From Schizochytrium sp. TIO01 (Eukaryota; Sar; Bigyra; Thraustochytrida; Thraustochytriidae), in assembly GCA_004764695.1 (NCBI GenBank), contig SMSO01000034.1:2178501-2242500 (forward strand): 64,000 nt of DNA. The letters run 5' to 3'. Within the stretch, counting starts at the first letter, position 1; each line of letters opens with the position of its first letter. Shown piece after piece: positions 1 through 64,000 of the stretch. Made by a program: the position numbers and the translations under genes. The notes below the pieces were generated by a model. That model had not been told where the DNA came from, searched no databases, and was given only the letters and a program-made list of their open reading frames with translations.

Positions 1-738
1 GCAGATCTCCTGAACCTCATCGCTTGCTTCCTCGTTGACCTTGATCGCGTACATTCCCGGAATAAAGCGATCTGTGAAAGATGAATCCCAATGAAGAAAT
101 CGCATTTAAAAGACACAGTAAACGCAAAAAGTGATTAGCACACAGAGCCAAATAACAAAACAAAGAAGAGAAAGTAGATGAGCCCACAATATGAAGCATT
201 TCGTTTTCAATGGGACACATGGTTAGCCGTACGCTCATACAGTTCACATAATCAAATACGTAGAGCACTCGGCAAAGTAGATTGCGTCAGAAGCAACTTT
301 TGTTTGATCGCACTTACCGATACGCTGCCATTTGGCAACCCAGCTTTCCTTGGGCTGCATCATAGCGACAAGACCTTCGTAGCTCTTTGTAGTTGCACCC
401 TCCACGATCTCGCGGACTTCCCAGTCGAGAAACGTGCAGTTCGGGCAGCCATGCTCATAAAACTGCATAATTATTGTTGAAATGAATCTCATGACATTTT
501 ATTTCATAAAGATGGCAAGTTAATCCAATTCACATTAAGTTAGACATCTTGCATCTTCGCAAACCAGTTGAATGTAGTCCATCGCGCTTCCACTAGCGCT
601 CTCGCTGCTACCTACCTGGTCCGTGGTTTTGACGAGCATGCAAACGATGCAGGCACGGAGACCCTTCATCTCCGTGGGCACGTGGCGGTGGGCCTCGCCG
701 CCAGCCACATCGTCCTCCATAACGTCTGCGTAAGACAT
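1..738 (-). CDS. SPT4: Transcription elongation factor SPT4, three exons visible, 3' end outside window
   Basis: Spt4 is the small zinc-finger partner of Spt5 in the DSIF complex, which controls RNA polymerase II processivity in the nucleus. I read three exons on the minus strand: 738-616, 462-318 and 71 down to the window edge. Introns are 615-463 (donor GTAGGT, acceptor TGCAG) and 317-72 (donor GTAAGT, acceptor CACAG). The spliced frame stays open with phases 0 and 1. Exon 1 carries LRACIVCMLVKTTDQ, giving the first zinc-binding CxxC. Exon 2 supplies the second pair in HGCPNC and the family signature ESWVAKWQRI. Exon 3 carries PGMYAIKVN, which matches the conserved GxYAxxV strand. The start at 738 leaves a short acidic N-terminal extension; a downstream Met before the GLRAC block is an alternative. 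This is the only convincingly intron-containing gene I found. Confidence 0.93.
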
Positions 739-3037
739 CTTTCCTCCGCCCCAGGCCCACGCGTGATTGCCGCTCGAGGTGCTTTTCGCAGCGATCTCAA
801 TTTTGCGTTTGCTCTTCGTCGTTTATTCCTTCACGGCCGATTCATCATGATCATTGTTCCTGTACATAATGTCTATTCAGATCTATTCCTATAGTTTGGA
901 TTATCTGGATTCTTATAGAGAGCACCAATATTGTGGCTAAGAAGATCAAGAACATCTAACTTTATTCTGCATGGATGCCGAAGGACATTGCAAAAGCGGC
1001 GAAACCTCAGAGTTAAAATCCGCCAGGACACAGGTATAGAGAGGACCTGTCGTCTAGTACTGAAAAAATGCTTCGTTGAGATTCGGTTGTGCGCTGGAAA
1101 TTGGTGAGCCATGTCAACCTTGACGATTCACGATATATGAAGGCTCTCTAAAAGAAAGAAAAGCATCTGTTGCTGTGGTTGCTGTGATGTAGTCGAACAT
1201 CTATCACGCGTATGCTCGTGCAGAATAAGATATGAGATGCAATGTATCTCCATGCTCAGGTTCATATTCTTAATTTCAACATAATAAAATAATTATGAGG
1301 AGTGCAATGTCCGTCTGCTTTCACCTGAGCACATCGCTATTCTAGACTACAGAGAGAAGGCAAACGAAGTAGTGAAAGCGCCTACTCTGATGCGGACTAG
1401 GCGTCCTTAAACATCGACCTTCAGCACGGTCTCGACACAATAACATTTGTCAGAGTGAGATGAGACCTGACTGAGAGATTTGGTTATTATATGTTGACCT
1501 TGAGACGACGTTCATCTTGAGCATGAGCAAACAGTAGTGCCTGCAGAAAATCTATGAATACATGTACCATGGTAGTTTTTATTTATAAAGCAACCTTGTA
1601 TTGCAGCTTATTTATTCTTTGAGTGTTAGCTCATTTCAGAACGGAGTCAGAGATCGAAAACTCAAGATTACAATATTTCTTTCTTCTGTTGTCCTTCAAT
1701 CGCACATTATGGATGCATAGGTCACTTATTCGATAATTAAGGTATCCACTGAAATGACTCAGTTGGCACATTTTCCCAGAATTAGTTCGGACCGTATGTC
1801 TGTTCTGCGTTGTAGAAAATAGCACCTAGTGTACAATGGTTTATTGAAATTGCCCTCAAAGCAGGCAGTTAGTTACCTGGATATGGTGGCTTTGTTTGCG
1901 TGACGGATACACGTTTAGAAGCAAGGTGCCAAATGCAACCTCTTTGATTAGCTTATTGCTCCTATTCAATCAAATTGTTTAGATTTAAAATGTATTTAAT
2001 TTAATATTTATTAAAATAAAAAAAAGGCACTACTTAGGTACAATTAAAATGTGCGATGGCACTGTAACTCTTTAAAACACCAGCTGGGACTACATAACTA
2101 GCAGTTTCCAATCAGAGACATTGCCAGAACCTCGAAGGAATTAAACCCTATCACCCTTGTTGTACCCGCTGAACAGCACATACCAGTCGTCATATTCAGG
2201 TTTGCAGCACTCTTCTACTCAAAAACTAATTTCTCACAACATTTGAGGTTGACCTCAATGCTCTCTAAGATCACCTTCAGAGCATCGAAAACCCTCAAGA
2301 GCACCTCAAGAGCAACTACTCAAGAGCGTTCCTGACTATTTCTGTCATCGAGGCTTTCATCTTTCGGCATTGATTGCAGTTGAGTCCTTCTTCGCTAAAT
2401 GGTGGTTGTCATCGGTGCGTTGGAGCATAATTGTGACAACATTTGTAAAGCGATTTAATCGCCTTGTTGATGCTTTTTATTCTTTTGGCTCTTCAATACT
2501 ATTTGATGTTATGTATTGTTTATATTAAAAAGCACTCTTATAGTTTGCAGCATCAAACTGTATATAGTAAGAGTAAGAAGAAAACAACTCTTAGATCTGC
2601 TATATATTTTTTGTATGTTTTCTATAATTTAATTTAAATTTTAATTGAATAATAATTTTTTAGTTAATACTAATAATAATATACAGGTATACGAATAATA
2701 CTTGAAAGAATAAAATTTTAATTTTAAAAAGATGATCAACCGAATTAAATTTTGACCAAATCGGGAATCACCTACTCGTAAACCCAAGTTGGCTTGCGTT
2801 TGAAGGGCAAAGAGCGTAGGCGCGTAAACAGATTTCAAGAACCTATCACGATTGCTTCTGCTGATATCATCTGCTTCGGTCTTGGTCCGACAGGCTCTTT
2901 CGGAGAGGTGACGTTGACGAGATTAGCAACTCGTACGGAGTTGTTGCGACGGATATTCTGCTCGTCACCACAGCACCAGCCAAAGCAGCTTCGCAGCGTC
3001 CATAAGGACATTCCAAAAGCCTACTGAAATCGTTCAT
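739..3037. other. AT-rich intergenic region
   Basis: I find no supportable gene here. The stretch is AT-rich, especially 1960-2030 and 2540-2760, and only short unrelated reading frames occur. The last 250 bases probably hold the promoter and 5' leader of the methyltransferase gene that follows. Confidence 0.6.
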
Positions 3038-4261
3038 TTGGGAGTCTGTCATAGCGGAGGTTTCGGACTCGTTCGAGAGACAATGCAATTAAGTACTGCG
3101 GCTTTCTGTGCTGCTGTTGGTGGAGGTCTGTTTTTTGCCAGACTCAAAGCCCAGCGCAGCGACAGTAAGAATGAAGCCAAGGAAGCTACAAACGATGCGG
3201 CTGCCTTAGCCTCTAATCGTTTATACACGATCTTTGGAGGGCTCCTCACATCGTCCACAATCTATGTGGGCGACCAGCTTGGAATTTATGAGGAAATGGT
3301 TCGCCTCGGACCCATCACTAGCAAGGATCTGGCAGAGGAAACTGGCCTGCATGAGCGCTGGCTGCACGAGTGGCTCTTACAGAATGCTGCAGACAAACTT
3401 CTTACTTACGACCCCAAAACTAAAAAGTTCGCGCTTGCACCTGGCTATGATCAAGCTCTGACAAATCCCAATTCTGTTGGCCTGTTCCAAATGGGACCGG
3501 GTCTCTGCGCACGGATTTCGTCACTGAAGAATGTGATGAAGGATCCGCATGGCTTGGGAGAACCATATGACGGTACCTTCAAAGATGATTTCGCCAAGGC
3601 CATTGAGCGCATTCACACTGAGATTTACGAGAGAATCATACCAGATGAAGTACTTCCGTCACCAAAGGTAGCTGGAGGAGTTCTCCCAGAGTTGATGGAA
3701 AAGGGTGGCATACGCATTGCTGAGGTCGGATGTGGTACGGCCTCCGGAGTTGTTGAGCTTGCTCGGCGGTATCCAAGTACTCACTTTCATGGATTCGAAC
3801 TATCTGAGGAGGCAATCACACATGCTCGGAACCGCATTGCACGCTCAAGAGTCCAGAACGCAACCATCAATGACGTGAGGGATTCCCCTATGGAATCAGA
3901 TTCTTTTGACTTTGTGTACTGTCATGATGTCATCCATGACTGTGCGCACCCTATGCCGCTCATTCATGATGTCTTCCGTGGACTGCGTTCAGGAGGATCC
4001 TTTTTCATTGTGGATATTAAAACTCACGAGACAGATGAAGCAACCATTGCCGATCCTACTGCCCGTGTACGCCTCGGCTTCTCCTGTGGCCTTTGTCTGC
4101 ATTCCGGTTCAAGTGAGAAGGATGGTGCTCGCCTAGGCACAATGGGTCTTCGCCCAAGCATCTTTCAAAACATGCTCGAGGAAGCTGGCTTTGTTGACTT
4201 TGAGACAATTCATTTAGATTGCATGCCTGCAAATGCCTGCTATATTGCACGCAAGCCTTAA
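3038..4261 (+). CDS. SAM-dependent methyltransferase, membrane-anchored, tandem copy 1
   Basis: Class I S-adenosylmethionine-dependent methyltransferase of 407 aa; substrate unknown. An N-terminal winged-helix, dimerisation-type region (about residues 65-145, with the signature GLHERWLHEWLL) precedes the Rossmann domain. SAM motif I is AEVGCGTASG near residue 227, followed by an acidic loop ELSEEA and the motif FDFVYCHDVIHD, placed where motif IV is expected. This layout is typical of the Rv2258c-like group of small-molecule methyltransferases. A hydrophobic, Ala/Gly-rich stretch near the N-terminus (from Met 3083, AAFCAAVGGGLFF) could be a membrane anchor or targeting signal. The Met at 3083 is as plausible a start as 3038. 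The next gene is a close paralog in the same orientation. The C-terminal half, including SCGLCLHSGSSEK and the final ACYIARKP, is almost identical in both. Confidence 0.9.
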   Translation: MGVCHSGGFGLVRETMQLSTAAFCAAVGGGLFFARLKAQRSDSKNEAKEATNDAAALASNRLYTIFGGLLTSSTIYVGDQLGIYEEMVRLGPITSKDLAEETGLHERWLHEWLLQNAADKLLTYDPKTKKFALAPGYDQALTNPNSVGLFQMGPGLCARISSLKNVMKDPHGLGEPYDGTFKDDFAKAIERIHTEIYERIIPDEVLPSPKVAGGVLPELMEKGGIRIAEVGCGTASGVVELARRYPSTHFHGFELSEEAITHARNRIARSRVQNATINDVRDSPMESDSFDFVYCHDVIHDCAHPMPLIHDVFRGLRSGGSFFIVDIKTHETDEATIADPTARVRLGFSCGLCLHSGSSEKDGARLGTMGLRPSIFQNMLEEAGFVDFETIHLDCMPANACYIARKP

Positions 4262-5075
4262 ATATGCATTTAGCCCTTATTCTATACTGGTATATCTTTA
4301 TTGTTGTGGTGCTCTAAACGTAACATTACGTGTCTAATATTTTGACTCCCTCTTCTCCGCACATCTCCCCCTTCTGTCTTTTGATTAGGCAGTATTTTTC
4401 TATTATCTCATTTCAGTACTACCTTTTTGTAGGCAAACGGTCTTCGGCATATATTTCGAGACGCTCCGAAACGGACTTTGATCCCATAGCACCCTCTCGA
4501 AAACCTCGCCAGCACTTCCAAAGAGCAATGCATGCATTACAGCATGCATTACAGCATGCACGCAATATTTCCATTCCTAGTATCGAGGACCAAATGAGGA
4601 TGGATGAGTCCCAAAGTATCATTCCTCGCACACCTCGCGCAACCCTTGATTCATCCGTAGGTAGAGCACACCCAACACTTGTTGTTGTTTCCAAGTCTTT
4701 CTGAAATGCAATCTTGTGGCTCTGAATTAACCCATGAACAACCTCAGGCACCCCTGGGAAATGTTTCTGGACCACGCCACAACTTGAATTGTCGATTTAC
4801 TATACAACCTCGTCTTCACAACAAGAACTTTGAAGTTTTCTGGTGGCGATAATTATTTTTTCAAAGTTTATGAAAACTAAAAATTTGGTAAATCTTCTTT
4901 ATTCAATAGCAATATCAGAAATTGAACTGATTCGTTGATTCCATAGAGTTCTTCATTTAAAATTGACCCGCCTTCATTCAAACCCGAATGGCTTGCTCCC
5001 TTCACTGCAATTCTTCGGTGTTGACGTTCAAGTGATTTTGCTCTGGCTTTGCGGAAGTTGCTTTGAAGGTTTGCG
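4262..5075. other. Spacer between the two methyltransferase genes
   Basis: No supportable gene. About 2.5 copies of a 12-base unit (CATGCATTACAG) lie at 4531-4560. Reading frames of 118-124 codons cross here on both strands, but their products are low-quality and resemble no family. Confidence 0.5.
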
Positions 5076-6413
5076 ATGGCGTCTGCGGATGCGGCAAGGT
5101 CCACCGGTAATGGGCTCATGGATGCTCTCCGGGATAATCTTTGGGGCTCAAGAGCTCAAGAGCTCATCAGTCAGGGACATTCTTGGGCCCACACCGTACT
5201 TGGTTGGCCCTCGGCGCTCTTTTGGTTCGGCATGGGAAGTGGCATGGCTCTTGCATGTATGAAAGCAAAGCTACAGCGAACTCGAGATCGCGTTCAAACA
5301 AAACTTGAGCAAGACCGAGAGAATGCATCTGTCGAAAAAGATCGCAAAGCAGCGTTTGACGCTTCTGGACGTCTCTACCAGATCTTTGGAGGCTTACTGA
5401 CATCGTCTGCGATTTATGTTGGTGATCAGCTTGGTCTTTATGAAGAATTGCGCAAATCTGGACCGATGACCACGAAAGCCCTAGCATGCAAAACGGGTCT
5501 CCACGAACGCTGGTTGCATGAGTGGCTCTTACAGCAAGCAGCGGCTAAGATTTTAAATTATGATCCCAAGACTTGCGCCTTTAGTCTACCATATGGACTT
5601 GATATTGCGCTCACAGACCCAAATATTGTGAGTATGTTTCAAATGGGACCCGGACTTGCGTCGCGTATTGCTTCCCTCATGCACGTGATGCAAGATCCAG
5701 ACGGTCTTGGTGAACCTTACGATGGGTCTTTTAAGGAGGATTTTGCAACAGCTATTGAACGCAGGCACGTCAACGCCTACAAAATTGGACTTCCTGATCA
5801 TGTTTTTCGTTCAGCTTATCTTTTGAATGGTGAATTATCTACACTACTTGCAAAAGGCGGCATGCGGGTGGCAGAGGTTGGCTGTGGTACAGCAACGGGG
5901 CTCATTGAACTTGCACGCCGCTTCCCAAAGTCGGATTTCCACGGCTTTGAACTATCAGAAGAGGCGATTGCTCAAGCTCAGACCCATATTGCTCGCTCCC
6001 ATCTTTCTAACGTGCATATGCACGATGTGCGCGAGTCTCCTATGGAAGCCAACTCTTTTGACTTTGTCTATTGCCACGACGTAGTCCATGACTGTGCACA
6101 GCCTATGGCATTATTGCGTGATGTGTTTCGTGGCCTCCGTGCTGGCTGTAGTTTTCTAGCGATCGATATTAAGACGCACGAAAATGACGAAGGCATCCTT
6201 GCTGACCCCAGCGCTCCTGTAGCACTAGGTTTTTCCTGTGGGCTATGCCTCCACTCTGGCTCAAGCGAAAAGTCCGGTGCCCGCCTTGGTACTATGGGCT
6301 TGCGCCCTTCTCTTTTTAATGAAATGTTGACAGAGGTAGGCTTCACGTCTTTCCAAGCCTTTTCTGTAGACATTCTGCCAGGTAATGCATGCTATGTTGT
6401 GCGTAAGCCTTAG
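5076..6413 (+). CDS. SAM-dependent methyltransferase, tandem copy 2
   Basis: Paralog of the preceding gene, 445 aa. It has the same winged-helix block (GLHERWLHEWLL), SAM motif I (AEVGCGTATG near residue 267), FDFVYCHDVVHD and the same C-terminal SCGLCLHSGSSEK block. The N-terminus is about 40 residues longer and different. It contains a hydrophobic segment (LFWFGMGSGMALACM, about residues 48-62), so it too is probably membrane-attached or organelle-targeted. The ATG at 5076 is the first in frame. The pair arose by tandem duplication, and divergence is concentrated in the N-terminus and third codon positions, so both copies look functional. Substrate is not predictable from sequence. Confidence 0.9.
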   Translation: MASADAARSTGNGLMDALRDNLWGSRAQELISQGHSWAHTVLGWPSALFWFGMGSGMALACMKAKLQRTRDRVQTKLEQDRENASVEKDRKAAFDASGRLYQIFGGLLTSSAIYVGDQLGLYEELRKSGPMTTKALACKTGLHERWLHEWLLQQAAAKILNYDPKTCAFSLPYGLDIALTDPNIVSMFQMGPGLASRIASLMHVMQDPDGLGEPYDGSFKEDFATAIERRHVNAYKIGLPDHVFRSAYLLNGELSTLLAKGGMRVAEVGCGTATGLIELARRFPKSDFHGFELSEEAIAQAQTHIARSHLSNVHMHDVRESPMEANSFDFVYCHDVVHDCAQPMALLRDVFRGLRAGCSFLAIDIKTHENDEGILADPSAPVALGFSCGLCLHSGSSEKSGARLGTMGLRPSLFNEMLTEVGFTSFQAFSVDILPGNACYVVRKP

Positions 6414-6584
6414 TTAAGTTTTTAGTTGCAAGGATGAAGCCTGACACCACTAGCAAGATTAGGTTCCCTCAAAGCGTACATACTAAGAGATATTTAGTAG
6501 AGTCTAGTTAATATAATGCAAACTTCTTGATCGTACCAATTTTTCAGACACCAGCCATTAATGCTATCATCTGTGCCACTAAAT

Positions 6585-7679
6585 CTAAGACAATGTGCCC
6601 ACACTCAGGGTATCAATATCTTTACCGCCTGAGATCGATTCCATATCCCCAGTTTGTCCCAGTCCTTGGCTATTTTTTCTACTGGCCTGCTGAGATGTCT
6701 GTTGTTGGCTAAACCTTCGAAGCGTTGTGGTGAGGGAGCGAGCACCAATGTCTCCAAGCGAGTCCTCATCTAAGATCTCAAGCTCGAGCTCGCGCTCGCG
6801 GCTCAATTGATCTACCTTGGCCGTAGTTGCCTGTAGCTGCTTTAAGAGCTGCTCGATGGTGTTTTGTTGCTTAGCTATCTGCTGCTCAAGAGCCGAGTTC
6901 ATCGGCCCCAATGCGGATGTTTTTCGAGCCTGGTGCTGCTGGTAATATTGCTGGAGAGGAATGTCCTCATTGTCCAATTCCGACATTGGTGACGGTTGTG
7001 TTGTTTCTGAAAAGTTTGTGCGGCCATTGTGCGTTTGCTGTTGCTGCCCAATTTGAGATTTCCGACGACCGCGCTCGTTTTCTTGACTCTGAAAACGGTC
7101 TTGCTGTACCTCAACACTATCATCTTGAAAGGTTCCTGAGGGTGACAGTGATGGTCGATTTGGCTGCTGATTTTGTTGATTCTGGTTATTATTTTTATTT
7201 TGTTGATTTTGATTTGGTTCAACATTGAAGCCTTGGTTTGGGTCTAAGTTTTGCTGCATGAGAAGCTGGTCCACCTTCTCGGAGAGCTTGGCTAGCTGCT
7301 GAGCCCAAGTCTGATCCTGACTTCCGTTTAGAGTAGGCATTGACTGCGGAGAACCCGGTGCATTTAAGCCTCCATGAGCTACGTTTTGTTGCGAAGTTGG
7401 TAATTCCACGCCTTGCATAGCCTCTGCCAGGAGCTTTTTGCCATGGTCACGAATATGCTTTACGAAAAGTCGCATCCGTGGTGGCACTTGCGGTTCAACG
7501 GCTGCCTTAGACGAGCCACGATCACTGCCAGACTCCGAGCCGCTGCCGTCTTGCGACTCAGATTCAGAGCCGGAACTAGATGCATCAGAGTCCGAATCGC
7601 TCATATCTTTCCACAGATCTTCTGAAGTAGAGTGCCGAGCAGCCTCGTTCTGTTTGACGTTGCTTTCCGGTTTTGACAC
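6585..7679 (-). CDS. Low-complexity Ser-acidic and Gln/Asn-rich protein of unknown function
   Basis: A 364-aa protein I do not recognise. Residues 25-60 are an acidic Ser/Asp/Glu tract. A short ordered-looking block follows (PPRMRLFVKHIRDHGKKLLAEAM). The middle, about 150-175, is a Gln/Asn-rich prion-like tract, and residues 255-300 form a likely coiled coil (QQIAKQQNTIEQLLKQLQ). The tail is Ser/Thr-rich. It converges with the methyltransferase gene upstream. No catalytic motif is visible. The continuous frame and protein-like composition make it likely real, perhaps a regulatory or scaffold protein. Confidence 0.7.
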   Translation of the reverse strand: MSKPESNVKQNEAARHSTSEDLWKDMSDSDSDASSSGSESESQDGSGSESGSDRGSSKAAVEPQVPPRMRLFVKHIRDHGKKLLAEAMQGVELPTSQQNVAHGGLNAPGSPQSMPTLNGSQDQTWAQQLAKLSEKVDQLLMQQNLDPNQGFNVEPNQNQQNKNNNQNQQNQQPNRPSLSPSGTFQDDSVEVQQDRFQSQENERGRRKSQIGQQQQTHNGRTNFSETTQPSPMSELDNEDIPLQQYYQQHQARKTSALGPMNSALEQQIAKQQNTIEQLLKQLQATTAKVDQLSRERELELEILDEDSLGDIGARSLTTTLRRFSQQQTSQQASRKNSQGLGQTGDMESISGGKDIDTLSVGTLS

Positions 7680-8163
7680 ATCCTTTTTTAATCTTCATAA
7701 CTACACGTTTTTCCTTCAATAGTACTAGTCAATTAACGTTTTCTCTAATTGAACTATTGAGAATCAATTGTTTGGTAATAATAAAGGAATATCACGCCCA
7801 GCTTGCAGTCGGGTCTCTGATAACCAGCTGCAAAGAGTACTAATCTGGTGTGAGGATTTATGTTGCTACATCTTTGGAAATATATTAACTACTCAGGCTG
7901 CTTTTAATTTATTCCAATTTATATTAGTCTAATTGAAAAACATTCAGGTAACTGGTGTGGTAAAACCGAGGAGATAAGAATGGGTAAAGCAAGTGTTCTT
8001 GTTGATAGTTTGCTTATACACAGAGTAGAACTGCGCACAAGCTTCTTACGAGGTGAGGAAGGTCAAGCAATTTCTAAATATGTGTTGCGCATACTGTGAT
8101 TGAATCGAAGAATAGACTGAAAATGATTAGCTGTACAAGTTCCGTCCTAAACATTTTCCCGAG
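7680..8163. other. AT-rich spacer
   Basis: No gene seen. It lies between two minus-strand genes, so it should hold the 3' end of the DUF1244-MogA gene and the promoter of the low-complexity gene. Confidence 0.5.
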
Positions 8164-9192
8164 CTACGGGTGAAGCTGGGAGAGGATGTGCGGCAAGGCC
8201 GGAAGAAAAACTTCAAGGGCCTCACGAACGGCCTTAGGGCGACCGGGAAGATTTACAATGAGGGTGCGGTTGTCTCGAATACCGGCTACTGCACGAGAGA
8301 GCATAGCCAAAGGTTCTACTTTAGATGTCTCGCGCCGGATTGATTCGGGAATACCACGGATCTCTCGTTGAATAACTTTCAACGTAGCCTCGGGTGTGAC
8401 ATCACGAGGACTGAGACCAGTGCCTCCAGTTGTGAGAATCACATCGCAGGTCGTCGAGAGCTTGATAAGTGCTTCAGAAATCTTCTCAGCTTCGTCAGGC
8501 ACCAAGAGCTTGGACGGTGAATCCACTATTTTGATAAGCTTGTAAGTGTTCGCAAACAATGACACGCACTTTTCCACTTCTGGACCGGAGAGATCCTCGT
8601 AAACTCCCTGAGAAGCTCGGTCACTAACGGTGAGAACACCAAGACGCATAATGGGGATTTCTTCTGGGGATTGTGAACTGCCGTGCAAAGGGTTCGGAAT
8701 GCACTTCATCTGTTTGATCATTGACTCTGCATCCGCTTCGACTGCATTTGGATCCTGACAGCAGACGTCTGACATGATCGGTCCGCTGGAGCTTGATATC
8801 GCCTGAGGTGCAAAAGAACTCTGGCGCGGTGCCACACTACCGGGCTGCCCTAGTGAGGTCTTTTTCACATCGAGATCCGCGGGATGTTGAGCCTGGAAGC
8901 CCTTGCTAGCTTCAAGAGCCTCCAGCTGAGCTTGAGTGGCTTTAGTTTGGAACTTTGATTTCCAGTCGTTGTAGGGCATGCCGTAAATCTCTTCAAGAGC
9001 CTGCTCATAGGTGATATCGACTCCGTTTTCTTTCGCAGCGCGGAAAATCCACTTACTCAGGCAGTTTCTGCAAAACCCGGAGATGGACATCATGTCAATA
9101 TTCTGCACGCATGTGTTTTTCTGCAAGTGCTCTACGAGATGCTCAAGAGCATTTGCATACAGGTCTTTCCGAACATCCTCTGCGACTTCCAT
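8164..9192 (-). CDS. DUF1244 domain fused to a MogA/Cnx1G-type molybdopterin adenylyltransferase domain
   Basis: A 342-aa two-domain protein. Residues about 1-100 match DUF1244, a small family best known from proteobacteria. Its hallmark is present (VQNIDMMSISGFCRNCLSKW), and so is the downstream YGMPYNDWK block. After a Pro/Ser-rich linker, residues about 178-342 form a MoCF-biosynthesis domain with LGVLTVSDRAS, TTGGTGLSPRDVTPEAT and VNLPGRPKAV. Those are the MPT-binding and catalytic signatures of MogA and of the G domain of Cnx1 and gephyrin. That domain activates molybdopterin with ATP before metal insertion, normally in the cytosol. Eukaryotic G domains are usually fused to an E (MoeA) domain, which is absent here. 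The gene runs divergently from the kinesin gene. Domain identity is firm; the role of the DUF1244 half is unknown. Confidence 0.93.
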   Translation of the reverse strand: MEVAEDVRKDLYANALEHLVEHLQKNTCVQNIDMMSISGFCRNCLSKWIFRAAKENGVDITYEQALEEIYGMPYNDWKSKFQTKATQAQLEALEASKGFQAQHPADLDVKKTSLGQPGSVAPRQSSFAPQAISSSSGPIMSDVCCQDPNAVEADAESMIKQMKCIPNPLHGSSQSPEEIPIMRLGVLTVSDRASQGVYEDLSGPEVEKCVSLFANTYKLIKIVDSPSKLLVPDEAEKISEALIKLSTTCDVILTTGGTGLSPRDVTPEATLKVIQREIRGIPESIRRETSKVEPLAMLSRAVAGIRDNRTLIVNLPGRPKAVREALEVFLPALPHILSQLHP

Positions 9193-9730
9193 TGTATTAT
9201 GCTGTGCTGCTCGCTCGCACGACCAGAAAAGTTCCGCTTTGAAACCAATCCCCTCAGAAAACTAGGACAATCCCCGCTTTCTTGCCGAATTAACAAACCC
9301 AGTCTGGCCTGCTCCTTTTGGCTGTCACGATCCTGGGTCCAAGATCGTAGACCCCAAGCAATCGCTGTTGTTCAAGTTCTGCACAATCTTTCTCCATCAT
9401 CACTATCATTCCTCTCCGAAGATCTTCATCAATTTTATATTTTTTTTAAATTAAAAAAAGATTATGTTTAGTTCGGAGTAATAGCAACCCTTAACGTAAG
9501 CTTTATTCATATCTGTAACATATAGGTCACTAAAATAAATGTTCGAACAACTAAGGGACCTATATCTCCGTTTTGCACCTTGCGTCAAACCGCTGAGACT
9601 CCGCTCTCTCGAGCGTTTGCGGCAATTCCGAGACCAGGAATCGCTCCCGCGGGGTTCTAGGGTGAGTGTGGCACCTTTGTCACACGTGAAGCCAGGCTTA
9701 CGTGGTCGCCGAGTCGAGTGCTGACTTGGG
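9193..9730. other. Divergent promoter region between the MogA-fusion and kinesin genes
   Basis: About 540 bases separate two genes that start in opposite directions, so both promoters probably lie here. An AT-rich run sits at 9430-9460. A 184-codon minus-strand frame overlaps it and the kinesin start, but its product has no family features. Confidence 0.5.
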
Positions 9731-12700
9731 TTGGTTGGGCCAAGCCCGTTCATTTGGCCAATTTCATCTGACATGGAGAATAACCGCCGAGGGTGGGAGC
9801 GCTCTGGATCAGACTCTGGCAACCTTGGAGCGATGCAGGGCTCTAGCCTGGGAAACTCGGGGTCCCATATACGCGTATTTGTGCGCATTCGACCTTCCGA
9901 AGTCGTTTCTGGGCATTCTGATGCTATTCGTAAATCTGGAGCACCGGCAATTAACAAGATTAGCGAGACTATCATTGGCGCCGATGCCAGTGCATCTCCA
10001 TCCAACGAGGAACAGCACTTTGTTTACGATGGCGTCTTCGATGGTAATGCTTCTCAAGAAATGGTGTATGCGGCTTGCGGAGAACCACTTGTTTCAGAGG
10101 TAGTCAAGGGTTTCAACTGTACAGTTTTTGCTTATGGTCAGACAGGATCTGGAAAAACCCACACTATCTTTGGACCAGACCACTCCATGGATGAGGATCA
10201 ACCCGAGCTCCACGGAGTATTGCCTCGGCTTCTTGAAGATCTCTTCGCTCGCTTCAAAACTGAAGCGAGAGAGCACGAGAATGTAGAGTTTTTATGTAAA
10301 GGTGGCCTCGTGGAAATTTACAATGAACGAATCCATGATCTTCTTGACTCCGCATCAGAATCCAATTTGCAACTTCGTGAGTCCATGCAACGTGGAGTCT
10401 ACGTCGAAGGCCAAACTGAAGTTGTCTTCGATACTGCTCAGGAAGCACTTGACACTGTTAAGCGAGGTGCCGAAGGCCGTCGCGTAGGTGCAACGGCAAT
10501 GAATCGTGAGAGTAGTCGCTCCCATACCGTGTTCACGCTCACTTTAGAGAGCAGGAAACCTGACGCAGACGGCGTGATTGTTTCACGTAAGTCTCGCGTG
10601 AACATTGTCGATCTTGCGGGTAGTGAGCGTCAGAAACTCACCAAGGCAACAGATGAGCGTCTCGTTGAAGCAAACTACATTAATAAGTCCCTGCTTTGTC
10701 TCGGCACTGTCATTAGCTCTCTTGCTGCCCTGGCAGACACCACCGCACCGAGTCTTCGCCCTCACATCAAATATCGTGACTCCAAGCTGACATTCCTCCT
10801 TCGTGATTCGTTGGGTGGAAACTCTAAAACGCACATGATCGCCAACGTGAACCCATCAATGCACTTCATTGGCGAAACTCTTTCAACTCTGAAGTTTGCA
10901 CAACGAGCCAAACGCATTCGTAACCGTGCAAAGGTAAACGAGGATCTTGCCAGTGCAAGTCTCGCTCAGCTCCGTGCTCAGGTCGCTAAGCTTAAGGATG
11001 AACTCGCGGAAGCTCAAGCAATGGCTGCCTCTGGGGTACCGCGGCCTCTGGCCTCCCCCGATCCTGAGAATGGAGATGACGATCACTTTACGATTGGAGC
11101 ATCTGCGAGCGAATGTGGAGATGCAAAAGACTCATTCGCTCTAGAAAGGGTCGAGCAACTCCTGGCTCACGCTCTGGCATCTGCAGAAGCTGCGCGTAAG
11201 CGTGCCGAAGAGTTAACCGGATTGGTCAAATCTCAATCACAAGCTCGTGACCAGCTCAGCAAAGCCTTGTCGTCGCAAAAATCTCTTTTTAAGCTGAAGA
11301 CCGGCCAAGTTGCACAACTTGTGAAGGATCGCACAGAGCTTGCAAAGGAGACTCTGGCAACCTGGCAAGCGCACGAAATGAAACTTGGCAAGATCTTCCT
11401 TGATGTAAACCCGGAGGCCGTAGAATGGCGCACAAGATTTGAGGAATTGCGAACATCGCACCGCATTGATGATGCTCGAGCAGAGGCGATGAAGGAAACC
11501 GAGGCGATGAACCGTCAGCTAAGCCAGGAAATAAAGGCTCTTCTGGAAAGCAAACGCGAACTCCAGGACCTTCTGGCCGCTCGGCCAATGCAGACTATTG
11601 ATGAAGACCTTCCATCGCCGGCAATGTCAGTGCGCTCCGGAGGTCAACGCAAGTCTCTGGGCACACCGATCAAGGCCATAGGAGATAACGACATGCAATT
11701 CGGAGCCGATGACAATTCCAGTCTACCGCCTCTGGCACCATCATCACGCTGCTCGACAACATCGTCAACGCCTGCTCGAGTAATACAAAATCGCAGACGT
11801 GAATCCGGAGGTTCTGTAGGTTCGGTCTGCCCGACTCCTACGCAGGTTGACATGGAGCGTGCAGAACTGTCAATGCTGCAAGATCAGAAACGCAAGGTCA
11901 TGACAAGTCTTGATCAGCAGCAACGCGAGGCCGAACTCACCAAACTTCGTGAAGAAGTTACAGATCTTCGCACAGAGCACGGGGAACTTCAGGAAAAATT
12001 TGACCTTGCCGACAAGGCTCTACAGGAGTCCAAGGCTGCCAATGAACAACTTCGCCATGCAGAGGCAAAGGCAAACAAGGAGATTATGACGCTTGAAACG
12101 CGGATTTCTGAGGCCATGGAGCAGCGTATGGAGCTTGAAAAGGCTCGCGAGGATCTTGAGAATCTGCAAGCTCAACACGCTGTGACGGAGAGATCACTTG
12201 AAGAACTTCAGAAGCGTGCTCAAGAGGAGAAACAGCGACTTGAGCTTGAGCTTGAGGATGTTCGCGCCACGGTCGACACTTTAATGCAGTCACACCGGGA
12301 GCGGGATGAAGCAGCAGAAGAACAAGAACAACAACAACAGATTCTTCAGGAAGAGGTGGAGCAGTTGACCCAATTGCGGGAAGCCCAGCAGACCACAGAC
12401 CGTCTCCGGATTGCCAAACTCAAATCTGATTTGACAGAAGCTGAAAGCCGTGAACAAAGTTCCCTCACTAAGATTGGAGAGCTAGAGCATGCTCTGTTGC
12501 AGTTTCGCGAAAGCTTGCGCAAAGAAAAGGCTCGTGCAGAGGAAGCTGAGGCAGACCGTGAGCGCCTTGAGGCCGATAAAAATGATTTTGAGCAGGCTGC
12601 ACAAAATGAAGCTGCGCAAAGTGAGGTTCTTCGCACAAATCTTTCCGAGGCCAAGGACGAACTTGCGCGGCTTGAGGAAGCACAACGCGCACGGGAGCGC

Positions 12701-13480
12701 CACCTCATTGCCGAGCTTGCGAGTCAGCATGCCCGTCTCAAACTTGGCGATTTGGATGCGGTTGAGAACACGCCTCATCAACCTGATGAAGGTGAACTCG
12801 TTGATGAAGATGCAATTAAAGCTGCAGAGGAAGACGAACATCAACTTCGATTAGAAGCAGAAGCACGAGTAGTAGAGCTGCAGCTCAAGGTGGAGGAGCT
12901 TTCTGCAGCCAATGCAAAGCTGGCAGGTAATACGAACGCCAAGCAACGCATTCGTTATGTGCAAGGCCTGCGGGATGAGATCTTGAGCTTGCGTGAGAAC
13001 GAAGAACGTCTCCGCCGAAAATTGCGTGCAGCTGAGGGCTCAAGCAAATCCCACACGGAGCACCCCGCTGCTCCACCAAGTCCCGCTCAACCTGAGAAAC
13101 CGAGCGAGGAGGTAAGCACAGCGTATGTCCGTGATTTGGAGTCTCAGATTCAGGATCTCCAGTCTGTAAGGGACCGTGAGGCAGAGCGTACTGAGAAACT
13201 TGAGGCCGAGCTTGAGAAACGTGTTGCTGCGTTCAATTCGTTATCTGAAAAGTCGTTGCATCTGAAAAACCTGATTGAGCAGATTCGGGAGCGCCGCCCT
13301 GAAGCGCTGGATCCTGACCACCCGACAATGGACGAGACTGAAGAGCTTCGTCTGGAGCGCGACGAATTGTTACTCGAGAAGCAAGCATGGCTTGCTGAGC
13401 GTGAGGCAATGCAGAAAAGGTTTTTATCTCAGAACCAACCTTCTTTTGCTGATGAGAACCAGGCAAGCAATTCTATCTAA
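9731..13480 (+). CDS. Kinesin motor protein, kinesin-12 (KIF15)-like
   Basis: Microtubule plus-end motor of 1249 aa with an N-terminal motor. The motor core spans about residues 45-405. It has the P-loop GQTGSGKT (136-143), switch I NRESSRSH, switch II DLAGSERQ and the microtubule-binding region HIKYRDSKLTFLLRDSLGG. The neck, FAQRAKRIRNRAKVNED, is typical of the kinesin-12 group, which works on spindle or cytoplasmic microtubules. From about residue 410 to the C-terminus the chain is mostly coiled coil, broken by a Ser/Pro-rich hinge around 620-700, so it should dimerise. No cargo domain is seen at the tail. A Met at 9773 (MENNRR) is an alternative start. Subfamily assignment rests on neck motifs only. 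Confidence 0.95.
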   Translation: MVGPSPFIWPISSDMENNRRGWERSGSDSGNLGAMQGSSLGNSGSHIRVFVRIRPSEVVSGHSDAIRKSGAPAINKISETIIGADASASPSNEEQHFVYDGVFDGNASQEMVYAACGEPLVSEVVKGFNCTVFAYGQTGSGKTHTIFGPDHSMDEDQPELHGVLPRLLEDLFARFKTEAREHENVEFLCKGGLVEIYNERIHDLLDSASESNLQLRESMQRGVYVEGQTEVVFDTAQEALDTVKRGAEGRRVGATAMNRESSRSHTVFTLTLESRKPDADGVIVSRKSRVNIVDLAGSERQKLTKATDERLVEANYINKSLLCLGTVISSLAALADTTAPSLRPHIKYRDSKLTFLLRDSLGGNSKTHMIANVNPSMHFIGETLSTLKFAQRAKRIRNRAKVNEDLASASLAQLRAQVAKLKDELAEAQAMAASGVPRPLASPDPENGDDDHFTIGASASECGDAKDSFALERVEQLLAHALASAEAARKRAEELTGLVKSQSQARDQLSKALSSQKSLFKLKTGQVAQLVKDRTELAKETLATWQAHEMKLGKIFLDVNPEAVEWRTRFEELRTSHRIDDARAEAMKETEAMNRQLSQEIKALLESKRELQDLLAARPMQTIDEDLPSPAMSVRSGGQRKSLGTPIKAIGDNDMQFGADDNSSLPPLAPSSRCSTTSSTPARVIQNRRRESGGSVGSVCPTPTQVDMERAELSMLQDQKRKVMTSLDQQQREAELTKLREEVTDLRTEHGELQEKFDLADKALQESKAANEQLRHAEAKANKEIMTLETRISEAMEQRMELEKAREDLENLQAQHAVTERSLEELQKRAQEEKQRLELELEDVRATVDTLMQSHRERDEAAEEQEQQQQILQEEVEQLTQLREAQQTTDRLRIAKLKSDLTEAESREQSSLTKIGELEHALLQFRESLRKEKARAEEAEADRERLEADKNDFEQAAQNEAAQSEVLRTNLSEAKDELARLEEAQRARERHLIAELASQHARLKLGDLDAVENTPHQPDEGELVDEDAIKAAEEDEHQLRLEAEARVVELQLKVEELSAANAKLAGNTNAKQRIRYVQGLRDEILSLRENEERLRRKLRAAEGSSKSHTEHPAAPPSPAQPEKPSEEVSTAYVRDLESQIQDLQSVRDREAERTEKLEAELEKRVAAFNSLSEKSLHLKNLIEQIRERRPEALDPDHPTMDETEELRLERDELLLEKQAWLAEREAMQKRFLSQNQPSFADENQASNSI

Positions 13481-14279
13481 TACAGACGAGAGTGTCTCTT
13501 GTAATGTTTTCATTGATCAATGCTTTGCTACCTTTGAAGGAGCCTGATCGCTTGTGAAGGATGCATTTACTCCACCACAACATAAGTTGCTTGCTACTTC
13601 TTCCCCTGATATGTTCGGTTGTTTGTCATTCTATTACCATTTTCCCTTTCGCCTGCTGCTAAGATTAACATGCTTTAATTGCACTTTCATAATACATTTC
13701 TGTACTTATCCTCATATAGATTTCGGTGAAGACCTTGCATAGCTTTGCTGGTTGAATTTATACATTCTCTTATTTTCTCTGGTTGAAATGATAAAACATG
13801 AAAAGCTTGTGTTCCTCCTGTTAATTTGGTTACTGAGATTGATAGAGGATGTCAAGTTAAGTTCCAACGCCAATGCTGACAAAAGTAAACCACTTTTTCA
13901 GAACAGAACGCATGACGAAAATTTACGATGGAAAGGAAAAATTCTACATTTTGGGTCTACTTTTTAAAATTGAAGGACTGAAAGAAGGACGGAAGTTTAG
14001 ATACATCTTGAAATCTCCAAAGGGCTTAGGGTTTTCTTTTCTCTTTGCTTATGTCCATTTGAAGATAATGAACCACTGGTCGACAGGTTAAGCAAGAAGA
14101 AGAGGTTTCATCGAGTAAAACCATGCTACGGGAATCTGTTCAGAAGGTAGTTAGACAAATGAGCTTTTGGACAGAAACAGGGAAGGAAGGGGTCTCATGT
14201 GCCAAAAGAAAAAAACAGACGATGGTCTTACAAAGAAGGCCATCATTACAAAAGGAGACCATTCACAGTAATAGACTGA
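13481..14279. other. Spacer between convergent genes
   Basis: No gene supported. It should contain the 3' ends of the kinesin and EF-hand/SAM genes. Frames of 60-72 codons here have AT-driven composition. Confidence 0.5.
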
Positions 14280-17200
14280 CTAACGCGAAGACTCACTGAA
14301 TCGATCACTTGAATGCTGCATTTGCTGCATGAGTGATTCTCCACCGTCTTCGTAACAATCAATACAACGACATTTACTTTCGATGTCACAAGCGCGAAGG
14401 GCATTGTGCGCCTTATAGGCTGTGCAGGAGCGACAGTAGACAAGATTACAGCCTCCACAGGTATGGCGAGTCAGGGAGCCAACCTTTTTATTGCAACGTG
14501 AGCAGCGGTGAATGTTAGCTTCGATCGACATGCTCCCAGGACCTGACATCATCATCTGTTTGCGAACTGACGAGGGGGGAGGAACTGAGCGCGTAGAGTC
14601 ACCTGTTATAGTCTTGACCTTTTCAAAGGACTGTGAGAGTGCTTTGTGAGTCCGTTTGCGAATCTTTAGGAGAGATCGTTTATTCCTAAACATCGGAGAT
14701 GCTGTATCTCCGGAGGCTGCGCTCGAATTTTCTGTATCGCTCTGCATCGAAGAGCTGTCGTGCAAAGTGGACCGAAAGGCGTTTACAACACGCTTGAGCA
14801 CAACATGGCGCTTGACAATCTCCCACTTGGACTCTGAAGTTGGCGACAGAGGAATAGGGATATGTCTGTCCGAGCCCTCAGGTTCGGTTTGAGTATCAAT
14901 AGGACGAATGACTCGTCCGGGCGCGGAGTGGCTGAGAAGAGGCGCATTATTTGCAAAGTTAGCGGCACGGTGTGAAACTTTTCCACCGTTACGACTGCGT
15001 GAACCTCCCAATCCATTCCGACTAAAGGTGGGGAAAGTTGCCTCGACAGCCCTACTTACAAGCGCGTGGTGTGGTGACCGTGGAGACATGGCATCCCCTA
15101 ACATTGAGGACGTATCGTAATCGTCCTCGGAGTTCTGATTGAGGTTGCGACGACGACTATTGCTCCGCTCGAGATAACGAATGACCGTGTTAACGAGGGC
15201 ATCGAAGCCGAGGCTTGTACCAAGATAAGATTTTAGCACGAGTGTGAATCGTTCGCGAAGACCACGGAGAATGCGAATTTTCTCGCGCGTGGGAATTTTC
15301 CCAAACATCATCATACCACCAGCAATCGACCCGGCAGCCATGATGCGGTAATAGTTGTCAATGATAAATGACAGGAAGTAAATGGGTGAGAGAATAATAT
15401 TCTGAAGCAGGATGAGAAGCATATCAAGAATGCTCACGCAAGACTTGGTGTTTGGGCGCATCGGAGGCGACTCTGAGGCTGGAGAGACCCCAATAAGGTT
15501 CCACGCCTCGATACGGTAAACATAGTCATACCGCGAATCTAGGTACTCGTCAACGGTTGTTGCCGAAAGACCTTCGTATATTGTGGTCCACATGTTCTCG
15601 TTTGCTTGACGGCGGAGGAGGCGATATTTGTGGATAGGGATTTCATCACTATGGCCCATAGAATGGCCAATAGGGGCCCAGTGGAGCTTAATTGTACCGC
15701 AGGAGTCTCCTTCCCGTGCCTCGAGATGAAAATGATGAGTAGGAGCCGTGCCTAGTCCCATAAAAAGCACGGAGATGGCTCGGGTGATGAGGTGCTGGTG
15801 ATGCGCATCGATAATTCCAAGGTCTGCAAGACGAGCATTAGCATCCTTTCCCATTAGCCTTGCGAGTTCAAACCCTGTGATTTCATGTTGAAGAAATATA
15901 TCTGCATATTGGGGCAGTTCCACAGCATGCGCGATCCAATCGGCAGTCTTTGTGGAGGTCATGAGTCGCTGCATACCTCTCCATCGAAGTTCAAATTCAC
16001 GGGGCAGAATGACATCGTCTTCATCACTGTCCATAGATCCTATACCTACTTGAGCGCCTCTATTTTTCAAGAAGCGACGCAATTCTTTCTCCTTGCGGGC
16101 CTCTTCAGCATTGTTCGTACCAGCGGACTCCCGAGCGATCGAGTCACTAAGGTGGTTCGCGAATTTACGTAGTTCCTGACCATCAATATCTCCATCCCCG
16201 TCAAGGTCAGCATCAGAGAAGACATCTTGCATCACATAGCCATTGGGCTCTGGTAAGGCTGCCTGACCATTATAGCTATTACTGGAGGCAAGGCGAGCTA
16301 CTTCGTTGCCCTTGATCAGGTTTTGCGTCACTAAGTCAAGGCTCGCATTGGCCTCGCAGATTACTGACAACTGTGGAGCGGCCGTCTTGGCATGGTGCTT
16401 ATCTTGGCCCCGGCTTCGTCCTTGATGCCGATAATGAGTAAATTGAATATCATCAGGAATATCATGAATCCCTTCATTTTCATCTCGATCCTCATCGTCT
16501 CCAGGGTGCTGGACGCTTGAAGTCTTGATGCATTCGGAAAAAACATACTTACTGCGTCCCACAACATTCCAGGCTTCCAGGCGCATTTCTACCTCACTAT
16601 GTTTGGGAAGATCCGTCACCGTAAACTTCTGGGTATCAAGATCATCCACAGTGCCCGCGAGTTGCCAAGGCGTGATTTTTCCAGTTGCCTTGCTCGTTAG
16701 CCTCACAAAAAGTCTTATCCTATGCACAGGAAGCCTTCGTGACATCTTCGGCATTGGCTTAGTAAATTCATTATCGAACTCTTCTACCGAATCTCCCGTC
16801 GTAGAATATCTTGATTTTCTCGAAGTTGATTTTTCCGAATTCATCGATGACTTCTCAGCATCATGTGCATCACCTCCTCGAGGATCCATCTCCTCCCGTA
16901 GGTCCTCTTGGGTATCTCCATCAAAACCCTTGTCCTCTGGATTGAACCTCCAGCTAACCTCAACTTCAGATGGTCGCGTCATTTTGCAATCTACCTGAGG
17001 TGTTATTGGTAGGTCCCCCATGCCCAGGAGCCTTACAGAAATGGCTCGTTGGATCTGTCGCACATGCAATCTTGAATTGACGCCAAGATCACCAAGAAAA
17101 TCTGGGTTTTCAAGGAACATGGGAAGATCGAACCCCTTGACACTGTTCTCTTTAAAGGCAGATTTGTAGCGGGGCAAAAGCACAGCGTTCTCGACCCAGT

Positions 17201-17693
17201 CCGCGACTTCCTCGGGTGTAGCAAGAGAGGTGAGGCGGCGCCAGTGGTCCGAGAGCTCGCCAGCCTGCACGCCGGAGGGGTCACGGTCAACGTTGAGGCG
17301 GTCCACTGAGCCAGCTCCAGAGCTGGCGCCGTCAAGATCCGCAGCGCCATACCTCAGAGCAGCCCTCGAGAGCTCCCCTGCGGACAGCGACCCGTCAGCG
17401 TCAAGATCTACGCGCTTGAAGAACGAAGAGGAGGCAAGCTCCTGGTCAGAAATCTCGCCGTCTCCGTCGGCGTCCAGAGACCGCGGCTTCTCCGGCTCAC
17501 GAGCTGCGCCATGACGCTCAGGACGCAACTCACGATGAATTTCATCGACCTTGTGAACCTCGGCACTCGCAGTCGCAGCGACCGACAAGAATAAAACGAC
17601 CGCAAAAGCGGCGAAAAGTAACGCCAGAGGCGCCACCACAGTTCGGCCGCCCGCCATGGTGCAGCGGCGGCGGCGCTGTTTGGAGTTTGCCAA
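14280..17693 (-). CDS. Membrane protein with EF-hands, two SAM domains, FN3-like modules and a FYVE-like zinc finger
   Basis: A 1137-aa predicted transmembrane protein. Residues 19-44 form a signal peptide or anchor. Two canonical EF-hand loops (DADGDGEISDQE at 74, then DLDADGSLSAGE near 96) precede a SAM domain (about 162-226). A fibronectin-III-like region follows (about 229-395). A further EF-hand loop (DADLDGDGDIDG, about 493), a second SAM domain (about 578-645) and a second FN3-like region repeat the plan. Hydrophobic segments lie at about 751-795. The C-terminal part is basic and Ser-rich and ends in a Cys-rich finger (about 1063-1120). Its CSRC and RHTCGGCNLVYCRSC spacing resembles FYVE/PHD-type double zinc sites. 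The layout suggests a calcium-responsive luminal or extracellular half and a cytosolic zinc-finger half, for example at a vesicle membrane. No family with this exact order is known to me. Confidence 0.88.
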   Translation of the reverse strand: MANSKQRRRRCTMAGGRTVVAPLALLFAAFAVVLFLSVAATASAEVHKVDEIHRELRPERHGAAREPEKPRSLDADGDGEISDQELASSSFFKRVDLDADGSLSAGELSRAALRYGAADLDGASSGAGSVDRLNVDRDPSGVQAGELSDHWRRLTSLATPEEVADWVENAVLLPRYKSAFKENSVKGFDLPMFLENPDFLGDLGVNSRLHVRQIQRAISVRLLGMGDLPITPQVDCKMTRPSEVEVSWRFNPEDKGFDGDTQEDLREEMDPRGGDAHDAEKSSMNSEKSTSRKSRYSTTGDSVEEFDNEFTKPMPKMSRRLPVHRIRLFVRLTSKATGKITPWQLAGTVDDLDTQKFTVTDLPKHSEVEMRLEAWNVVGRSKYVFSECIKTSSVQHPGDDEDRDENEGIHDIPDDIQFTHYRHQGRSRGQDKHHAKTAAPQLSVICEANASLDLVTQNLIKGNEVARLASSNSYNGQAALPEPNGYVMQDVFSDADLDGDGDIDGQELRKFANHLSDSIARESAGTNNAEEARKEKELRRFLKNRGAQVGIGSMDSDEDDVILPREFELRWRGMQRLMTSTKTADWIAHAVELPQYADIFLQHEITGFELARLMGKDANARLADLGIIDAHHQHLITRAISVLFMGLGTAPTHHFHLEAREGDSCGTIKLHWAPIGHSMGHSDEIPIHKYRLLRRQANENMWTTIYEGLSATTVDEYLDSRYDYVYRIEAWNLIGVSPASESPPMRPNTKSCVSILDMLLILLQNIILSPIYFLSFIIDNYYRIMAAGSIAGGMMMFGKIPTREKIRILRGLRERFTLVLKSYLGTSLGFDALVNTVIRYLERSNSRRRNLNQNSEDDYDTSSMLGDAMSPRSPHHALVSRAVEATFPTFSRNGLGGSRSRNGGKVSHRAANFANNAPLLSHSAPGRVIRPIDTQTEPEGSDRHIPIPLSPTSESKWEIVKRHVVLKRVVNAFRSTLHDSSSMQSDTENSSAASGDTASPMFRNKRSLLKIRKRTHKALSQSFEKVKTITGDSTRSVPPPSSVRKQMMMSGPGSMSIEANIHRCSRCNKKVGSLTRHTCGGCNLVYCRSCTAYKAHNALRACDIESKCRCIDCYEDGGESLMQQMQHSSDRFSESSR

Positions 17694-18954
17694 AGTAGGC
17701 CATCATGTCCGCTGAATTTGACCGCCGTCAATAGCACCTGTCAGTGCCTCGCCGCAAGCAAACGCGCAAAACAGCATCTCGAGACGCTCGGGCGTGCGGG
17801 TGTAATGCTCAATCAATGTCGCTAATATCCAGCTTGCAGCATAAGGTGACGCTCAGGCAGCTAGCTGGCAACGGCTCCGTGGCCATGATGAAGTTCATCA
17901 GCACAAACGGCGAAATCAGGTGCTTCGTGGGGATTTGAAGATGGAGAGGTTGAGACAAAAGGAAGTCGAGCTATGGTGCGAGCAGGTAGCAAGGAGATCC
18001 ATGTTGAGACAGGGTCTTCAGATTCCTGCGGAGTTTTCTGGCGAGGCGGCATCATTTTTCTTCTTGTAATTGTAGTAGTAGTTCTGTGGTTTTTTATTAT
18101 AAACAAGAGAGAAAGTGGAGTCCAATGAGGAATTCGGATGCCTTTGAAGCACGGCAGGAGCTTTTTGCCAGGACTAAAGCACAGCTGCAGAGATGTGCAA
18201 AGATGTACGCAGATATCGATACCTGGCAAACATGTCGGAGATGAGCTTTGAACGTGATGTTGGGCTCTCCAACATTAATGTCCGCCTTTGTGTGCCTATG
18301 TGTAACACATGAGTCCTTGAAAATGCATTCAGTGAATTTCACCTGGTGAAGCTTGTCTGAGCTATCTTTATACATGCTACTTGAACTTCTCACAGAGTAG
18401 CCCTACTGAGAAGAGGTTGTATCTCCAATTAATAGAAGTGCAAGCTGTAGTTTGATGAGGCTACATCTGTTAGATCTATGTCTCAATAGTCTGGTTTGAG
18501 CCTTGGCTTGAAGTATTGTTTTGCCTTGGCTCTTGGCCCTGGTCCTCGCTCATCCTGATTCTCGTCCTTGATTAGGGCTCGATTAGGTGTTTGGTTCTCG
18601 TTGATCTTTTGCAAAATTATACGCTGGGTCTGGCGTTTTTAAATTCAGATCCAAAGACTAGTGTGTCAGAATACCTGTTGAGAGACCTGTTGAATCTAAA
18701 GGTCACACGGACTTCTGATATGCCGCCTCTTACTTAAAGGAAAATTGTGCGCAACGTTGATCAAACTCAACCTCTTGCATAATTTATATTCTACGAATAG
18801 TAAATTATGCTAACTCATCTCAGAGTTATCCCCTTGACATGTTCAGCAACATATTAATCCATGCTAAAGGCAGCTTGTCTGTGTCCTCAACAACCCTTCC
18901 ACCTTGTACTATGCTCGAGCCTCAAGTAATGTGCGTTCCCTATGGTGAGGTCTG
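17694..18954. other. Intergenic region
   Basis: The first part is the likely promoter of the minus-strand EF-hand/SAM gene. A Pro/Lys/Gln-coding minus-strand stretch near 18490-18630 stays open for about 50 codons but lacks a Met and is bounded by stops. I do not support a gene. Confidence 0.45.
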
Positions 18955-19569
18955 GTGAAAGGCTTCTGCCACTGTTATTGCTATTTTCTGAGGCGCAATG
19001 CTGGAAGTAAGCTGAGAGCTCTTCAAGACTCACTGCCGTACATCGTTGCGCAGTTCCCGTATCGAGGTGGGCTTGAAGGTGTTATTGAAGAGTACCCGAT
19101 GGGCCAATACTCGATCTCAGCGCGCGCAGTGACATACGGTGTCGAATATGTTGCCAAGGTGATGACTCCCAAGGACAACTTTAAAGAGTATGGGAGGGAT
19201 GCGATCGCAAGTTTTGAGAATTAAAAGGCTGTGTACGAGGAACTGCGGCCGCTGATGGGCATTCACGTCCTGTTCTACTTGTTCGGTGGGAGGCACATGT
19301 TGAACGATTTACTCATTGCAGTCACGTACCACGATGACGCGCTTTCTCGGCTACCGAGAGTCCAATCACAACTGACATTAAGCACAGCTCTGTCAGCTGT
19401 GCACGAGTGTGGCGTTGCGCACAATGATGTTCGATTGAACAACTTTGTCGTTGACACCAATCAAGTGGTGAGGGTGATTGACTTCGGCATGGCATCGATT
19501 GGAGCAAGTGATACGATGATCGCCGGTGATAATGCCACTTTTGACATACTATTTGCGTTTGTTTCTTAA
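18955..19569 (+). pseudogene. Protein-kinase-like pseudogene with one in-frame stop
   Basis: Two segments in one reading frame are separated by a single TAA at 19222-19224. Together they give a small kinase fold: a β3-like lysine in YVAKV, an αC-like ENxKAVYEEL around the stop, a catalytic loop AHNDVRLNNF (HxDxxxxN form) and IDFGMAS as the metal-binding DFG. The short region after DFG resembles Bud32/FunK1-type or effector-associated kinase-like folds more than classical kinases. No in-frame ATG precedes the homologous part, since a TGA lies just upstream at 18946. The gene is therefore both N-terminally damaged and interrupted. A GAA-to-TAA change would explain the stop. Sequencing error at one base is possible but would not restore a start. 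Confidence 0.6.
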
Positions 19570-22500
19570 AACAAGCTAACAAGTAAACATTTAAGTTTAT
19601 TAGTTTGCAGTTGAAATCAAACTTTTAATGAGGTGGGACGCGGTGGGAACTCACCGCCCAAATACGCACATATTTCTGGGAAGTGGCGGGTTGTGATTCG
19701 AGCATGCACGAAAACATTGCGCAACATCGGCCTATCATAAAGCTTTGGTCCAGAAGGGAAGAATTTCGTCGCAACACGCACGCGTGAACGTATGCTTGCT
19801 AGCATTTCTCTTCAAAAACTCCGAGTACAGCTTGATAGGAACTGTTTCCCTTCGAACAGGAATGTGTGGTCCTAATGCGTTTTAAGCCCGCATTTGTCCA
19901 TAAAAAGGCCCCGTCGTCATTTATTAAGACAGCTCCCCGAGGTGGGATTGCTATTAAATAATGGAAGACTGTATTTTGGTCATAAAAATTGTTTTGAGAG
20001 GTTTAAGCTTGGAAATGCAAGAGCTGGTCACCTGCCGAGGATAACAATTACCTATGTTGGTAATATACATACATAACTCAGATAGTACTACTACTAGCAT
20101 ATTCATTTCAAGTTTGATAGTTTTGAAGAAATATGTTCTACGAGTGGAGCTGATCATTTTGATGGAAGCACTGGAAAAGAAAATTTGCATGCTGCCTGTA
20201 CATGTTCAATTTCCTTACTCCATGAATGTGACTTCTATAGTAACTGGTATAGTAATACACTGGAATCGATCTATTCATCAGCTCGAAGGTCCACGAGTAA
20301 ATTTGCTACGATCTTATAAGAGCCAAATATACCAACATCCAAATGTAGGCCCCATTTCTTTTCATTCAGCGGAGCGGTGCCAATGCGCAAAGAAAGTTAT
20401 TTTATTTGAGGCTGTAATGGTTTGCTAACTCGAATCATAAGATTCAATTCATAATACCAAGTTCTGAACTTGCATCAAATACCAAATGATCATTCCAACT
20501 CATCGATCCTTGCTAGCCGCTTTAGTCCGAGCACACCACCACACGAGCAAAAAACTGCAACTGCAAGAGTAGTAACTTCGTTGTAAGGAATGTAAGTTCT
20601 GCCAGCGAGGGTGTTGTTTAGGCTCTGAGACGTGCTGCAAATCCTAGCAATTGATTGATGTGTATGCTCTACAACCAAGCTCAGTCTACAACCACGATAA
20701 GAAAGTTCTGATCACGGCTGTGAGTATCGGACAACTCGAGTGTCCGATGAAGCATGTCTTCTGAAGTGATTTGATGTGTTAGACTCGGACATCCAAACTT
20801 TTAACAACCGTGACGGCACTTGGGGTGTGCACATTCATAAGTTTTAGTCTGAAGTGTTTTATCAGGTACTTAGGTACTTGGTAGGTCGTCCGCATCAAGT
20901 TTTACATTTTCACCCTAGCTAGCAATAGGTACCTGGTAGCCAATTCTAAACAACAAAATTAAATTGACTGTAAAGTGTTTTTTAAATGTGTTTTTTATTT
21001 ATTTTTTACAAAATCGAGAAAAAATAAAAAGAGTACTTTCTTTTTCATTATAAAACTTATGATTTAAGTTGATGGGCCTACAATTGTGATCCTAAGTGGA
21101 ATTTGGGAGTCGCAGAATTGGAACCTTCGTAATGCATTGAGAGGGCCGTCAGTCTTTGGGCCTTCCCTTTTGGCCATGGCAGTTGGTTCTCTTCTTTCGA
21201 GTAGGCACACTCCTTCAGGAGTTCTCCAACGCACACGATTGTTTTCGTAGACTCGTAGAAATTGCAAAGTGCTACTAGTGTATAACCTACAAACAGAGCC
21301 GTCCATGGCCAGTTCCCCAGCCTTTGGAAACCCCGTCGACGACCTACGGTAGCATTGCTGTGACTCTGATTCAGCTCCTTCAAAGCTGGCACAGAATCTC
21401 TGCTGTGCAGATGTTTTGCTTTTGTCTTCCGCGAAGTTGTTTCGCATCCAAATCAATCAGTCGATGCTACGATTCGAGCTCCTTTTCACGGTACATGAGT
21501 GAATCGAATCATCGAAACCATTTGAGAACTCCAGGAGTCTATGTTTGGCAACAAAAGGTCAAGCTTCTGTTCAGTGGCGTCTTTCTGCTGCCAAGCCTCC
21601 CATTCATTATTGCGCGGCTGCCGAGAGAGCGATAGCGAGAGAAATCACCTAACATTTCTGGCAAGGTGATGTAATCCCTGAAGTTATCCAGGTATAACAT
21701 TGGAGTTAGAGAACCCAGCAATCGGTTTCTTCAATGAATAATAGTCGAACTATTGGCAAGCCGATTCCAAAACATTCCATTTCACTCACCCAAGCTCATG
21801 ATCTTGGAGGATCCTTCATCACTTTGTCACCCACCAAAACGTGCACTGCAAAGGGAACCAACCTTGGGCAGTCATCATAAGGTGTGCCCAAATAACAAGA
21901 AACAGCTCGGATCGTGGCGACGGCGGCGACGCTTCGCTCAGAGTGCACCTTCAGGACCTGAGCCTTGACGCCTTGGGCCAGAACTTGAAGGTTCCCACTC
22001 CGCAATCAACTCAATTTCTCCCCTCCACGGTCCTCATCGTCTAGCCCCAGGACCGACTTTGTCCGAGGCCTTTTCGTCTCCAGGAGGGACAGAGCTTCAA
22101 GGCAGTGAGTGCTCAACTTTCTGCTGCTTCTCTGCCTCGAAGAAGTAGTCGTGTACTGTTGTGAGTGAGTGAGTACGTGAGTACGTGTGTGCTCCATCTT
22201 GAAAATAACTTAGAAACGTGCTCTCTCATCGGCACGGAGCAGAACCTTCAGGAGAACGCTAGGCGCCTTAGGAGTCGCTTAGCCGTGCAAGTGCCAAGTT
22301 TACACTTTCACGTGCTAGACTTTGCTTTTTTGCGAAGCAGAGACTATCAATCAACGAAGAATCGAATCAGTCGATAAGGAAGAAGGTAGTCAACCAGGTA
22401 GGTAGGTAGGTACGAGTAACAGGATAGTCGTAGACAATGGGCTCTGGTCTCTTCTCGCATTGGAGTAAAATAGTGCAAATGGTAGCTGTGACGGCCTTTG

Positions 22501-22745
22501 AGGCTAGTACCCTTCCTTGCTAGTTGCCAGGGGAGCCAATAGTGCAGGCTGGGCAAACCCGAAACCTGTCTGGGTAGCGAAATTGCTCGTTCACTTACTT
22601 TGGGCTACTTGCGTGCATAACAGGCAGGCAGGTAGGCAGGCAAGAGGTTCTCCAGCGCAACCAACGGACGAAGTAAGAAACAACCACAGGTCACACAGCG
22701 TGACCAGCAAAGACGGAGTGGTTGTGACCTGAAAAGGAGCCAAAA
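19570..22745. other. Long gene-poor AT-rich region
   Basis: No supportable gene in 3.2 kb. Open frames of 100-130 codons exist (for example 20054-20428 plus and 21064-21456 minus), but none shows family motifs and most are AT-driven. Short GT-rich microsatellites occur at about 22400-22413 (GTAG units) and 22620-22645 (GCAG units). The right end probably contains the promoter of the next gene. Confidence 0.45.
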
Positions 22746-23880
22746 ATGTCATTGTTGCAGCGGCTAAGGAACTCTCTAAAGAGCCCGTACAGTCTGTCAA
22801 GCACAGATGATGATGTGACGCTTGTGATCGATTTCCGGATGAGCGAAAAAGCATTTGCAAGCTCGGACCCCAGCGCGTATGCGATTGCGGCTGATGAGCA
22901 GCGCAAGGTCTTTATAGAATTCATTGACCCTCTGCAATACAACCTTCAGAAGGAAAGATTCATTGAGACTATTCCCTGGGAAGGCATCCCCGAAAATTGG
23001 ACCGTGACCTTCACCACGATTGTGAGCAATCTCGAAGTGTGGGATGCAAGCCTTTATGGCCCAGATGCTACCATGCCTGATTTCGTCTATGTTATGGCAT
23101 TCCGGGGATATGAGACCCTTGTTTCGGCGCTTATCACATCAGAGAGGACATGCATTTTGCAAGCCTCAACACATCGCTTTCATGGTCTCCCTACGCAACC
23201 GCATATTCTGAGGGATCTTACTGAAACGCCAGCAGGAAGGCTTTCGCTTTCAAAATATGGAAATTTTCATGATTAATTTTGATTTTCCAGAGGAGATTTT
23301 CGGTGGAAGCCCCGAATGCGGCGCTGGAGGACAAGACGGTGGTCATAACACGATTGTACATGCTCTTGAAAGATTTGGTACTTCCCTTGAGGATATCGAA
23401 ACCCTCCGATTTATAGGCTCAAAGAGTGTTGATCCGGTCATGCGAATCAATGGAGAAGAACATATTCTTCGTGGCTTGCTCTCCAAGCCGCATCGTGGGT
23501 CCCTTCGTAGTCTCGAGGTTACGGCGCTTGGCGAGTCCTTTATTGACAACGTTTTTCTTGATCCCACTCTGCACGCAAAGTTCCGGCATCTCGAAACACT
23601 CGTCATTCCGCACCTTTTTAGGTTTGATGATGCTAAATTAGGCGAGGAAGAGGACCTTTTGCATCTCGTAAAGAACCTTGGCATTCGAGATTTTCACCCA
23701 GACGACGATCTTTCGATGTTAAAGGATGTACTCACACGGCCGGATGTGCGTATCAAGACGTTGCAAGTTAGTGTTGTGGACAAAGCCACAGCTGAAGATA
23801 TTGCCAATTCTTCTTTAAGCCTCAACCACCTTGGGGTTGGGGACTCTTCAGTTTTCGGACCACTTCCCTCCATGTGCTGA
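22746..23880 (+). pseudogene. Leucine-rich/F-box-like protein split by a +1 frameshift
   Basis: Two frames overlap at 23257-23276. The first (22746-23276, 176 aa) starts MSLLQRLRNSL. The second (to 23880) shows leucine-rich patterns such as LRSLEVTAL and FRHLETLVIPHL, suggestive of RNI/LRR-like repeats. The second frame has no independent promoter space, so the two most likely form one gene with a one-base indel near the A/T runs at 23250-23275. The product also ends early (FGPLPSMC) for a repeat protein. I do not recognise a named family. Alternatives are a sequencing error or programmed frameshifting. Confidence 0.5.
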
Positions 23881-24152
23881 GTTACTGTGCGCTCCTAATG
23901 GAGTCTCATTTGTCATATCCTACGAGCTCGCTGTCAAAAACAAAAAGTGACCGACCTTTAAAATTCTGAACATATCCTTTTATTTCACATAGATAAAACA
24001 AGGAATTATTTTCAACTACCCAGAGGACCATTCTACATTATTCTTTTTGTAGAGCAGAAGAACAGTTGTGTTTGCAAAAACATCTGAAATGTTATTATCT
24101 GAATTTTCCTTTTTTCTTTTTCCTTTTTTTTTTTGCAAGCTTCCTAATTTTG

Positions 24153-25200
24153 TCATAGGCCTCGTAGCACGCTAAAGCAAACCAAAACTACAACTAAGAT
24201 CATTGAAGCTGCTAATCTGTTAATTCCACCTATCACTGTAGGGCTAGGTGTAGTTGGGCTTGTTGGGGTATTTGTTGGTGCATTGGTTGGTGCTGCAGTA
24301 AAATTACATAACGCCGCTACAGTCGAAAATTGAGATGAAAAGTCAATAAGTTTGGATGCATCCAATTCGGTGCTTGTGAGAAATTGGTCAGAGCATGCCT
24401 CGCCATTTCCAACGCATTCCTCGGTCTTAGTTCGGAAGAATATTCAGTGTCTTTTGTGGTCCAGCTGTAGAAGGGTTCTGTTAATGAAGTTTTCACACAA
24501 TTCTGCATCATCTTCACTTGCAAAAAGGTCCTCGTCAAATTCTCGAAGGCGCACTTGACCATCGTTGTAGAAGCCTGTAAATGGATCAATATCGTAGGTA
24601 TTAAACGCGAGTCCACACTCTAAACCTGGGTCGGTCTCTTGAAAGTATTCACACTTCGTCTGTAACAGAGCTTAATGAGGTTCCATACTTATAACCCATT
24701 TGTACAGTGTAAAAGATTGTAAACACGCAAAGACGCACACCCATGTATGTGACCAACTGGACATCAGTCCAGTCTCCATTGCGCTTAGATGACAACGATT
24801 CGAGTAGCTCGGCGTTGGCGTCTAGCTCGCATACAAACATATTCCATAGTCCAGCTTGCGAAAGACACGGCTCAATGTAGCTTGATGACACAATTTCTGA
24901 AACAATTGCAGCAAAATCAACTGTCTCTGTGGTTTTTCTAGAAATTCTAGACTTATCCGGATCAACATCGTCAATCTGAAGAAGCTGCCTCCGAAAAGTA
25001 TCGGCATCTGGCTTTTCCTCTCTAAACATTGCATCGCACATCATCCGCATTGTATCTTGGAGGCTAGGCCCATTTGCGTTAGATGGGTATACGAAGGAAA
25101 AAGTAACCAAAATAACAACAAGGACAGTGGCTCTCATGCTGTAATTCTCTAACAGTGCCTGCAATTTGATTTGGGGCCATTTGGTTACTGATTTGCTCAT
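24153..25200 (-). pseudogene. Secreted GPI-anchor-like family member A, broken by two frameshifts
   Basis: Paralog of the intact gene at 27124-28080. The first frame (25200-24649) gives a signal peptide, the family block PDADTFRRQLLQ and the block PCLSQAGLWNMFVCELDAN, then YMGVRL. At about 24653 two bases are missing relative to the paralogs, so the frame leaves at SVTDEV. The family sequence (EYFQ, DPGLECGLAF) resumes in another frame. A second one-base loss lies near 24433, in the SELSTEDC block. The third frame (from 24365) ends in a Pro/Thr-rich stretch and the hydrophobic tail MILVVVLVCFSV. The pattern fits a recent pseudogene. Confidence 0.8.
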
Positions 25201-27123
25201 CCCCCAACTGAGAGCTGTCTAGTTCCCTGCAAGTTCGCGTGCTGTTCCACAACGAAGGGCTGTTTTCTTCTTTTTAACCTCCCCTCGATTTTCAAAAACG
25301 TTGAAATATTTCCCCAAATAATACATGAATGTTTGAACAACCAATCATATTTCTATCCGAGACACAAGCCCAAGTAGAATCCATCCCGCCCCGTCACGTT
25401 AGAAGAAAAGTCTCGAAATCGAAGTTTTTCAGCAACGGTGAAGGCCTTCCATGGCGCAGAAGAATATCGTCAAATGTTCTCTTGATGTTTTCTCAAAATA
25501 AATGGATGACAGTAATAATTCATCGCTAAATCAGTCAGAGAAGTGTTGTGCGAGAGTTCATGGGATTTCCTACATGGCTGGTGTAGGCTCAATAATCTAT
25601 GACGACTTCCTGTGCACTTCCTGAACATAATATTTTCTGACTATAATAAAGTAACTGTTTTACTTCGTAACGAACAAACTCAAGAAAACTAAGGCCTCTG
25701 GCTATGCGTTGAAGTAGCAACGAAAAGAACGAACTCGCCAACAAACACTCGTAGGGCAAACTTTCGTACCTCATTCATTTTTTTGTTTTGTTTTAACTGA
25801 GGGAACGTATCAGCATTAATATCCAACAGCCGTTGACTGATCTATAGAGATTAGGCCTCTCTTTCCCTGTGGTCTGACTCGTTTTCTTTTTGTAAAGGTT
25901 GAAACTGGGAAAGCTCATGGCCAAACTATGTCTTCAAGCTTATACATGTTTTTTCCGTGAAGCACAATATCAACCATCATGAAAGTTCTTGTATATTCTA
26001 TCATGTCTGAACACTAAGACACCGCAACTTACGTTCGTGGCCATTTTTCTTTAATATGGGAGGGGGGTAGATATGCAATCAGAAGCACTCAAGGCATGGA
26101 AGTATAGCTTGATTCCACGAAACAGTTCAGAGCGTGTGTAGGGTATCTAGGCAGGTACGTACTTCACTTGAGAAGTGGGAGATAAAATTTATACCCTCTC
26201 GCTAGTCAAAGGTAATGAGTTATTGTTTTATTAACTTGGGAAAAAAACTCAGCCCGAACAATCACTCAGTATGCAAACACCCACCAATAGCACGGTATGA
26301 GTGATATGCTTTGATTTCAAATTTCGCCAAAGTCAAAGGATTCATAGCAGTACCCTCTGACTAGTGGTAAGTGGTCGGTAACAAACAATCAACCAACGTT
26401 CGTTTGTTCTAGTACAACACAATGTATTCTTGCAGCCGGACTTCTAATTTCTCTTTTCCTTTTCTTACCAAGTCAATGTCGAATGTATAGTACAATTCTG
26501 ATCGCTATCAGAGCCAGAATTACATTGTGAGAGCATCACCAGACCTGTGTTGTTTCTCTTTATCTCTATACAATAACACAACAAATCTTTTTGTCTACTA
26601 GTCTGTATATAGTCATGCACTGAATGAAGTATTATAACATTATAACAATGTTGCCTATGTCGGCGCGTGCACGCGAGAAGTTGCTTCATCCCGTAAGAGG
26701 AAGAAGCAGAGGAAGAAGAAGAAGTATCATATCTGCCAACGACAGCTCATAGGGGGTTTTGTATACGAAGTTGAAATACAATATATGGACCATTAGGTTG
26801 TATGTGGTAGAATGTGTAGAACGACCCAGCTCAAACCCTCGAAGCACTCACATTAGAAAGAGAGAAACCCTAATGACGAACTAGTCTGATTATCACGTGA
26901 TCCGATGAATGGTAGGTACCTACGTACAGCTGAATTTAAGCTGAAGGCTACCAATATCACCTACATTATTAGTGAGCAAAACCGTCACAAATATTGCCTT
27001 ATCGAATCCTATAGAGCAATGCAGTGTACTACCAGTGTACTTCCCATATGAAATTGTACATCAGATCTTGGGACCAGCAAAACCAAATCGTGTAACACCA
27101 ACACTAGAAAAATATAGGAATCA
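25201..27123. other. AT-rich intergenic region between divergent paralogs
   Basis: No gene supported. This region should contain the promoters of the minus-strand pseudogene and of the intact plus-strand paralog. Palindromic-looking GGTACCTACGTAC-type sequences appear near 26155 and 26909. Confidence 0.45.
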
Positions 27124-28080
27124 ATGATGAAAAATCTTGGCGCTTACATTTTCTACTTCTCTTTGTCCCTTTTAAGCTATGCAAGCTGTGTTTGTGCTGC
27201 GGCCAGCGAGCTCTACGCGGCCAGGCAACTTCTACGAGATGCACTTTTAAGCGAAGAGGAACCAGATGCAGAAGCGCTTCGTTCAAAAATAGTAGGTGTT
27301 AAAAATACTTACACACTCCCCAGTACCACTGCTACGATCGATTTTGAGGCTATTGTAAAGAGTATCACCTCCAACTCAAGTTATGTTAAACCTTGCCTGT
27401 CAGGTGCAGGGCTTTGGGACATGTTTGCTTGCGAACTTGAGGCAAACAAGGAGTTTCTGCAGAATCTTGCAGCTGAGCGAAATGGCACTTGGAGTGACAC
27501 TGATGTGATTACATATTTAGGTGTGAGAACAGAACTTTATACAATCTTGTATCTGCTATACACTGGCTTCAGATATGGGAACTCTCTTTCTCTACTTACA
27601 GAGGATGTCTGTACATATTACTTCGTTGACGTAGACCCAGGTTTGCATTGCGGTCTTCAATTCGATGCAGTCAACATTGAGCTGCTAAGTGATTTTAATC
27701 AAGAGAATGGTGGACCTCAAAGGGAAGATTTCGATAACGATGAAGATTATCAATTGTGTTATGAGTTGTTGTATGAGGTGGTAAAGGGGAGCTCAACGGC
27801 AAATGCTACCCATGAAGAATCTGAATACTCGTCAGAGTTGAGCACCGAGGACTGTATGGGCATCTTCATAGACTATCGTTACAAGGTATCAAGTGGAAGT
27901 AGCTTCAACGAGACTGCTTTGTTGCAGTTTGCAAATGGATTTCATAAAGTCGCTACAAGATGTGAAAATCTTACGGCCTCGCCCTCTCCAAGTAGTCCAC
28001 CTAGCATGGCTAACTCAAAGTCAGTCTCCGTCTTGCTGACAATTTTACTTACCTTCGTCGTGCGTCCTGGGTGTTTTTGA
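27124..28080 (+). CDS. Secreted, probably GPI-anchored surface protein of unknown family (intact member B)
   Basis: A 318-aa protein with an N-terminal signal peptide (about residues 1-26). Conserved blocks shared with its two broken neighbours are PDAEALRSKIV, PCLSGAGLWDMFACELEAN, TYLGVRTELY, VDPGLHCGLQF and SELSTEDC, with paired cysteines in each. Several N-glycosylation sequons (NGT, NAT, NET, NLT) support a secretory route. The C-terminus is a Ser/Pro-rich stem followed by a hydrophobic tail (SVLLTILLTFVV) and only a few residues, the usual form of a GPI-attachment signal. No enzymatic motif is visible and I do not recognise the family. It is the only intact copy of three, flanked by inverted pseudogene paralogs. 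Confidence 0.82.
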   Translation: MMKNLGAYIFYFSLSLLSYASCVCAAASELYAARQLLRDALLSEEEPDAEALRSKIVGVKNTYTLPSTTATIDFEAIVKSITSNSSYVKPCLSGAGLWDMFACELEANKEFLQNLAAERNGTWSDTDVITYLGVRTELYTILYLLYTGFRYGNSLSLLTEDVCTYYFVDVDPGLHCGLQFDAVNIELLSDFNQENGGPQREDFDNDEDYQLCYELLYEVVKGSSTANATHEESEYSSELSTEDCMGIFIDYRYKVSSGSSFNETALLQFANGFHKVATRCENLTASPSPSSPPSMANSKSVSVLLTILLTFVVRPGCF

Positions 28081-28714
28081 TTTTGCGAAAATGAAGCGTA
28101 CAACAGTTTCATGAGAATGATTGCCTAAAGTGATCAGAACCTTTTTAGCCTCCCTAAAGATAACAACTGGATCTCACTTTTTGTTTTGTTTTTCCAATGA
28201 CAAGCAAAAGCCACATTGACTTTCTAGCAGAGAATAAGCGTTAACTGAAACAAATAAATAAATAATAAAAACGCCGTGGTGATCAACAGACGACGTAGAG
28301 GTGAGACAATTATTTATTGCATTAAAAATCCATTCCTGGATATGATGAATCATCTTCCTTCTGTAGCTTTTCCAAATTAGGTGAACTTGGTTGATAGCTT
28401 GGCTCGCCGAACTAATTTGGGCAATACTTGCATTCTGAAAGCAATGGCACATGTGAAAGGAACATAATAGTCACTTGTTGTCAAAGGCAGATCATGCGGG
28501 GTATGGGGTTGTGTGTTTTCAATTGGAGAATACTTTTTTTTCTATGAGGATAAAAACGATGGCATGCAGCAGCACCACATTAACTTTTGTTATACGAGAT
28601 TAACGTTTATTTGTAAATCAGGATAGGGAGACCTTTGTGAAGTCGAGAACATCTGGTACTCTTAGCTTTTTCAAACGTAGCCGGTACTCGGGGACATTTT
28701 GCTTGCAAGGAAAT
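28081..28714. other. Short AT-rich spacer between convergent paralogs
   Basis: Contains the 3' ends of the intact gene and of the minus-strand pseudogene. No gene seen. Confidence 0.5.
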
Positions 28715-29707
28715 CTAAAATATGCCAATATAAAGTAGGGCGACTAATAAGGTCATTGACGCTGCTAGCCCACTTGAAATGTTTAGCACGGTTGGTATCA
28801 ATGTAGGTGCCGAGGTTGGTGCACTGGGTGTAGCAGTTGGTGCTGCTGTCAAATTGCACATAGCTGCTACATTTTGAAACTGGGATGTAAAGTCCAAAAA
28901 CTTGGCCAAGTCAAGCGCACTATCTGTAGCAACCTGATACAGATACGAATCAACAGCGGTGTCAAGGCAATCCTCGGTACTGATTTCTGACGCGTACTCT
29001 GTATCTTTGGTGTCTGGGCTACTGAAAGTGGAGGCAACGGATTCCAATAGTTTGGCACACAGTTGTTCATCTGCTTCACTCTCGAAAAGATTATTTCCGT
29101 TGGAGTCTTCAGAACGTAGATCACCATAGCTGTAAATATCTACAAATGTCTCAACATTGTAGACAGAAAACATCAGAGCACATTCTAGACCTGGATCACT
29201 CTGTTGAAAATATTCATAACATACTTCATCTGACACGGAGTCCCGCGCGGTACCATATGTGTGACCCATTTTCATCGTGTAGAACATTGAGAAAAGACAA
29301 AGTCGTACGCCTAAGTATGTCACTACTTGAAGATCGCTTCAATCGCCATCTCGGTCAGCCGCCAAAGTCCCCAGCATGTCTGCGTAGGCCTCTAACTCTC
29401 AGAGAAACATATGGTACAGTCCGGCTTGCGAAAGGCAAGGCTCAATGTAGCTTTGGGAAATAACTTCTGTGAGAAGCGTATCATAATCAACTGCCTCGGT
29501 ATTTTGTCTTGACGCATTGGAACTGGCGAAGGGAAAATCACTGACTTTAAGAATGCGATCCCGGAGGAGTTTGGCGTCTGGTATCTGGTCATCTTGAACA
29601 GTTTTGCGCATATTCCAAATTAGAGACTGCCAACTAGGCGTGTCACCGCTACATACATGTACAAGCACGAAAAGAATGGAAAGGAGGAAACAACGAATTT
29701 CCATCAT
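28715..29707 (-). pseudogene. Secreted GPI-anchor-like family member C, with two in-frame TGA codons
   Basis: One continuous reading frame from the ATG at 29707 to 28715, interrupted only by TGA at 29401-29399 and TGA at 29341-29339. Alignment by eye with the paralogs puts the first TGA where they have Cys (MF-C-ELxA) and the second where they have Trp (GD-W-SD). The rest is well kept: signal peptide, PCLSQAGLYHMF, TYLGVRLCLF, SDPGLECALMF, SEISTEDC, a Thr/Pro-rich stem and the hydrophobic tail MTLLVALLYIGIF. TGA clearly ends other genes here, so these are nonsense mutations of a young pseudogene. Recoding of the Cys-position codon as selenocysteine would not explain the second stop. Confidence 0.8.
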
Positions 29708-30889
29708 TGAAAGTTACAAACAAGAGTACGTAGGTGGCTTATTGTATGTACCTGACCAGGGCTTGCACAATCGCGATTTGCATTCCAAAATTACCTACAG
29801 CAAACTTCTTGCGGGCAAATTCTACCCAAGGTTTGTAAGGATGAACACTTGCCAGGAAAGGAAAGCATCTCTTAACAGTTACAGAGCCCTCAAGTGTCAA
29901 TATTTGGCCGACTAAGTCTACATATGGAATAGAAGGTGTTTGTCATTTTCAGACCTCCAAAAGAAACAGTCATAACTAGGCATAACTTGCATACTATTCA
30001 AGACATAGAATTGCATCACGCTTTAATATATTCTTCGTTTCCAGCTCAACTATATGTATAATTAACCAGACCATAATATATTCTAACATTCTGTAGCCAC
30101 CTGAAGTTGGATAGCAGTATTAACCAACACTTGTCATCAAGTGGTGTAACTGAAATCGTGTTTATAAACCGTGGTGTACAAGAGCTCTTACAAAGAGTTT
30201 CAAAGTGTATGTATGATGCACTAGGGTCTCGCCATCATTGTAGCTACCCAATACCTCTAGATCAGAATCCTAGATAAATGATAGTACAGCGACCGTTGCA
30301 CTCTACAAGTTAGAGGCCTGAAGAATCAGTCCACTCTGCTCTGATTGTTTCAAATATAAACGGAAAACTCTCCCGTCCTGTATTCCCCTTTCTTTTGTTT
30401 AAAAGCGCAAAAAACCAAAAACTGTAAACATTGTCACTGCAGGAAGGTTATTATTACAAAGTGTTGTTTCTACTTCGTCCAAGTCCATCACAATTAAAAA
30501 TTGGAAAATAGAGAAAAGCAGCATGGCAGTGTTTTTCTACCGAATGTACCAAAAAACAAACAGCCAACAAACTTAGTATTCCTTAGTATTTCCCCTAGTA
30601 GTAATAGAAAAAAAATGATTTTTATTTTATATTTATTACTAATTTTACAGAAAAAGTAAAATTGACCCCGGCCATGAAATGTCCAAGTCTTTGTAGCTAC
30701 CTGAAAATAGTGTAGAGATGGACTCCTTTACAACTCGAATTAGATAATCCAGAGCAGTGCGTATGGGTTCATACTTATCTGTACGAATGCTCTTGTATTA
30801 AATATTGGATTCTTTGCTACGACAATCAAGTTGCAGAACCCTACAATTACAATTAATGTAGAGAAAGCAATATTTGGTGTTTGTGTGCA
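29708..30889. other. AT-rich intergenic region
   Basis: No supportable gene. Very AT-rich around 30600-30660. It marks the boundary between the secreted-protein trio and the coiled-coil locus. Confidence 0.5.
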
Positions 30890-30922
30890 GGATTTCAAAC
30901 TTAAGAGCGCTCAATCATACTA
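30890..30922 (+). promoter_or_regulatory. Shared upstream element, copy 1
   Basis: Copy of a roughly 33-base element found near each coiled-coil gene. The left half matches the consensus CTGGATyTCAAaCTTG and is followed directly by AGAGCGCT. It lies about 240 bases before the first coiled-coil gene. The right half is the most divergent of the strong copies. Confidence 0.55.
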
Positions 30923-31161
30923 TCCCACCAGATCCATTCAAGCAAGCGCTAATAGGACTCTCTCGTACGGAATTGTGAGCAAGCAAAGTTGGCAGTATTC
31001 GCATCGCAGATGCTAGCAAATCTGAAACGCTGTTTATGGAAAAGTTCAAGCCACTTCAACAGGGGCGTTCATCGTTCTTTGCGAAAGTCAAGTCCCACTA
31101 ATATTAGATTTGCCAATATATCCCATCCAAAGCTTTCAAGCTTACGTTTGCAAGCTGTATA

Positions 31162-32382
31162 TTGCATTTCCCAAGAACGATGAGTAGTAATATCCCAAAG
31201 CCAGATGAGCATGAGCCAGAGTATGGGCTGGAGTTTGGGCTGAAGCTTGCGCCAGAGCTTGGACTGGGGCTTGAACCAGAGTTGGAGTCAAAGTTTTCGC
31301 TGGAGCTTGAGTCAAAGCGTAAGCATGAGTCAGACCCAGAACTTGAGCTTGAGCAGAAGACTGAGAATGGTACAACTCAGCTAAACAAAGAGCATGAGCA
31401 AGAACAGTTGCACAAGCAAGCGCAGCGGGCGTCTCTGGGGATAGTTCTCATTGACACAGTCACATCGACCTTCATGAGCGTTCTTCCAGAATGGATAACC
31501 TCGCAACAGCGCAAAAAGTTTGAGCAAGAACTGCAAGATCAAGAGATCGAGTTTAAATGTCGGCTCTTACAACAACAATACAAATATAAGCAAGAACTGC
31601 AGCAACTTGAAAAGCATTATGGTCAGCAGCTGAGTTCTAAGCAGGAGGAACAACAAAACCTAGAGAAGCAACACAACCAGCAATTGTACCAGCAAGGCAG
31701 AAAGTGGCAAGAATGGCAAATGCAACATCAAGACCATCAGGAAAAGACACAACAGGATCTGCAGGAGCAATACGAGAAGGAACTACATCGGCAAGAAGCA
31801 TTGTGGCAACAACGGCTAAGACAACAGCAACTGTTGCACAACCAGCAGCTGCGTCGTCAAGAAGAGCTATGGCGACAACAGCTACAACAAGAACAAGACC
31901 AGCTCGACGAGCTATAGAAGCAAAGTAAAGAGAGAGAGAGAGAGAGAGAGGCAGAGAGAGAACAAGTTACAGCATCAACATCGCATCAGCAAGACCTTCA
32001 ATAGCAAGAGAGATTAGGGCAAGGGCAGCTTATACAGCTGCAGGAGCTGTAGCAGCAGCTGCATGCGTGTATGTCTTCGTCTCTGCCTATGTTTACTCTT
32101 ACTTGTTCGTTTTCGTCTTCGCCTTTGTCTTCGTCTTTAGCATCGTCAGAATCTAAGCCTAAAAGCTATTTTTATCTTTGTCTACTTCTGCGCCTATGTC
32201 TCCGTCTGTGCCTTCGCTCACGTCTTCTGGTCTCGGTGATATTTTTGCTGGTAGCAGCATCAACAGTCGGAATTATTGTTGGACCATGCGTTGGAAAATA
32301 CTACATCAACCAGAACAGGAATAAACATGGGCATCTTCGTAATAGAAGTTTACTGCAACATGGCAGTATACCTATTCGTTAG
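31162..32382 (+). pseudogene. Coiled-coil family member 1, decayed, with relic C-terminal adaptor motif
   Basis: An open 251-codon frame (31162-31917) has the family plan: an acidic repetitive N-terminus (ELGLGLEPELESK), a hydrophobic segment (ASLGIVLIDTVTSTFMSVLPEWI) and a Gln-rich coiled coil. It stops at a TAG. Downstream sequence still reads as Gln-rich coiled coil in a shifted frame (QERLGQGQLIQLQEL), but with TAG codons where CAG is expected. An (AG)n run lies at the shift. At about 32280-32345 a relic of the adaptor motif survives (GKYYINQNRNK, with Leu-Arg after it). The whole 1.2 kb therefore looks like one decayed gene. A truncated product from 31162 could still be made. The ATG at 31180 is an alternative start. 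Confidence 0.65.
31928..31950. repeat. (AG)n microsatellite
   Basis: Uninterrupted AG dinucleotide run inside the decayed coiled-coil gene. Slippage here probably caused the frameshift seen in that gene. Confidence 0.9.
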
Positions 32383-33249
32383 CAAGCATTGAGATATTCT
32401 AAAAGAATCAATTCTCAGACTTCGAGCAAACAAAAGATTCAGAAGTCAACTTGATGTAATACAGGTGTAGGGACAGTACTAGGTAGTCCTGCAGTCTCTC
32501 GGGACAGATGACTAAGTTGACAAACACATGGACCACTAGTCAGAGAATACTCTAGTCAATCCATTTATATTGGGGAAACTTTAGTTAAGTGGATATTTAA
32601 TACCTATAGAAGAACGAATATGGAAATAGATTGGTTTTTAGGTAGTACCTAGAGCTGTAAAAAAACAAAACAAAAAGAAAAAAACGATCGGATTGCAGAA
32701 TAAAAAAATGGAAAAAACGAATAAATTTCAGAACAATATTGCTATGATGCGCTAGGTGAGTGCTAATCACATTTATTATTTCATTTAAATAGAATAAAAA
32801 TCAAAATCGTAATAATGTGTATTCACAGTGCTCTCTCAAAGCTCCCGAAGAAAGCTTGTGCGAAGTGGTTCTTTTAGTCTGGCAGTGTGGAGTTTCCGAT
32901 AATTGTAGAACACTCGAATGATATCTAGAGGGCACGCACGTTCTTTTTCTTCCTTTTTCTTTCCACACTCAAAGTTGCCTTTTCAATTTGTAGAAAAAAA
33001 AATATTTTAAAAAATATAGGTTACGAAGAAGCAACATCCTTCAAGTTGGCATTGCGTACTCCGTCCAAGAACGTGATTTCAGGGTCTGCGCCACGTGCTG
33101 TGTTTTGTAAATTGATCTACCACTCCACTTTTCATTATTCATGGCACCCTGAGCTACGAGTAGCGATGGTCTGTAGATTATCTTCGCTACTGAATTTCAG
33201 ATCGATTGCGCTACCGTCGCGCCTAAGAGTCGCTGTAGCACTACATAGA
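32383..33249. other. AT-rich intergenic region
   Basis: No gene supported. A-rich runs occur at 32655-32720 and 32990-33020. Confidence 0.5.
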
Positions 33250-33309
33250 CTGGATCCCAATCTTGAGAGCGCTTCCTTGGACTACGCACATCAGTTGGAC
33301 TGCTTCAAG
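33250..33309 (+). promoter_or_regulatory. Shared upstream element, copy 2, with secondary box
   Basis: The core is at 33250-33283. A second box, CAGTTGGACTGCTTCAAG, follows at 33292-33309. The same second box in the same relative place is found behind the copies at 39289 and 50471. It lies about 230 bases upstream of the ORF at 33515. Confidence 0.65.
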
Positions 33310-33514
33310 TTCTCAAAATCCAAGTCGGCAAGCGCGGAGTTTCAGCCGCAAGATCTTCACGACCAAGCCTCAAGATCGACAGCGCGAGCTTCGTTGATGT
33401 CCGCAGGCAGGCAGACCTGAATCAAAAGACATACAACCAAACCTCAATTCACTTCTTCTGCAAGGCGCAGTCCTTTATCCAAGAGGGCCAGTCGATCGCA
33501 GAGTTTGGTCTTAC

Positions 33515-35101
33515 TTGCACCCCGTGCAAAATTCTCGCAAGAACTGCAGTAGAGCTCTGCAATCGTCATTTGTCTTGGCCTCATCGATGGCAGATATTCC
33601 TCTTCGCTACCGGCGCCCTGCCCAGGCTCGCGAAGACGACCGGGGCCGTGTTCACGGCAATGCGCCAGCTCAAGAGTCTTGGTGGACATGGCTGGTTCGC
33701 CTTTTCCACCTCGTCGCGAGCTTCTTGGTTGAGTCCTGGCAAAGCGGGGTGAATTGGGTGTCTCGATGGCTAGAATCTCGACGGCAGGCGCAGCAGGAGT
33801 TAAGGGCGCAGCAGGAGCAGGAGCAGCAGGAGTTAAGGGCGCAGCAGGAGCAAGAGCAGCAGGAGCAAGCGCGAATGGAGCAAGAGCGGCAGGAAGAAAT
33901 CCAGGACCTGCAAAGACAAGTGGCGCGGCTGACACGGCAGCTTGAAGAGGAGAGGGAGCGGCACGCAAGAAATTTGTCAGAGCAAGAGATCCTTTCTGAG
34001 CGGCGGCTCCAAGATGGGCGGGACGAGTTAGAGGAGAACAGGCGGCAGCTTGCAAATGACAAGGATGCTTGGCACAGGGAGAAACAGAGGGACATGCAGA
34101 AATGGGCCGAGGAAAGAAACGAGTGGTTGAAAGAACTAGAGGAGTGGCGAAAAGAAAAGGAGAAGAAGCAAGAGGAGTGGGATGCAAAGCTACAGGAGTG
34201 GAACACAGAAAGAGAGAAGCTGGAGAAGCAAATTTGCAACGAGCGAGACGATTTTGAAGTGCAGCGTCAACATTATCAAATAAGAGATGCAGAATATCAA
34301 GGGCAGGTACAACAGCTTCAGAACCAATATCGGAACCTAGATCTGCGTTGGCAAGAGAAAGAAAACGAATGGAGAGCTCAGGAACAACAGCACCGGGCAG
34401 AACAGGAACAGTGGCAAAGGGAAAGGAATACATGGCAAGAGAAGGTAAACGGATTGCAAGAGCAGCTGCAAGAGCAGCAACGAACACACCGAGAAGAGAA
34501 GAATCAGTGGGAAAACTTAAAGACTGTTTTGGAAAACCAGCGGGCAGAGGAGAGGCGGCAAAAGGAAGAGTGGGAAAACAAGCATGCAGCTTTACTGAGG
34601 GTGCAGCAACAGCAGGACAGAAATTACAAGTCCAAGCAGGAGGAATGGAAGGCCAAAAAAGAAGAGCTGAAAAAGCAGTTGAAAGACCAGCAAGATCACC
34701 ATAACCAAGAAAAGCAGCAATGGCAAAGCGCCAAAGAAGCTTTACTGAAACTGCAGCAAGACCAGCAAGATCACCACAAGCGAGAACAGGAGCAATGGCA
34801 AAGCGCCAAAAAAGCTTTACTGAAACTGCAGCAAGACCAGCAAGATCACCACAAGCGAGAACAAGAGCAATGGCAAACCGACAAGCAAGCTTTAGAAAAG
34901 CAGCTGCACGACCTACAAGAATTGCACAATCATGAAAAGTCAGAATGGGAAGCTGAAAAAGAAGCCTTGAAACAGCATCACGTAAAGCAGCAAGATGAAC
35001 ACCAGCAACAACAGCAGCAATGGCAAACCGACAAACAAGCTTTAGATCTCCTTCTCTTACCGCTGCTGCCGCTTTTTGCGATGTTCGTGTTCCTTGTCTA
35101 A
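33515..35101 (+). CDS. Coiled-coil family member 2, N-terminal part, ending in an inverted segment
   Basis: A 528-aa frame. After a basic start (a second Met at 33587 gives MADIPLRYRR) comes the family's Trp-rich hydrophobic segment (ESWWTWLVRLFHLVASFLVESW). A long Gln/Glu/Lys coiled coil with regular EEW, EQW and QQW heptads follows. At 35048 the sequence switches to an inverted copy of coiled-coil DNA, so the last 18 residues (LLLLPLLPLFAMFVFLV) are the antisense translation of that copy. The frame then hits TAA. In the same frame the coiled coil resumes at 35339 and runs to 37354. The original gene was therefore probably one frame from 33515 to 37354. A cytoskeletal or scaffold role is likely from structure only. 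Confidence 0.7.
   Translation: MHPVQNSRKNCSRALQSSFVLASSMADIPLRYRRPAQAREDDRGRVHGNAPAQESWWTWLVRLFHLVASFLVESWQSGVNWVSRWLESRRQAQQELRAQQEQEQQELRAQQEQEQQEQARMEQERQEEIQDLQRQVARLTRQLEEERERHARNLSEQEILSERRLQDGRDELEENRRQLANDKDAWHREKQRDMQKWAEERNEWLKELEEWRKEKEKKQEEWDAKLQEWNTEREKLEKQICNERDDFEVQRQHYQIRDAEYQGQVQQLQNQYRNLDLRWQEKENEWRAQEQQHRAEQEQWQRERNTWQEKVNGLQEQLQEQQRTHREEKNQWENLKTVLENQRAEERRQKEEWENKHAALLRVQQQQDRNYKSKQEEWKAKKEELKKQLKDQQDHHNQEKQQWQSAKEALLKLQQDQQDHHKREQEQWQSAKKALLKLQQDQQDHHKREQEQWQTDKQALEKQLHDLQELHNHEKSEWEAEKEALKQHHVKQQDEHQQQQQQWQTDKQALDLLLLPLLPLFAMFVFLV
34122..34815 (+). repeat. Direct repeat, copy A (pairs with 35334-36027)
   Basis: About 695 bases repeated at an offset of exactly 1212 bases (a multiple of 3) with only about four mismatches visible by eye. 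Both copies encode the same coiled-coil block. Confidence 0.9.
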
Positions 35102-35333
35102 GTCATCCTCCTTATCTTGCAACTCCTGCAACTCCTGCAGCTTCTGCTGGTGCTGTTGTTGCTGTTGTTGCTGCTGTTTATGCAATTCTTCTTCTCTAAT
35201 TTGCCATTTGGAATTTTCACGATTGTGCTGTTCTTGCTGTTCTTGCTGCTGCTGTTGCAAACCTGCTTTTTCGGTTTGCCATTCGGACTTTTCACGATTG
35301 TGCAATTCTTGTAGGTCGTGCAGCTGCTTTTCT
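35048..35333 (-). repeat. Inverted copy of coiled-coil coding sequence
   Basis: Read on the minus strand, this segment encodes coiled coil closely matching the region around 36650-36925, including the unit DKEDDLDKEHEHRKKRQQR. It sits exactly between the two direct repeats and carries TAA where the other copy has CAA. Confidence 0.88.
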
Positions 35334-36027
35334 AGTGGTTGAAAGAACTAGAGGAGTGGCGAAAAGAAAAGGAGAAGAAGCAAGAGGAGTGGGATGCAAA
35401 GCTACAGGAGTGGAACACAGAAAGAGAGAAGCTGGAGAAGCAAATTTGCAACGAGCGAAACGAGTTTGAAGTGCAGCGTCAACATTATCAAATAAGAGAT
35501 GCAGAATATCAAGGGCAGGTACAACAGCTTCAGAACCAATATCGGAACCTAGATCTGCGTTGGCAAGAGAAAGAAAACGAATGGAGAGCTCAGGAACAAC
35601 AGCACCGGGCAGAACAGGAACAGTGGCAAAGGGAAAGGAATGCATGGCAAGAGAAGGTAAACGGATTGCAAGAGCAGCTGCAAGAGCAGCAACGAACACA
35701 CCGAGAAGAGAAGGATCAGTGGGAAAACTTAAAGACTGTTTTGGAAAACCAGCGGGCAGAGGAGAGGCGGCAAAAGGAAGAGTGGGAAAACAAGCATGCA
35801 GCTTTACTGAGGGTGCAGCAACAGCAGGACAGAAATTACAAGTCCAAGCAGGAGGAATGGAAGGCCAAAAAAGAAGAGCTGAAAAAGCAGTTGAAAGACC
35901 AGCAAGATCACCATAACCAAGAAAAGCAGCAATGGCAAAGCGCCAAAGAAGCTTTACTGAAACTGCAGCAAGACCAGCAAGATCACCACAAGCGAGAACA
36001 GGAGCAATGGCAAAGCGCCAAAGAAGC
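35334..36027 (+). repeat. Direct repeat, copy B (pairs with 34122-34815)
   Basis: Second copy of the 695-base direct repeat. It begins at the right edge of the inverted segment. Near-identity implies a very recent event or an assembly artefact. Confidence 0.9.
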
Positions 36028-37354
36028 TTTAGAAAAGCAGCTGCACGACCTACAAGAACAGCACGACCGAGAAAAGCAGCAATGGCAAACCGAGAAATCA
36101 AATTTACAAAAGCAGCTGCAAGACCAGAAGCAAAAATTGCAAGAACAAGATAAAGCATTTTTTGAAAAAGAGGGACAGTGGCTAGTAGATAAAGGAAAGC
36201 TACAAAGAAACGTTGCAGCTCTACAGAATCAAGTGGCAGAATGGCAGGAGAAAGAAGCGGCCTGGCAAAAGAAGCAGCGAGACCAGCAACAACAGCACCA
36301 GCAACAGCAGCAGCAATGGCAAACCGACAAACAAGCTTTAGAAAAGCAGCTGCACGACCTACAAGAATTGCACAATCATGAAAAGTCCGAATGGGAAGCT
36401 GAAAAAGAAGCCTTGAAACAGCAACACGTAAAGCAGCAAGATGAACACCAGCAACAACAGCAGCAATGGCAAACCGACAAACAAGCTTTAGAAAAGCAGC
36501 TGCACGACCTACAAGAATTGCACAATCGTGAAAAGTCAGAATGGGAAGCTGAAAAAGAAGACTTGGAACTGCAACACATAACGCAGCAAGATGAACACCA
36601 GCAACAACACCAGCAACAACACCAGCAATGGCAAACCGACAAACAAGCTTTAGAAAATCAGCTGCACGACCTACAAGAATTGCACAATCGTGAAAAGTCC
36701 AAATGGGAAGCTGAAAAAGAAGCCTTGAAACAGCAACACGTAAAGCAGCAAGATGAACACCAGCAACAACAGCAGCAATGGCAAATTAGAGAAGACGAAT
36801 TGCATAAACAGCAGCAACAACAGCGAGAACAGCACCAGCAGAAGCTGCAGGAGTTGCAAGATAAGGAGGATGACTTAGACAAGGAACACGAACATCGCAA
36901 AAAGCGGCAGCAGCGGCAAGAGAAGGAGATGGGTTGGTTGAAGAAAGACGTCGACTGGCACAAAAGAGAAGTAGATCGGGAACGCCGAAATTATAAACAG
37001 GAGCTGCAAGACAAAGAGAGAGAACTACAAGACAAAGAAGCATTATGGAAAAAGAAAGAAGCAATGCGGCAACAGGAGGAGGAACGTCAGCAGTGGGAAA
37101 AAGAGAGAGCAGAATGGAAGAAGAAAGAAGAAGACTGGAAGAAGATAGAAGAAGAGTGGAAGAAGAAAGAAGAAGACTGGAACAAGAAAGAAGCAGACCT
37201 TAGTAAACAAGATGAATCACAATACCCTGAGAACGAGTCTTTAACACAGAGTTCGGATGAGGAGCAATATCCAAATAGAAGCCCTAGCAACAGCCCTGGT
37301 GCCACTGGCGCCACTGGCGCCAGAGCTAAAAATAAAAAAGGACGACGTGGATAA
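35339..37354 (+). CDS. Coiled-coil family member 2, C-terminal part (separated by rearrangement)
   Basis: A 671-codon frame in the same phase as the preceding ORF, without its own ATG near the left end and without a promoter. Its first 230 residues duplicate residues 203-433 of the upstream ORF. It then continues as a Gln-rich coiled coil with repeated blocks (DKQALEKQLHDLQELHN) at about 45-50 residue spacing, and ends in Lys/Glu helices with a WKKKEEDW rhythm. The C-terminal tail is Ser/Pro-rich and finishes with GATGATGARAKNKKGRRG. There is no adaptor motif at this C-terminus, unlike members 4 and 5. If the 1212-base insertion were absent, both parts would form one protein. Confidence 0.65.
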   Translation: MKELEEWRKEKEKKQEEWDAKLQEWNTEREKLEKQICNERNEFEVQRQHYQIRDAEYQGQVQQLQNQYRNLDLRWQEKENEWRAQEQQHRAEQEQWQRERNAWQEKVNGLQEQLQEQQRTHREEKDQWENLKTVLENQRAEERRQKEEWENKHAALLRVQQQQDRNYKSKQEEWKAKKEELKKQLKDQQDHHNQEKQQWQSAKEALLKLQQDQQDHHKREQEQWQSAKEALEKQLHDLQEQHDREKQQWQTEKSNLQKQLQDQKQKLQEQDKAFFEKEGQWLVDKGKLQRNVAALQNQVAEWQEKEAAWQKKQRDQQQQHQQQQQQWQTDKQALEKQLHDLQELHNHEKSEWEAEKEALKQQHVKQQDEHQQQQQQWQTDKQALEKQLHDLQELHNREKSEWEAEKEDLELQHITQQDEHQQQHQQQHQQWQTDKQALENQLHDLQELHNREKSKWEAEKEALKQQHVKQQDEHQQQQQQWQIREDELHKQQQQQREQHQQKLQELQDKEDDLDKEHEHRKKRQQRQEKEMGWLKKDVDWHKREVDRERRNYKQELQDKERELQDKEALWKKKEAMRQQEEERQQWEKERAEWKKKEEDWKKIEEEWKKKEEDWNKKEADLSKQDESQYPENESLTQSSDEEQYPNRSPSNSPGATGATGARAKNKKGRRG

Positions 37355-39288
37355 TACAATCAGAGTGGAAGAAATCCGGAATCTGGGAGGGCTTTCTCTG
37401 ATTCTGCGCCACCAGGAAGCCTTGCCGGAGCTGTAGACTCCGATATTGACGAGAACACAAACTAGGCATATTCTGCTACACTTGCAAACGTCGAAGGAGC
37501 TTCCGAAACTGCACCTCTATACTTCGCGCGAAATCTGTAGGGGTCAAAGTTGATCCAATGCACCCTGGTACACCAGGTGATCAGACAGAAACACCTTGGA
37601 AGTGAGAAATCAAAAGTACAGATACATAATCCCGCGCCATGTCACGTGGCTTGACAGATTTTATCGAACTTATTTGATTCAATATTTAGACTTGAGCTAT
37701 ACAGCCCGACATAGAACGAGAGATTCGAGTCATTTAAGTTATCAAACATATTTTTATAGTTAAAATTGGTCGTAAACCCTTTGCCTATGATTTTTTTCGT
37801 ATAAATCAAGATATTGGCCTCCACTAATTGGCTTCTGGTTAATGAAAACCATTATTGCCTTTAGAGCATAACAATGCTGCCGTATCTAGGCCGTGCTAAA
37901 GCGTGTAAACTGATGTCATACGGCACTTGTCCCATCGGTGCGTTATTTTTGGTCCTTTTGAAGGTAAGTTGCATGAGTTGGATAGCTGTATACTATGATG
38001 ATAGGGCGTGCAAGCCGTGTGATCGTAACGATGGCTATTCATATCTTAGACTTGAGCGAATCGGTGGCTTTGTACAAAGCAAACTAGCTGCAGGCTGGGC
38101 GTGACTTCGTTCACAAAGTCATGTGAAGGTAATGATGGGTTGTATACAGAGATTAGGAAAATGTTTGTCACGCTAAAATCGCGCTTCTCTGTAATAAAAT
38201 CATTCATCTCGTTCGTTTAGTGCGCTCTCTCTTAGGTACCTTTTCATCTATTCTGCAACATTGTTAGTAGCTTGGTTAAAGCGTTCCTTTGCTAATATCT
38301 TTTTTGGTTCATGTCAGTGAATCTTTCGAACATAAGCGTTGATTCGTCCTCAGCTGTTGCGTACCTTCGGACATAAGTCTTGCACTCACTTTTAAGCTAC
38401 TTTTAAAAAACAAAACAAAATTTAGCCTTGAGCATTGGACTAGCGTGATGTAAACAGCCTTGATTTGGACTAATCAGAGCAAAACTTAATTCTTGCAGAC
38501 GTAACACAGATTAAAAAGGAACACTTGAATGATCACCCCACTGGCAACATTATGAGTGTCATGGTTTGACTGAAGTTTTCACTTATGACAAACTCTGCTT
38601 TTATTATCACGCAGGTATTATATAGTGGATTGAACGTTCTGGACTTCCAACTCAGGAGCGTTTTTTAAAAGCATGTTCATCCTTCGTGGACAAGCACAGA
38701 AATACTATTGAAATAGATGTATCAAGAAACACCATAGTAAAATTATAAAGAAATGTATCCACCCAATTTATTGTTATTATTGCCACGAAATTCTGCAACC
38801 TTTTTAGATAAATAAAATTTATTATTAATATAATAATTAAAGAGTTTTTTTTTAAGTTAAAAAAACAAAAACAAAAAAACAAAAGTAAAATATAAAGTAA
38901 AATCTAGAGGCATCAGAAATAACTTCCATACCGCCCAGAGTTTCACAGTATGCGTATCTACGTGTCTTAGATTTGGAATGTACAATATAGTCCTCACATA
39001 CTCGAATGAGATCTCTGGAAATTGACATTGGATTCAAGATCACATAAGTGCATACAAACATGGATCAACCCAAGGAATGGAAGTCTTTAGCAACATGCTA
39101 AGATTGAATCAGAACTACTTCAGATCTAACCCATCCTATTCTTTCGAGTGCGTACTCTGAGATCTTTTGGTAACCGACCGCCTTTCCTCTGCTCGTACTG
39201 TTGCACAGTCTTCAGAGGGTGGACACTCCTTTCAAGTAATCTTAGGATAAACTGTAGGGTTGTACTATACCTCATCAAGGCCGCTTTG
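37355..39288. other. AT-rich intergenic region
   Basis: No gene supported. Extremely AT-rich at 38810-38910. Confidence 0.5.
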
Positions 39289-39350
39289 CTGGATCTCAAA
39301 CTTGAGAGCGCATTCTCAGGCTGCGATCCATGTCAATTGGACTGCCTCAC
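39289..39350 (+). promoter_or_regulatory. Shared upstream element, copy 3, with secondary box
   Basis: The core at 39289-39322 matches the left half exactly (CTGGATCTCAAACTTG), followed by AGAGCGCATTCTC. The second box CAATTGGACTGCCTCAC lies at about 39334-39350. It is about 205 bases upstream of the gene at 39528. Confidence 0.65.
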
Positions 39351-39527
39351 AAATACAATTAAGCGAGCGCGGAGATAAGCCTCTGCCACGCACGGTCTTG
39401 ATTGATGAGTCAGCCGCGCGCTGATTGGAGATGACAGCAGGCCCGAATTAAGGCTGACGCTTGAGTACAGCAGAACCTCAACCAACTTCGATTGGAGAGC
39501 TCCTTTCTTTAGCAGAAGCAAACCCCA

Positions 39528-41330
39528 TTGAGAAAAAAGCTCAGTATAGGCTTCCAAGCTCGTGCTCTCTCGAAACAACAGACGATTCCTGCTTTAGCTT
39601 GTGCGCAAGCAATGTGTTCGAACTCTCGCGAGACGCTCCGCAACCAAGGCTCGGCAGGTGAACCGGAAGGCGAGCCGATAGACCAGCAAGAACAAGGAAA
39701 AGAACAAGGAAAAGAACAAGAACGAGAACAAGAACAAGGAAAAGAACAAGGAAAAGAACAAGAACGAGAACGAGAACAAGAACGAGAACGGGGACACCAC
39801 TCTGGACAGGAACTCGGGCAACAGCCAGAAAGCGAGCTAGCGCCAGAGCAAAGCTCTTGGTGGAGATCGCTCGTTTGCCTTTACCATGCCCTTGTCGCAG
39901 CGCTGGTGATTGCGATCCATGGTGCAGTGCAACGACTTCCCGACTGGCCTCCTGCGAAACAGCGAAAGCTGCAGGCGCAACTGGAAGAGCAAGAAGAACG
40001 ATGGAAAGAGCGGCTGGCGCAACATGAGAAGGAAGCCGAGGCGCAGCGCGGAGACGCTCTGCAGAAGGCGCAGGGAGGCTGGCAAGAGAAAGAGGAAGAA
40101 CTGAAAGCGCAGCTAGGTGATCTTCAGCGGCAACATGCTGAGTTGCAAGGAGCAGAAGCATCACTGAGAAAGGAGCTCCATGACCGGGAAGAATCTTGGC
40201 GAAAGACTGACACAAAGTCTCAACAAGAGATAGGAAAACACCAGCAGCAATTGCAGGATTTTCAAAGCAAAGTAGACTCGTTGAATAGCAAGTGTCAGCA
40301 GCAGCAAGGAGATCAGCAGAAGCTGCAAGATCATGCAAAAGAATTGGCAACGAATATAGAGGAAATGGAAGCCCGTGAAGCAGAACTGAACCGTCTCGTA
40401 GAAGATTGGGTCGAGAAAGGAAAAGAGTGGGACGAGAAAGTATCAGAATGGAACGGGTATCAAACGGATCTGATTGATCAACATCGGCAAGAGCAGGAGC
40501 AGTGGCGCAGCGAACTTGAACAATTGCAAAAGCAGCACGAACAAGAGAGGCAAGAGCAGCAAGAGCAGCACGAACAAGCGCAGGAGCAGTGGGAGGCCAA
40601 GGTAGTGACCCTAAAGGAGCAGTACGAACAAGAGAGGCACGAGCAACAAGAGCAGCACGAACAAGCACAGGAGCAGTGGCAAAGTAAAGTAGAGACACTA
40701 AAGGAGCAGCACAACCAAGAGAGGCAAGAGCAGCAAGATCAGCACGTGCAAGATAAACAGCAGTGGCAAGCCAAAGTAGATACATTAAAGGAGCAGCAAA
40801 AAGAGCAGAAGGAGCAGCACCTCCAAGATAAACAGGAGTGGCAAGAGAAAGTAGTTCAGTTGCGCGAGCAGCAACGAGAGCAGCTCGAGCAGCAGTGCAA
40901 AGAAAAGGAGGAGTGGCAAGAGAAGGTAGCGGAGCTGCGAGAGCAGCAACGGCAACAGCTGGAGGAGCATCGACAAGAGTCGCTGCAGTGGCGAGAAAAA
41001 GAAGCAGAGTTGCAGCAGCAGCTGCTGCAGCAGCAAGAACGACAGCAGCAGAAGAAGAAAGATATCGAGTGGCAAAAGAAAGAAACAGCATGGCAAAAGA
41101 CAGAAGTTGCACGACAGAGGCAAGAAGCAGAACAGAAACGTCGGCATGAACAACAGCAACTGCAAGCAACCATAGAAGAATTGCGAGAACAGCAACAACA
41201 GCAACAACAGCAACACCGGCGAGAGCAGCTGCAGTGGCAAGAGAGAGAGACCAACTGGGAACAGCAGCAATACCAGCACCAGCAGCAGCTGCAGCAGTGG
41301 CAAGATAGAGAAAAAGAGTTCAAAGACCAG

Positions 41331-41363
<33 letters not shown>

Positions 41364-41750
41364 ATGAAAGAGTTAGAGTGGCAGAAGAAAAAAACCGATT
41401 TTCATAAGAAGGAAGTGGAACGACACAAAATAGAAGCAGAACGACAACAGCAGAAACAACAGCAAGAGTGGCAAGGAAAACTAGCAAGACTGCGAAAGGA
41501 ACAGCACGAACAGCAACAAAAATACACGCAGGAACAGAACAAGCTGCAAGAGATGGTAGGCGAATTGCAAAAGCAACGTCAAGAGCAGCAGGAGAGTAGG
41601 AAACCTAAAAAGACAGAACGGGGAAAGAAAGCAAACCAACAACAACTAACCCAATCAGCGTCTGCCCGTGCACCAAAGGGTAAGCTCCAGACTATAAGGT
41701 CGTTTTCCTCAAGTGATGAATCCACCTCTGGCCTAGAAGCAAAGCATTAG
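39528..41750 (+). CDS. Coiled-coil family member 3
   Basis: A 740-aa protein with the family plan. The N-terminus includes a low-complexity run of Glu-Gln-Gly-Lys units (about residues 55-85, encoded by short DNA repeats at 39690-39790). The Trp-rich hydrophobic segment is SSWWRSLVCLYHALVAALVIA (about residues 105-125). From there to about residue 690 the chain is a Gln/Glu/Arg coiled coil with blocks such as QEQWQSKVETLKEQHNQER recurring about every 30 residues. The tail is basic and Ser-rich and has no adaptor motif. It is probably anchored to a membrane by the hydrophobic segment with the rod exposed. The initiating Met could be the one at 39528 or a later one (AMCSNSRE). Confidence 0.78.
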
Positions 41751-42410
41751 TAAAATTCTCAATGCGACACCAGTCAAATCTGGCACAAATCAAGTCAAAA
41801 AATAAGTAAATATAAATAAATAAATATAAAAACGTTTTTAACTTTAACTTAATTAAAAAAATTTAAAATGTTTTAAATTTAAATATAAAATTCCCTCAAT
41901 ATTCAAAGGTGCTGTCTAACCAGGACCAAGGATACGATTATAGAGTGACTAACCTGGATCTCAAACTTGGGAGCGCTCTCTTGGATGATCCAGTTCGTTG
42001 AGCTGTCTAGCCCATTAGGTATGTATAGACCGGAAAGATAGCCAACGGATTGGCGCAACTTCACTTTTACCATTCTAACTAGTTAAGGGCTGCTCGAATC
42101 AATACTTTTACATGGACAAATACCCAAGCCAAAACCTACTTGGCTCTTTGGTACCTCATTCTTATCAATCTTACTGCTTGGTTTTGTAAACTCAACTTGG
42201 AATTAGATCTCTTCTTAAAAGAAAGAAAAGAGCATCCGTAAAAAAATTTAGCTCAAGGAGCTAAAATCTGCATTTAACTTTTAAAGCTAGGTAGAACTTT
42301 AACATCTAACGCTTAAGTGCACTTTAGAAGCAAAAAGACCTTACTGTTATAAAACGGAAACTAAGAATACAAGTCTAAACTTGATTTATACTATGTATTA
42401 TGAGTGAAAT
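41751..42410. other. Spacer with orphan element
   Basis: AT-rich at 41800-41890. It holds a copy of the shared upstream element but no family gene to its right. Confidence 0.5.
41954..41986 (+). promoter_or_regulatory. Shared upstream element, copy 4 (orphan)
   Basis: Near-perfect core (CTGGATCTCAAACTTG, then GGAGCGCTCTCTTGGAT). No coiled-coil gene follows on the plus strand before the oxidoreductase relic. It may mark a lost gene, or act on an unrecognised transcript. Confidence 0.6.
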
Positions 42411-43300
42411 CTACTCAGTCTTCGGCTCACTCAGGCTCTTGCCAATGCGATCGTGCGAGACTAACTTTGACTTATCCTCAATATTGTCGTACATGGAATA
42501 GTCAATGTATCCATCAGGGGACCCAAACTTGTAAAAAGAATCGCGATGATAAGGAAGTCCTTCACGAATGCGGTGGACTATGTCTGGATTGGAGATAAAC
42601 CAGCGTCCAAATGCAATAGCATCATAAAGCCCGCCCTGTACGGCATCGTTGCTAGTGATGAGCGTAACTCCACCAGTGCCAATGGTGGGACCGCGATAGA
42701 GTTTGCGGAAGTGCTGAGGGTTGTGAAGACCCATCGCATTGCCTGGATCCACCTCGTGGTCGTCAACAAGCGCATTCCAGCGTGGTTCCATGAGAAGAAG
42801 ATATACCAGGTCGTAGGAGTCTAAGAGTCGGATCACATAGGAGTAGAGCTCCAAGCATTGCAGTCTTCACATCCATAATACCGCCTAGTATCTTCAAATT
42901 GAGGCGAGATGCGTACACCAATACGCGCAAACGGCATCTCCTCGCCCACAGCAGCAAGGACTTCTCTCAAGAACCTGCACCGGTTCTCCAAACTGTCTCC
43001 ATAGTTGTCCATACGGTTGTTGGAGTTGTTGTTCAGGAACTGGTCGACGAGGTACCCATATGCAGCGTGGATCTCGATTGTATCAACTCCAGCTTCGCGC
43101 GCATTTCTTGCCCCGCGTCTGTAGTCATCCACGATGCGTGAGATATCCTCTTCTGTTAGTGCACGTCGCTTAGAATAGTCCAGTGACTCGCCTGTTATGG
43201 TTCCAAATGTTTCGCCCGGCGCTGGGATGTCACTTGGACCTACCGTCGGCATGCGCTCAGGATCAGCCATAGGATGGCGACCCATGCTGTCATGTACCAA
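42411..43300 (-). pseudogene. Old Yellow Enzyme-type NADH:flavin oxidoreductase, truncated and frameshifted
   Basis: OYE/12-oxophytodienoate reductase family, FMN-dependent alkene reductases. The first frame (43300-42833) starts inside the family, near the GR-HP block (MGRHPMAD). It continues through GPSDIP, the catalytic-helix block GVDTIEIHAAYGYLVDQFLN and RTDxYGGS-like MDNYGDSLENRCRF. Near 42850-42880 the frame shifts. The second frame carries LVYLLLMEPRW, the phosphate-binding GGVTLIT and AIAFGRWFISNPD, ending near SPDGYIDYSMY. The first 120-130 residues of the barrel, with the FMN-binding N-terminal strands, are not found in frame upstream. An AG at the left limit could be a splice acceptor, so a missing exon is conceivable, but the internal frameshift favours a pseudogene. 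Confidence 0.8.
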
Positions 43301-44871
43301 AAATATCTTGTTACATTCAGAGGTACTAGTACTGAGTCTTTTCCAAGTACCTCATAGAAAAACGTAATGCACATCCAAGTGAGAGTGATTCCGGGCAAAA
43401 AAGATAACCCGATCCTCTGACTCCAAGCTCGGTCTTTATTTACGCAAGAACCGACTAGGAGACCTTTTCTTGGCTCCTCCCCGCTCATATCACATGCCTT
43501 ACAAAGCCAAACATTCACTCCTGCTATGACTTCTGAATTCTATAGAACCTAGGCACCTCTCCTTTTCGCAAAACTCCTTAAGATTTGGTTCCCATCGACA
43601 TAGAAACAGCGAAACCCTATACGAAACCCTCCGAAGACATTCTTCACTCGCTTGGATGGCTGGATAGTCGGGTGGGACATTGAAGTTCGCGTCTTTGTTT
43701 TCAATTTTCAATATTTGTTTCTGTTTCGTCCACGGGAAATGAGCGTTTTGAAAACTGAAACAAGAATAATTAGTCTCATTCGTTCCATAATACTGTGGCC
43801 ATGAGAATGCCCTTCGCTTGTCTGAATAGTGCCTAAGTTTTAGCTTAATGAGAATAGAACAGTTGCATAGAGCCCTTAAGTAGGAAAGTACTCTTAAATA
43901 TGGCTCATATCAATCAAGGGAAAATGTTAGCGAAGGTTTTGGAGAACAGAACGTGGAGACAATTACTACGTACTTAGTAGAAAAGATAATGTATAATTAG
44001 AACGGAAGAATTATGTGAGCATTCGTGAAACGAAGTATAAGTTGAAGTATTTCTCTTGCCTCTGGTCTATAAGTAGAACAGGGCAGTTCTTCAATTTAAG
44101 TATTCTGTTTAAAGTAAATATAAAGCGTGAGTAGTATAAAAGCTGTTCCAGTAGCCTAAGTCATAGAAGGGCTGTTTCATAATAAGAACGTAGTCTGTAA
44201 GACAATCCACAACAGCAACAGCACAAAATATTTAGTACTCGTGTTTCCATAAGTAGGTAATAGCAAAGTTGTTCCATAAGTAGAACAAAGATCTAAATTA
44301 TCAGTGTTCCTCTCAGTAAACGTACTTTGTGAGACTGAGAGTAGTATAGTAAAGCTGTTACCTTTAAAAAAGAGTAATGCAGCATTGTTAAGTTTAAATG
44401 TGTCTTTGCAGTGAACTAATAACATAGAGTTTAAGAAGAACGCATCAATAACATGAAGTTTATGAAGAACAGTATCGCTAACATTGATTAAACAACAACA
44501 CCAGGTAATGTTAACAAGAATATAATTAAATATAAAATCTATCTAACGAATAATTGTGGGCTAGCATAAATTGAGGACGTCCGTAGATAATTCTGTGAGG
44601 CCGGAAACTAGGCAAATGGCATACGAAAAAAGGAAGGATTAGATTTAAGCTACTTCGGAGAAGTTTGTTGGCGGAGTTCGCGTCTACATACACCCCTGGA
44701 TGATAAACTTCAATATAATTAATTTGAAATTGCGGAATATGTAGGCTTCAATGCGGCAACTAAAATTGCGTGACCTCTCGCTAATATCCTAATTTCAAAC
44801 ACACTACTGGAGATCTCTTCACTGGGTGCGAATTTACAATGATAATATCACGATGGAATGCTTTGCCTCAG
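43301..44871. other. AT-rich intergenic region
   Basis: No gene supported in about 1.6 kb. Short degenerate repeats of AAGTAGAACA-like sequence recur at 44070-44420. Confidence 0.45.
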
Positions 44872-46944
44872 TCACCGTTTGATATATTGCTTATTTCCAT
44901 TGCTGTTGATGAAATACTCTCCACCACGAGGACCGGTATGGATCTCTCGGCTGTTTCCAGTCCCAGCGCTAGCTTTGTTACTGGGACTGGGGTACGATGG
45001 CGACTGTGTTGGTGTCACAGGAGCAGGCTGAGGTGAAGACTTACGTAGATACTGCTTGTTTCCACTGCTATTGTAATAATACTCTCCACCAAGAGGACCG
45101 GTATGGATCTCTCGGCTGTTTCCAGTCCCAGCGCTAGCTTTGTTAATGGGACTGGGGTACGATGGCGACTGTGTTGGTGTCACAGGAGCAGGCTGAGGAG
45201 AAGACTTACGTAGATACTGCTTGTTTCCACTGCTATTGTAATAATACTCTCCACCAAGAGGACCGGTATGGATCTCTCGGCTGTTTCCAGTCCCAGCGCT
45301 AGCTTTGTTAATGGGACTGGAGTACGAGGGCGACTGTGTTGGTGTCACAGGAGCAGGCTGAGGTGAAGACTTACGTAGATACTGCTTGTTTCCGTTGCTG
45401 TTGATGTAATACTCTCCACCAAGAGGACCGGTATGGATCTCTCGGCTGTTTCCAGTCCCAGCGCTAGCTTTGTTAATGGGACTGGAGTACGAGGGCGACT
45501 GTGTTGGTGTCACAGGAGCAGGCTGAGGTGAAGACTTACGTAGATACTGCTTGTTTCCATTGCTGTTGATGTAATACTCTCCACCAAGAGGACCGGTATG
45601 GATCTCTCGGCTGTTTCCAGTCCCAGCGCTAGCTTTGTTAATGGGACTGGAGTACGAGGGCGACTGTGTTGGTGTCACAGGAGCAGGCTGAGGTGAAGAC
45701 TTACGTAGATACTGCTTGTTTCCATTGCTGTTGATGTAATACTCTCCACCAAGAGGACCGGTATGGATCTCTCGGCTCTTTGCACCGGTGCCAGTACTGT
45801 AATCACAAGCAAAAGTTTCTATGGAATAATGGAAAGAAAGTGGTTCTACATCTGATGGCGATGAAGATAATTGGCGCCTCATTTGTGAACGTGCTGGCGA
45901 GCGCAATACCGGTGACTTAAATTCAGGTTCATTTGACTCATGTGGTTCATCTTTAGGCACTAGTTCCTGTGAAAGCTTGTGTACTTCTTGTTCCCTCTTT
46001 GTTCTTTCCTCTTGCAGATCTTTTTTCTGCTGGGTTTGTTGCTGCTGCCACTTTGCTTTTTCCTCTTGCAGATCTTTTTTCTGCTGGCTGAGTTGCTGCT
46101 GCCACTTTGTTTTTTCCTCTTGCAGATCTTTTTTCTGCTGGGTTTGTTGCTGCTGCCACTTTGCTTTTTCCTCTTGCAGATCTTTTTTCTGCTGGCTGAG
46201 TTGCTGCTGCCACTTTGTTTTTTCCTCTTGCAGATCTTTTTTCTGCTGGGTTTGTTGCTTCTGCCACTTTGCTTTTTCCTCTTGCAGATCTTTTTTCTGC
46301 TGGCTGAGTTGCTGCTGCCACTTTGTTTTTTCCGCTTGTAGTTCTTTTTTCTGCTGGCTGAGTTGCTGCTGCCACTTTGTCTTTTCCTCTTGCAACAACT
46401 GCTTTTCCTGCTGCAGATCGTCGTTCTGCTGGCTTTGTTGCTTCTGCAACTTTATCTTTTCGAATTGCAGCAGCTGCCTCTGCTGTTCTAGCGGAGGGAT
46501 TAGTCTACGTTCCATCCGTCGTTCTTTTTCTTCCCTTTGCAACTCTTGCTTTTCGTGATCGAGTCGAATCTGCTGCCGTTCAATTTCCATTAGGCATTCA
46601 TTCGTTTTGTCTTCCAACTCCTTCTGTTTGCTTTGTCGCTGTTGCATGTCTGTCTCTTTTCCTTCAAGCGCCAGTCTTTCAAGCTGGAGTTCTTGCAGTT
46701 GCTGCTGATACCATTCATGTTGTTTTGCAAACAGCCACTGAGAAAGCTGTCGTAATATCCAATGATACGCGCCTGACCAAATTAAAACAAAAGCGTGAAG
46801 AGTGTCAACAAGAAATGCCCACCACGCACTGCGCTCTTCTAATGCTGCGCTATTATCTGAAGTATGTTCTTGCTTTTGGTTCTGTTGATGTTGATATCCT
46901 AATTCTCTCCTGTGCCCCTTCTGCTTAAGTATGGTGTAACGCAT
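44872..46944 (-). CDS. Coiled-coil family member 4 with six C-terminal PBCV-type basic adaptor motifs
   Basis: A 690-aa protein. The N-terminal 36 residues are polar. The Trp-rich hydrophobic segment is SAWWAFLVDTLHAFVLIWSG (about 39-58). A Gln/Lys/Glu coiled coil runs to about residue 330. Its second half is built from 18-residue units (KxKWQQQLSQQKKDLQEE). After a Ser/Pro hinge, six near-identical 55-residue units follow, each SREIHTGPLGGEYY-(I/Y)NS-x-GNKQYLRKSS plus a Pro/Ser linker. The core closely matches the PBCV-specific basic adaptor domain (Pfam PBCV_basic_adap), known mainly from chlorella-virus proteins. The last unit (GPRGGEYF) lacks the linker. The probable role is a membrane-anchored rod presenting multiple basic adaptors; binding partner unknown. 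Confidence 0.85.
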   Translation of the reverse strand: MRYTILKQKGHRRELGYQHQQNQKQEHTSDNSAALEERSAWWAFLVDTLHAFVLIWSGAYHWILRQLSQWLFAKQHEWYQQQLQELQLERLALEGKETDMQQRQSKQKELEDKTNECLMEIERQQIRLDHEKQELQREEKERRMERRLIPPLEQQRQLLQFEKIKLQKQQSQQNDDLQQEKQLLQEEKTKWQQQLSQQKKELQAEKTKWQQQLSQQKKDLQEEKAKWQKQQTQQKKDLQEEKTKWQQQLSQQKKDLQEEKAKWQQQQTQQKKDLQEEKTKWQQQLSQQKKDLQEEKAKWQQQQTQQKKDLQEERTKREQEVHKLSQELVPKDEPHESNEPEFKSPVLRSPARSQMRRQLSSSPSDVEPLSFHYSIETFACDYSTGTGAKSREIHTGPLGGEYYINSNGNKQYLRKSSPQPAPVTPTQSPSYSSPINKASAGTGNSREIHTGPLGGEYYINSNGNKQYLRKSSPQPAPVTPTQSPSYSSPINKASAGTGNSREIHTGPLGGEYYINSNGNKQYLRKSSPQPAPVTPTQSPSYSSPINKASAGTGNSREIHTGPLGGEYYYNSSGNKQYLRKSSPQPAPVTPTQSPSYPSPINKASAGTGNSREIHTGPLGGEYYYNSSGNKQYLRKSSPQPAPVTPTQSPSYPSPSNKASAGTGNSREIHTGPRGGEYFINSNGNKQYIKR
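44876..45783 (-). repeat. Six tandem 165-base units encoding adaptor motifs
   Basis: The exact period is 165 bases: matching positions at 44917, 45082, 45247, 45412, 45577 and 45742. Internal units differ at only a few bases, so the array is young or homogenised by conversion. Confidence 0.95.
45997..46390 (-). repeat. 54-base tandem repeats encoding coiled-coil units, with 108-base higher order
   Basis: Units of 54 bases (18 residues) alternate between two types, QQLSQQKK and QQQTQQKK, giving a 108-base super-period. About seven units are visible. Confidence 0.9.
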
Positions 46945-47245
46945 CGTTCCTTTAAAACTCGACGTGAGGTTTGTCTGTTTTCAATGGGAGCGTAAGCCTG
47001 GATGCGCCTTGCCGAAGCTGAGGCACTCGAATGAGCTTTGTTTTGATTTCTCGTGTTTACAACTAAGGCGGCGCGCCCTTTACAAGTACGTGGCTTGGAA
47101 CGCAAGCTCCTGATCTGATTCAGATCTGCTGTCGTCAAAGACGTCTATCTGCTTAACCTTGGGCAGACTAAATAGTCAATTCCGAGAGAAAGTCAATTCT
47201 TCTTTGTAGCATATTTTGTGAGGAGCTCGATTGGTATATTAGATA

Positions 47246-47279
47246 ATCCAAGAAAGCGCTCCCAGGACTGAAGTCCATA
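47246..47279 (-). promoter_or_regulatory. Shared upstream element, copy 5
   Basis: On the minus strand it reads ATGGACTTCAGTCCTG and then GGAGCGCTTTCTTGGAT. It is about 300 bases before the start of member 4 and in the same orientation as that gene. Confidence 0.6.
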
Positions 47280-47339
47280 ATCGTTAGTTCAATATTAGTT
47301 GAACCTAGCATCATAGTGGATCTAGGAGCACTCCTTCAA

Positions 47340-47341
<2 letters not shown>

Positions 47342-47371
<30 letters not shown>
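47342..47371. repeat. Poly(T) run of 30 bases
   Basis: Homopolymer directly downstream (on the plus strand) of the element copy. It could be a promoter dA:dT tract or the trace of a retroposed poly(A) tail. Confidence 0.9.
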
Positions 47372-47378
<7 letters not shown>

Positions 47379-48006
47379 ATAAAAGTTTGCTTGTTTCCTT
47401 CTGTTAAAAGGCTGTGTTGGTTTCTTTCCTTTCGGAACAAGAATTCTACCACAAAGTCAAAGCAAACATATCTCAATTTGGTGAAAAGAAAAAAATGCAA
47501 TGAAAAAATTAGAAAAGAAGGGGGGGAGTTAATTTTAATTAAAATTATAAAATAAACAATCAAGTTTAAAATCAATATCACAAATCCAATATCATTCGTT
47601 AGAGAGTTTGAGATGGTTTCAGTCCGTCATATTGAATGAACCCGGCAAGTACATTGTTAATATAAGACTAAGCTTGGTGCAGATGGAGAGTACTTCTGGC
47701 GCACTTCAAATAGCTTGTAATACCTTTTCATCACTCAATTTTATCTGAGCAAACAATTTCAAATATATTGAAAAATCTGGTTTACAGAATCTGGCAGGGT
47801 GTCAGAAAAGTCAAATTATATATCATTTATCTCACTAAAGAGGAGGAACAGCCGTGTCATTTTGCATTTGATAGTTGTATTACTGTTGCATATGCCTATT
47901 GTGTATCAAAGAACAAATTGGCATTCAAATATCTTAGTTTGAAGCTACCTAAGTTAATGCTTGTAAGAGTAAAGGTGTATTCCCATGGTATTACGTTTTG
48001 CTCCAT

Positions 48007-50151
48007 TTACTCTTTGGGCTTGGGCTGGTACTGCTTCTTTCCACTGCTGTTGATATAATATGTCCCGCCACGTGGTCCAGTGAAGATTTCCCGGCTGTTG
48101 CCAGACGTTGTATTACTATCACTGGCGAACAATTGTGATCGAGGCGGGGTCACAGGAGCAGGCTCAGGTGAAGACTTGCGTAAATACTGCTTGTTTCCAC
48201 TGCTGTTGATGTAATACTCTCCACCACGAGGACCAGTATGGATCTCTCGGCTGTTTCCAGTCCCAGCACTAGCTTTGTTACTGGGACTGGCGAACAATTG
48301 CGATCGAGGCGGAGTTACAAGTGCAGGCTCAGGTGAAGACTTGCGTAAATACTGCTTGTATTCACTGCTGTTGATGAAATAGTCTCCACTACGAGGACCG
48401 GTATGGGTCTCTCGATTGCGAGCAGTGGCGCCAGTACTGCTTCCAGAACTAGAGCTGTCAGTACTACCATCCAATGAATATGACTCACCAAATAATGATG
48501 ACGTCCTTTTGCTCTGTTGTGGCATGGGCTGTGGCACGTACGATCCAAAGTACACCTCAGAGGCAGGTGAAAACAAATTATTGTACTTCATACTACCGCT
48601 GAAGTTGAACTGATCTGATCCATAAGGTGATCCAAAATTAAAACCTGGCTTCTCCTGACTATAAACATTATCACCAAAGCTAATGCCGAGGCCTGACAGG
48701 CTGGATGCAGTATTATGGGATCCTTGCGATTTATTCAGCATTTTCAGTGATTCATTATATCTTCTTTGCAACTGATCCTCTTTTTCATGCCACTCCTTCT
48801 CTTTCTCTTGCCACTCAACCTCTTGTTCATGCCAGACAATTTTTTCCTTCTCCCACTTCATTCTTTCCTCTAGGAGGCATTCCCTTTCCTTGTCTAGCTC
48901 CTTATACAGTTTGCTTTTTTCTTGATGCAATTTGTCATCGAGAAGCTGCCATTCTCCCTGTAAGAGTTCCTCTAATTGGCTTTGCTGCTGCAGCCACTTT
49001 GTCTTTTCCTCTTGAAACAACTGTTTCTCCTGCTGAAAATCGTCTTTCTGCTGGCTTAGTTGCTGCTGCCACTTTGCTTTTTCCTCTTGCAACAACTTTT
49101 TTTCCTGCTGCAAATCGTCTTTCTGCTGGCTAAGTTTCTGCTGCCACTTTGTCTTTTCCTCTTGCAACAGCTGTTTTTTCTGCTGCAAATCGTCTTTCTG
49201 CTGGCTTAGTTGCTGCTGCCACTTTGCTTTTTCCTGTTCCAGATTTTTTTTCTGTTCGGTTTGTTGCTGCTGCCATTGTACCTTTTCCTCTTGCAACAAC
49301 TGTTTTTCCTGCTGCAGGTCTTCTATCTGTCGGATTTGATGCTGCCACTTTGTCTTTTCCTCTTGCAACAACTGTTTTTCCTGCTGCAAATTGTCTTTCT
49401 GCTGGCTTAGTTGCTGCTGCCACTCTGTCTTTTCTTTTTCCCACTGTTGCTTTACCTGCGCCTGCCTTTCCTGCTGTTGTCTAAGTTGCTCCATTGAAAG
49501 TTTCGTATTGGCATGCAAGTCCTCCCGTTGCTGACTGAGCTTCTCCAGGTCTTGGTTTCTTTGCCTTTCCCAGGTTGTCGCGTATTCTTCGAACTGGAGC
49601 TGCATTACCACTTGCTGGCTGCTCTGCTGCTGAAGGTCTTCCTCTTGTTGAGCTAAACGTCGCTTCCATAGTTTCTCTTGCTCCCTAAGTTGCCGTTCGA
49701 AACGCTCCTGGTCCAGTTCCTTCTGTTGCCTTAGTCGCCTTTCCAATTGCTCTACTTGCAACTGCAACTCCTGCTGGAGCAGATCATCTTCTTGCTGCTG
49801 CTCTTTTTGTTGCTGTCTTTGCTCGTGCTGGCCCGGTTGGTGTTGCTGTTTGGGAGATAGCCAATGGTGTAGCCGTCGTGATCTCTCATGCAAGGCGCCC
49901 AGCAAGATTGAAATTAAAGCGACCAAAATCCACCCGACGCCTTGCTTTAACGCTAGCTCGTTTGATGGATTTTGAGGTTCTTCAGGTTCTTCAGATTGTT
50001 CGTGGGACGGCTCATCGTACGTTCCCTTATCGCCCGGGTCGTCCCCGTTTTTTGGTTCGTGCTCATGCTCGACATCCGGTTCTTCCTCATCACCCTGCTC
50101 GTATTCCGGGAGCAGCGCCTCGGCCATCATGCAATTCAACGAAGACTTCAA
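48007..50151 (-). CDS. Coiled-coil family member 5 with three C-terminal PBCV-type basic adaptor motifs
   Basis: A 714-aa protein. A strongly acidic N-terminus (about residues 12-65) is followed by a hydrophobic segment (GVGWILVALISILLGAL, about 74-90). A long coiled coil runs to about residue 480, and its middle is made of 25-residue units (KTKWQQQLSQQKDDLQQEKQ). A Ser/Gly/Phe-rich, probably disordered linker follows. Three adaptor motifs close the protein: HTGPRSGDYFINSSEYKQYL, HTGPRGGEYYINSSGNKQYL and a final one with FTGPRGGTYYINSSGKKQY. These keep the GPRGG-YYIN core better than member 4. Starts at 50151 or 50130 (MMAEALL) are both possible. The gene points away from the TIR gene across a 1-kb divergent spacer that holds an element copy for each. 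Confidence 0.86.
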   Translation of the reverse strand: MKSSLNCMMAEALLPEYEQGDEEEPDVEHEHEPKNGDDPGDKGTYDEPSHEQSEEPEEPQNPSNELALKQGVGWILVALISILLGALHERSRRLHHWLSPKQQHQPGQHEQRQQQKEQQQEDDLLQQELQLQVEQLERRLRQQKELDQERFERQLREQEKLWKRRLAQQEEDLQQQSSQQVVMQLQFEEYATTWERQRNQDLEKLSQQREDLHANTKLSMEQLRQQQERQAQVKQQWEKEKTEWQQQLSQQKDNLQQEKQLLQEEKTKWQHQIRQIEDLQQEKQLLQEEKVQWQQQQTEQKKNLEQEKAKWQQQLSQQKDDLQQKKQLLQEEKTKWQQKLSQQKDDLQQEKKLLQEEKAKWQQQLSQQKDDFQQEKQLFQEEKTKWLQQQSQLEELLQGEWQLLDDKLHQEKSKLYKELDKERECLLEERMKWEKEKIVWHEQEVEWQEKEKEWHEKEDQLQRRYNESLKMLNKSQGSHNTASSLSGLGISFGDNVYSQEKPGFNFGSPYGSDQFNFSGSMKYNNLFSPASEVYFGSYVPQPMPQQSKRTSSLFGESYSLDGSTDSSSSGSSTGATARNRETHTGPRSGDYFINSSEYKQYLRKSSPEPALVTPPRSQLFASPSNKASAGTGNSREIHTGPRGGEYYINSSGNKQYLRKSSPEPAPVTPPRSQLFASDSNTTSGNSREIFTGPRGGTYYINSSGKKQYQPKPKE
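48015..48420 (-). repeat. Three tandem adaptor-motif units
   Basis: Three diverged copies of the adaptor-coding unit. Copies one and two share the linker KSSPEPA-VTPPRSQLFAS. They are less homogeneous than the six-copy array. Confidence 0.88.
48985..49430 (-). repeat. 75-base tandem repeats encoding coiled-coil units
   Basis: Units of about 75 bases (25 residues, core QQLSQQKDDLQQEKQLLQEE) recur about six times with partial deletions. This is a related but longer unit than the 54-base array in member 4. Confidence 0.85.
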
Positions 50152-50438
50152 CTGTAGTCCTTGTGGACGTGCGCTGCGAGGCCGTGCCGAGGCAAAGCAG
50201 AACTTTGTTCGAGGCGAGCTTTGTCAACAACGAGGGAAGGAGGGCCACGCATATGCATTTGCCATCGATCCAGGTTTGCAGGTATTGTCTTGACCGATTT
50301 AAGACCTTCAAGCGCGGCCTTTTTACTACTGCCGTGCGCGTTGCGCTTGCCCAGTTGGACTAAGTGAACTCGGCGTGGATTAAGTGAACCTGGCGTAGTC
50401 CAAGAGTTGAAATGGTCCAACTGATAGGAATAGTGTTT

Positions 50439-50471
50439 GTCCAAGAAAGCGCTCCCAACCTTGAGATCCAG
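50439..50471 (-). promoter_or_regulatory. Shared upstream element, copy 6
   Basis: The minus strand reads CTGGATCTCAAGGTTG, then GGAGCGCTTTCTTGGAC, close to the consensus. The second box (TATCAGTTGGACCATTTCAA) follows about 15 bases later, at about 50404-50424. It lies about 290 bases before member 5. Confidence 0.7.
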
Positions 50472-50988
50472 GTATCAACTTCCTAATTTTAATTTCATAA
50501 TTTTAATTCCATAACAAGGTAGAACATTTCTTTTTTCTCTTCTCATTGAGAAGAAGCGCCTTTTTTTATTCAATAAAAAGAGAATCAACTTTAAAAAACA
50601 AAACAAAACAATTTTTATTTTTATTTTTTAAAAATAATAAAATGTTACACATAATTTGAATATATCTATATAGGCCGTTTCCCTCGTTTTGTTTCTTTTC
50701 TTTTTTCATATGATAATAATGATATCGAATAATAAAACATAAAAAGAATAACAAGATCGCAGTTGCAAACATGAGCACGCTTAAATGAGATTAGATTACT
50801 GAATTAAAACATGCACGCACGACTTGGCTTGAAGAGGAGTTAGCAAAGAGTTTGCGAAGGATCCATAATTCCGAGTTGACTGTTTGACATTGTTCATTGA
50901 AAGCGCAATGAACCTTGTGACAAATATAGAGGCTTAATTTGTTGAATCTTGGACAGCACGATACTATGTTTATATTGATCAAGTTGTA

Positions 50989-51022
50989 CTGGATTTCAAC
51001 CATGAGAGCGTTCTGCTGGATT
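50989..51022 (+). promoter_or_regulatory. Shared upstream element, copy 7, upstream of the TIR gene
   Basis: Reads CTGGATTTCAACCATG and then AGAGCGTTCTGCTGGAT. It lies 135 bases before the first ATG of the TIR gene and about 315 before its better-context ATG. The gene behind it is unrelated to the coiled-coil family. Confidence 0.6.
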
Positions 51023-51156
51023 GCCTATCTTCGTGTAGGCTGCTATGCAAGTCCAATTTCGCAAGTCCGGGGACTCCATATGAACTAATGACAAGCAAGT
51101 CGCAAGGCTGAAAGTTGCACATGGCTGACAGCAATCCCATATCATAGAGACAAGCG

Positions 51157-54021
51157 TTGCGCAAGTCAGAAACCCTCACAGCGATGTGGACCTTTTCACG
51201 AGAAAGACACGTGGGTATGCCTCCAAGAACAGTGCGATGCATGCAAAACGCAAGAATGCCTCCGACGGGCCTTTTCCCGGGATGTGTAGAAGAGATGTTC
51301 TTCGGTTTCGACGAATCGCCATTCGGTTTCAACACCATGGAGGCTGCTAGAATTGAAGCTTTGCAGAAACGACAAGAAGCAAAGGAGCTTCGAAAGATGC
51401 TCGTCATTGCGTGTAAGGAAGGTGATCTGAAGCTGGCCAAGCGCTGTATCTGTAACGGAGCAAGTGAAAACTCCCAAGATCGGGAGGGTAAAACTGCCCT
51501 GATGTGGGCATCTCAGAGTGGAAACTTGGAGCTCGTTAAGTTTCTTGTGAACTCAGGAGCACAGGTAAATGCAAGAACGAAAACTGGCGGAGGCACAGCG
51601 CTAATGTGGGCATGCGAATTTGGCCATATTTCCATTGCTAAGCTCTTGATTAAATGCGGCGCCGACGTGAACCTAGGAATGCACATCAACGCAACTCCTC
51701 TTATAATGGCCAGCCAGTCTGGGTGCATTGATGCTATTACTTGCTTAATCAAACACGGAGCAAACATCAATGTGCAAGAGATGGGTGGTGGAAGGAGTGC
51801 GCTCATGCTCGCATGCTCCCATGGCTATTTTGAGGTTGTAAATATACTCTTAAAACACAGAGCAGAGGTAAACCTCCAAGACAAAAGGGGATTTACTGCA
51901 CTATGGCATGCATGCATGTCAAATGTTTTGGATATAGTGACGCTGCTACTCCAGAACAACGCGAACTTATGCTTGCGTGACCAATATGGAAGGCAATTGC
52001 ATGAAGTGCAGTCGAACAAGAACCCCAATTCTCCTATTACAAAGCTTCTCCTATTTATCAGAGGTAGTATTGTGTCCGACTTTCTTTTGAAGCAACTCAA
52101 GCTCTCACAGCGTGTACCAGTTGCCTTCTATCAGCAGCATGTGCTTACTGTTAAAGATTGTGAGCGCCTTGATCACGAGGATTTACAAACTCTTGGAGTT
52201 AAATCCATGAAGGACCGTCTCGCCTTCTTGCGAAGATTCAATCCTACGAGTGAGGCTGCTCAAACGAAGAGTTTCTCTACTACGACGAGTGGGTCGGAGG
52301 AAAACGTATCGACTTACACGCCAGGCACAACTCTAGTCGCAGTCAAGACCTTCTCTGGCGAGCTAAACGTCACAAAGGGTACTCGTCTACGAGCATTGAA
52401 AAGGAGCGATGACAATTGGATCATCGCTGAGATCGAAGCCAGCAAGCAAAGAGGCATGATTCCTGTAAGCTATGTTGTCACCGAAGAAGAGTTTGCAAAT
52501 GATAGTGAAAACCAAGACAAAGTTGGACACAGTGATCAAAGTGATGCACGTAATTCCACAGGAGAGCGTAGCGATGATGACTGTGAAAGTGACGAGGAAG
52601 GAAAGGGCAATGATTTCCTGGATTTTCTTCACTTTCTTGACAGCGAAGAAGACAGCGAAGAAGACAGCGAAGATGAGGATGAAGAAGAATTCTATTATGA
52701 AGATGAGCAAGAAGAAGAGGAGGAGGAGGAGGAGGAGGAGGAAGAAGAAGAGGAAGAAGAAGAAGGAGAAGACAGCGAATACGATGAAACAGAAAACAAT
52801 GAAGTAGATAAAGTAGAAAATAAGGATATAGAGCATGGTCTAGAGAATGAAGATCTTGATTCAGACAACTCCAGCCAAGAGGAAGAAGAGGAAGAGGGAA
52901 AGAATGAATGCGACGATGACGATGGAAAACCCAAGAACAAATCAAAAGAGGCAGGAAAGCTGTTTACCGACACTGAAAAGAGCAGCACTTCCCAGGCTTC
53001 AAAGTTGAAAGTCTCCACTAGCTTTCGCATTCCGTCGGCCCCAAAAGAAAGGCCGTCTCAAACAAGTTCCGAATCATCCGTGGACCGCTGTTCAAGTATG
53101 TCAGGTTTAGCAACAACAGGTTTCGGATTTGGCGAGACTTCATCGCTACCGGCAGCAGACAAAATTTCGCCCCCTTCAGAAAATCCTTTTATTGAGTTTT
53201 CCACGTCTTCGAACAAACAATCACCAAATCCTGGTCCAGAATGTCCTCGCGTTTGGTCGTCAGAGGGTCCGCTCCGTAATATTCCAGATTTCGACTTTGG
53301 CGTTAAATTTTCTTGCCCATCATCGCGTCTTGGTGGCGATTCTGCGCAGGCAAAGGCACGCCAACCTTCTACAAGTGGAGGATTTCGAGTTGGCAAGGCT
53401 AGGCGACGATTGTACTTGGGAGTCCGTACAAGACAGAGTAACGACAAAGCGCCTTCACCATTCTCACCGGAGCATTCTCCGTTTACATCTGAAACACCGC
53501 CTTGTAGGCCCAACACAAAGGCTAACCAAGGTGCCGAAAGCAGTGACAAGAATTTTGATGTGTTCTTATCCCATGCTTGGGGAGAGGATGCAAAAACTCA
53601 CAAGCTTGTAAAACGTGTAAAGGACACGCTGGAAGAGAAACACTTAATTAGTTGTTGGTTCGACGAGGACCAGATTACCCATGGTGATGTAAAGCAAGCC
53701 ATGGCAGATGGAATTTCGAAAAGCAAGGCCAGTATTATTTTTGTGACACGGCAATACATGGAAAAAGTGAATATGAAACCAGGCTCTCAGGACAACTGCT
53801 GTCTTGAATTCAACTATATCACAAAGCGACATTCGGTTGCTATGATGATACCTGTGGTTCTTGAGTCTGAAATGAAAAACCAGAATCTATGGGACGGAGT
53901 CTTTGGCATGACTTGGGGCAGCCCACTCTATGTGGATATGACGAAAGGCGGTGAAGAAATTGAAGTCAGAAGACTTGTTACTATGATTCAAAACGTTCTT
54001 CAATCAGCTATTACTTGCTAG
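51157..54021 (+). CDS. Ankyrin-SAM-SH3-TIR multidomain protein
   Basis: A 954-aa signalling-type protein. Residues about 82-295 hold six to seven ankyrin repeats (GKTALMWASQSGNLELVKFL and similar). A SAM domain follows (about 300-362, ending SMKDRLAFLRRF), then an SH3-like fold (about 388-450, with DDNWIIAEI and GMIPVSYV). A very acidic tract with a long Glu run (about 485-620) and a Ser/Pro-rich linker lead to a C-terminal TIR domain (about 798-950). The TIR domain begins NFDVFLSHAWGED and has WFDEDQITHGDV, SIIFVTRQYM and CCLEF. Glu884 in CCLEF occupies the place of the catalytic glutamate of NADase TIR domains such as plant TIRs and SARM1. The ATG at 51337 (ACCATGG context) is an attractive alternative start. 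The protein is probably cytosolic. Innate immune or cell-death signalling is an inference from domain content. Confidence 0.92.
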   Translation: MRKSETLTAMWTFSRERHVGMPPRTVRCMQNARMPPTGLFPGCVEEMFFGFDESPFGFNTMEAARIEALQKRQEAKELRKMLVIACKEGDLKLAKRCICNGASENSQDREGKTALMWASQSGNLELVKFLVNSGAQVNARTKTGGGTALMWACEFGHISIAKLLIKCGADVNLGMHINATPLIMASQSGCIDAITCLIKHGANINVQEMGGGRSALMLACSHGYFEVVNILLKHRAEVNLQDKRGFTALWHACMSNVLDIVTLLLQNNANLCLRDQYGRQLHEVQSNKNPNSPITKLLLFIRGSIVSDFLLKQLKLSQRVPVAFYQQHVLTVKDCERLDHEDLQTLGVKSMKDRLAFLRRFNPTSEAAQTKSFSTTTSGSEENVSTYTPGTTLVAVKTFSGELNVTKGTRLRALKRSDDNWIIAEIEASKQRGMIPVSYVVTEEEFANDSENQDKVGHSDQSDARNSTGERSDDDCESDEEGKGNDFLDFLHFLDSEEDSEEDSEDEDEEEFYYEDEQEEEEEEEEEEEEEEEEEEGEDSEYDETENNEVDKVENKDIEHGLENEDLDSDNSSQEEEEEEGKNECDDDDGKPKNKSKEAGKLFTDTEKSSTSQASKLKVSTSFRIPSAPKERPSQTSSESSVDRCSSMSGLATTGFGFGETSSLPAADKISPPSENPFIEFSTSSNKQSPNPGPECPRVWSSEGPLRNIPDFDFGVKFSCPSSRLGGDSAQAKARQPSTSGGFRVGKARRRLYLGVRTRQSNDKAPSPFSPEHSPFTSETPPCRPNTKANQGAESSDKNFDVFLSHAWGEDAKTHKLVKRVKDTLEEKHLISCWFDEDQITHGDVKQAMADGISKSKASIIFVTRQYMEKVNMKPGSQDNCCLEFNYITKRHSVAMMIPVVLESEMKNQNLWDGVFGMTWGSPLYVDMTKGGEEIEVRRLVTMIQNVLQSAITC

Positions 54022-54198
54022 CGCAACATCCAATTTGGAGGTTCAGATGAAGGTTCAGATTGTAAATATATAAACAAAACTTCCGCATTCTGCTTTTCTT
54101 AAAATTTTCGGTATATAAAAAGTGACGGAGATAGGTGATGACATCACTGGACTAACTGTGCCTCTACAGAAAATAGATATTCGACGACTAGGCGCTCT

Positions 54199-54480
54199 CA
54201 CTAGACAGAGGTAAAGAGCTTAAATCTTTTAGATCCTGAAAATGGGCAAGCCAAAACAATCACTGATGACTACGCCTTTTGCAAGCGCGTGTCGAAGACT
54301 ACAAATCTTGATGACATGATCAAGGATGTTTGGTTTTCTCCAGATTTTATTTGCGAGGATCAAGAACTGGTATTCCATCCATAGCAGCTTGCAAATAAAC
54401 GGATACCCTTTGCCTCAAAGATTGCTACTGCGAAACCAAAAGCTTACCACGCCTTCAGAACAAAAGCTTTACAGAGTAAG
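54199..54480 (+). pseudogene. Degraded coding segment of unknown origin
   Basis: One frame reads as a plausible protein from about 54205 to a TAG near 54385 (DDYAFCKRVSKTTNLDDMIK, then DVWFSPDFICEDQELVFHP). It continues in the same frame after the stop (QLANKRIPFASKIATAKPKA) to 54480, where TGA ends it. There is no start codon. A good splice donor (AGAGTAAGTG) overlaps the end, so this might be an internal exon. The internal stop favours a relic. I do not recognise the family. Confidence 0.35.
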
Positions 54481-55500
54481 TGATATTTTTCATTCTTGGT
54501 TGAGCTGCAAAAAGTAGCATAGTACAAAATGAAATTAATTTTTTTTGTTTATTTTATTTGCTCCCAAAGTTTAAAATTTGTCTTTGTCGACTTACTCTGC
54601 GCGTGCCTTTGTAACCTTATTTCACGCTAGTCTTAGACATTGAGCTCCTGCAGAAATGGATTCGCAAAACCACAGTAGATTTTGAAAAAAATAAAATCTG
54701 TTTTTCCAATGATAAACCGTGTATATATAGACGTTTCGGACGGCGCGTGTCTTGATTGTGTAAAGTGCTGTTTTTGGCTTGCTTCTATGTAAATTGTTTG
54801 ATCGTCAACCCACACATAGACCGTCCCTCTGTAGCTAAATAAAGTGATAGACCTGTTGGCCATGGGCTAAACTCTGATCTTGCGTGTAATCAATATGCAT
54901 GAGTGAAGGGGTCCTCGGAAAGATCACTAACAGCATTATTTTATTAAAAATTTTGTTAACGAAAAAAGTAGACGCGTGCACGCGCTCCCTCATTTGGCAT
55001 AGACAGACTTGCTTCGAGTTCCCGGAAACCTTGCTTCAGGCGTTCTTTTACGCTAGAAGTTTACAACGGAGCCCTTGGTCCTGGAGAGTGTATACGCCAT
55101 TACGCCATAAACTGCATGGTCGATCGTGCTGCACACACTAGTCGTGGACACCATTGAAGCTTCAAAGTAGGGTAGAATCTACTAGTATTGCACTATACTT
55201 ATGTCTAAGCTAAAAGAGAATTGCATGTTTGGCTGTGTATGTAGCCGCCTATATAATTTTCTATTCACCTTCGAAAGACTGTATTGGTGTTCATAATCAG
55301 CCCAGATTTTACTCTAGTTCTTATTACTTGATAGATTTTAGTTTAGTTTTAAAAGTTTTTGTATCTAAATATGTATGTATTTCTTTTAATATACAAATAG
55401 TCTCTTCAAGTTCACCAAGCTCCTAAAGCAAAACCAAAACGCAAGGCATCCAACGCAGCGCTGTCTGTTTCAAGCACGGAAGTAAGGGGAGGCCGATTTC

Positions 55501-55530
55501 AGTCTCAACTTGAGAAGTAGCCCTCTCCAA
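55501..55530 (+). promoter_or_regulatory. Weak match to the shared upstream element, copy 8
   Basis: Reads AGTCTCAACTTGAGAAG and then TAGCCCTCTCC, resembling the TCTCAAaCTTGAGA core but with a gap. It lies only about 15 bases before the ATG of the adaptor-bearing gene. It may be chance. Confidence 0.3.
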
Positions 55531-55544
55531 AATAGCAAAAGACT

Positions 55545-56513
55545 ATGGGTAGCCACTACCAAGTAGCGACTCAGTTCATTGAGCATACTAATGAAGATCA
55601 GACAATTAAGAACAAATTGTTGAGTAAAGGTGTCCAGTACATCAAACAAAAGTTCATCACAGACTTGAAGGAGGTCAACGACTTAAGTAGTGTGGTAGTT
55701 GGTCTTTTTGAGTTTTTTTCAGGTCAAGAAGTCGACCTTGAAGTTTCCGTCGCTGGCCTTCTGGAACTCTTGGGGAATTCCGACATCTTAGACACTCTAA
55801 ATCTCCTGAGCTCTGCCGCCCCATTTGTGTCTGTGCTGACGTGGGCTGTCAACAAATCTTCGACTGCATGCTATACTAGTGGACAGTCTCAGAAACTGAT
55901 CGCAGCCTTAGGCCCATTATCTCAAGAGGAATATCACGATAAGTTTCTTGAAAAACTTTCTCGAGCTCTCCAAACTGTAGAGGATGAGAATAAATTGCCA
56001 CAAGCCAAAGAACAGTCAGCTCAACGCTCAACTGCTTTAGTGGAAGTGACCATGCAGGAAATCATGAAGTCTGTGGTTCAATTAGTCAAACTACAATTCC
56101 CTGGTAAGTTGGGTTTGAAGAAAAACCCTTCTTTCGCGAACAAGGTTATGCGATACATGAAGCTTTTTCTCTTTTCTGGAAGAAATGCGAGCGAGATAAA
56201 TCAGATCTCAGAAGAGTTGATAGCCTTGCTAGCATCACTACACTCACAGACTAGCATGCCACTGCTAGCAAGATTTGATTCGTTGTATGAAAAAATGATT
56301 TCAACTGCTAAAAAAGAAAAACTCCAACGTCTCGAAATGGTCCTGAAACTCCAAAAACTAGATGCTGAGAAAAAAGAATTAGAAATGCTCCTGGAAGCCC
56401 AAAAAGCAAAAGCTCTCGAAGGTGGAACATCCCACAATGGACGGCAAATATATATTGGTCCACGTGGTGGGAGGTATTATATAAATGGAAACGGAAATAG
56501 AACATACGTTTGA
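55545..56513 (+). CDS. Helical protein with a single C-terminal PBCV-type basic adaptor motif
   Basis: A 322-aa protein whose first 280 residues do not resemble the coiled-coil family. Most of the chain is predicted helical, with a hydrophobic stretch (LLSSAAPFVSVLTWAV, about 103-118). A Lys/Glu/Leu coiled coil (about 245-290) leads to the final 27 residues, GRQIYIGPRGGRYYINGNGN plus a short end. This is the best match in the window to the viral adaptor consensus (IYxGPRGGxYYIN). The N-terminal region is unrecognised; a bundle of helices with a hydrophobic helix is all that can be said. It is next to the TIR gene in the same orientation. Confidence 0.82.
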   Translation: MGSHYQVATQFIEHTNEDQTIKNKLLSKGVQYIKQKFITDLKEVNDLSSVVVGLFEFFSGQEVDLEVSVAGLLELLGNSDILDTLNLLSSAAPFVSVLTWAVNKSSTACYTSGQSQKLIAALGPLSQEEYHDKFLEKLSRALQTVEDENKLPQAKEQSAQRSTALVEVTMQEIMKSVVQLVKLQFPGKLGLKKNPSFANKVMRYMKLFLFSGRNASEINQISEELIALLASLHSQTSMPLLARFDSLYEKMISTAKKEKLQRLEMVLKLQKLDAEKKELEMLLEAQKAKALEGGTSHNGRQIYIGPRGGRYYINGNGNRTYV

Positions 56514-57250
56514 ATTAAATTAGGAAATTTAATATTTTAAAGTGCCAAAGGATGAGCTCACAGGAGCCTTTTTTGATATTGCACGTCCCTGTTTAAGTTG
56601 CTAATGTGTAATGCCTTAAACTTCGTGTTGGTCCAAGGAATGTCAATGCTCCTTTGAAGTAAACCTTGGCTTTTGATAAGTCTATCGGATGTTTGTAATC
56701 CATCATGTTTACTTGTATAGTCACGCGATTAATGAACTTGATGGCAAATTGCACACAGCAAATAATGTACTGCCGATTTTCTGTCTTTATCTCAAGCAAC
56801 GAGTTGATTGAACGTCAAATGTTTAGTTACCAATCAACTTCAATCTACAATATACTAGCAATATCAAATGATATTTCCTCGTTGCAAGTATATCTACGAA
56901 CTCATGTTAAAGTGTCTAGATATCAATGACCCAGCGAAAGTCCGAGGGACCTAGCATGTTCGTTGCTCGACCTTCAAAGTTCGAAACAAAGGTGCTTAAT
57001 CAGAATAAGTATCACCAAGTAAAACCACGCAGAGAGACTCTCTCATGTTTTTTTATCAATGCAAGTGACTGCAGGTGCCAGAGACGCCTTTCGTTTCCGA
57101 TATACGCTCTCACTCGTCAAAGGCTGCTCCTGTCAATCCTTGTCAATCCTTTGACTCAGTCTTGGCACCCGAGACTCCAATCGAAGCATGGCACTGAATC
57201 TAGTTTACAATTTTTCTTTTTTTAATTATCTGTGCAATCCCCCCCCCAAA
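56514..57250. other. AT-rich spacer
   Basis: No gene supported. A C-rich run occurs at 57240-57248. Confidence 0.45.
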
Positions 57251-57259
57251 AATAAAAAT

Positions 57260-58350
57260 TGCTCAACTCCTTTTTTTCCTTTCTGTGTCTTTCAAAGGGA
57301 GCAAAAGTTGCAAGTGTCTGAATCTATGAGCAGATCTGTTTCTATGATCATCATATGCTTCAGAGGTCAGTACACCCTTGATTCCCAGGCCCTCCATGCT
57401 GTTCACGTCCACGTCGTTGTCGGTCCCCAGCTCCGAGTCCGTGATGCAGTTCGTCTCTTTGCATTTGCGCTTGACTCGCTTCTTAGAGTGTGACCCATAG
57501 GCTCGCTAGGTTCCCCACTCTGTCATCCAACAAGCCCAAGTTTATGAGCGCATCGTGTTCCTGTCAAGTCATTCGGACCAGCAATTTGCTTAGTCGGTCA
57601 GCGGCTTGAGTGCTTGAGTGTTTGAGCGTTTAACTGTTGGTCTGTTTGTTGAATTCTTCGATTGTTTGCCCCAACCTTTGGGCAGGGAGAATGACCTCCA
57701 TCAGCCCGTAGCACCTACCTACGCACTCCTAAGGTCCCGAATACGTGCAGTTGCAAGTCCAAGATGGAGCCCCGTCGCGCGTGCACAGAGAAAAGGCCGA
57801 CGAGGACTTTGAAGCAAGCCCCACAAACTCTGATCGGCGACGCCGTGGAGTTGTGGAGCCGCGGGAGCAGGCGGTCTCAGCTGCACGAAGCGATACAGCG
57901 GACTCCAGGCTCGCCAGGCAGCTCCCGTGGCCTCGCGCGACTTGCCTGCCTGAGAACTTGGGAGCTGATTCACCTAGTAGCCGGTCATTCAGAGCACTGC
58001 TACGATTCTGAAAAGAGCGACACTGATCATGGCGATGGCACATGCACGATTAACTGACTTGTGGCGGGATTGTGAAATGCTTGCTGCACTGCGATCAAAC
58101 CCGGCGACGGTTTGTTGATGACGACGAGCTCGAAAGCAGCTCGAGCGCCTCCTGCACAAGGTTTCTGCTTGCTTGTGTGAAAAAGCGAGCACCGTCGAGT
58201 TTCGCGAGTTTCACGGAGTTCCGGTCATTCTTGCAGCTCAACTCAACTCAGTTCAACTTGTCGTTGTGGGAATGTCTAAGTGAGCAGCGACTTGAGGCAA
58301 GCAACGCACCTGGTCTGGGCAAGGGAGTGGAGGCAGGCTTTTGAGCCATC
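57260..58350. other. GC-rich stretch with coding potential, probably an unresolved spliced gene
   Basis: GC content rises sharply and several frames look coding, but no single frame is complete. On the minus strand, about 57510-57260 reads KKRVKRKCKETNCITDSELG and then an Asp/Glu-rich stretch, open but lacking a start. On the plus strand, 58029-58110 gives MAMAHARLTDLWRDCEMLAA. After two stops the same frame gives LERLLHKVSACLCEKASTVE, an armadillo-like helical pattern, up to a possible donor (AAGTGAGC) near 58279. I cannot decide between one spliced gene, two genes or a relic. Confidence 0.3.
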
Positions 58351-58770
58351 GCGCGCCATCATGAAAGGCGACGGCTCGTGACTTTGATTGTTGGCAAGAT
58401 CATTGGTAACTGACTACATCAGGAATCACATTCGAAGCTCTCGTCACGATAGCAGTGGGTAGTTTTTGCTAATAGCTGCTAGTAGCTAATATTGATTTCA
58501 CAATACTAACGAAAGCCTTTACTTGGAATAAATAATAATGTCCAATTCGAGAGAGACACTTGACGCTTGAAACGCCGCGGCAAACCTCGATCAGAGCTCA
58601 GAGCTCGGGAGAAGCTTTGAGCAGAGGCGTACTCCAGCCGGCGAAGGAAGACTGCGGTCGCAGGTGGAAGCACGGGCGTGGCGGCTGCCGCAGAAGCCGC
58701 TGGGTTTGTGGTAGCAAGACCTCAGAACTTCCGGTGGGGTCAGGAAACTGAGTGTTTTCGACCACGGTCA

Positions 58771-58822
58771 CATCAGCTGAAAGCATCAGCTGAAAGCATC
58801 AGCTGAAAGCATCAGCTGAAGG
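58771..58822. repeat. Four tandem copies of a 13-base unit
   Basis: CATCAGCTGAAAG is repeated four times; the last copy ends AAGG. It lies about 100 bases upstream of the sulfatase start, in its promoter or leader. The inner CAGCTG is an E-box-like palindrome. Confidence 0.85.
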
Positions 58823-58919
58823 CACGGATATTGTACCGACGAGAGCGCGGAAGGGACAACCCGGATAAACAGGCGCCAAGCTAATTGCGCGCTTTGAAAA
58901 CACCTCAGAACTTGTTGAG

Positions 58920-60746
58920 ATGATGTCAAGAATGATGCTGGCGTGTCGCAAGATGCTCTGTCTGGCCGTGATACTGAGTGTATGGACCGGCACGAATCCC
59001 GTTGAAGCAGCAACAAGTGAGCAAAAGAACGTCTTGCTCATTTTGACAGACGATTTTAGAGCAGAGGCCGGCGTGTACGGCTCTTCGGACGTCAACACGC
59101 CTAACATGGACAGTTTTGCGGCTGAAAGCCTGCAGTTTAATCAGGCTTATACCCAGATCCCCAAGTGTGGACCAGAGCGTGCGTCTCTACTGACTAGCCG
59201 CAATCCAACTACAACAAACTATTATTACCACTCCAGCGGAAGAGCAGAGATCAAGACAGTAAAGACTGGCTTAAGCTTGCCCAAGTACTTTGAATCTCAA
59301 GATTATCTCACGATCGGGTCAAGCAAAATTTTTCATTTTGAGATTACAAACAATCGTTACTTTCAGCGCTTCCGCTGGCAACCTGTGCACATCAATGAAA
59401 CTTGCCTGAATTCCCCTGCTTTGTTTTGCGAGGCAGACGGGGAAAGCCAATGCCCTGATCGCCTCTCCATAGACTATGGTAAAAACCAGCTAGAGTGGAT
59501 CAAAGATAACCTCAATGGAGACCCCTTTTTCATGGCAATCGGTATCCGCCGCCCGCACATTCGGTACGAAGTCCCCTCATCAATTTGCACTCGCGAGACG
59601 GTAGACACTGCAGTGTCTAGTGTGCCAGTGCCAAACACCTTACCCCTTGACATTCCAGAGATTGCTCAACGAAAAGTTTGTACACCTATTTCTGAGTCTT
59701 CCGAGGTGACAGAAGCAGGGTCTAAATATGGAACCTCTAATTCCTCAGCTCCGTACGGCATAAACCTAGAAATGGAACCAGAGGTAACAAACATTATCCG
59801 AAATCGCTACTTTTGTGCAGTGAACTATATAGATGGACTCATTGGCGAGCTTCTTGACAAGCTTAAGGAACTGGGTTTCGAAAACAACACTATTGTCGCC
59901 ATTACATCAGACCACGGATTCTCTCTTGGCGAAAGCCAGCAATGGTGTAAAATGAGTCTCTTTGAACCTGCCGCGCGGGTACCTTTGTGGATCAAGGATC
60001 CTAGTTATTCATCCCTGTATGGTACTACCCATAATCAGCCTGTCGAGCTAGTTGACCTTATGCCTACTCTTGCAGACCTCGCAGGCGTTCCCATGTCTTC
60101 TGAAAAGCTTAATTCAGCAGGCATGGATGGGCGATCATTCGCATACATCTTGCGGGGAGAGAGTCAACCTGATGAGGATGGTTTAGAGGTATTATCAGGA
60201 GCCCCCTCTAAAGGCGGGTTTTCATTTTCTTATCCTCTTGGTGCTGCAGCATTTACCATTTCTCAGCGTTGTGAAGAAGCTGGGTGCGAGAGTGTGAAGA
60301 ATACCAAATTTGAAGCTATGGGATACTCTGTTCGCACAGAGAACTACAGATACACAGAGTGGCGCGAGTGGAAACGCAAGGGACTTTCGGGTGATTTTTC
60401 GAAAGGGGGTCTGATTGGAGCGGAGCTTTATGACTACTCTGATGCAGGAGAGGCTACCAATTTGTATGCTACAAACTCTTCCCATGAGCAAGCGCTCCTA
60501 CTTTCTGGCTACCTTCGTGCGCACTTTCGTGACTGCGGGAAGACTGATACTGGCAAGTTGATCAAAAAGAGATCACTTTGTAAGAGCCAAGGTACGCATT
60601 GTGTATATTATAAGAAGAGATGTCATTTCAAGGGTGACTGTGGTTCTATTGGCAAAGCATCCTCAAAAACATGTGAATCCTATGCGCATTGTCAGTGGAA
60701 GAATAGCTCATGTGTTGTAAAGGCCTCAGAACTACTCTTTGCGTAG
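58920..60746 (+). CDS. Secreted sulfatase, iduronate-2-sulfatase-like, with Cys-rich C-terminus
   Basis: A 608-aa type I sulfatase. A signal peptide (about residues 1-30) precedes the metal-binding start NVLLILTDDFRAE (Asp44, Asp45). The catalytic signature is CGPERASLLTSR with Cys83, which would be converted to formylglycine, Pro85 and Arg87. The block ITSDHGFSLGE and then LFEPAARVPLWI closely parallels human iduronate-2-sulfatase, a lysosomal enzyme that removes 2-O-sulfate from glycosaminoglycans. The real substrate here could be another sulfated polysaccharide. The last 70 residues carry at least ten cysteines (CKSQGTHCVYYKKRCHFKGD), a small disulfide module not found in the human enzyme. 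N-glycosylation sequons are present. The protein is likely secreted or lysosomal. Confidence 0.93.
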   Translation: MMSRMMLACRKMLCLAVILSVWTGTNPVEAATSEQKNVLLILTDDFRAEAGVYGSSDVNTPNMDSFAAESLQFNQAYTQIPKCGPERASLLTSRNPTTTNYYYHSSGRAEIKTVKTGLSLPKYFESQDYLTIGSSKIFHFEITNNRYFQRFRWQPVHINETCLNSPALFCEADGESQCPDRLSIDYGKNQLEWIKDNLNGDPFFMAIGIRRPHIRYEVPSSICTRETVDTAVSSVPVPNTLPLDIPEIAQRKVCTPISESSEVTEAGSKYGTSNSSAPYGINLEMEPEVTNIIRNRYFCAVNYIDGLIGELLDKLKELGFENNTIVAITSDHGFSLGESQQWCKMSLFEPAARVPLWIKDPSYSSLYGTTHNQPVELVDLMPTLADLAGVPMSSEKLNSAGMDGRSFAYILRGESQPDEDGLEVLSGAPSKGGFSFSYPLGAAAFTISQRCEEAGCESVKNTKFEAMGYSVRTENYRYTEWREWKRKGLSGDFSKGGLIGAELYDYSDAGEATNLYATNSSHEQALLLSGYLRAHFRDCGKTDTGKLIKKRSLCKSQGTHCVYYKKRCHFKGDCGSIGKASSKTCESYAHCQWKNSSCVVKASELLFA

Positions 60747-61744
60747 TCATATACACGATGATCGTTTCTTAAGTTTATATCACCTCTGAATTTGAAACGT
60801 TAGCTGTGGAAACATAAGTGAATCTATATTTCATTTCCTTATGGGCGTTTTACTAGCTAAGTTGATAAATGATTTTTTTTATCTTGAATCGAAGTGACTT
60901 TTTAAATCTACATCTGCTTTCAACAACTGTTAGGTAGAGTATTTGGAGTCACGCCCACTTTACTTTCGTCCTCTCACTCAAGGTGCACTGTTTCTGTGGT
61001 AGTCGAAGTATATTGAGACTCGAAATTTCCGCTCAATACACATCAAATAGTCGGAGATTCTATCACAAAAACTAGATTGCATGTAGTAGCATGCATGACG
61101 TGTGTAATCATATCCCACCCCAAAATAACTACAGCCCGCACTCGAACCAGCAGGCTGCTTCGGTTTTAGGCATAAACTTCCGCTTGAGTGTAAATCCACT
61201 GCACCCGTTTTTCTTCCTTATGGCTTTGTGTTCTATTCCCGAATCTCATGGAGGAGAAATGAGTCATGTAAAACCAAAGATAGCATCACTGAGAACTGTC
61301 CATTTCACCTCTTGCTCGTCTTTTCTCATATTGTCGCAGGTTCCCCATAGACCACAATCGAAGTAGGCTGCAGATTTCTCTCTAGTTTTGCGTTTGGGGT
61401 TCAAGGTTCTCTTGCTTTTCCAGCCTGCCAACCAATCTTCGAACATCTGGCACATGTACAGTGCATAGGCTAGCTACCAAAAAGATTAATACCTATTGGT
61501 TCCTAGGCCTAAATTAAAATACACGGTGTCTTAAAACCCACACTCCAGCGTCTTAAAATACATACCAAGAGAGACGGACGCTACAGTTCTCAAACTGGAG
61601 CCTAGTCGGGAGCGCATTGCGAGCAGACCTTGCTCTTGAGGCCCAGCCTCTCGAGGCCCGGATCCTTGCTGATAGCCTTCTGCGAAAGTCCTCTCCTGGG
61701 CTTGAGACTCTACCTGCCTCGTTAGGGACGAAAGACAAGAAACC
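60747..61744. other. Intergenic region
   Basis: No supportable gene. A 63-codon minus-strand frame (61455-61264) has a protein-like composition but no family and no start context. The last 150 bases are GC-richer and probably form the leader of the next gene. Confidence 0.45.
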
Positions 61745-63307
61745 ATGGCCACCATGGCGACCAAGCTGCTCAAGCAGAGGTTCTCCACCTCAACGCAAGG
61801 CCTTTCCGAGAGTCTTCTCGCTAAACGCGATGCCATGGCAGAGCTTACAGGCGAGCTGGGGCAAATGCTGGCTGTTTTCGACCAATGGGAAAAAGTGATT
61901 GAAGTGCTTCATGACACAAACATGCGGTTTCACCATACACTGAAGGATTCGGACTTTGCGTTCGCGGGAAAAACAGAGGGTTTACATGGCGCTGGCGTGA
62001 ATGATGGTGATGTAGCGGAACAACTGCGACTCGCTAGTGCGTCAATTAAGCACAAGATGGCGATAATGTCCACGATTGACAAGTATCTTGCGGAATTACA
62101 GACGCTGTTTGCGTCCAAACAACGCGCAGAGAAAAAGTATCAGGAGGCTGTCAAAAAAGACTCTTATGCCGACAAACAGCGCAAGCTCAAAGATCAGTAC
62201 GAAGAGGCCGAGTGGAGATACCTTGAGGCTCTTGCAGAAACAGAAGGGTTTCTCGAATTTATAATTGAACAAACCCAAGGTGGAGGCGCTATTGGTCTTG
62301 CGAGGGCAGAGCTTAGCACGCTAAAGCTAGCACAAATACAACTTTTTGGCAACTGCCTTAATTACTGTCAAAAAACGTTCGAGGCTCAACCAGAGGCCTG
62401 GAAAGTAGGGATGCGTGACCAAGAGTGGCAGCTCTGGAAACAAGAGCGAGACATCAGCATTGCAGCCTTCAAATCAGAGTTTCTTGATCGTGCCTTGAAT
62501 GATGCATCCATGGGGTCGATGTCCTCCATGGTAGCTCGATTTGGCAATCGTCCTCGCAAATCTTCTGACTTTTCTATCTCAATGCCGTCTTTGCCTGCCT
62601 CGTTATCTAGACATTCATCTATCTCGTCACAACCAGGCTATGACGAGGCATCACCCCCTCGTACCCTGCAAAAATTCCCTTCCTCGCCCCTTAGTTCGCC
62701 AGGTTCAAGCTTACCGGGCTCTCCTCGGAGCCAAAGTTTTGTAGCAGACACATGTTTCAGCTCAAACACCGATACAGCCCCACCTCCCCCGCCACCCCCA
62801 CCTCTCTTGGCTGCGCCTAAGATTCGCTCTCAATCAGACGCCACACAGCCACTCCTCCGTCCAGCCTCCTTTACAGAAGGAGCCGCCACTCCGATTCGAA
62901 GAGGTTCTTCTCCACCAATTTCGTTATCTATGGGAGTGGCATCAAGCCAAGCGCCACCCCCACCTCCCCCTCCGCCCCCTCCCCCTCCCAGAACTGATCT
63001 TGCCAGTGAAAAGTCTTTAGAATCGCATTCTCTGAGTCTCGAGTCACTTGCCATTACATCTACTGGTACGGAGGAAGCTAGTAGTAACCAAAACCAGGAC
63101 GGGGGGCATGATACTGCGGAACAAGTCAATGAAGAGATTAAATGCGATTCTTCCATCCTCGCTCGCGTAAATTCAGGATTTCATGTTGGAGATATCGGTC
63201 AATGGAAAGAATATATCGACCGTGAATCTGGGTCCTCATTTTGGGTGAATGGGTCATTTACTGAAGTACGCGAAGAGCAGCCAGATGAAGCAGCCAGCGC
63301 GACCTAG
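61745..63307 (+). CDS. BAR-like protein with two polyproline tracts and a WW-like C-terminus
   Basis: A 520-aa protein. Residues about 1-240 are long amphipathic helices (QRAEKKYQEAVKKDSYADKQ, YEEAEWRYLEALAETEGF). They fit a BAR/sorting-nexin-type membrane-curving domain, preceded by FSTSTQGLSESLLAKRDAM. A Ser-rich linker with SPGSSLPGSPRS-type motifs follows, then two polyproline runs (about 345-352 and 405-418), ligands for profilin and SH3 domains. The last 50 residues (GQWKEYIDRESGSSFWVNG) resemble a WW domain, but its second signature Trp is missing. The order suggests a link between membrane curvature and actin, as in endocytic adaptors. The start at 61745 has an ACCATGG context; a second ATG follows three codons later. 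Confidence 0.78.
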   Translation: MATMATKLLKQRFSTSTQGLSESLLAKRDAMAELTGELGQMLAVFDQWEKVIEVLHDTNMRFHHTLKDSDFAFAGKTEGLHGAGVNDGDVAEQLRLASASIKHKMAIMSTIDKYLAELQTLFASKQRAEKKYQEAVKKDSYADKQRKLKDQYEEAEWRYLEALAETEGFLEFIIEQTQGGGAIGLARAELSTLKLAQIQLFGNCLNYCQKTFEAQPEAWKVGMRDQEWQLWKQERDISIAAFKSEFLDRALNDASMGSMSSMVARFGNRPRKSSDFSISMPSLPASLSRHSSISSQPGYDEASPPRTLQKFPSSPLSSPGSSLPGSPRSQSFVADTCFSSNTDTAPPPPPPPPLLAAPKIRSQSDATQPLLRPASFTEGAATPIRRGSSPPISLSMGVASSQAPPPPPPPPPPPPRTDLASEKSLESHSLSLESLAITSTGTEEASSNQNQDGGHDTAEQVNEEIKCDSSILARVNSGFHVGDIGQWKEYIDRESGSSFWVNGSFTEVREEQPDEAASAT

Positions 63308-64000
63308 CTGCCGCTGACGTTCGTATTTCCTGCCTCATATGCACCTTCAAAATTAATAAAATATAAAAGAAGTTTTTCTAATATTAGTTTCTGACCAAAT
63401 TTATTTTGGTCTAATAAACACAAGATTGAAATAGAGCTGTCAGAGGCAATTGTTTTATGCCCACCGTTAACGAGACTTAAGAACTTTATCAGTCCTTTTT
63501 ATACGGCAACCGCACTTTGCTATGTGAATAAATGCAGGGCGTTTATGTAGCCTAAATTATAGTATATACTCGTAGACGCTAGTTTTCGCCAAGCAAGCAT
63601 GTATAACATGGTATTAACGGCTCGTGTAGACGTGTGAATCATCCCATGTACGGAAGATCAAGACCAAAATCAAGGTCAAAGCCTACAAAGTAAAGACCAA
63701 AGGAAAGGAAGACAAACAAATTTAAGACCAAACAGATAATAACCTCTGTTGTCGATGCCATCAAAGAGGCGTAATTGAGACCCTTGTTGCTGAACGTCAT
63801 CCTGAGAAACATTCAACATTCTCGTCCCCAAAACCTGATGGTAAGGAGATATTGATTTGCTTTTCCAAGAAGGTAAAAGAAAGAATTAAAAGAAATATAT
63901 AGACCTAATATTCTCAATTCTCTCTAATCAGTCAGATCAAAGGCATCCTCTTTGATATTTGTGGTCACAGTCGCAGAACTCGATCTGGCAAAAATATGTC
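63308..64000. other. AT-rich right end of the window
   Basis: Contains the 3' end of the BAR-like gene, with AATAAA-type signals at about 63354-63362. No other gene is supported. An AAGACCAAA-like repeat occurs at 63655-63735. Confidence 0.5.

Follow-up and report, generated by a model that had tools for sequence, protein, structure and literature searches.

The window, as we call the whole stretch of 64,000 nucleotides that was analysed (G+C 45%, in a genome of 64 Mb), contains three open reading frames whose C-terminal ends are made of copies of a motif of about 25 residues. Scanning the window in all six frames with GP.[GS]G.[YF][YFVI] returned 10 matches, all of them within these genes (six in gene 1, three in gene 2 and one in gene 3), while 20 mononucleotide shuffles of the window gave 0 or 1 match per shuffle, which bears out the ten copies ending three genes that were counted in the first-pass annotation. 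The mini-domain cores found by the pattern scan lie on the minus strand at 45706..45774, 45541..45609, 45376..45444, 45211..45279, 45046..45114 and 44881..44949 for copies 1 to 6 of gene 1, on the same strand at 48346..48414, 48181..48249 and 48025..48093 for copies 1 to 3 of gene 2, and on the plus strand at 56442..56510 for gene 3. The final copy of each gene is placed 0 to 5 residues ahead of the stop codon. In gene 2, copy 1 (GPRSGDYFINSSEYKQYL) is degenerate, and the stretches scored by Pfam number 6, 2 and 1 in genes 1, 2 and 3, respectively.

According to its open frame and hydropathy, gene 1 (690 aa; 44872..46944, minus strand) runs from an N-terminal hydrophobic segment through a long Q/E/K-rich coiled coil to six mini-domains joined via S/P-rich linkers, where copies 1-5 form a 165-bp tandem repeat with a DNA identity of 91-99%. 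In the sixth repeat unit, which the stop codon truncates, the 90 coding bases share 80-88% identity with the other units, or 58-62% if the 75 bases past the last sense codon are counted. Gene 2 (714 aa; 48007..50151, minus strand), with a TTG as listed start and its first ATG at residue 8, encodes a hydrophobic segment at about residues 66-84 (hydropathy), followed by a coiled coil and three mini-domains. Gene 3 (322 aa; 55545..56513, plus strand) encodes a helical protein with a single mini-domain as its last residues, and has a close relative in the MMETSP transcript protein P0001, which keeps the motif. A two-sequence model of gene 3, with a mean pLDDT of 43 and confident only near the motif, depicts it as mostly helical and without a long coiled coil. 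The initial description of the motif as the end of long coiled-coil proteins holds, by eye, for genes 1 and 2 and, on this model, probably does not extend to gene 3. The motif genes adjoin an ankyrin-SAM-SH3-TIR gene of immune-like look.

The likeness to the PBCV basic adaptor domain, pointed out from the letters alone, was checked with the Pfam profile PF08789 (PBCV_basic_adap), whose cut-off of 20.4 bits was passed by gene 1 (84 bits, E 7.8e-24) and gene 2 (41.9 bits, E 1.1e-10), with gene 3 falling below it (17.2 bits, E 0.0059). As the gene 3 tail can still be aligned to six of the copies in genes 1 and 2 (E 8e-4 to 4e-3), this gene is regarded as a relative by motif and not as a Pfam member. 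Judged by their sequences, the copies thus belong to the PF08789 mini-domain, a placement that follows from the score in genes 1 and 2 and from the likeness of the tail in gene 3. A model of the mini-domain (pLDDT 80.6) predicts three short beta-strands (8-10, 16-19 and 25-27) on the frame G-P-x-G-G-x-Y-Y-I-N-x-x-G-N-K-x-Y, for which nothing significant was found among the solved structures of the PDB, either by sequence or by fold (best Foldseek E of 1.8). Moreover, a second cysteine occurs in 29 of 30 GGC forms compared with none of 102 non-C forms within 10-22 residues, and the spacing from YY to this cysteine is always exactly 14 residues, with 26 dissimilar carrier groups represented. With the three-stranded model and this cysteine pairing, the motif looks like a true mini-domain. 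Over 132 proteins, the net charge per 30 residues averages +4.5, and it is +2 to +4 in the window copies.

In this genome, the mini-domain is carried at the tip of members of a local family that combines a membrane segment with a coiled coil. One member of this family lacks the motif, a frame of 740 aa (39528..41750, plus strand) that has the N-terminal module and the coiled coil in common with gene 1 (local alignment score of 71; highest shuffled score of 40). This frame was also the sole other match of gene 1 residues 11-110 in their own genome at E ≤ 1 (E 3.3e-4). A frame of 528 aa (33515..35101, plus strand) is probably a second motif-less member, its N-terminal module being like that of 39528-41750 (score of 66; highest shuffled score of 43); directly against gene 1 it scored 38, under the highest shuffled score of 47. 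Searched with the pattern, the genome itself yielded 31 matches, and the reversed control 19. Of the 31, nine are in the window genes and another three belong to real motif genes elsewhere, which are two genes unlinked to the window (two matches on C33 near 193 kb and one on C3), whereas the matches on C32 and C24, once read out, were attributed to chance, and 17 further ones were assessed solely by their printed letters. For the three-copy gene on C33, the homologue search gave one close relative, P0010.

Beyond this genome, a DNA pattern scan detected the motif in at least 120 prokaryote genome stretches, with 74 of the 80 matches listed being Bacteroidota by title. From the proteins collected in prokaryote genomes and viral contigs, 82 out of 132 matched PF08789 itself at E ≤ 0.01. 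The motif lies at most 32 residues from the end in 103 of 105 genome proteins and in all 27 viral-contig proteins, and just one of the 105 genome proteins is a multi-copy carrier. Bacterial carriers are typically small and often export-like, with one copy at the very C-terminus and an upstream part that mostly matches no recognised family. Under a start codon rule that favours hydrophobic starts in carriers and controls alike, an export-like N-terminus was scored in 74/105 carriers versus 94/540 control frames at the strictest threshold, and in 101/105 versus 340/540 at the loosest. The viral contigs, which carry no organism names and are mostly of phage-like size with a few above 100 kb, are probably phages. 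In two whole bacterial genomes the PF08789 profile found no match, which does not amount to absence; both hold a match to the pattern. Altogether, the mini-domain is widespread in bacteria and is also present in viral contigs, metagenome kinases and chlorella viruses, and this bacterial spread is not put forward as new to the literature. The view that the family is known mainly from phycodnaviruses is not supported, being largely countered by its wide distribution in unrelated cellular lineages. The Pfam name implies a chlorella-virus speciality, and the restriction to PBCV-like viruses that it announces was not found: PF08789 ends many small proteins of bacteria, and coiled-coil proteins of a eukaryote have it as well.

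In this regard, capture from, or by, giant viruses, as originally suggested, is left unsupported by the bacterial spread of the domain. The presence of the mini-domain is by itself no sign of viral capture, since the same domain ends many small bacterial proteins, and its joint occurrence in bacteria and eukaryotes calls for caution in reading it so. That the arrays were captured from, or given to, phycodnavirus-like viruses is, in our opinion, very improbable. Such a transfer would agree with the Foldseek matches to PBCV-specific basic adaptors of Virus NIOZ-UU159 (E 0.2, probability 1.00) and PBCV IL3A (E 0.31, probability 0.99), both with non-significant E-values, the latter being 54% identical to one window copy over 24 columns. 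It would also fit the PF08789 kinases among the metagenome matches, of unnamed host, one of which beats all bacterial rows for copy 3 of gene 2 (18/25 vs 17/25). On the other hand, comparing unequal sets of 108 bacterial and 27 viral-contig matches, with the metagenome proteins sorted by eye and P0002, P0003 and P0005 counted as bacterial, the bacterial best exceeded the viral-contig best in five copies, equalled it in three and fell below it in two. At the level of sequence, then, the window copies are about equally like bacterial and viral-contig ones. The nearest outside match of the gene 3 tail is the bacterial-looking metagenome protein P0002 (20/23 residues), with which it groups in the tree (support of 0.976), and those from genes 1 and 2 cluster separately, as one clade (0.922). 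This tree, for which the metagenome proteins were likewise sorted by eye, was built on 25 columns and 129 copies, after removing identical or incomplete ones from 158, and no direction of transfer is drawn from it, since the mini-domain has 25 residues and just 14 of 126 internal nodes reach a support of 0.9 or more. Scans of viral contigs returned no named giant-virus copies, and tblastn gave no match for gene 1 in phages or for P0002 in plasmids. Furthermore, the Pfam matches of the neighbouring frames are cellular families: the 14 window frames searched include methyltransferases, kinesin, SAM/EF-hand, sulfatase and ankyrin/TIR proteins, with four frames lacking a match and no viral hallmark gene among them.

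Among known systems, the PBCV-1 kinases A278L and A282L resemble genes 1 and 2 in carrying PF08789 by profile, in several copies fused to other modules. In the window, the fusion partners are membrane-segment/coiled-coil and helical proteins of a cellular eukaryote, Pfam detects no kinase domain in genes 1-3, and no virus context was seen around these genes. Similarly, the metagenome kinases P0004 (four motif copies by pattern), P0007 and P0008 have a C-terminal PF08789 above the cut-off as genes 1 and 2 do, but next to a kinase domain instead of a membrane segment and a long coiled coil. The small Bacteroidota proteins ending in GPxGGxYYINxNGNKTY, many of which match PF08789, share with the window genes the extreme C-terminal position of the motif and an identity of up to 21/25 residues (L108 Ancylomarina). 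They are usually single-copy and export-like, in contrast to the six and three copies of genes 1 and 2, and their pattern of signal peptide plus one C-terminal copy is not seen in genes 1-3 (hydropathy only). Finally, the C-terminal ends of phrog_2459, of unknown function, and of the hypothetical-protein family NF007464 of NCBIfam both match the same gene 2 tail, which is the one part matched, NF007464 with 40.1 bits versus a curated cut-off of 168.

We tentatively favour, at somewhat less than an even chance, a portable C-terminal tag that binds a common ligand, likely a polyanion, that is multivalent here and that moves between genomes. The mini-domain would let its carrier hold this ligand, which we infer to be nucleic acid or another polyanion; the coiled coil would hold the tag at a distance from the membrane, and its six-copy and three-copy arrays would provide higher avidity. 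Within the local family with its membrane-like segment and coiled coil, the mini-domain was amplified as a 165-bp tandem repeat, and the presence of the tag in viruses, bacteria and protists would reflect its easy movement between genomes and not specifically giant-virus capture. A hint of the ligand is that A278L and A282L, which are annotated with the PF08789 domain, come down with virion DNA (PMC3281028); the net positive charge and the presence of a staphylococcal-type nuclease, an HNH one and the NS endonuclease P0005 among the carriers also speak for the proposal. Several observations count against it: it is the whole kinases and not the isolated domain that were found with DNA, and nucleases are few among the carriers (2 of 132 scanned, plus P0005). 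Polyanion binding is further weakened by the GPR arginine, absent from five of the six gene 1 copies, whose charge is only +2 or +3, and by a copy elsewhere in the genome with a net charge of 0. In addition, the hydrophobic segment of gene 1 (about residues 41-59) is weak (Kyte-Doolittle 1.26), and no sign of expression was met for genes 1 and 2.

The tag could instead mediate protein-protein contacts, as a three-stranded mini-sheet of WW type: its conserved tyrosines would bind peptides that are proline-rich or disordered, and the arrays of genes 1 and 2 would assemble a cytosolic or membrane-tethered scaffold. We consider this unlikely: the three-strand topology of the model, the two WW domains at ranks 1 and 10 of the Foldseek list, whose top matches are non-significant, and the S/P-rich linkers that separate the copies speak for it, but the best PDB match has an E of 1.8, Pfam shows no WW family in the three proteins and the positive charge would be left unexplained. 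Slightly less probable still is a surface or matrix tag, by which the mini-domain would bind an extracellular polymer, as it may do in the export-like proteins of Bacteroidota, and the protist proteins would be displayed or secreted with it. Export-like bacterial carriers and a disulphide-like cysteine pair, fitting oxidising compartments, point in this direction; nevertheless, that pair occurs in none of the ten window copies, and hydropathy, the only measure used, gives no obvious N-terminal signal peptide in the five motif-bearing proteins of this genome, whose most hydrophobic stretches start at residues 41, 66, 84, 135 and 74. For the bacterial carriers, the ligand of the polyanion-binding tag may be a surface polymer or a protein, as they look exported. 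A bolder version of the same tag, which we rate as a long shot, sees the arrays on membrane-tethered coiled coils as a eukaryotic device for tethering or capturing a polyanion, nucleic acid or other, that is possibly foreign, with a tag common to bacteria, phages, giant viruses and protists; within it, and with just as little confidence, the name 'PBCV-specific' would be wrong for this 25-residue mini-domain. The cysteine pair and the natural six-copy array offer two simple handles on the fold and the ligand of the mini-domain.

Scanned in all six frames, the 64-kb window gave ten matches to the mini-domain motif, all confined to three frames holding six, three and one copies, while twenty shuffled windows gave 0 or 1 match each, which bears out the copy numbers that the first-pass annotation had placed at the ends of three genes. 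In genes 1 (44872-46944, minus strand) and 2 (48007-50151, minus strand), a hydrophobic N-terminal segment is followed by a long coiled coil rich in Q, E and K, and the tail holds six and three copies, respectively, with S/P-rich linkers between the copies. Gene 3 (55545-56513, plus strand) encodes 322 residues, probably helical as modelled, of which the single copy forms the last. Its product matches an MMETSP transcriptome protein that retains the motif (89% identity over the full length by BLASTP; 95% in a MAFFT alignment); a close relative thus transcribes this gene. The predicted membership in Pfam PF08789 (PBCV_basic_adap; cut-off 20.4 bits) stood for gene 1 (84 bits) and gene 2 (41.9 bits) and failed for gene 3, which fell slightly under the cut-off at 17.2 bits. 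Elsewhere in the same genome, two unlinked proteins also exceed it: one of 327 residues with three copies near 193 kb of contig C33, and one of 494 residues with one copy on contig C3. The domain itself is already known; the carriers in this genome add new members to it, and their architecture is unusual.

The array of gene 1 is a 165-bp tandem repeat, with DNA identities of 91-99% among units 1-5 and a sixth unit truncated by the stop codon, which shares 80-88% identity with the others over its 90 coding bases. Upstream, a frame lacking the motif (39528-41750) matches the N-terminal module of gene 1 (score 71, with shuffled sequences reaching at most 40), as well as the frame at 33515-35101 (66 versus 43) and gene 2 (63 versus 57). 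Direct comparison of genes 1 and 2 was borderline (53 versus 54), gene 1 had no significant match to 33515-35101 (38 versus 47), and the frame at 31162-31917 matched none of these four. A whole-genome search with residues 11-110 of gene 1 recovered at E ≤ 1 only itself and the 39528-41750 frame. Since motif-bearing and motif-less frames have this N-terminal module in common, the tail was probably gained or lost inside a local gene family. By eye, two coiled-coil frames at 33515-37354 (plus strand) share long near-identical stretches. They look like the product of an internal tandem duplication, or like a single gene interrupted by an intron or a change of frame; an odd hydrophobic run closes the first of them.

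Beyond this genome, the GPxGGxYYIN pattern was found in at least 120 stretches of prokaryote DNA, a count that describes the YYIN form and not the prevalence of the domain. Among the 80 matches listed, 74 bear titles that we take to be Bacteroidota; the other six are labelled Akkermansia (2), Lentisphaerae, Chloroflexi, Burkholderiales and Chloracidobacterium. The Chloroflexi label may be a contaminant, because its protein looks identical to one from a viral contig. From the 154 loci taken for analysis (120 in genomes, 34 in viral contigs), we kept the distinct proteins having both an ATG and a complete frame, 132 in all (105 from genomes and 27 from viral contigs); PF08789 matches 82 of them at E ≤ 0.01. 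The motif lies within 32 residues of the end in 103 of the 105 and in all 27, respectively. An export-like N-terminus was scored in 74/105 genome proteins versus 94/540 other frames treated alike at the strictest hydrophobicity threshold, and in 101/105 versus 340/540 at the loosest. Looser forms also occur in viral contigs, some of them N-terminal, or nearly so, in large frames, such as L207:6925-8091 (zeta-toxin domain), L164:355-3879 (ParB-like phrog match) and L209:3516-5324. A second short motif, DGTPDxR, appears in 11 of the 132 tail carriers (loci L045, L070 and L123 included) and in two of the ten proteins P0001-P0010 (P0006 and P0009), and the two mini-motifs may travel together. T9SS sorting domains normally form a protein's end; in L009:1532-2014 one (TIGR04183) occupies an unusual position upstream of the tail.

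The motif is not a viral signature, and its Bacteroidota-rich occurrence leaves unsupported the earlier claim that it implies capture from, or by, giant viruses; 'PBCV-specific' is a misleading name, which is the useful lesson of the case. Identities counted over up to 25 residues gave as best matches 21/25 for gene 1 copy 6 with Ancylomarina (Bacteroidota) and 20/23 for the gene 3 copy with P0002, a bacterial-looking metagenome protein. Across the ten window copies, the bacterial best was above the viral-contig best in five, equal in three and below in two (14 versus 15 and 17 versus 19), and a metagenome kinase exceeded it for one copy (18 versus 17), in unequal sets of 108 bacterial, 27 viral-contig and 9 copies from P0004 and P0006-P0009 that favour the largest. 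A Foldseek match to PBCV IL3A reached 54% identity over 24 columns. In a 129-tip tree, where no more than 14 of 126 nodes have support of 0.9 or higher, the copies of genes 1 and 2 all fall together (0.922) and the gene 3 copy pairs with P0002 (0.976). Transfer direction is unreadable from such copy identities and tree, and giant-virus transfer as the explanation seems to us very improbable.

AlphaFold2 modelling of 27 diverse copies (mean pLDDT 80.6; 87-89 at residues 11-30) predicts strands at 8-10, 16-19 and 25-27, and for a two-sequence gene 3 model confidence was limited to the region around the tail. Sequence and fold searches found no significantly related solved structure. In the Foldseek viral library no match reached E 0.001; ranks 3 and 7 were named 'PBCV-specific basic adaptor' (E 0.2 and 0.31; probability 1.00 and 0.99). 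Thirty of the 132 carriers (L035, L054 and L119 among them) have a Cys at the GGx position, and in 29 of these a second one follows, separated from YY by exactly 14 residues, in a disulphide-like GGCYY-(14)-C form; the sole exception stops after YYIN. Of the 102 non-Cys forms, none has a Cys at 10-22 residues and one has it nearer by. The pairing is an independent sign of a fold. The 30 carriers make 26 groups by shared upstream words, and their domain may descend from few events.

The mini-domain is mostly C-terminal, widely shared, positively charged (net charge per 30 residues averaging +4.5 in the 132 proteins, range 0 to +9; +2 to +4 in the window copies) and predicted to fold, from which we infer a putative binding tag. 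Its ligand would be a polyanion, e.g. nucleic acid, a reading that we hold tentatively at somewhat below an even chance. In favour of nucleic acid, two PBCV-1 kinases annotated with a PF08789-type domain accompany virion DNA (PMC3281028), and nucleases occur in a few cases among the carriers (SNase and HNH in the 132; the NS endonuclease P0005, whose PF08789 score is below the cut-off). Against this ligand, the kinase data concern whole proteins, nucleases are rare among carriers, the gene 1 copies are among the window's least basic, and export-like bacterial carriers may meet other polymers. A WW-like tag for protein-protein contacts is an unlikely reading, and a surface or matrix tag appears quite unlikely.

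A 954-residue frame lying between the motif genes (51157-54021, plus strand) carries ankyrin repeats, weak Pfam matches to SAM and SH3, an acidic stretch and, at its C-terminus, a TIR domain. A C-x-x-E in that TIR is presumably similar to the catalytic centre of TIR NADases. Elsewhere in the window are two adjacent methyltransferases (3038-4261 and 5076-6413, plus strand), each with an Rv2258c-like winged HTH domain, and a single frame (8164-9192, minus strand) combining DUF1244 with a molybdopterin-binding domain.
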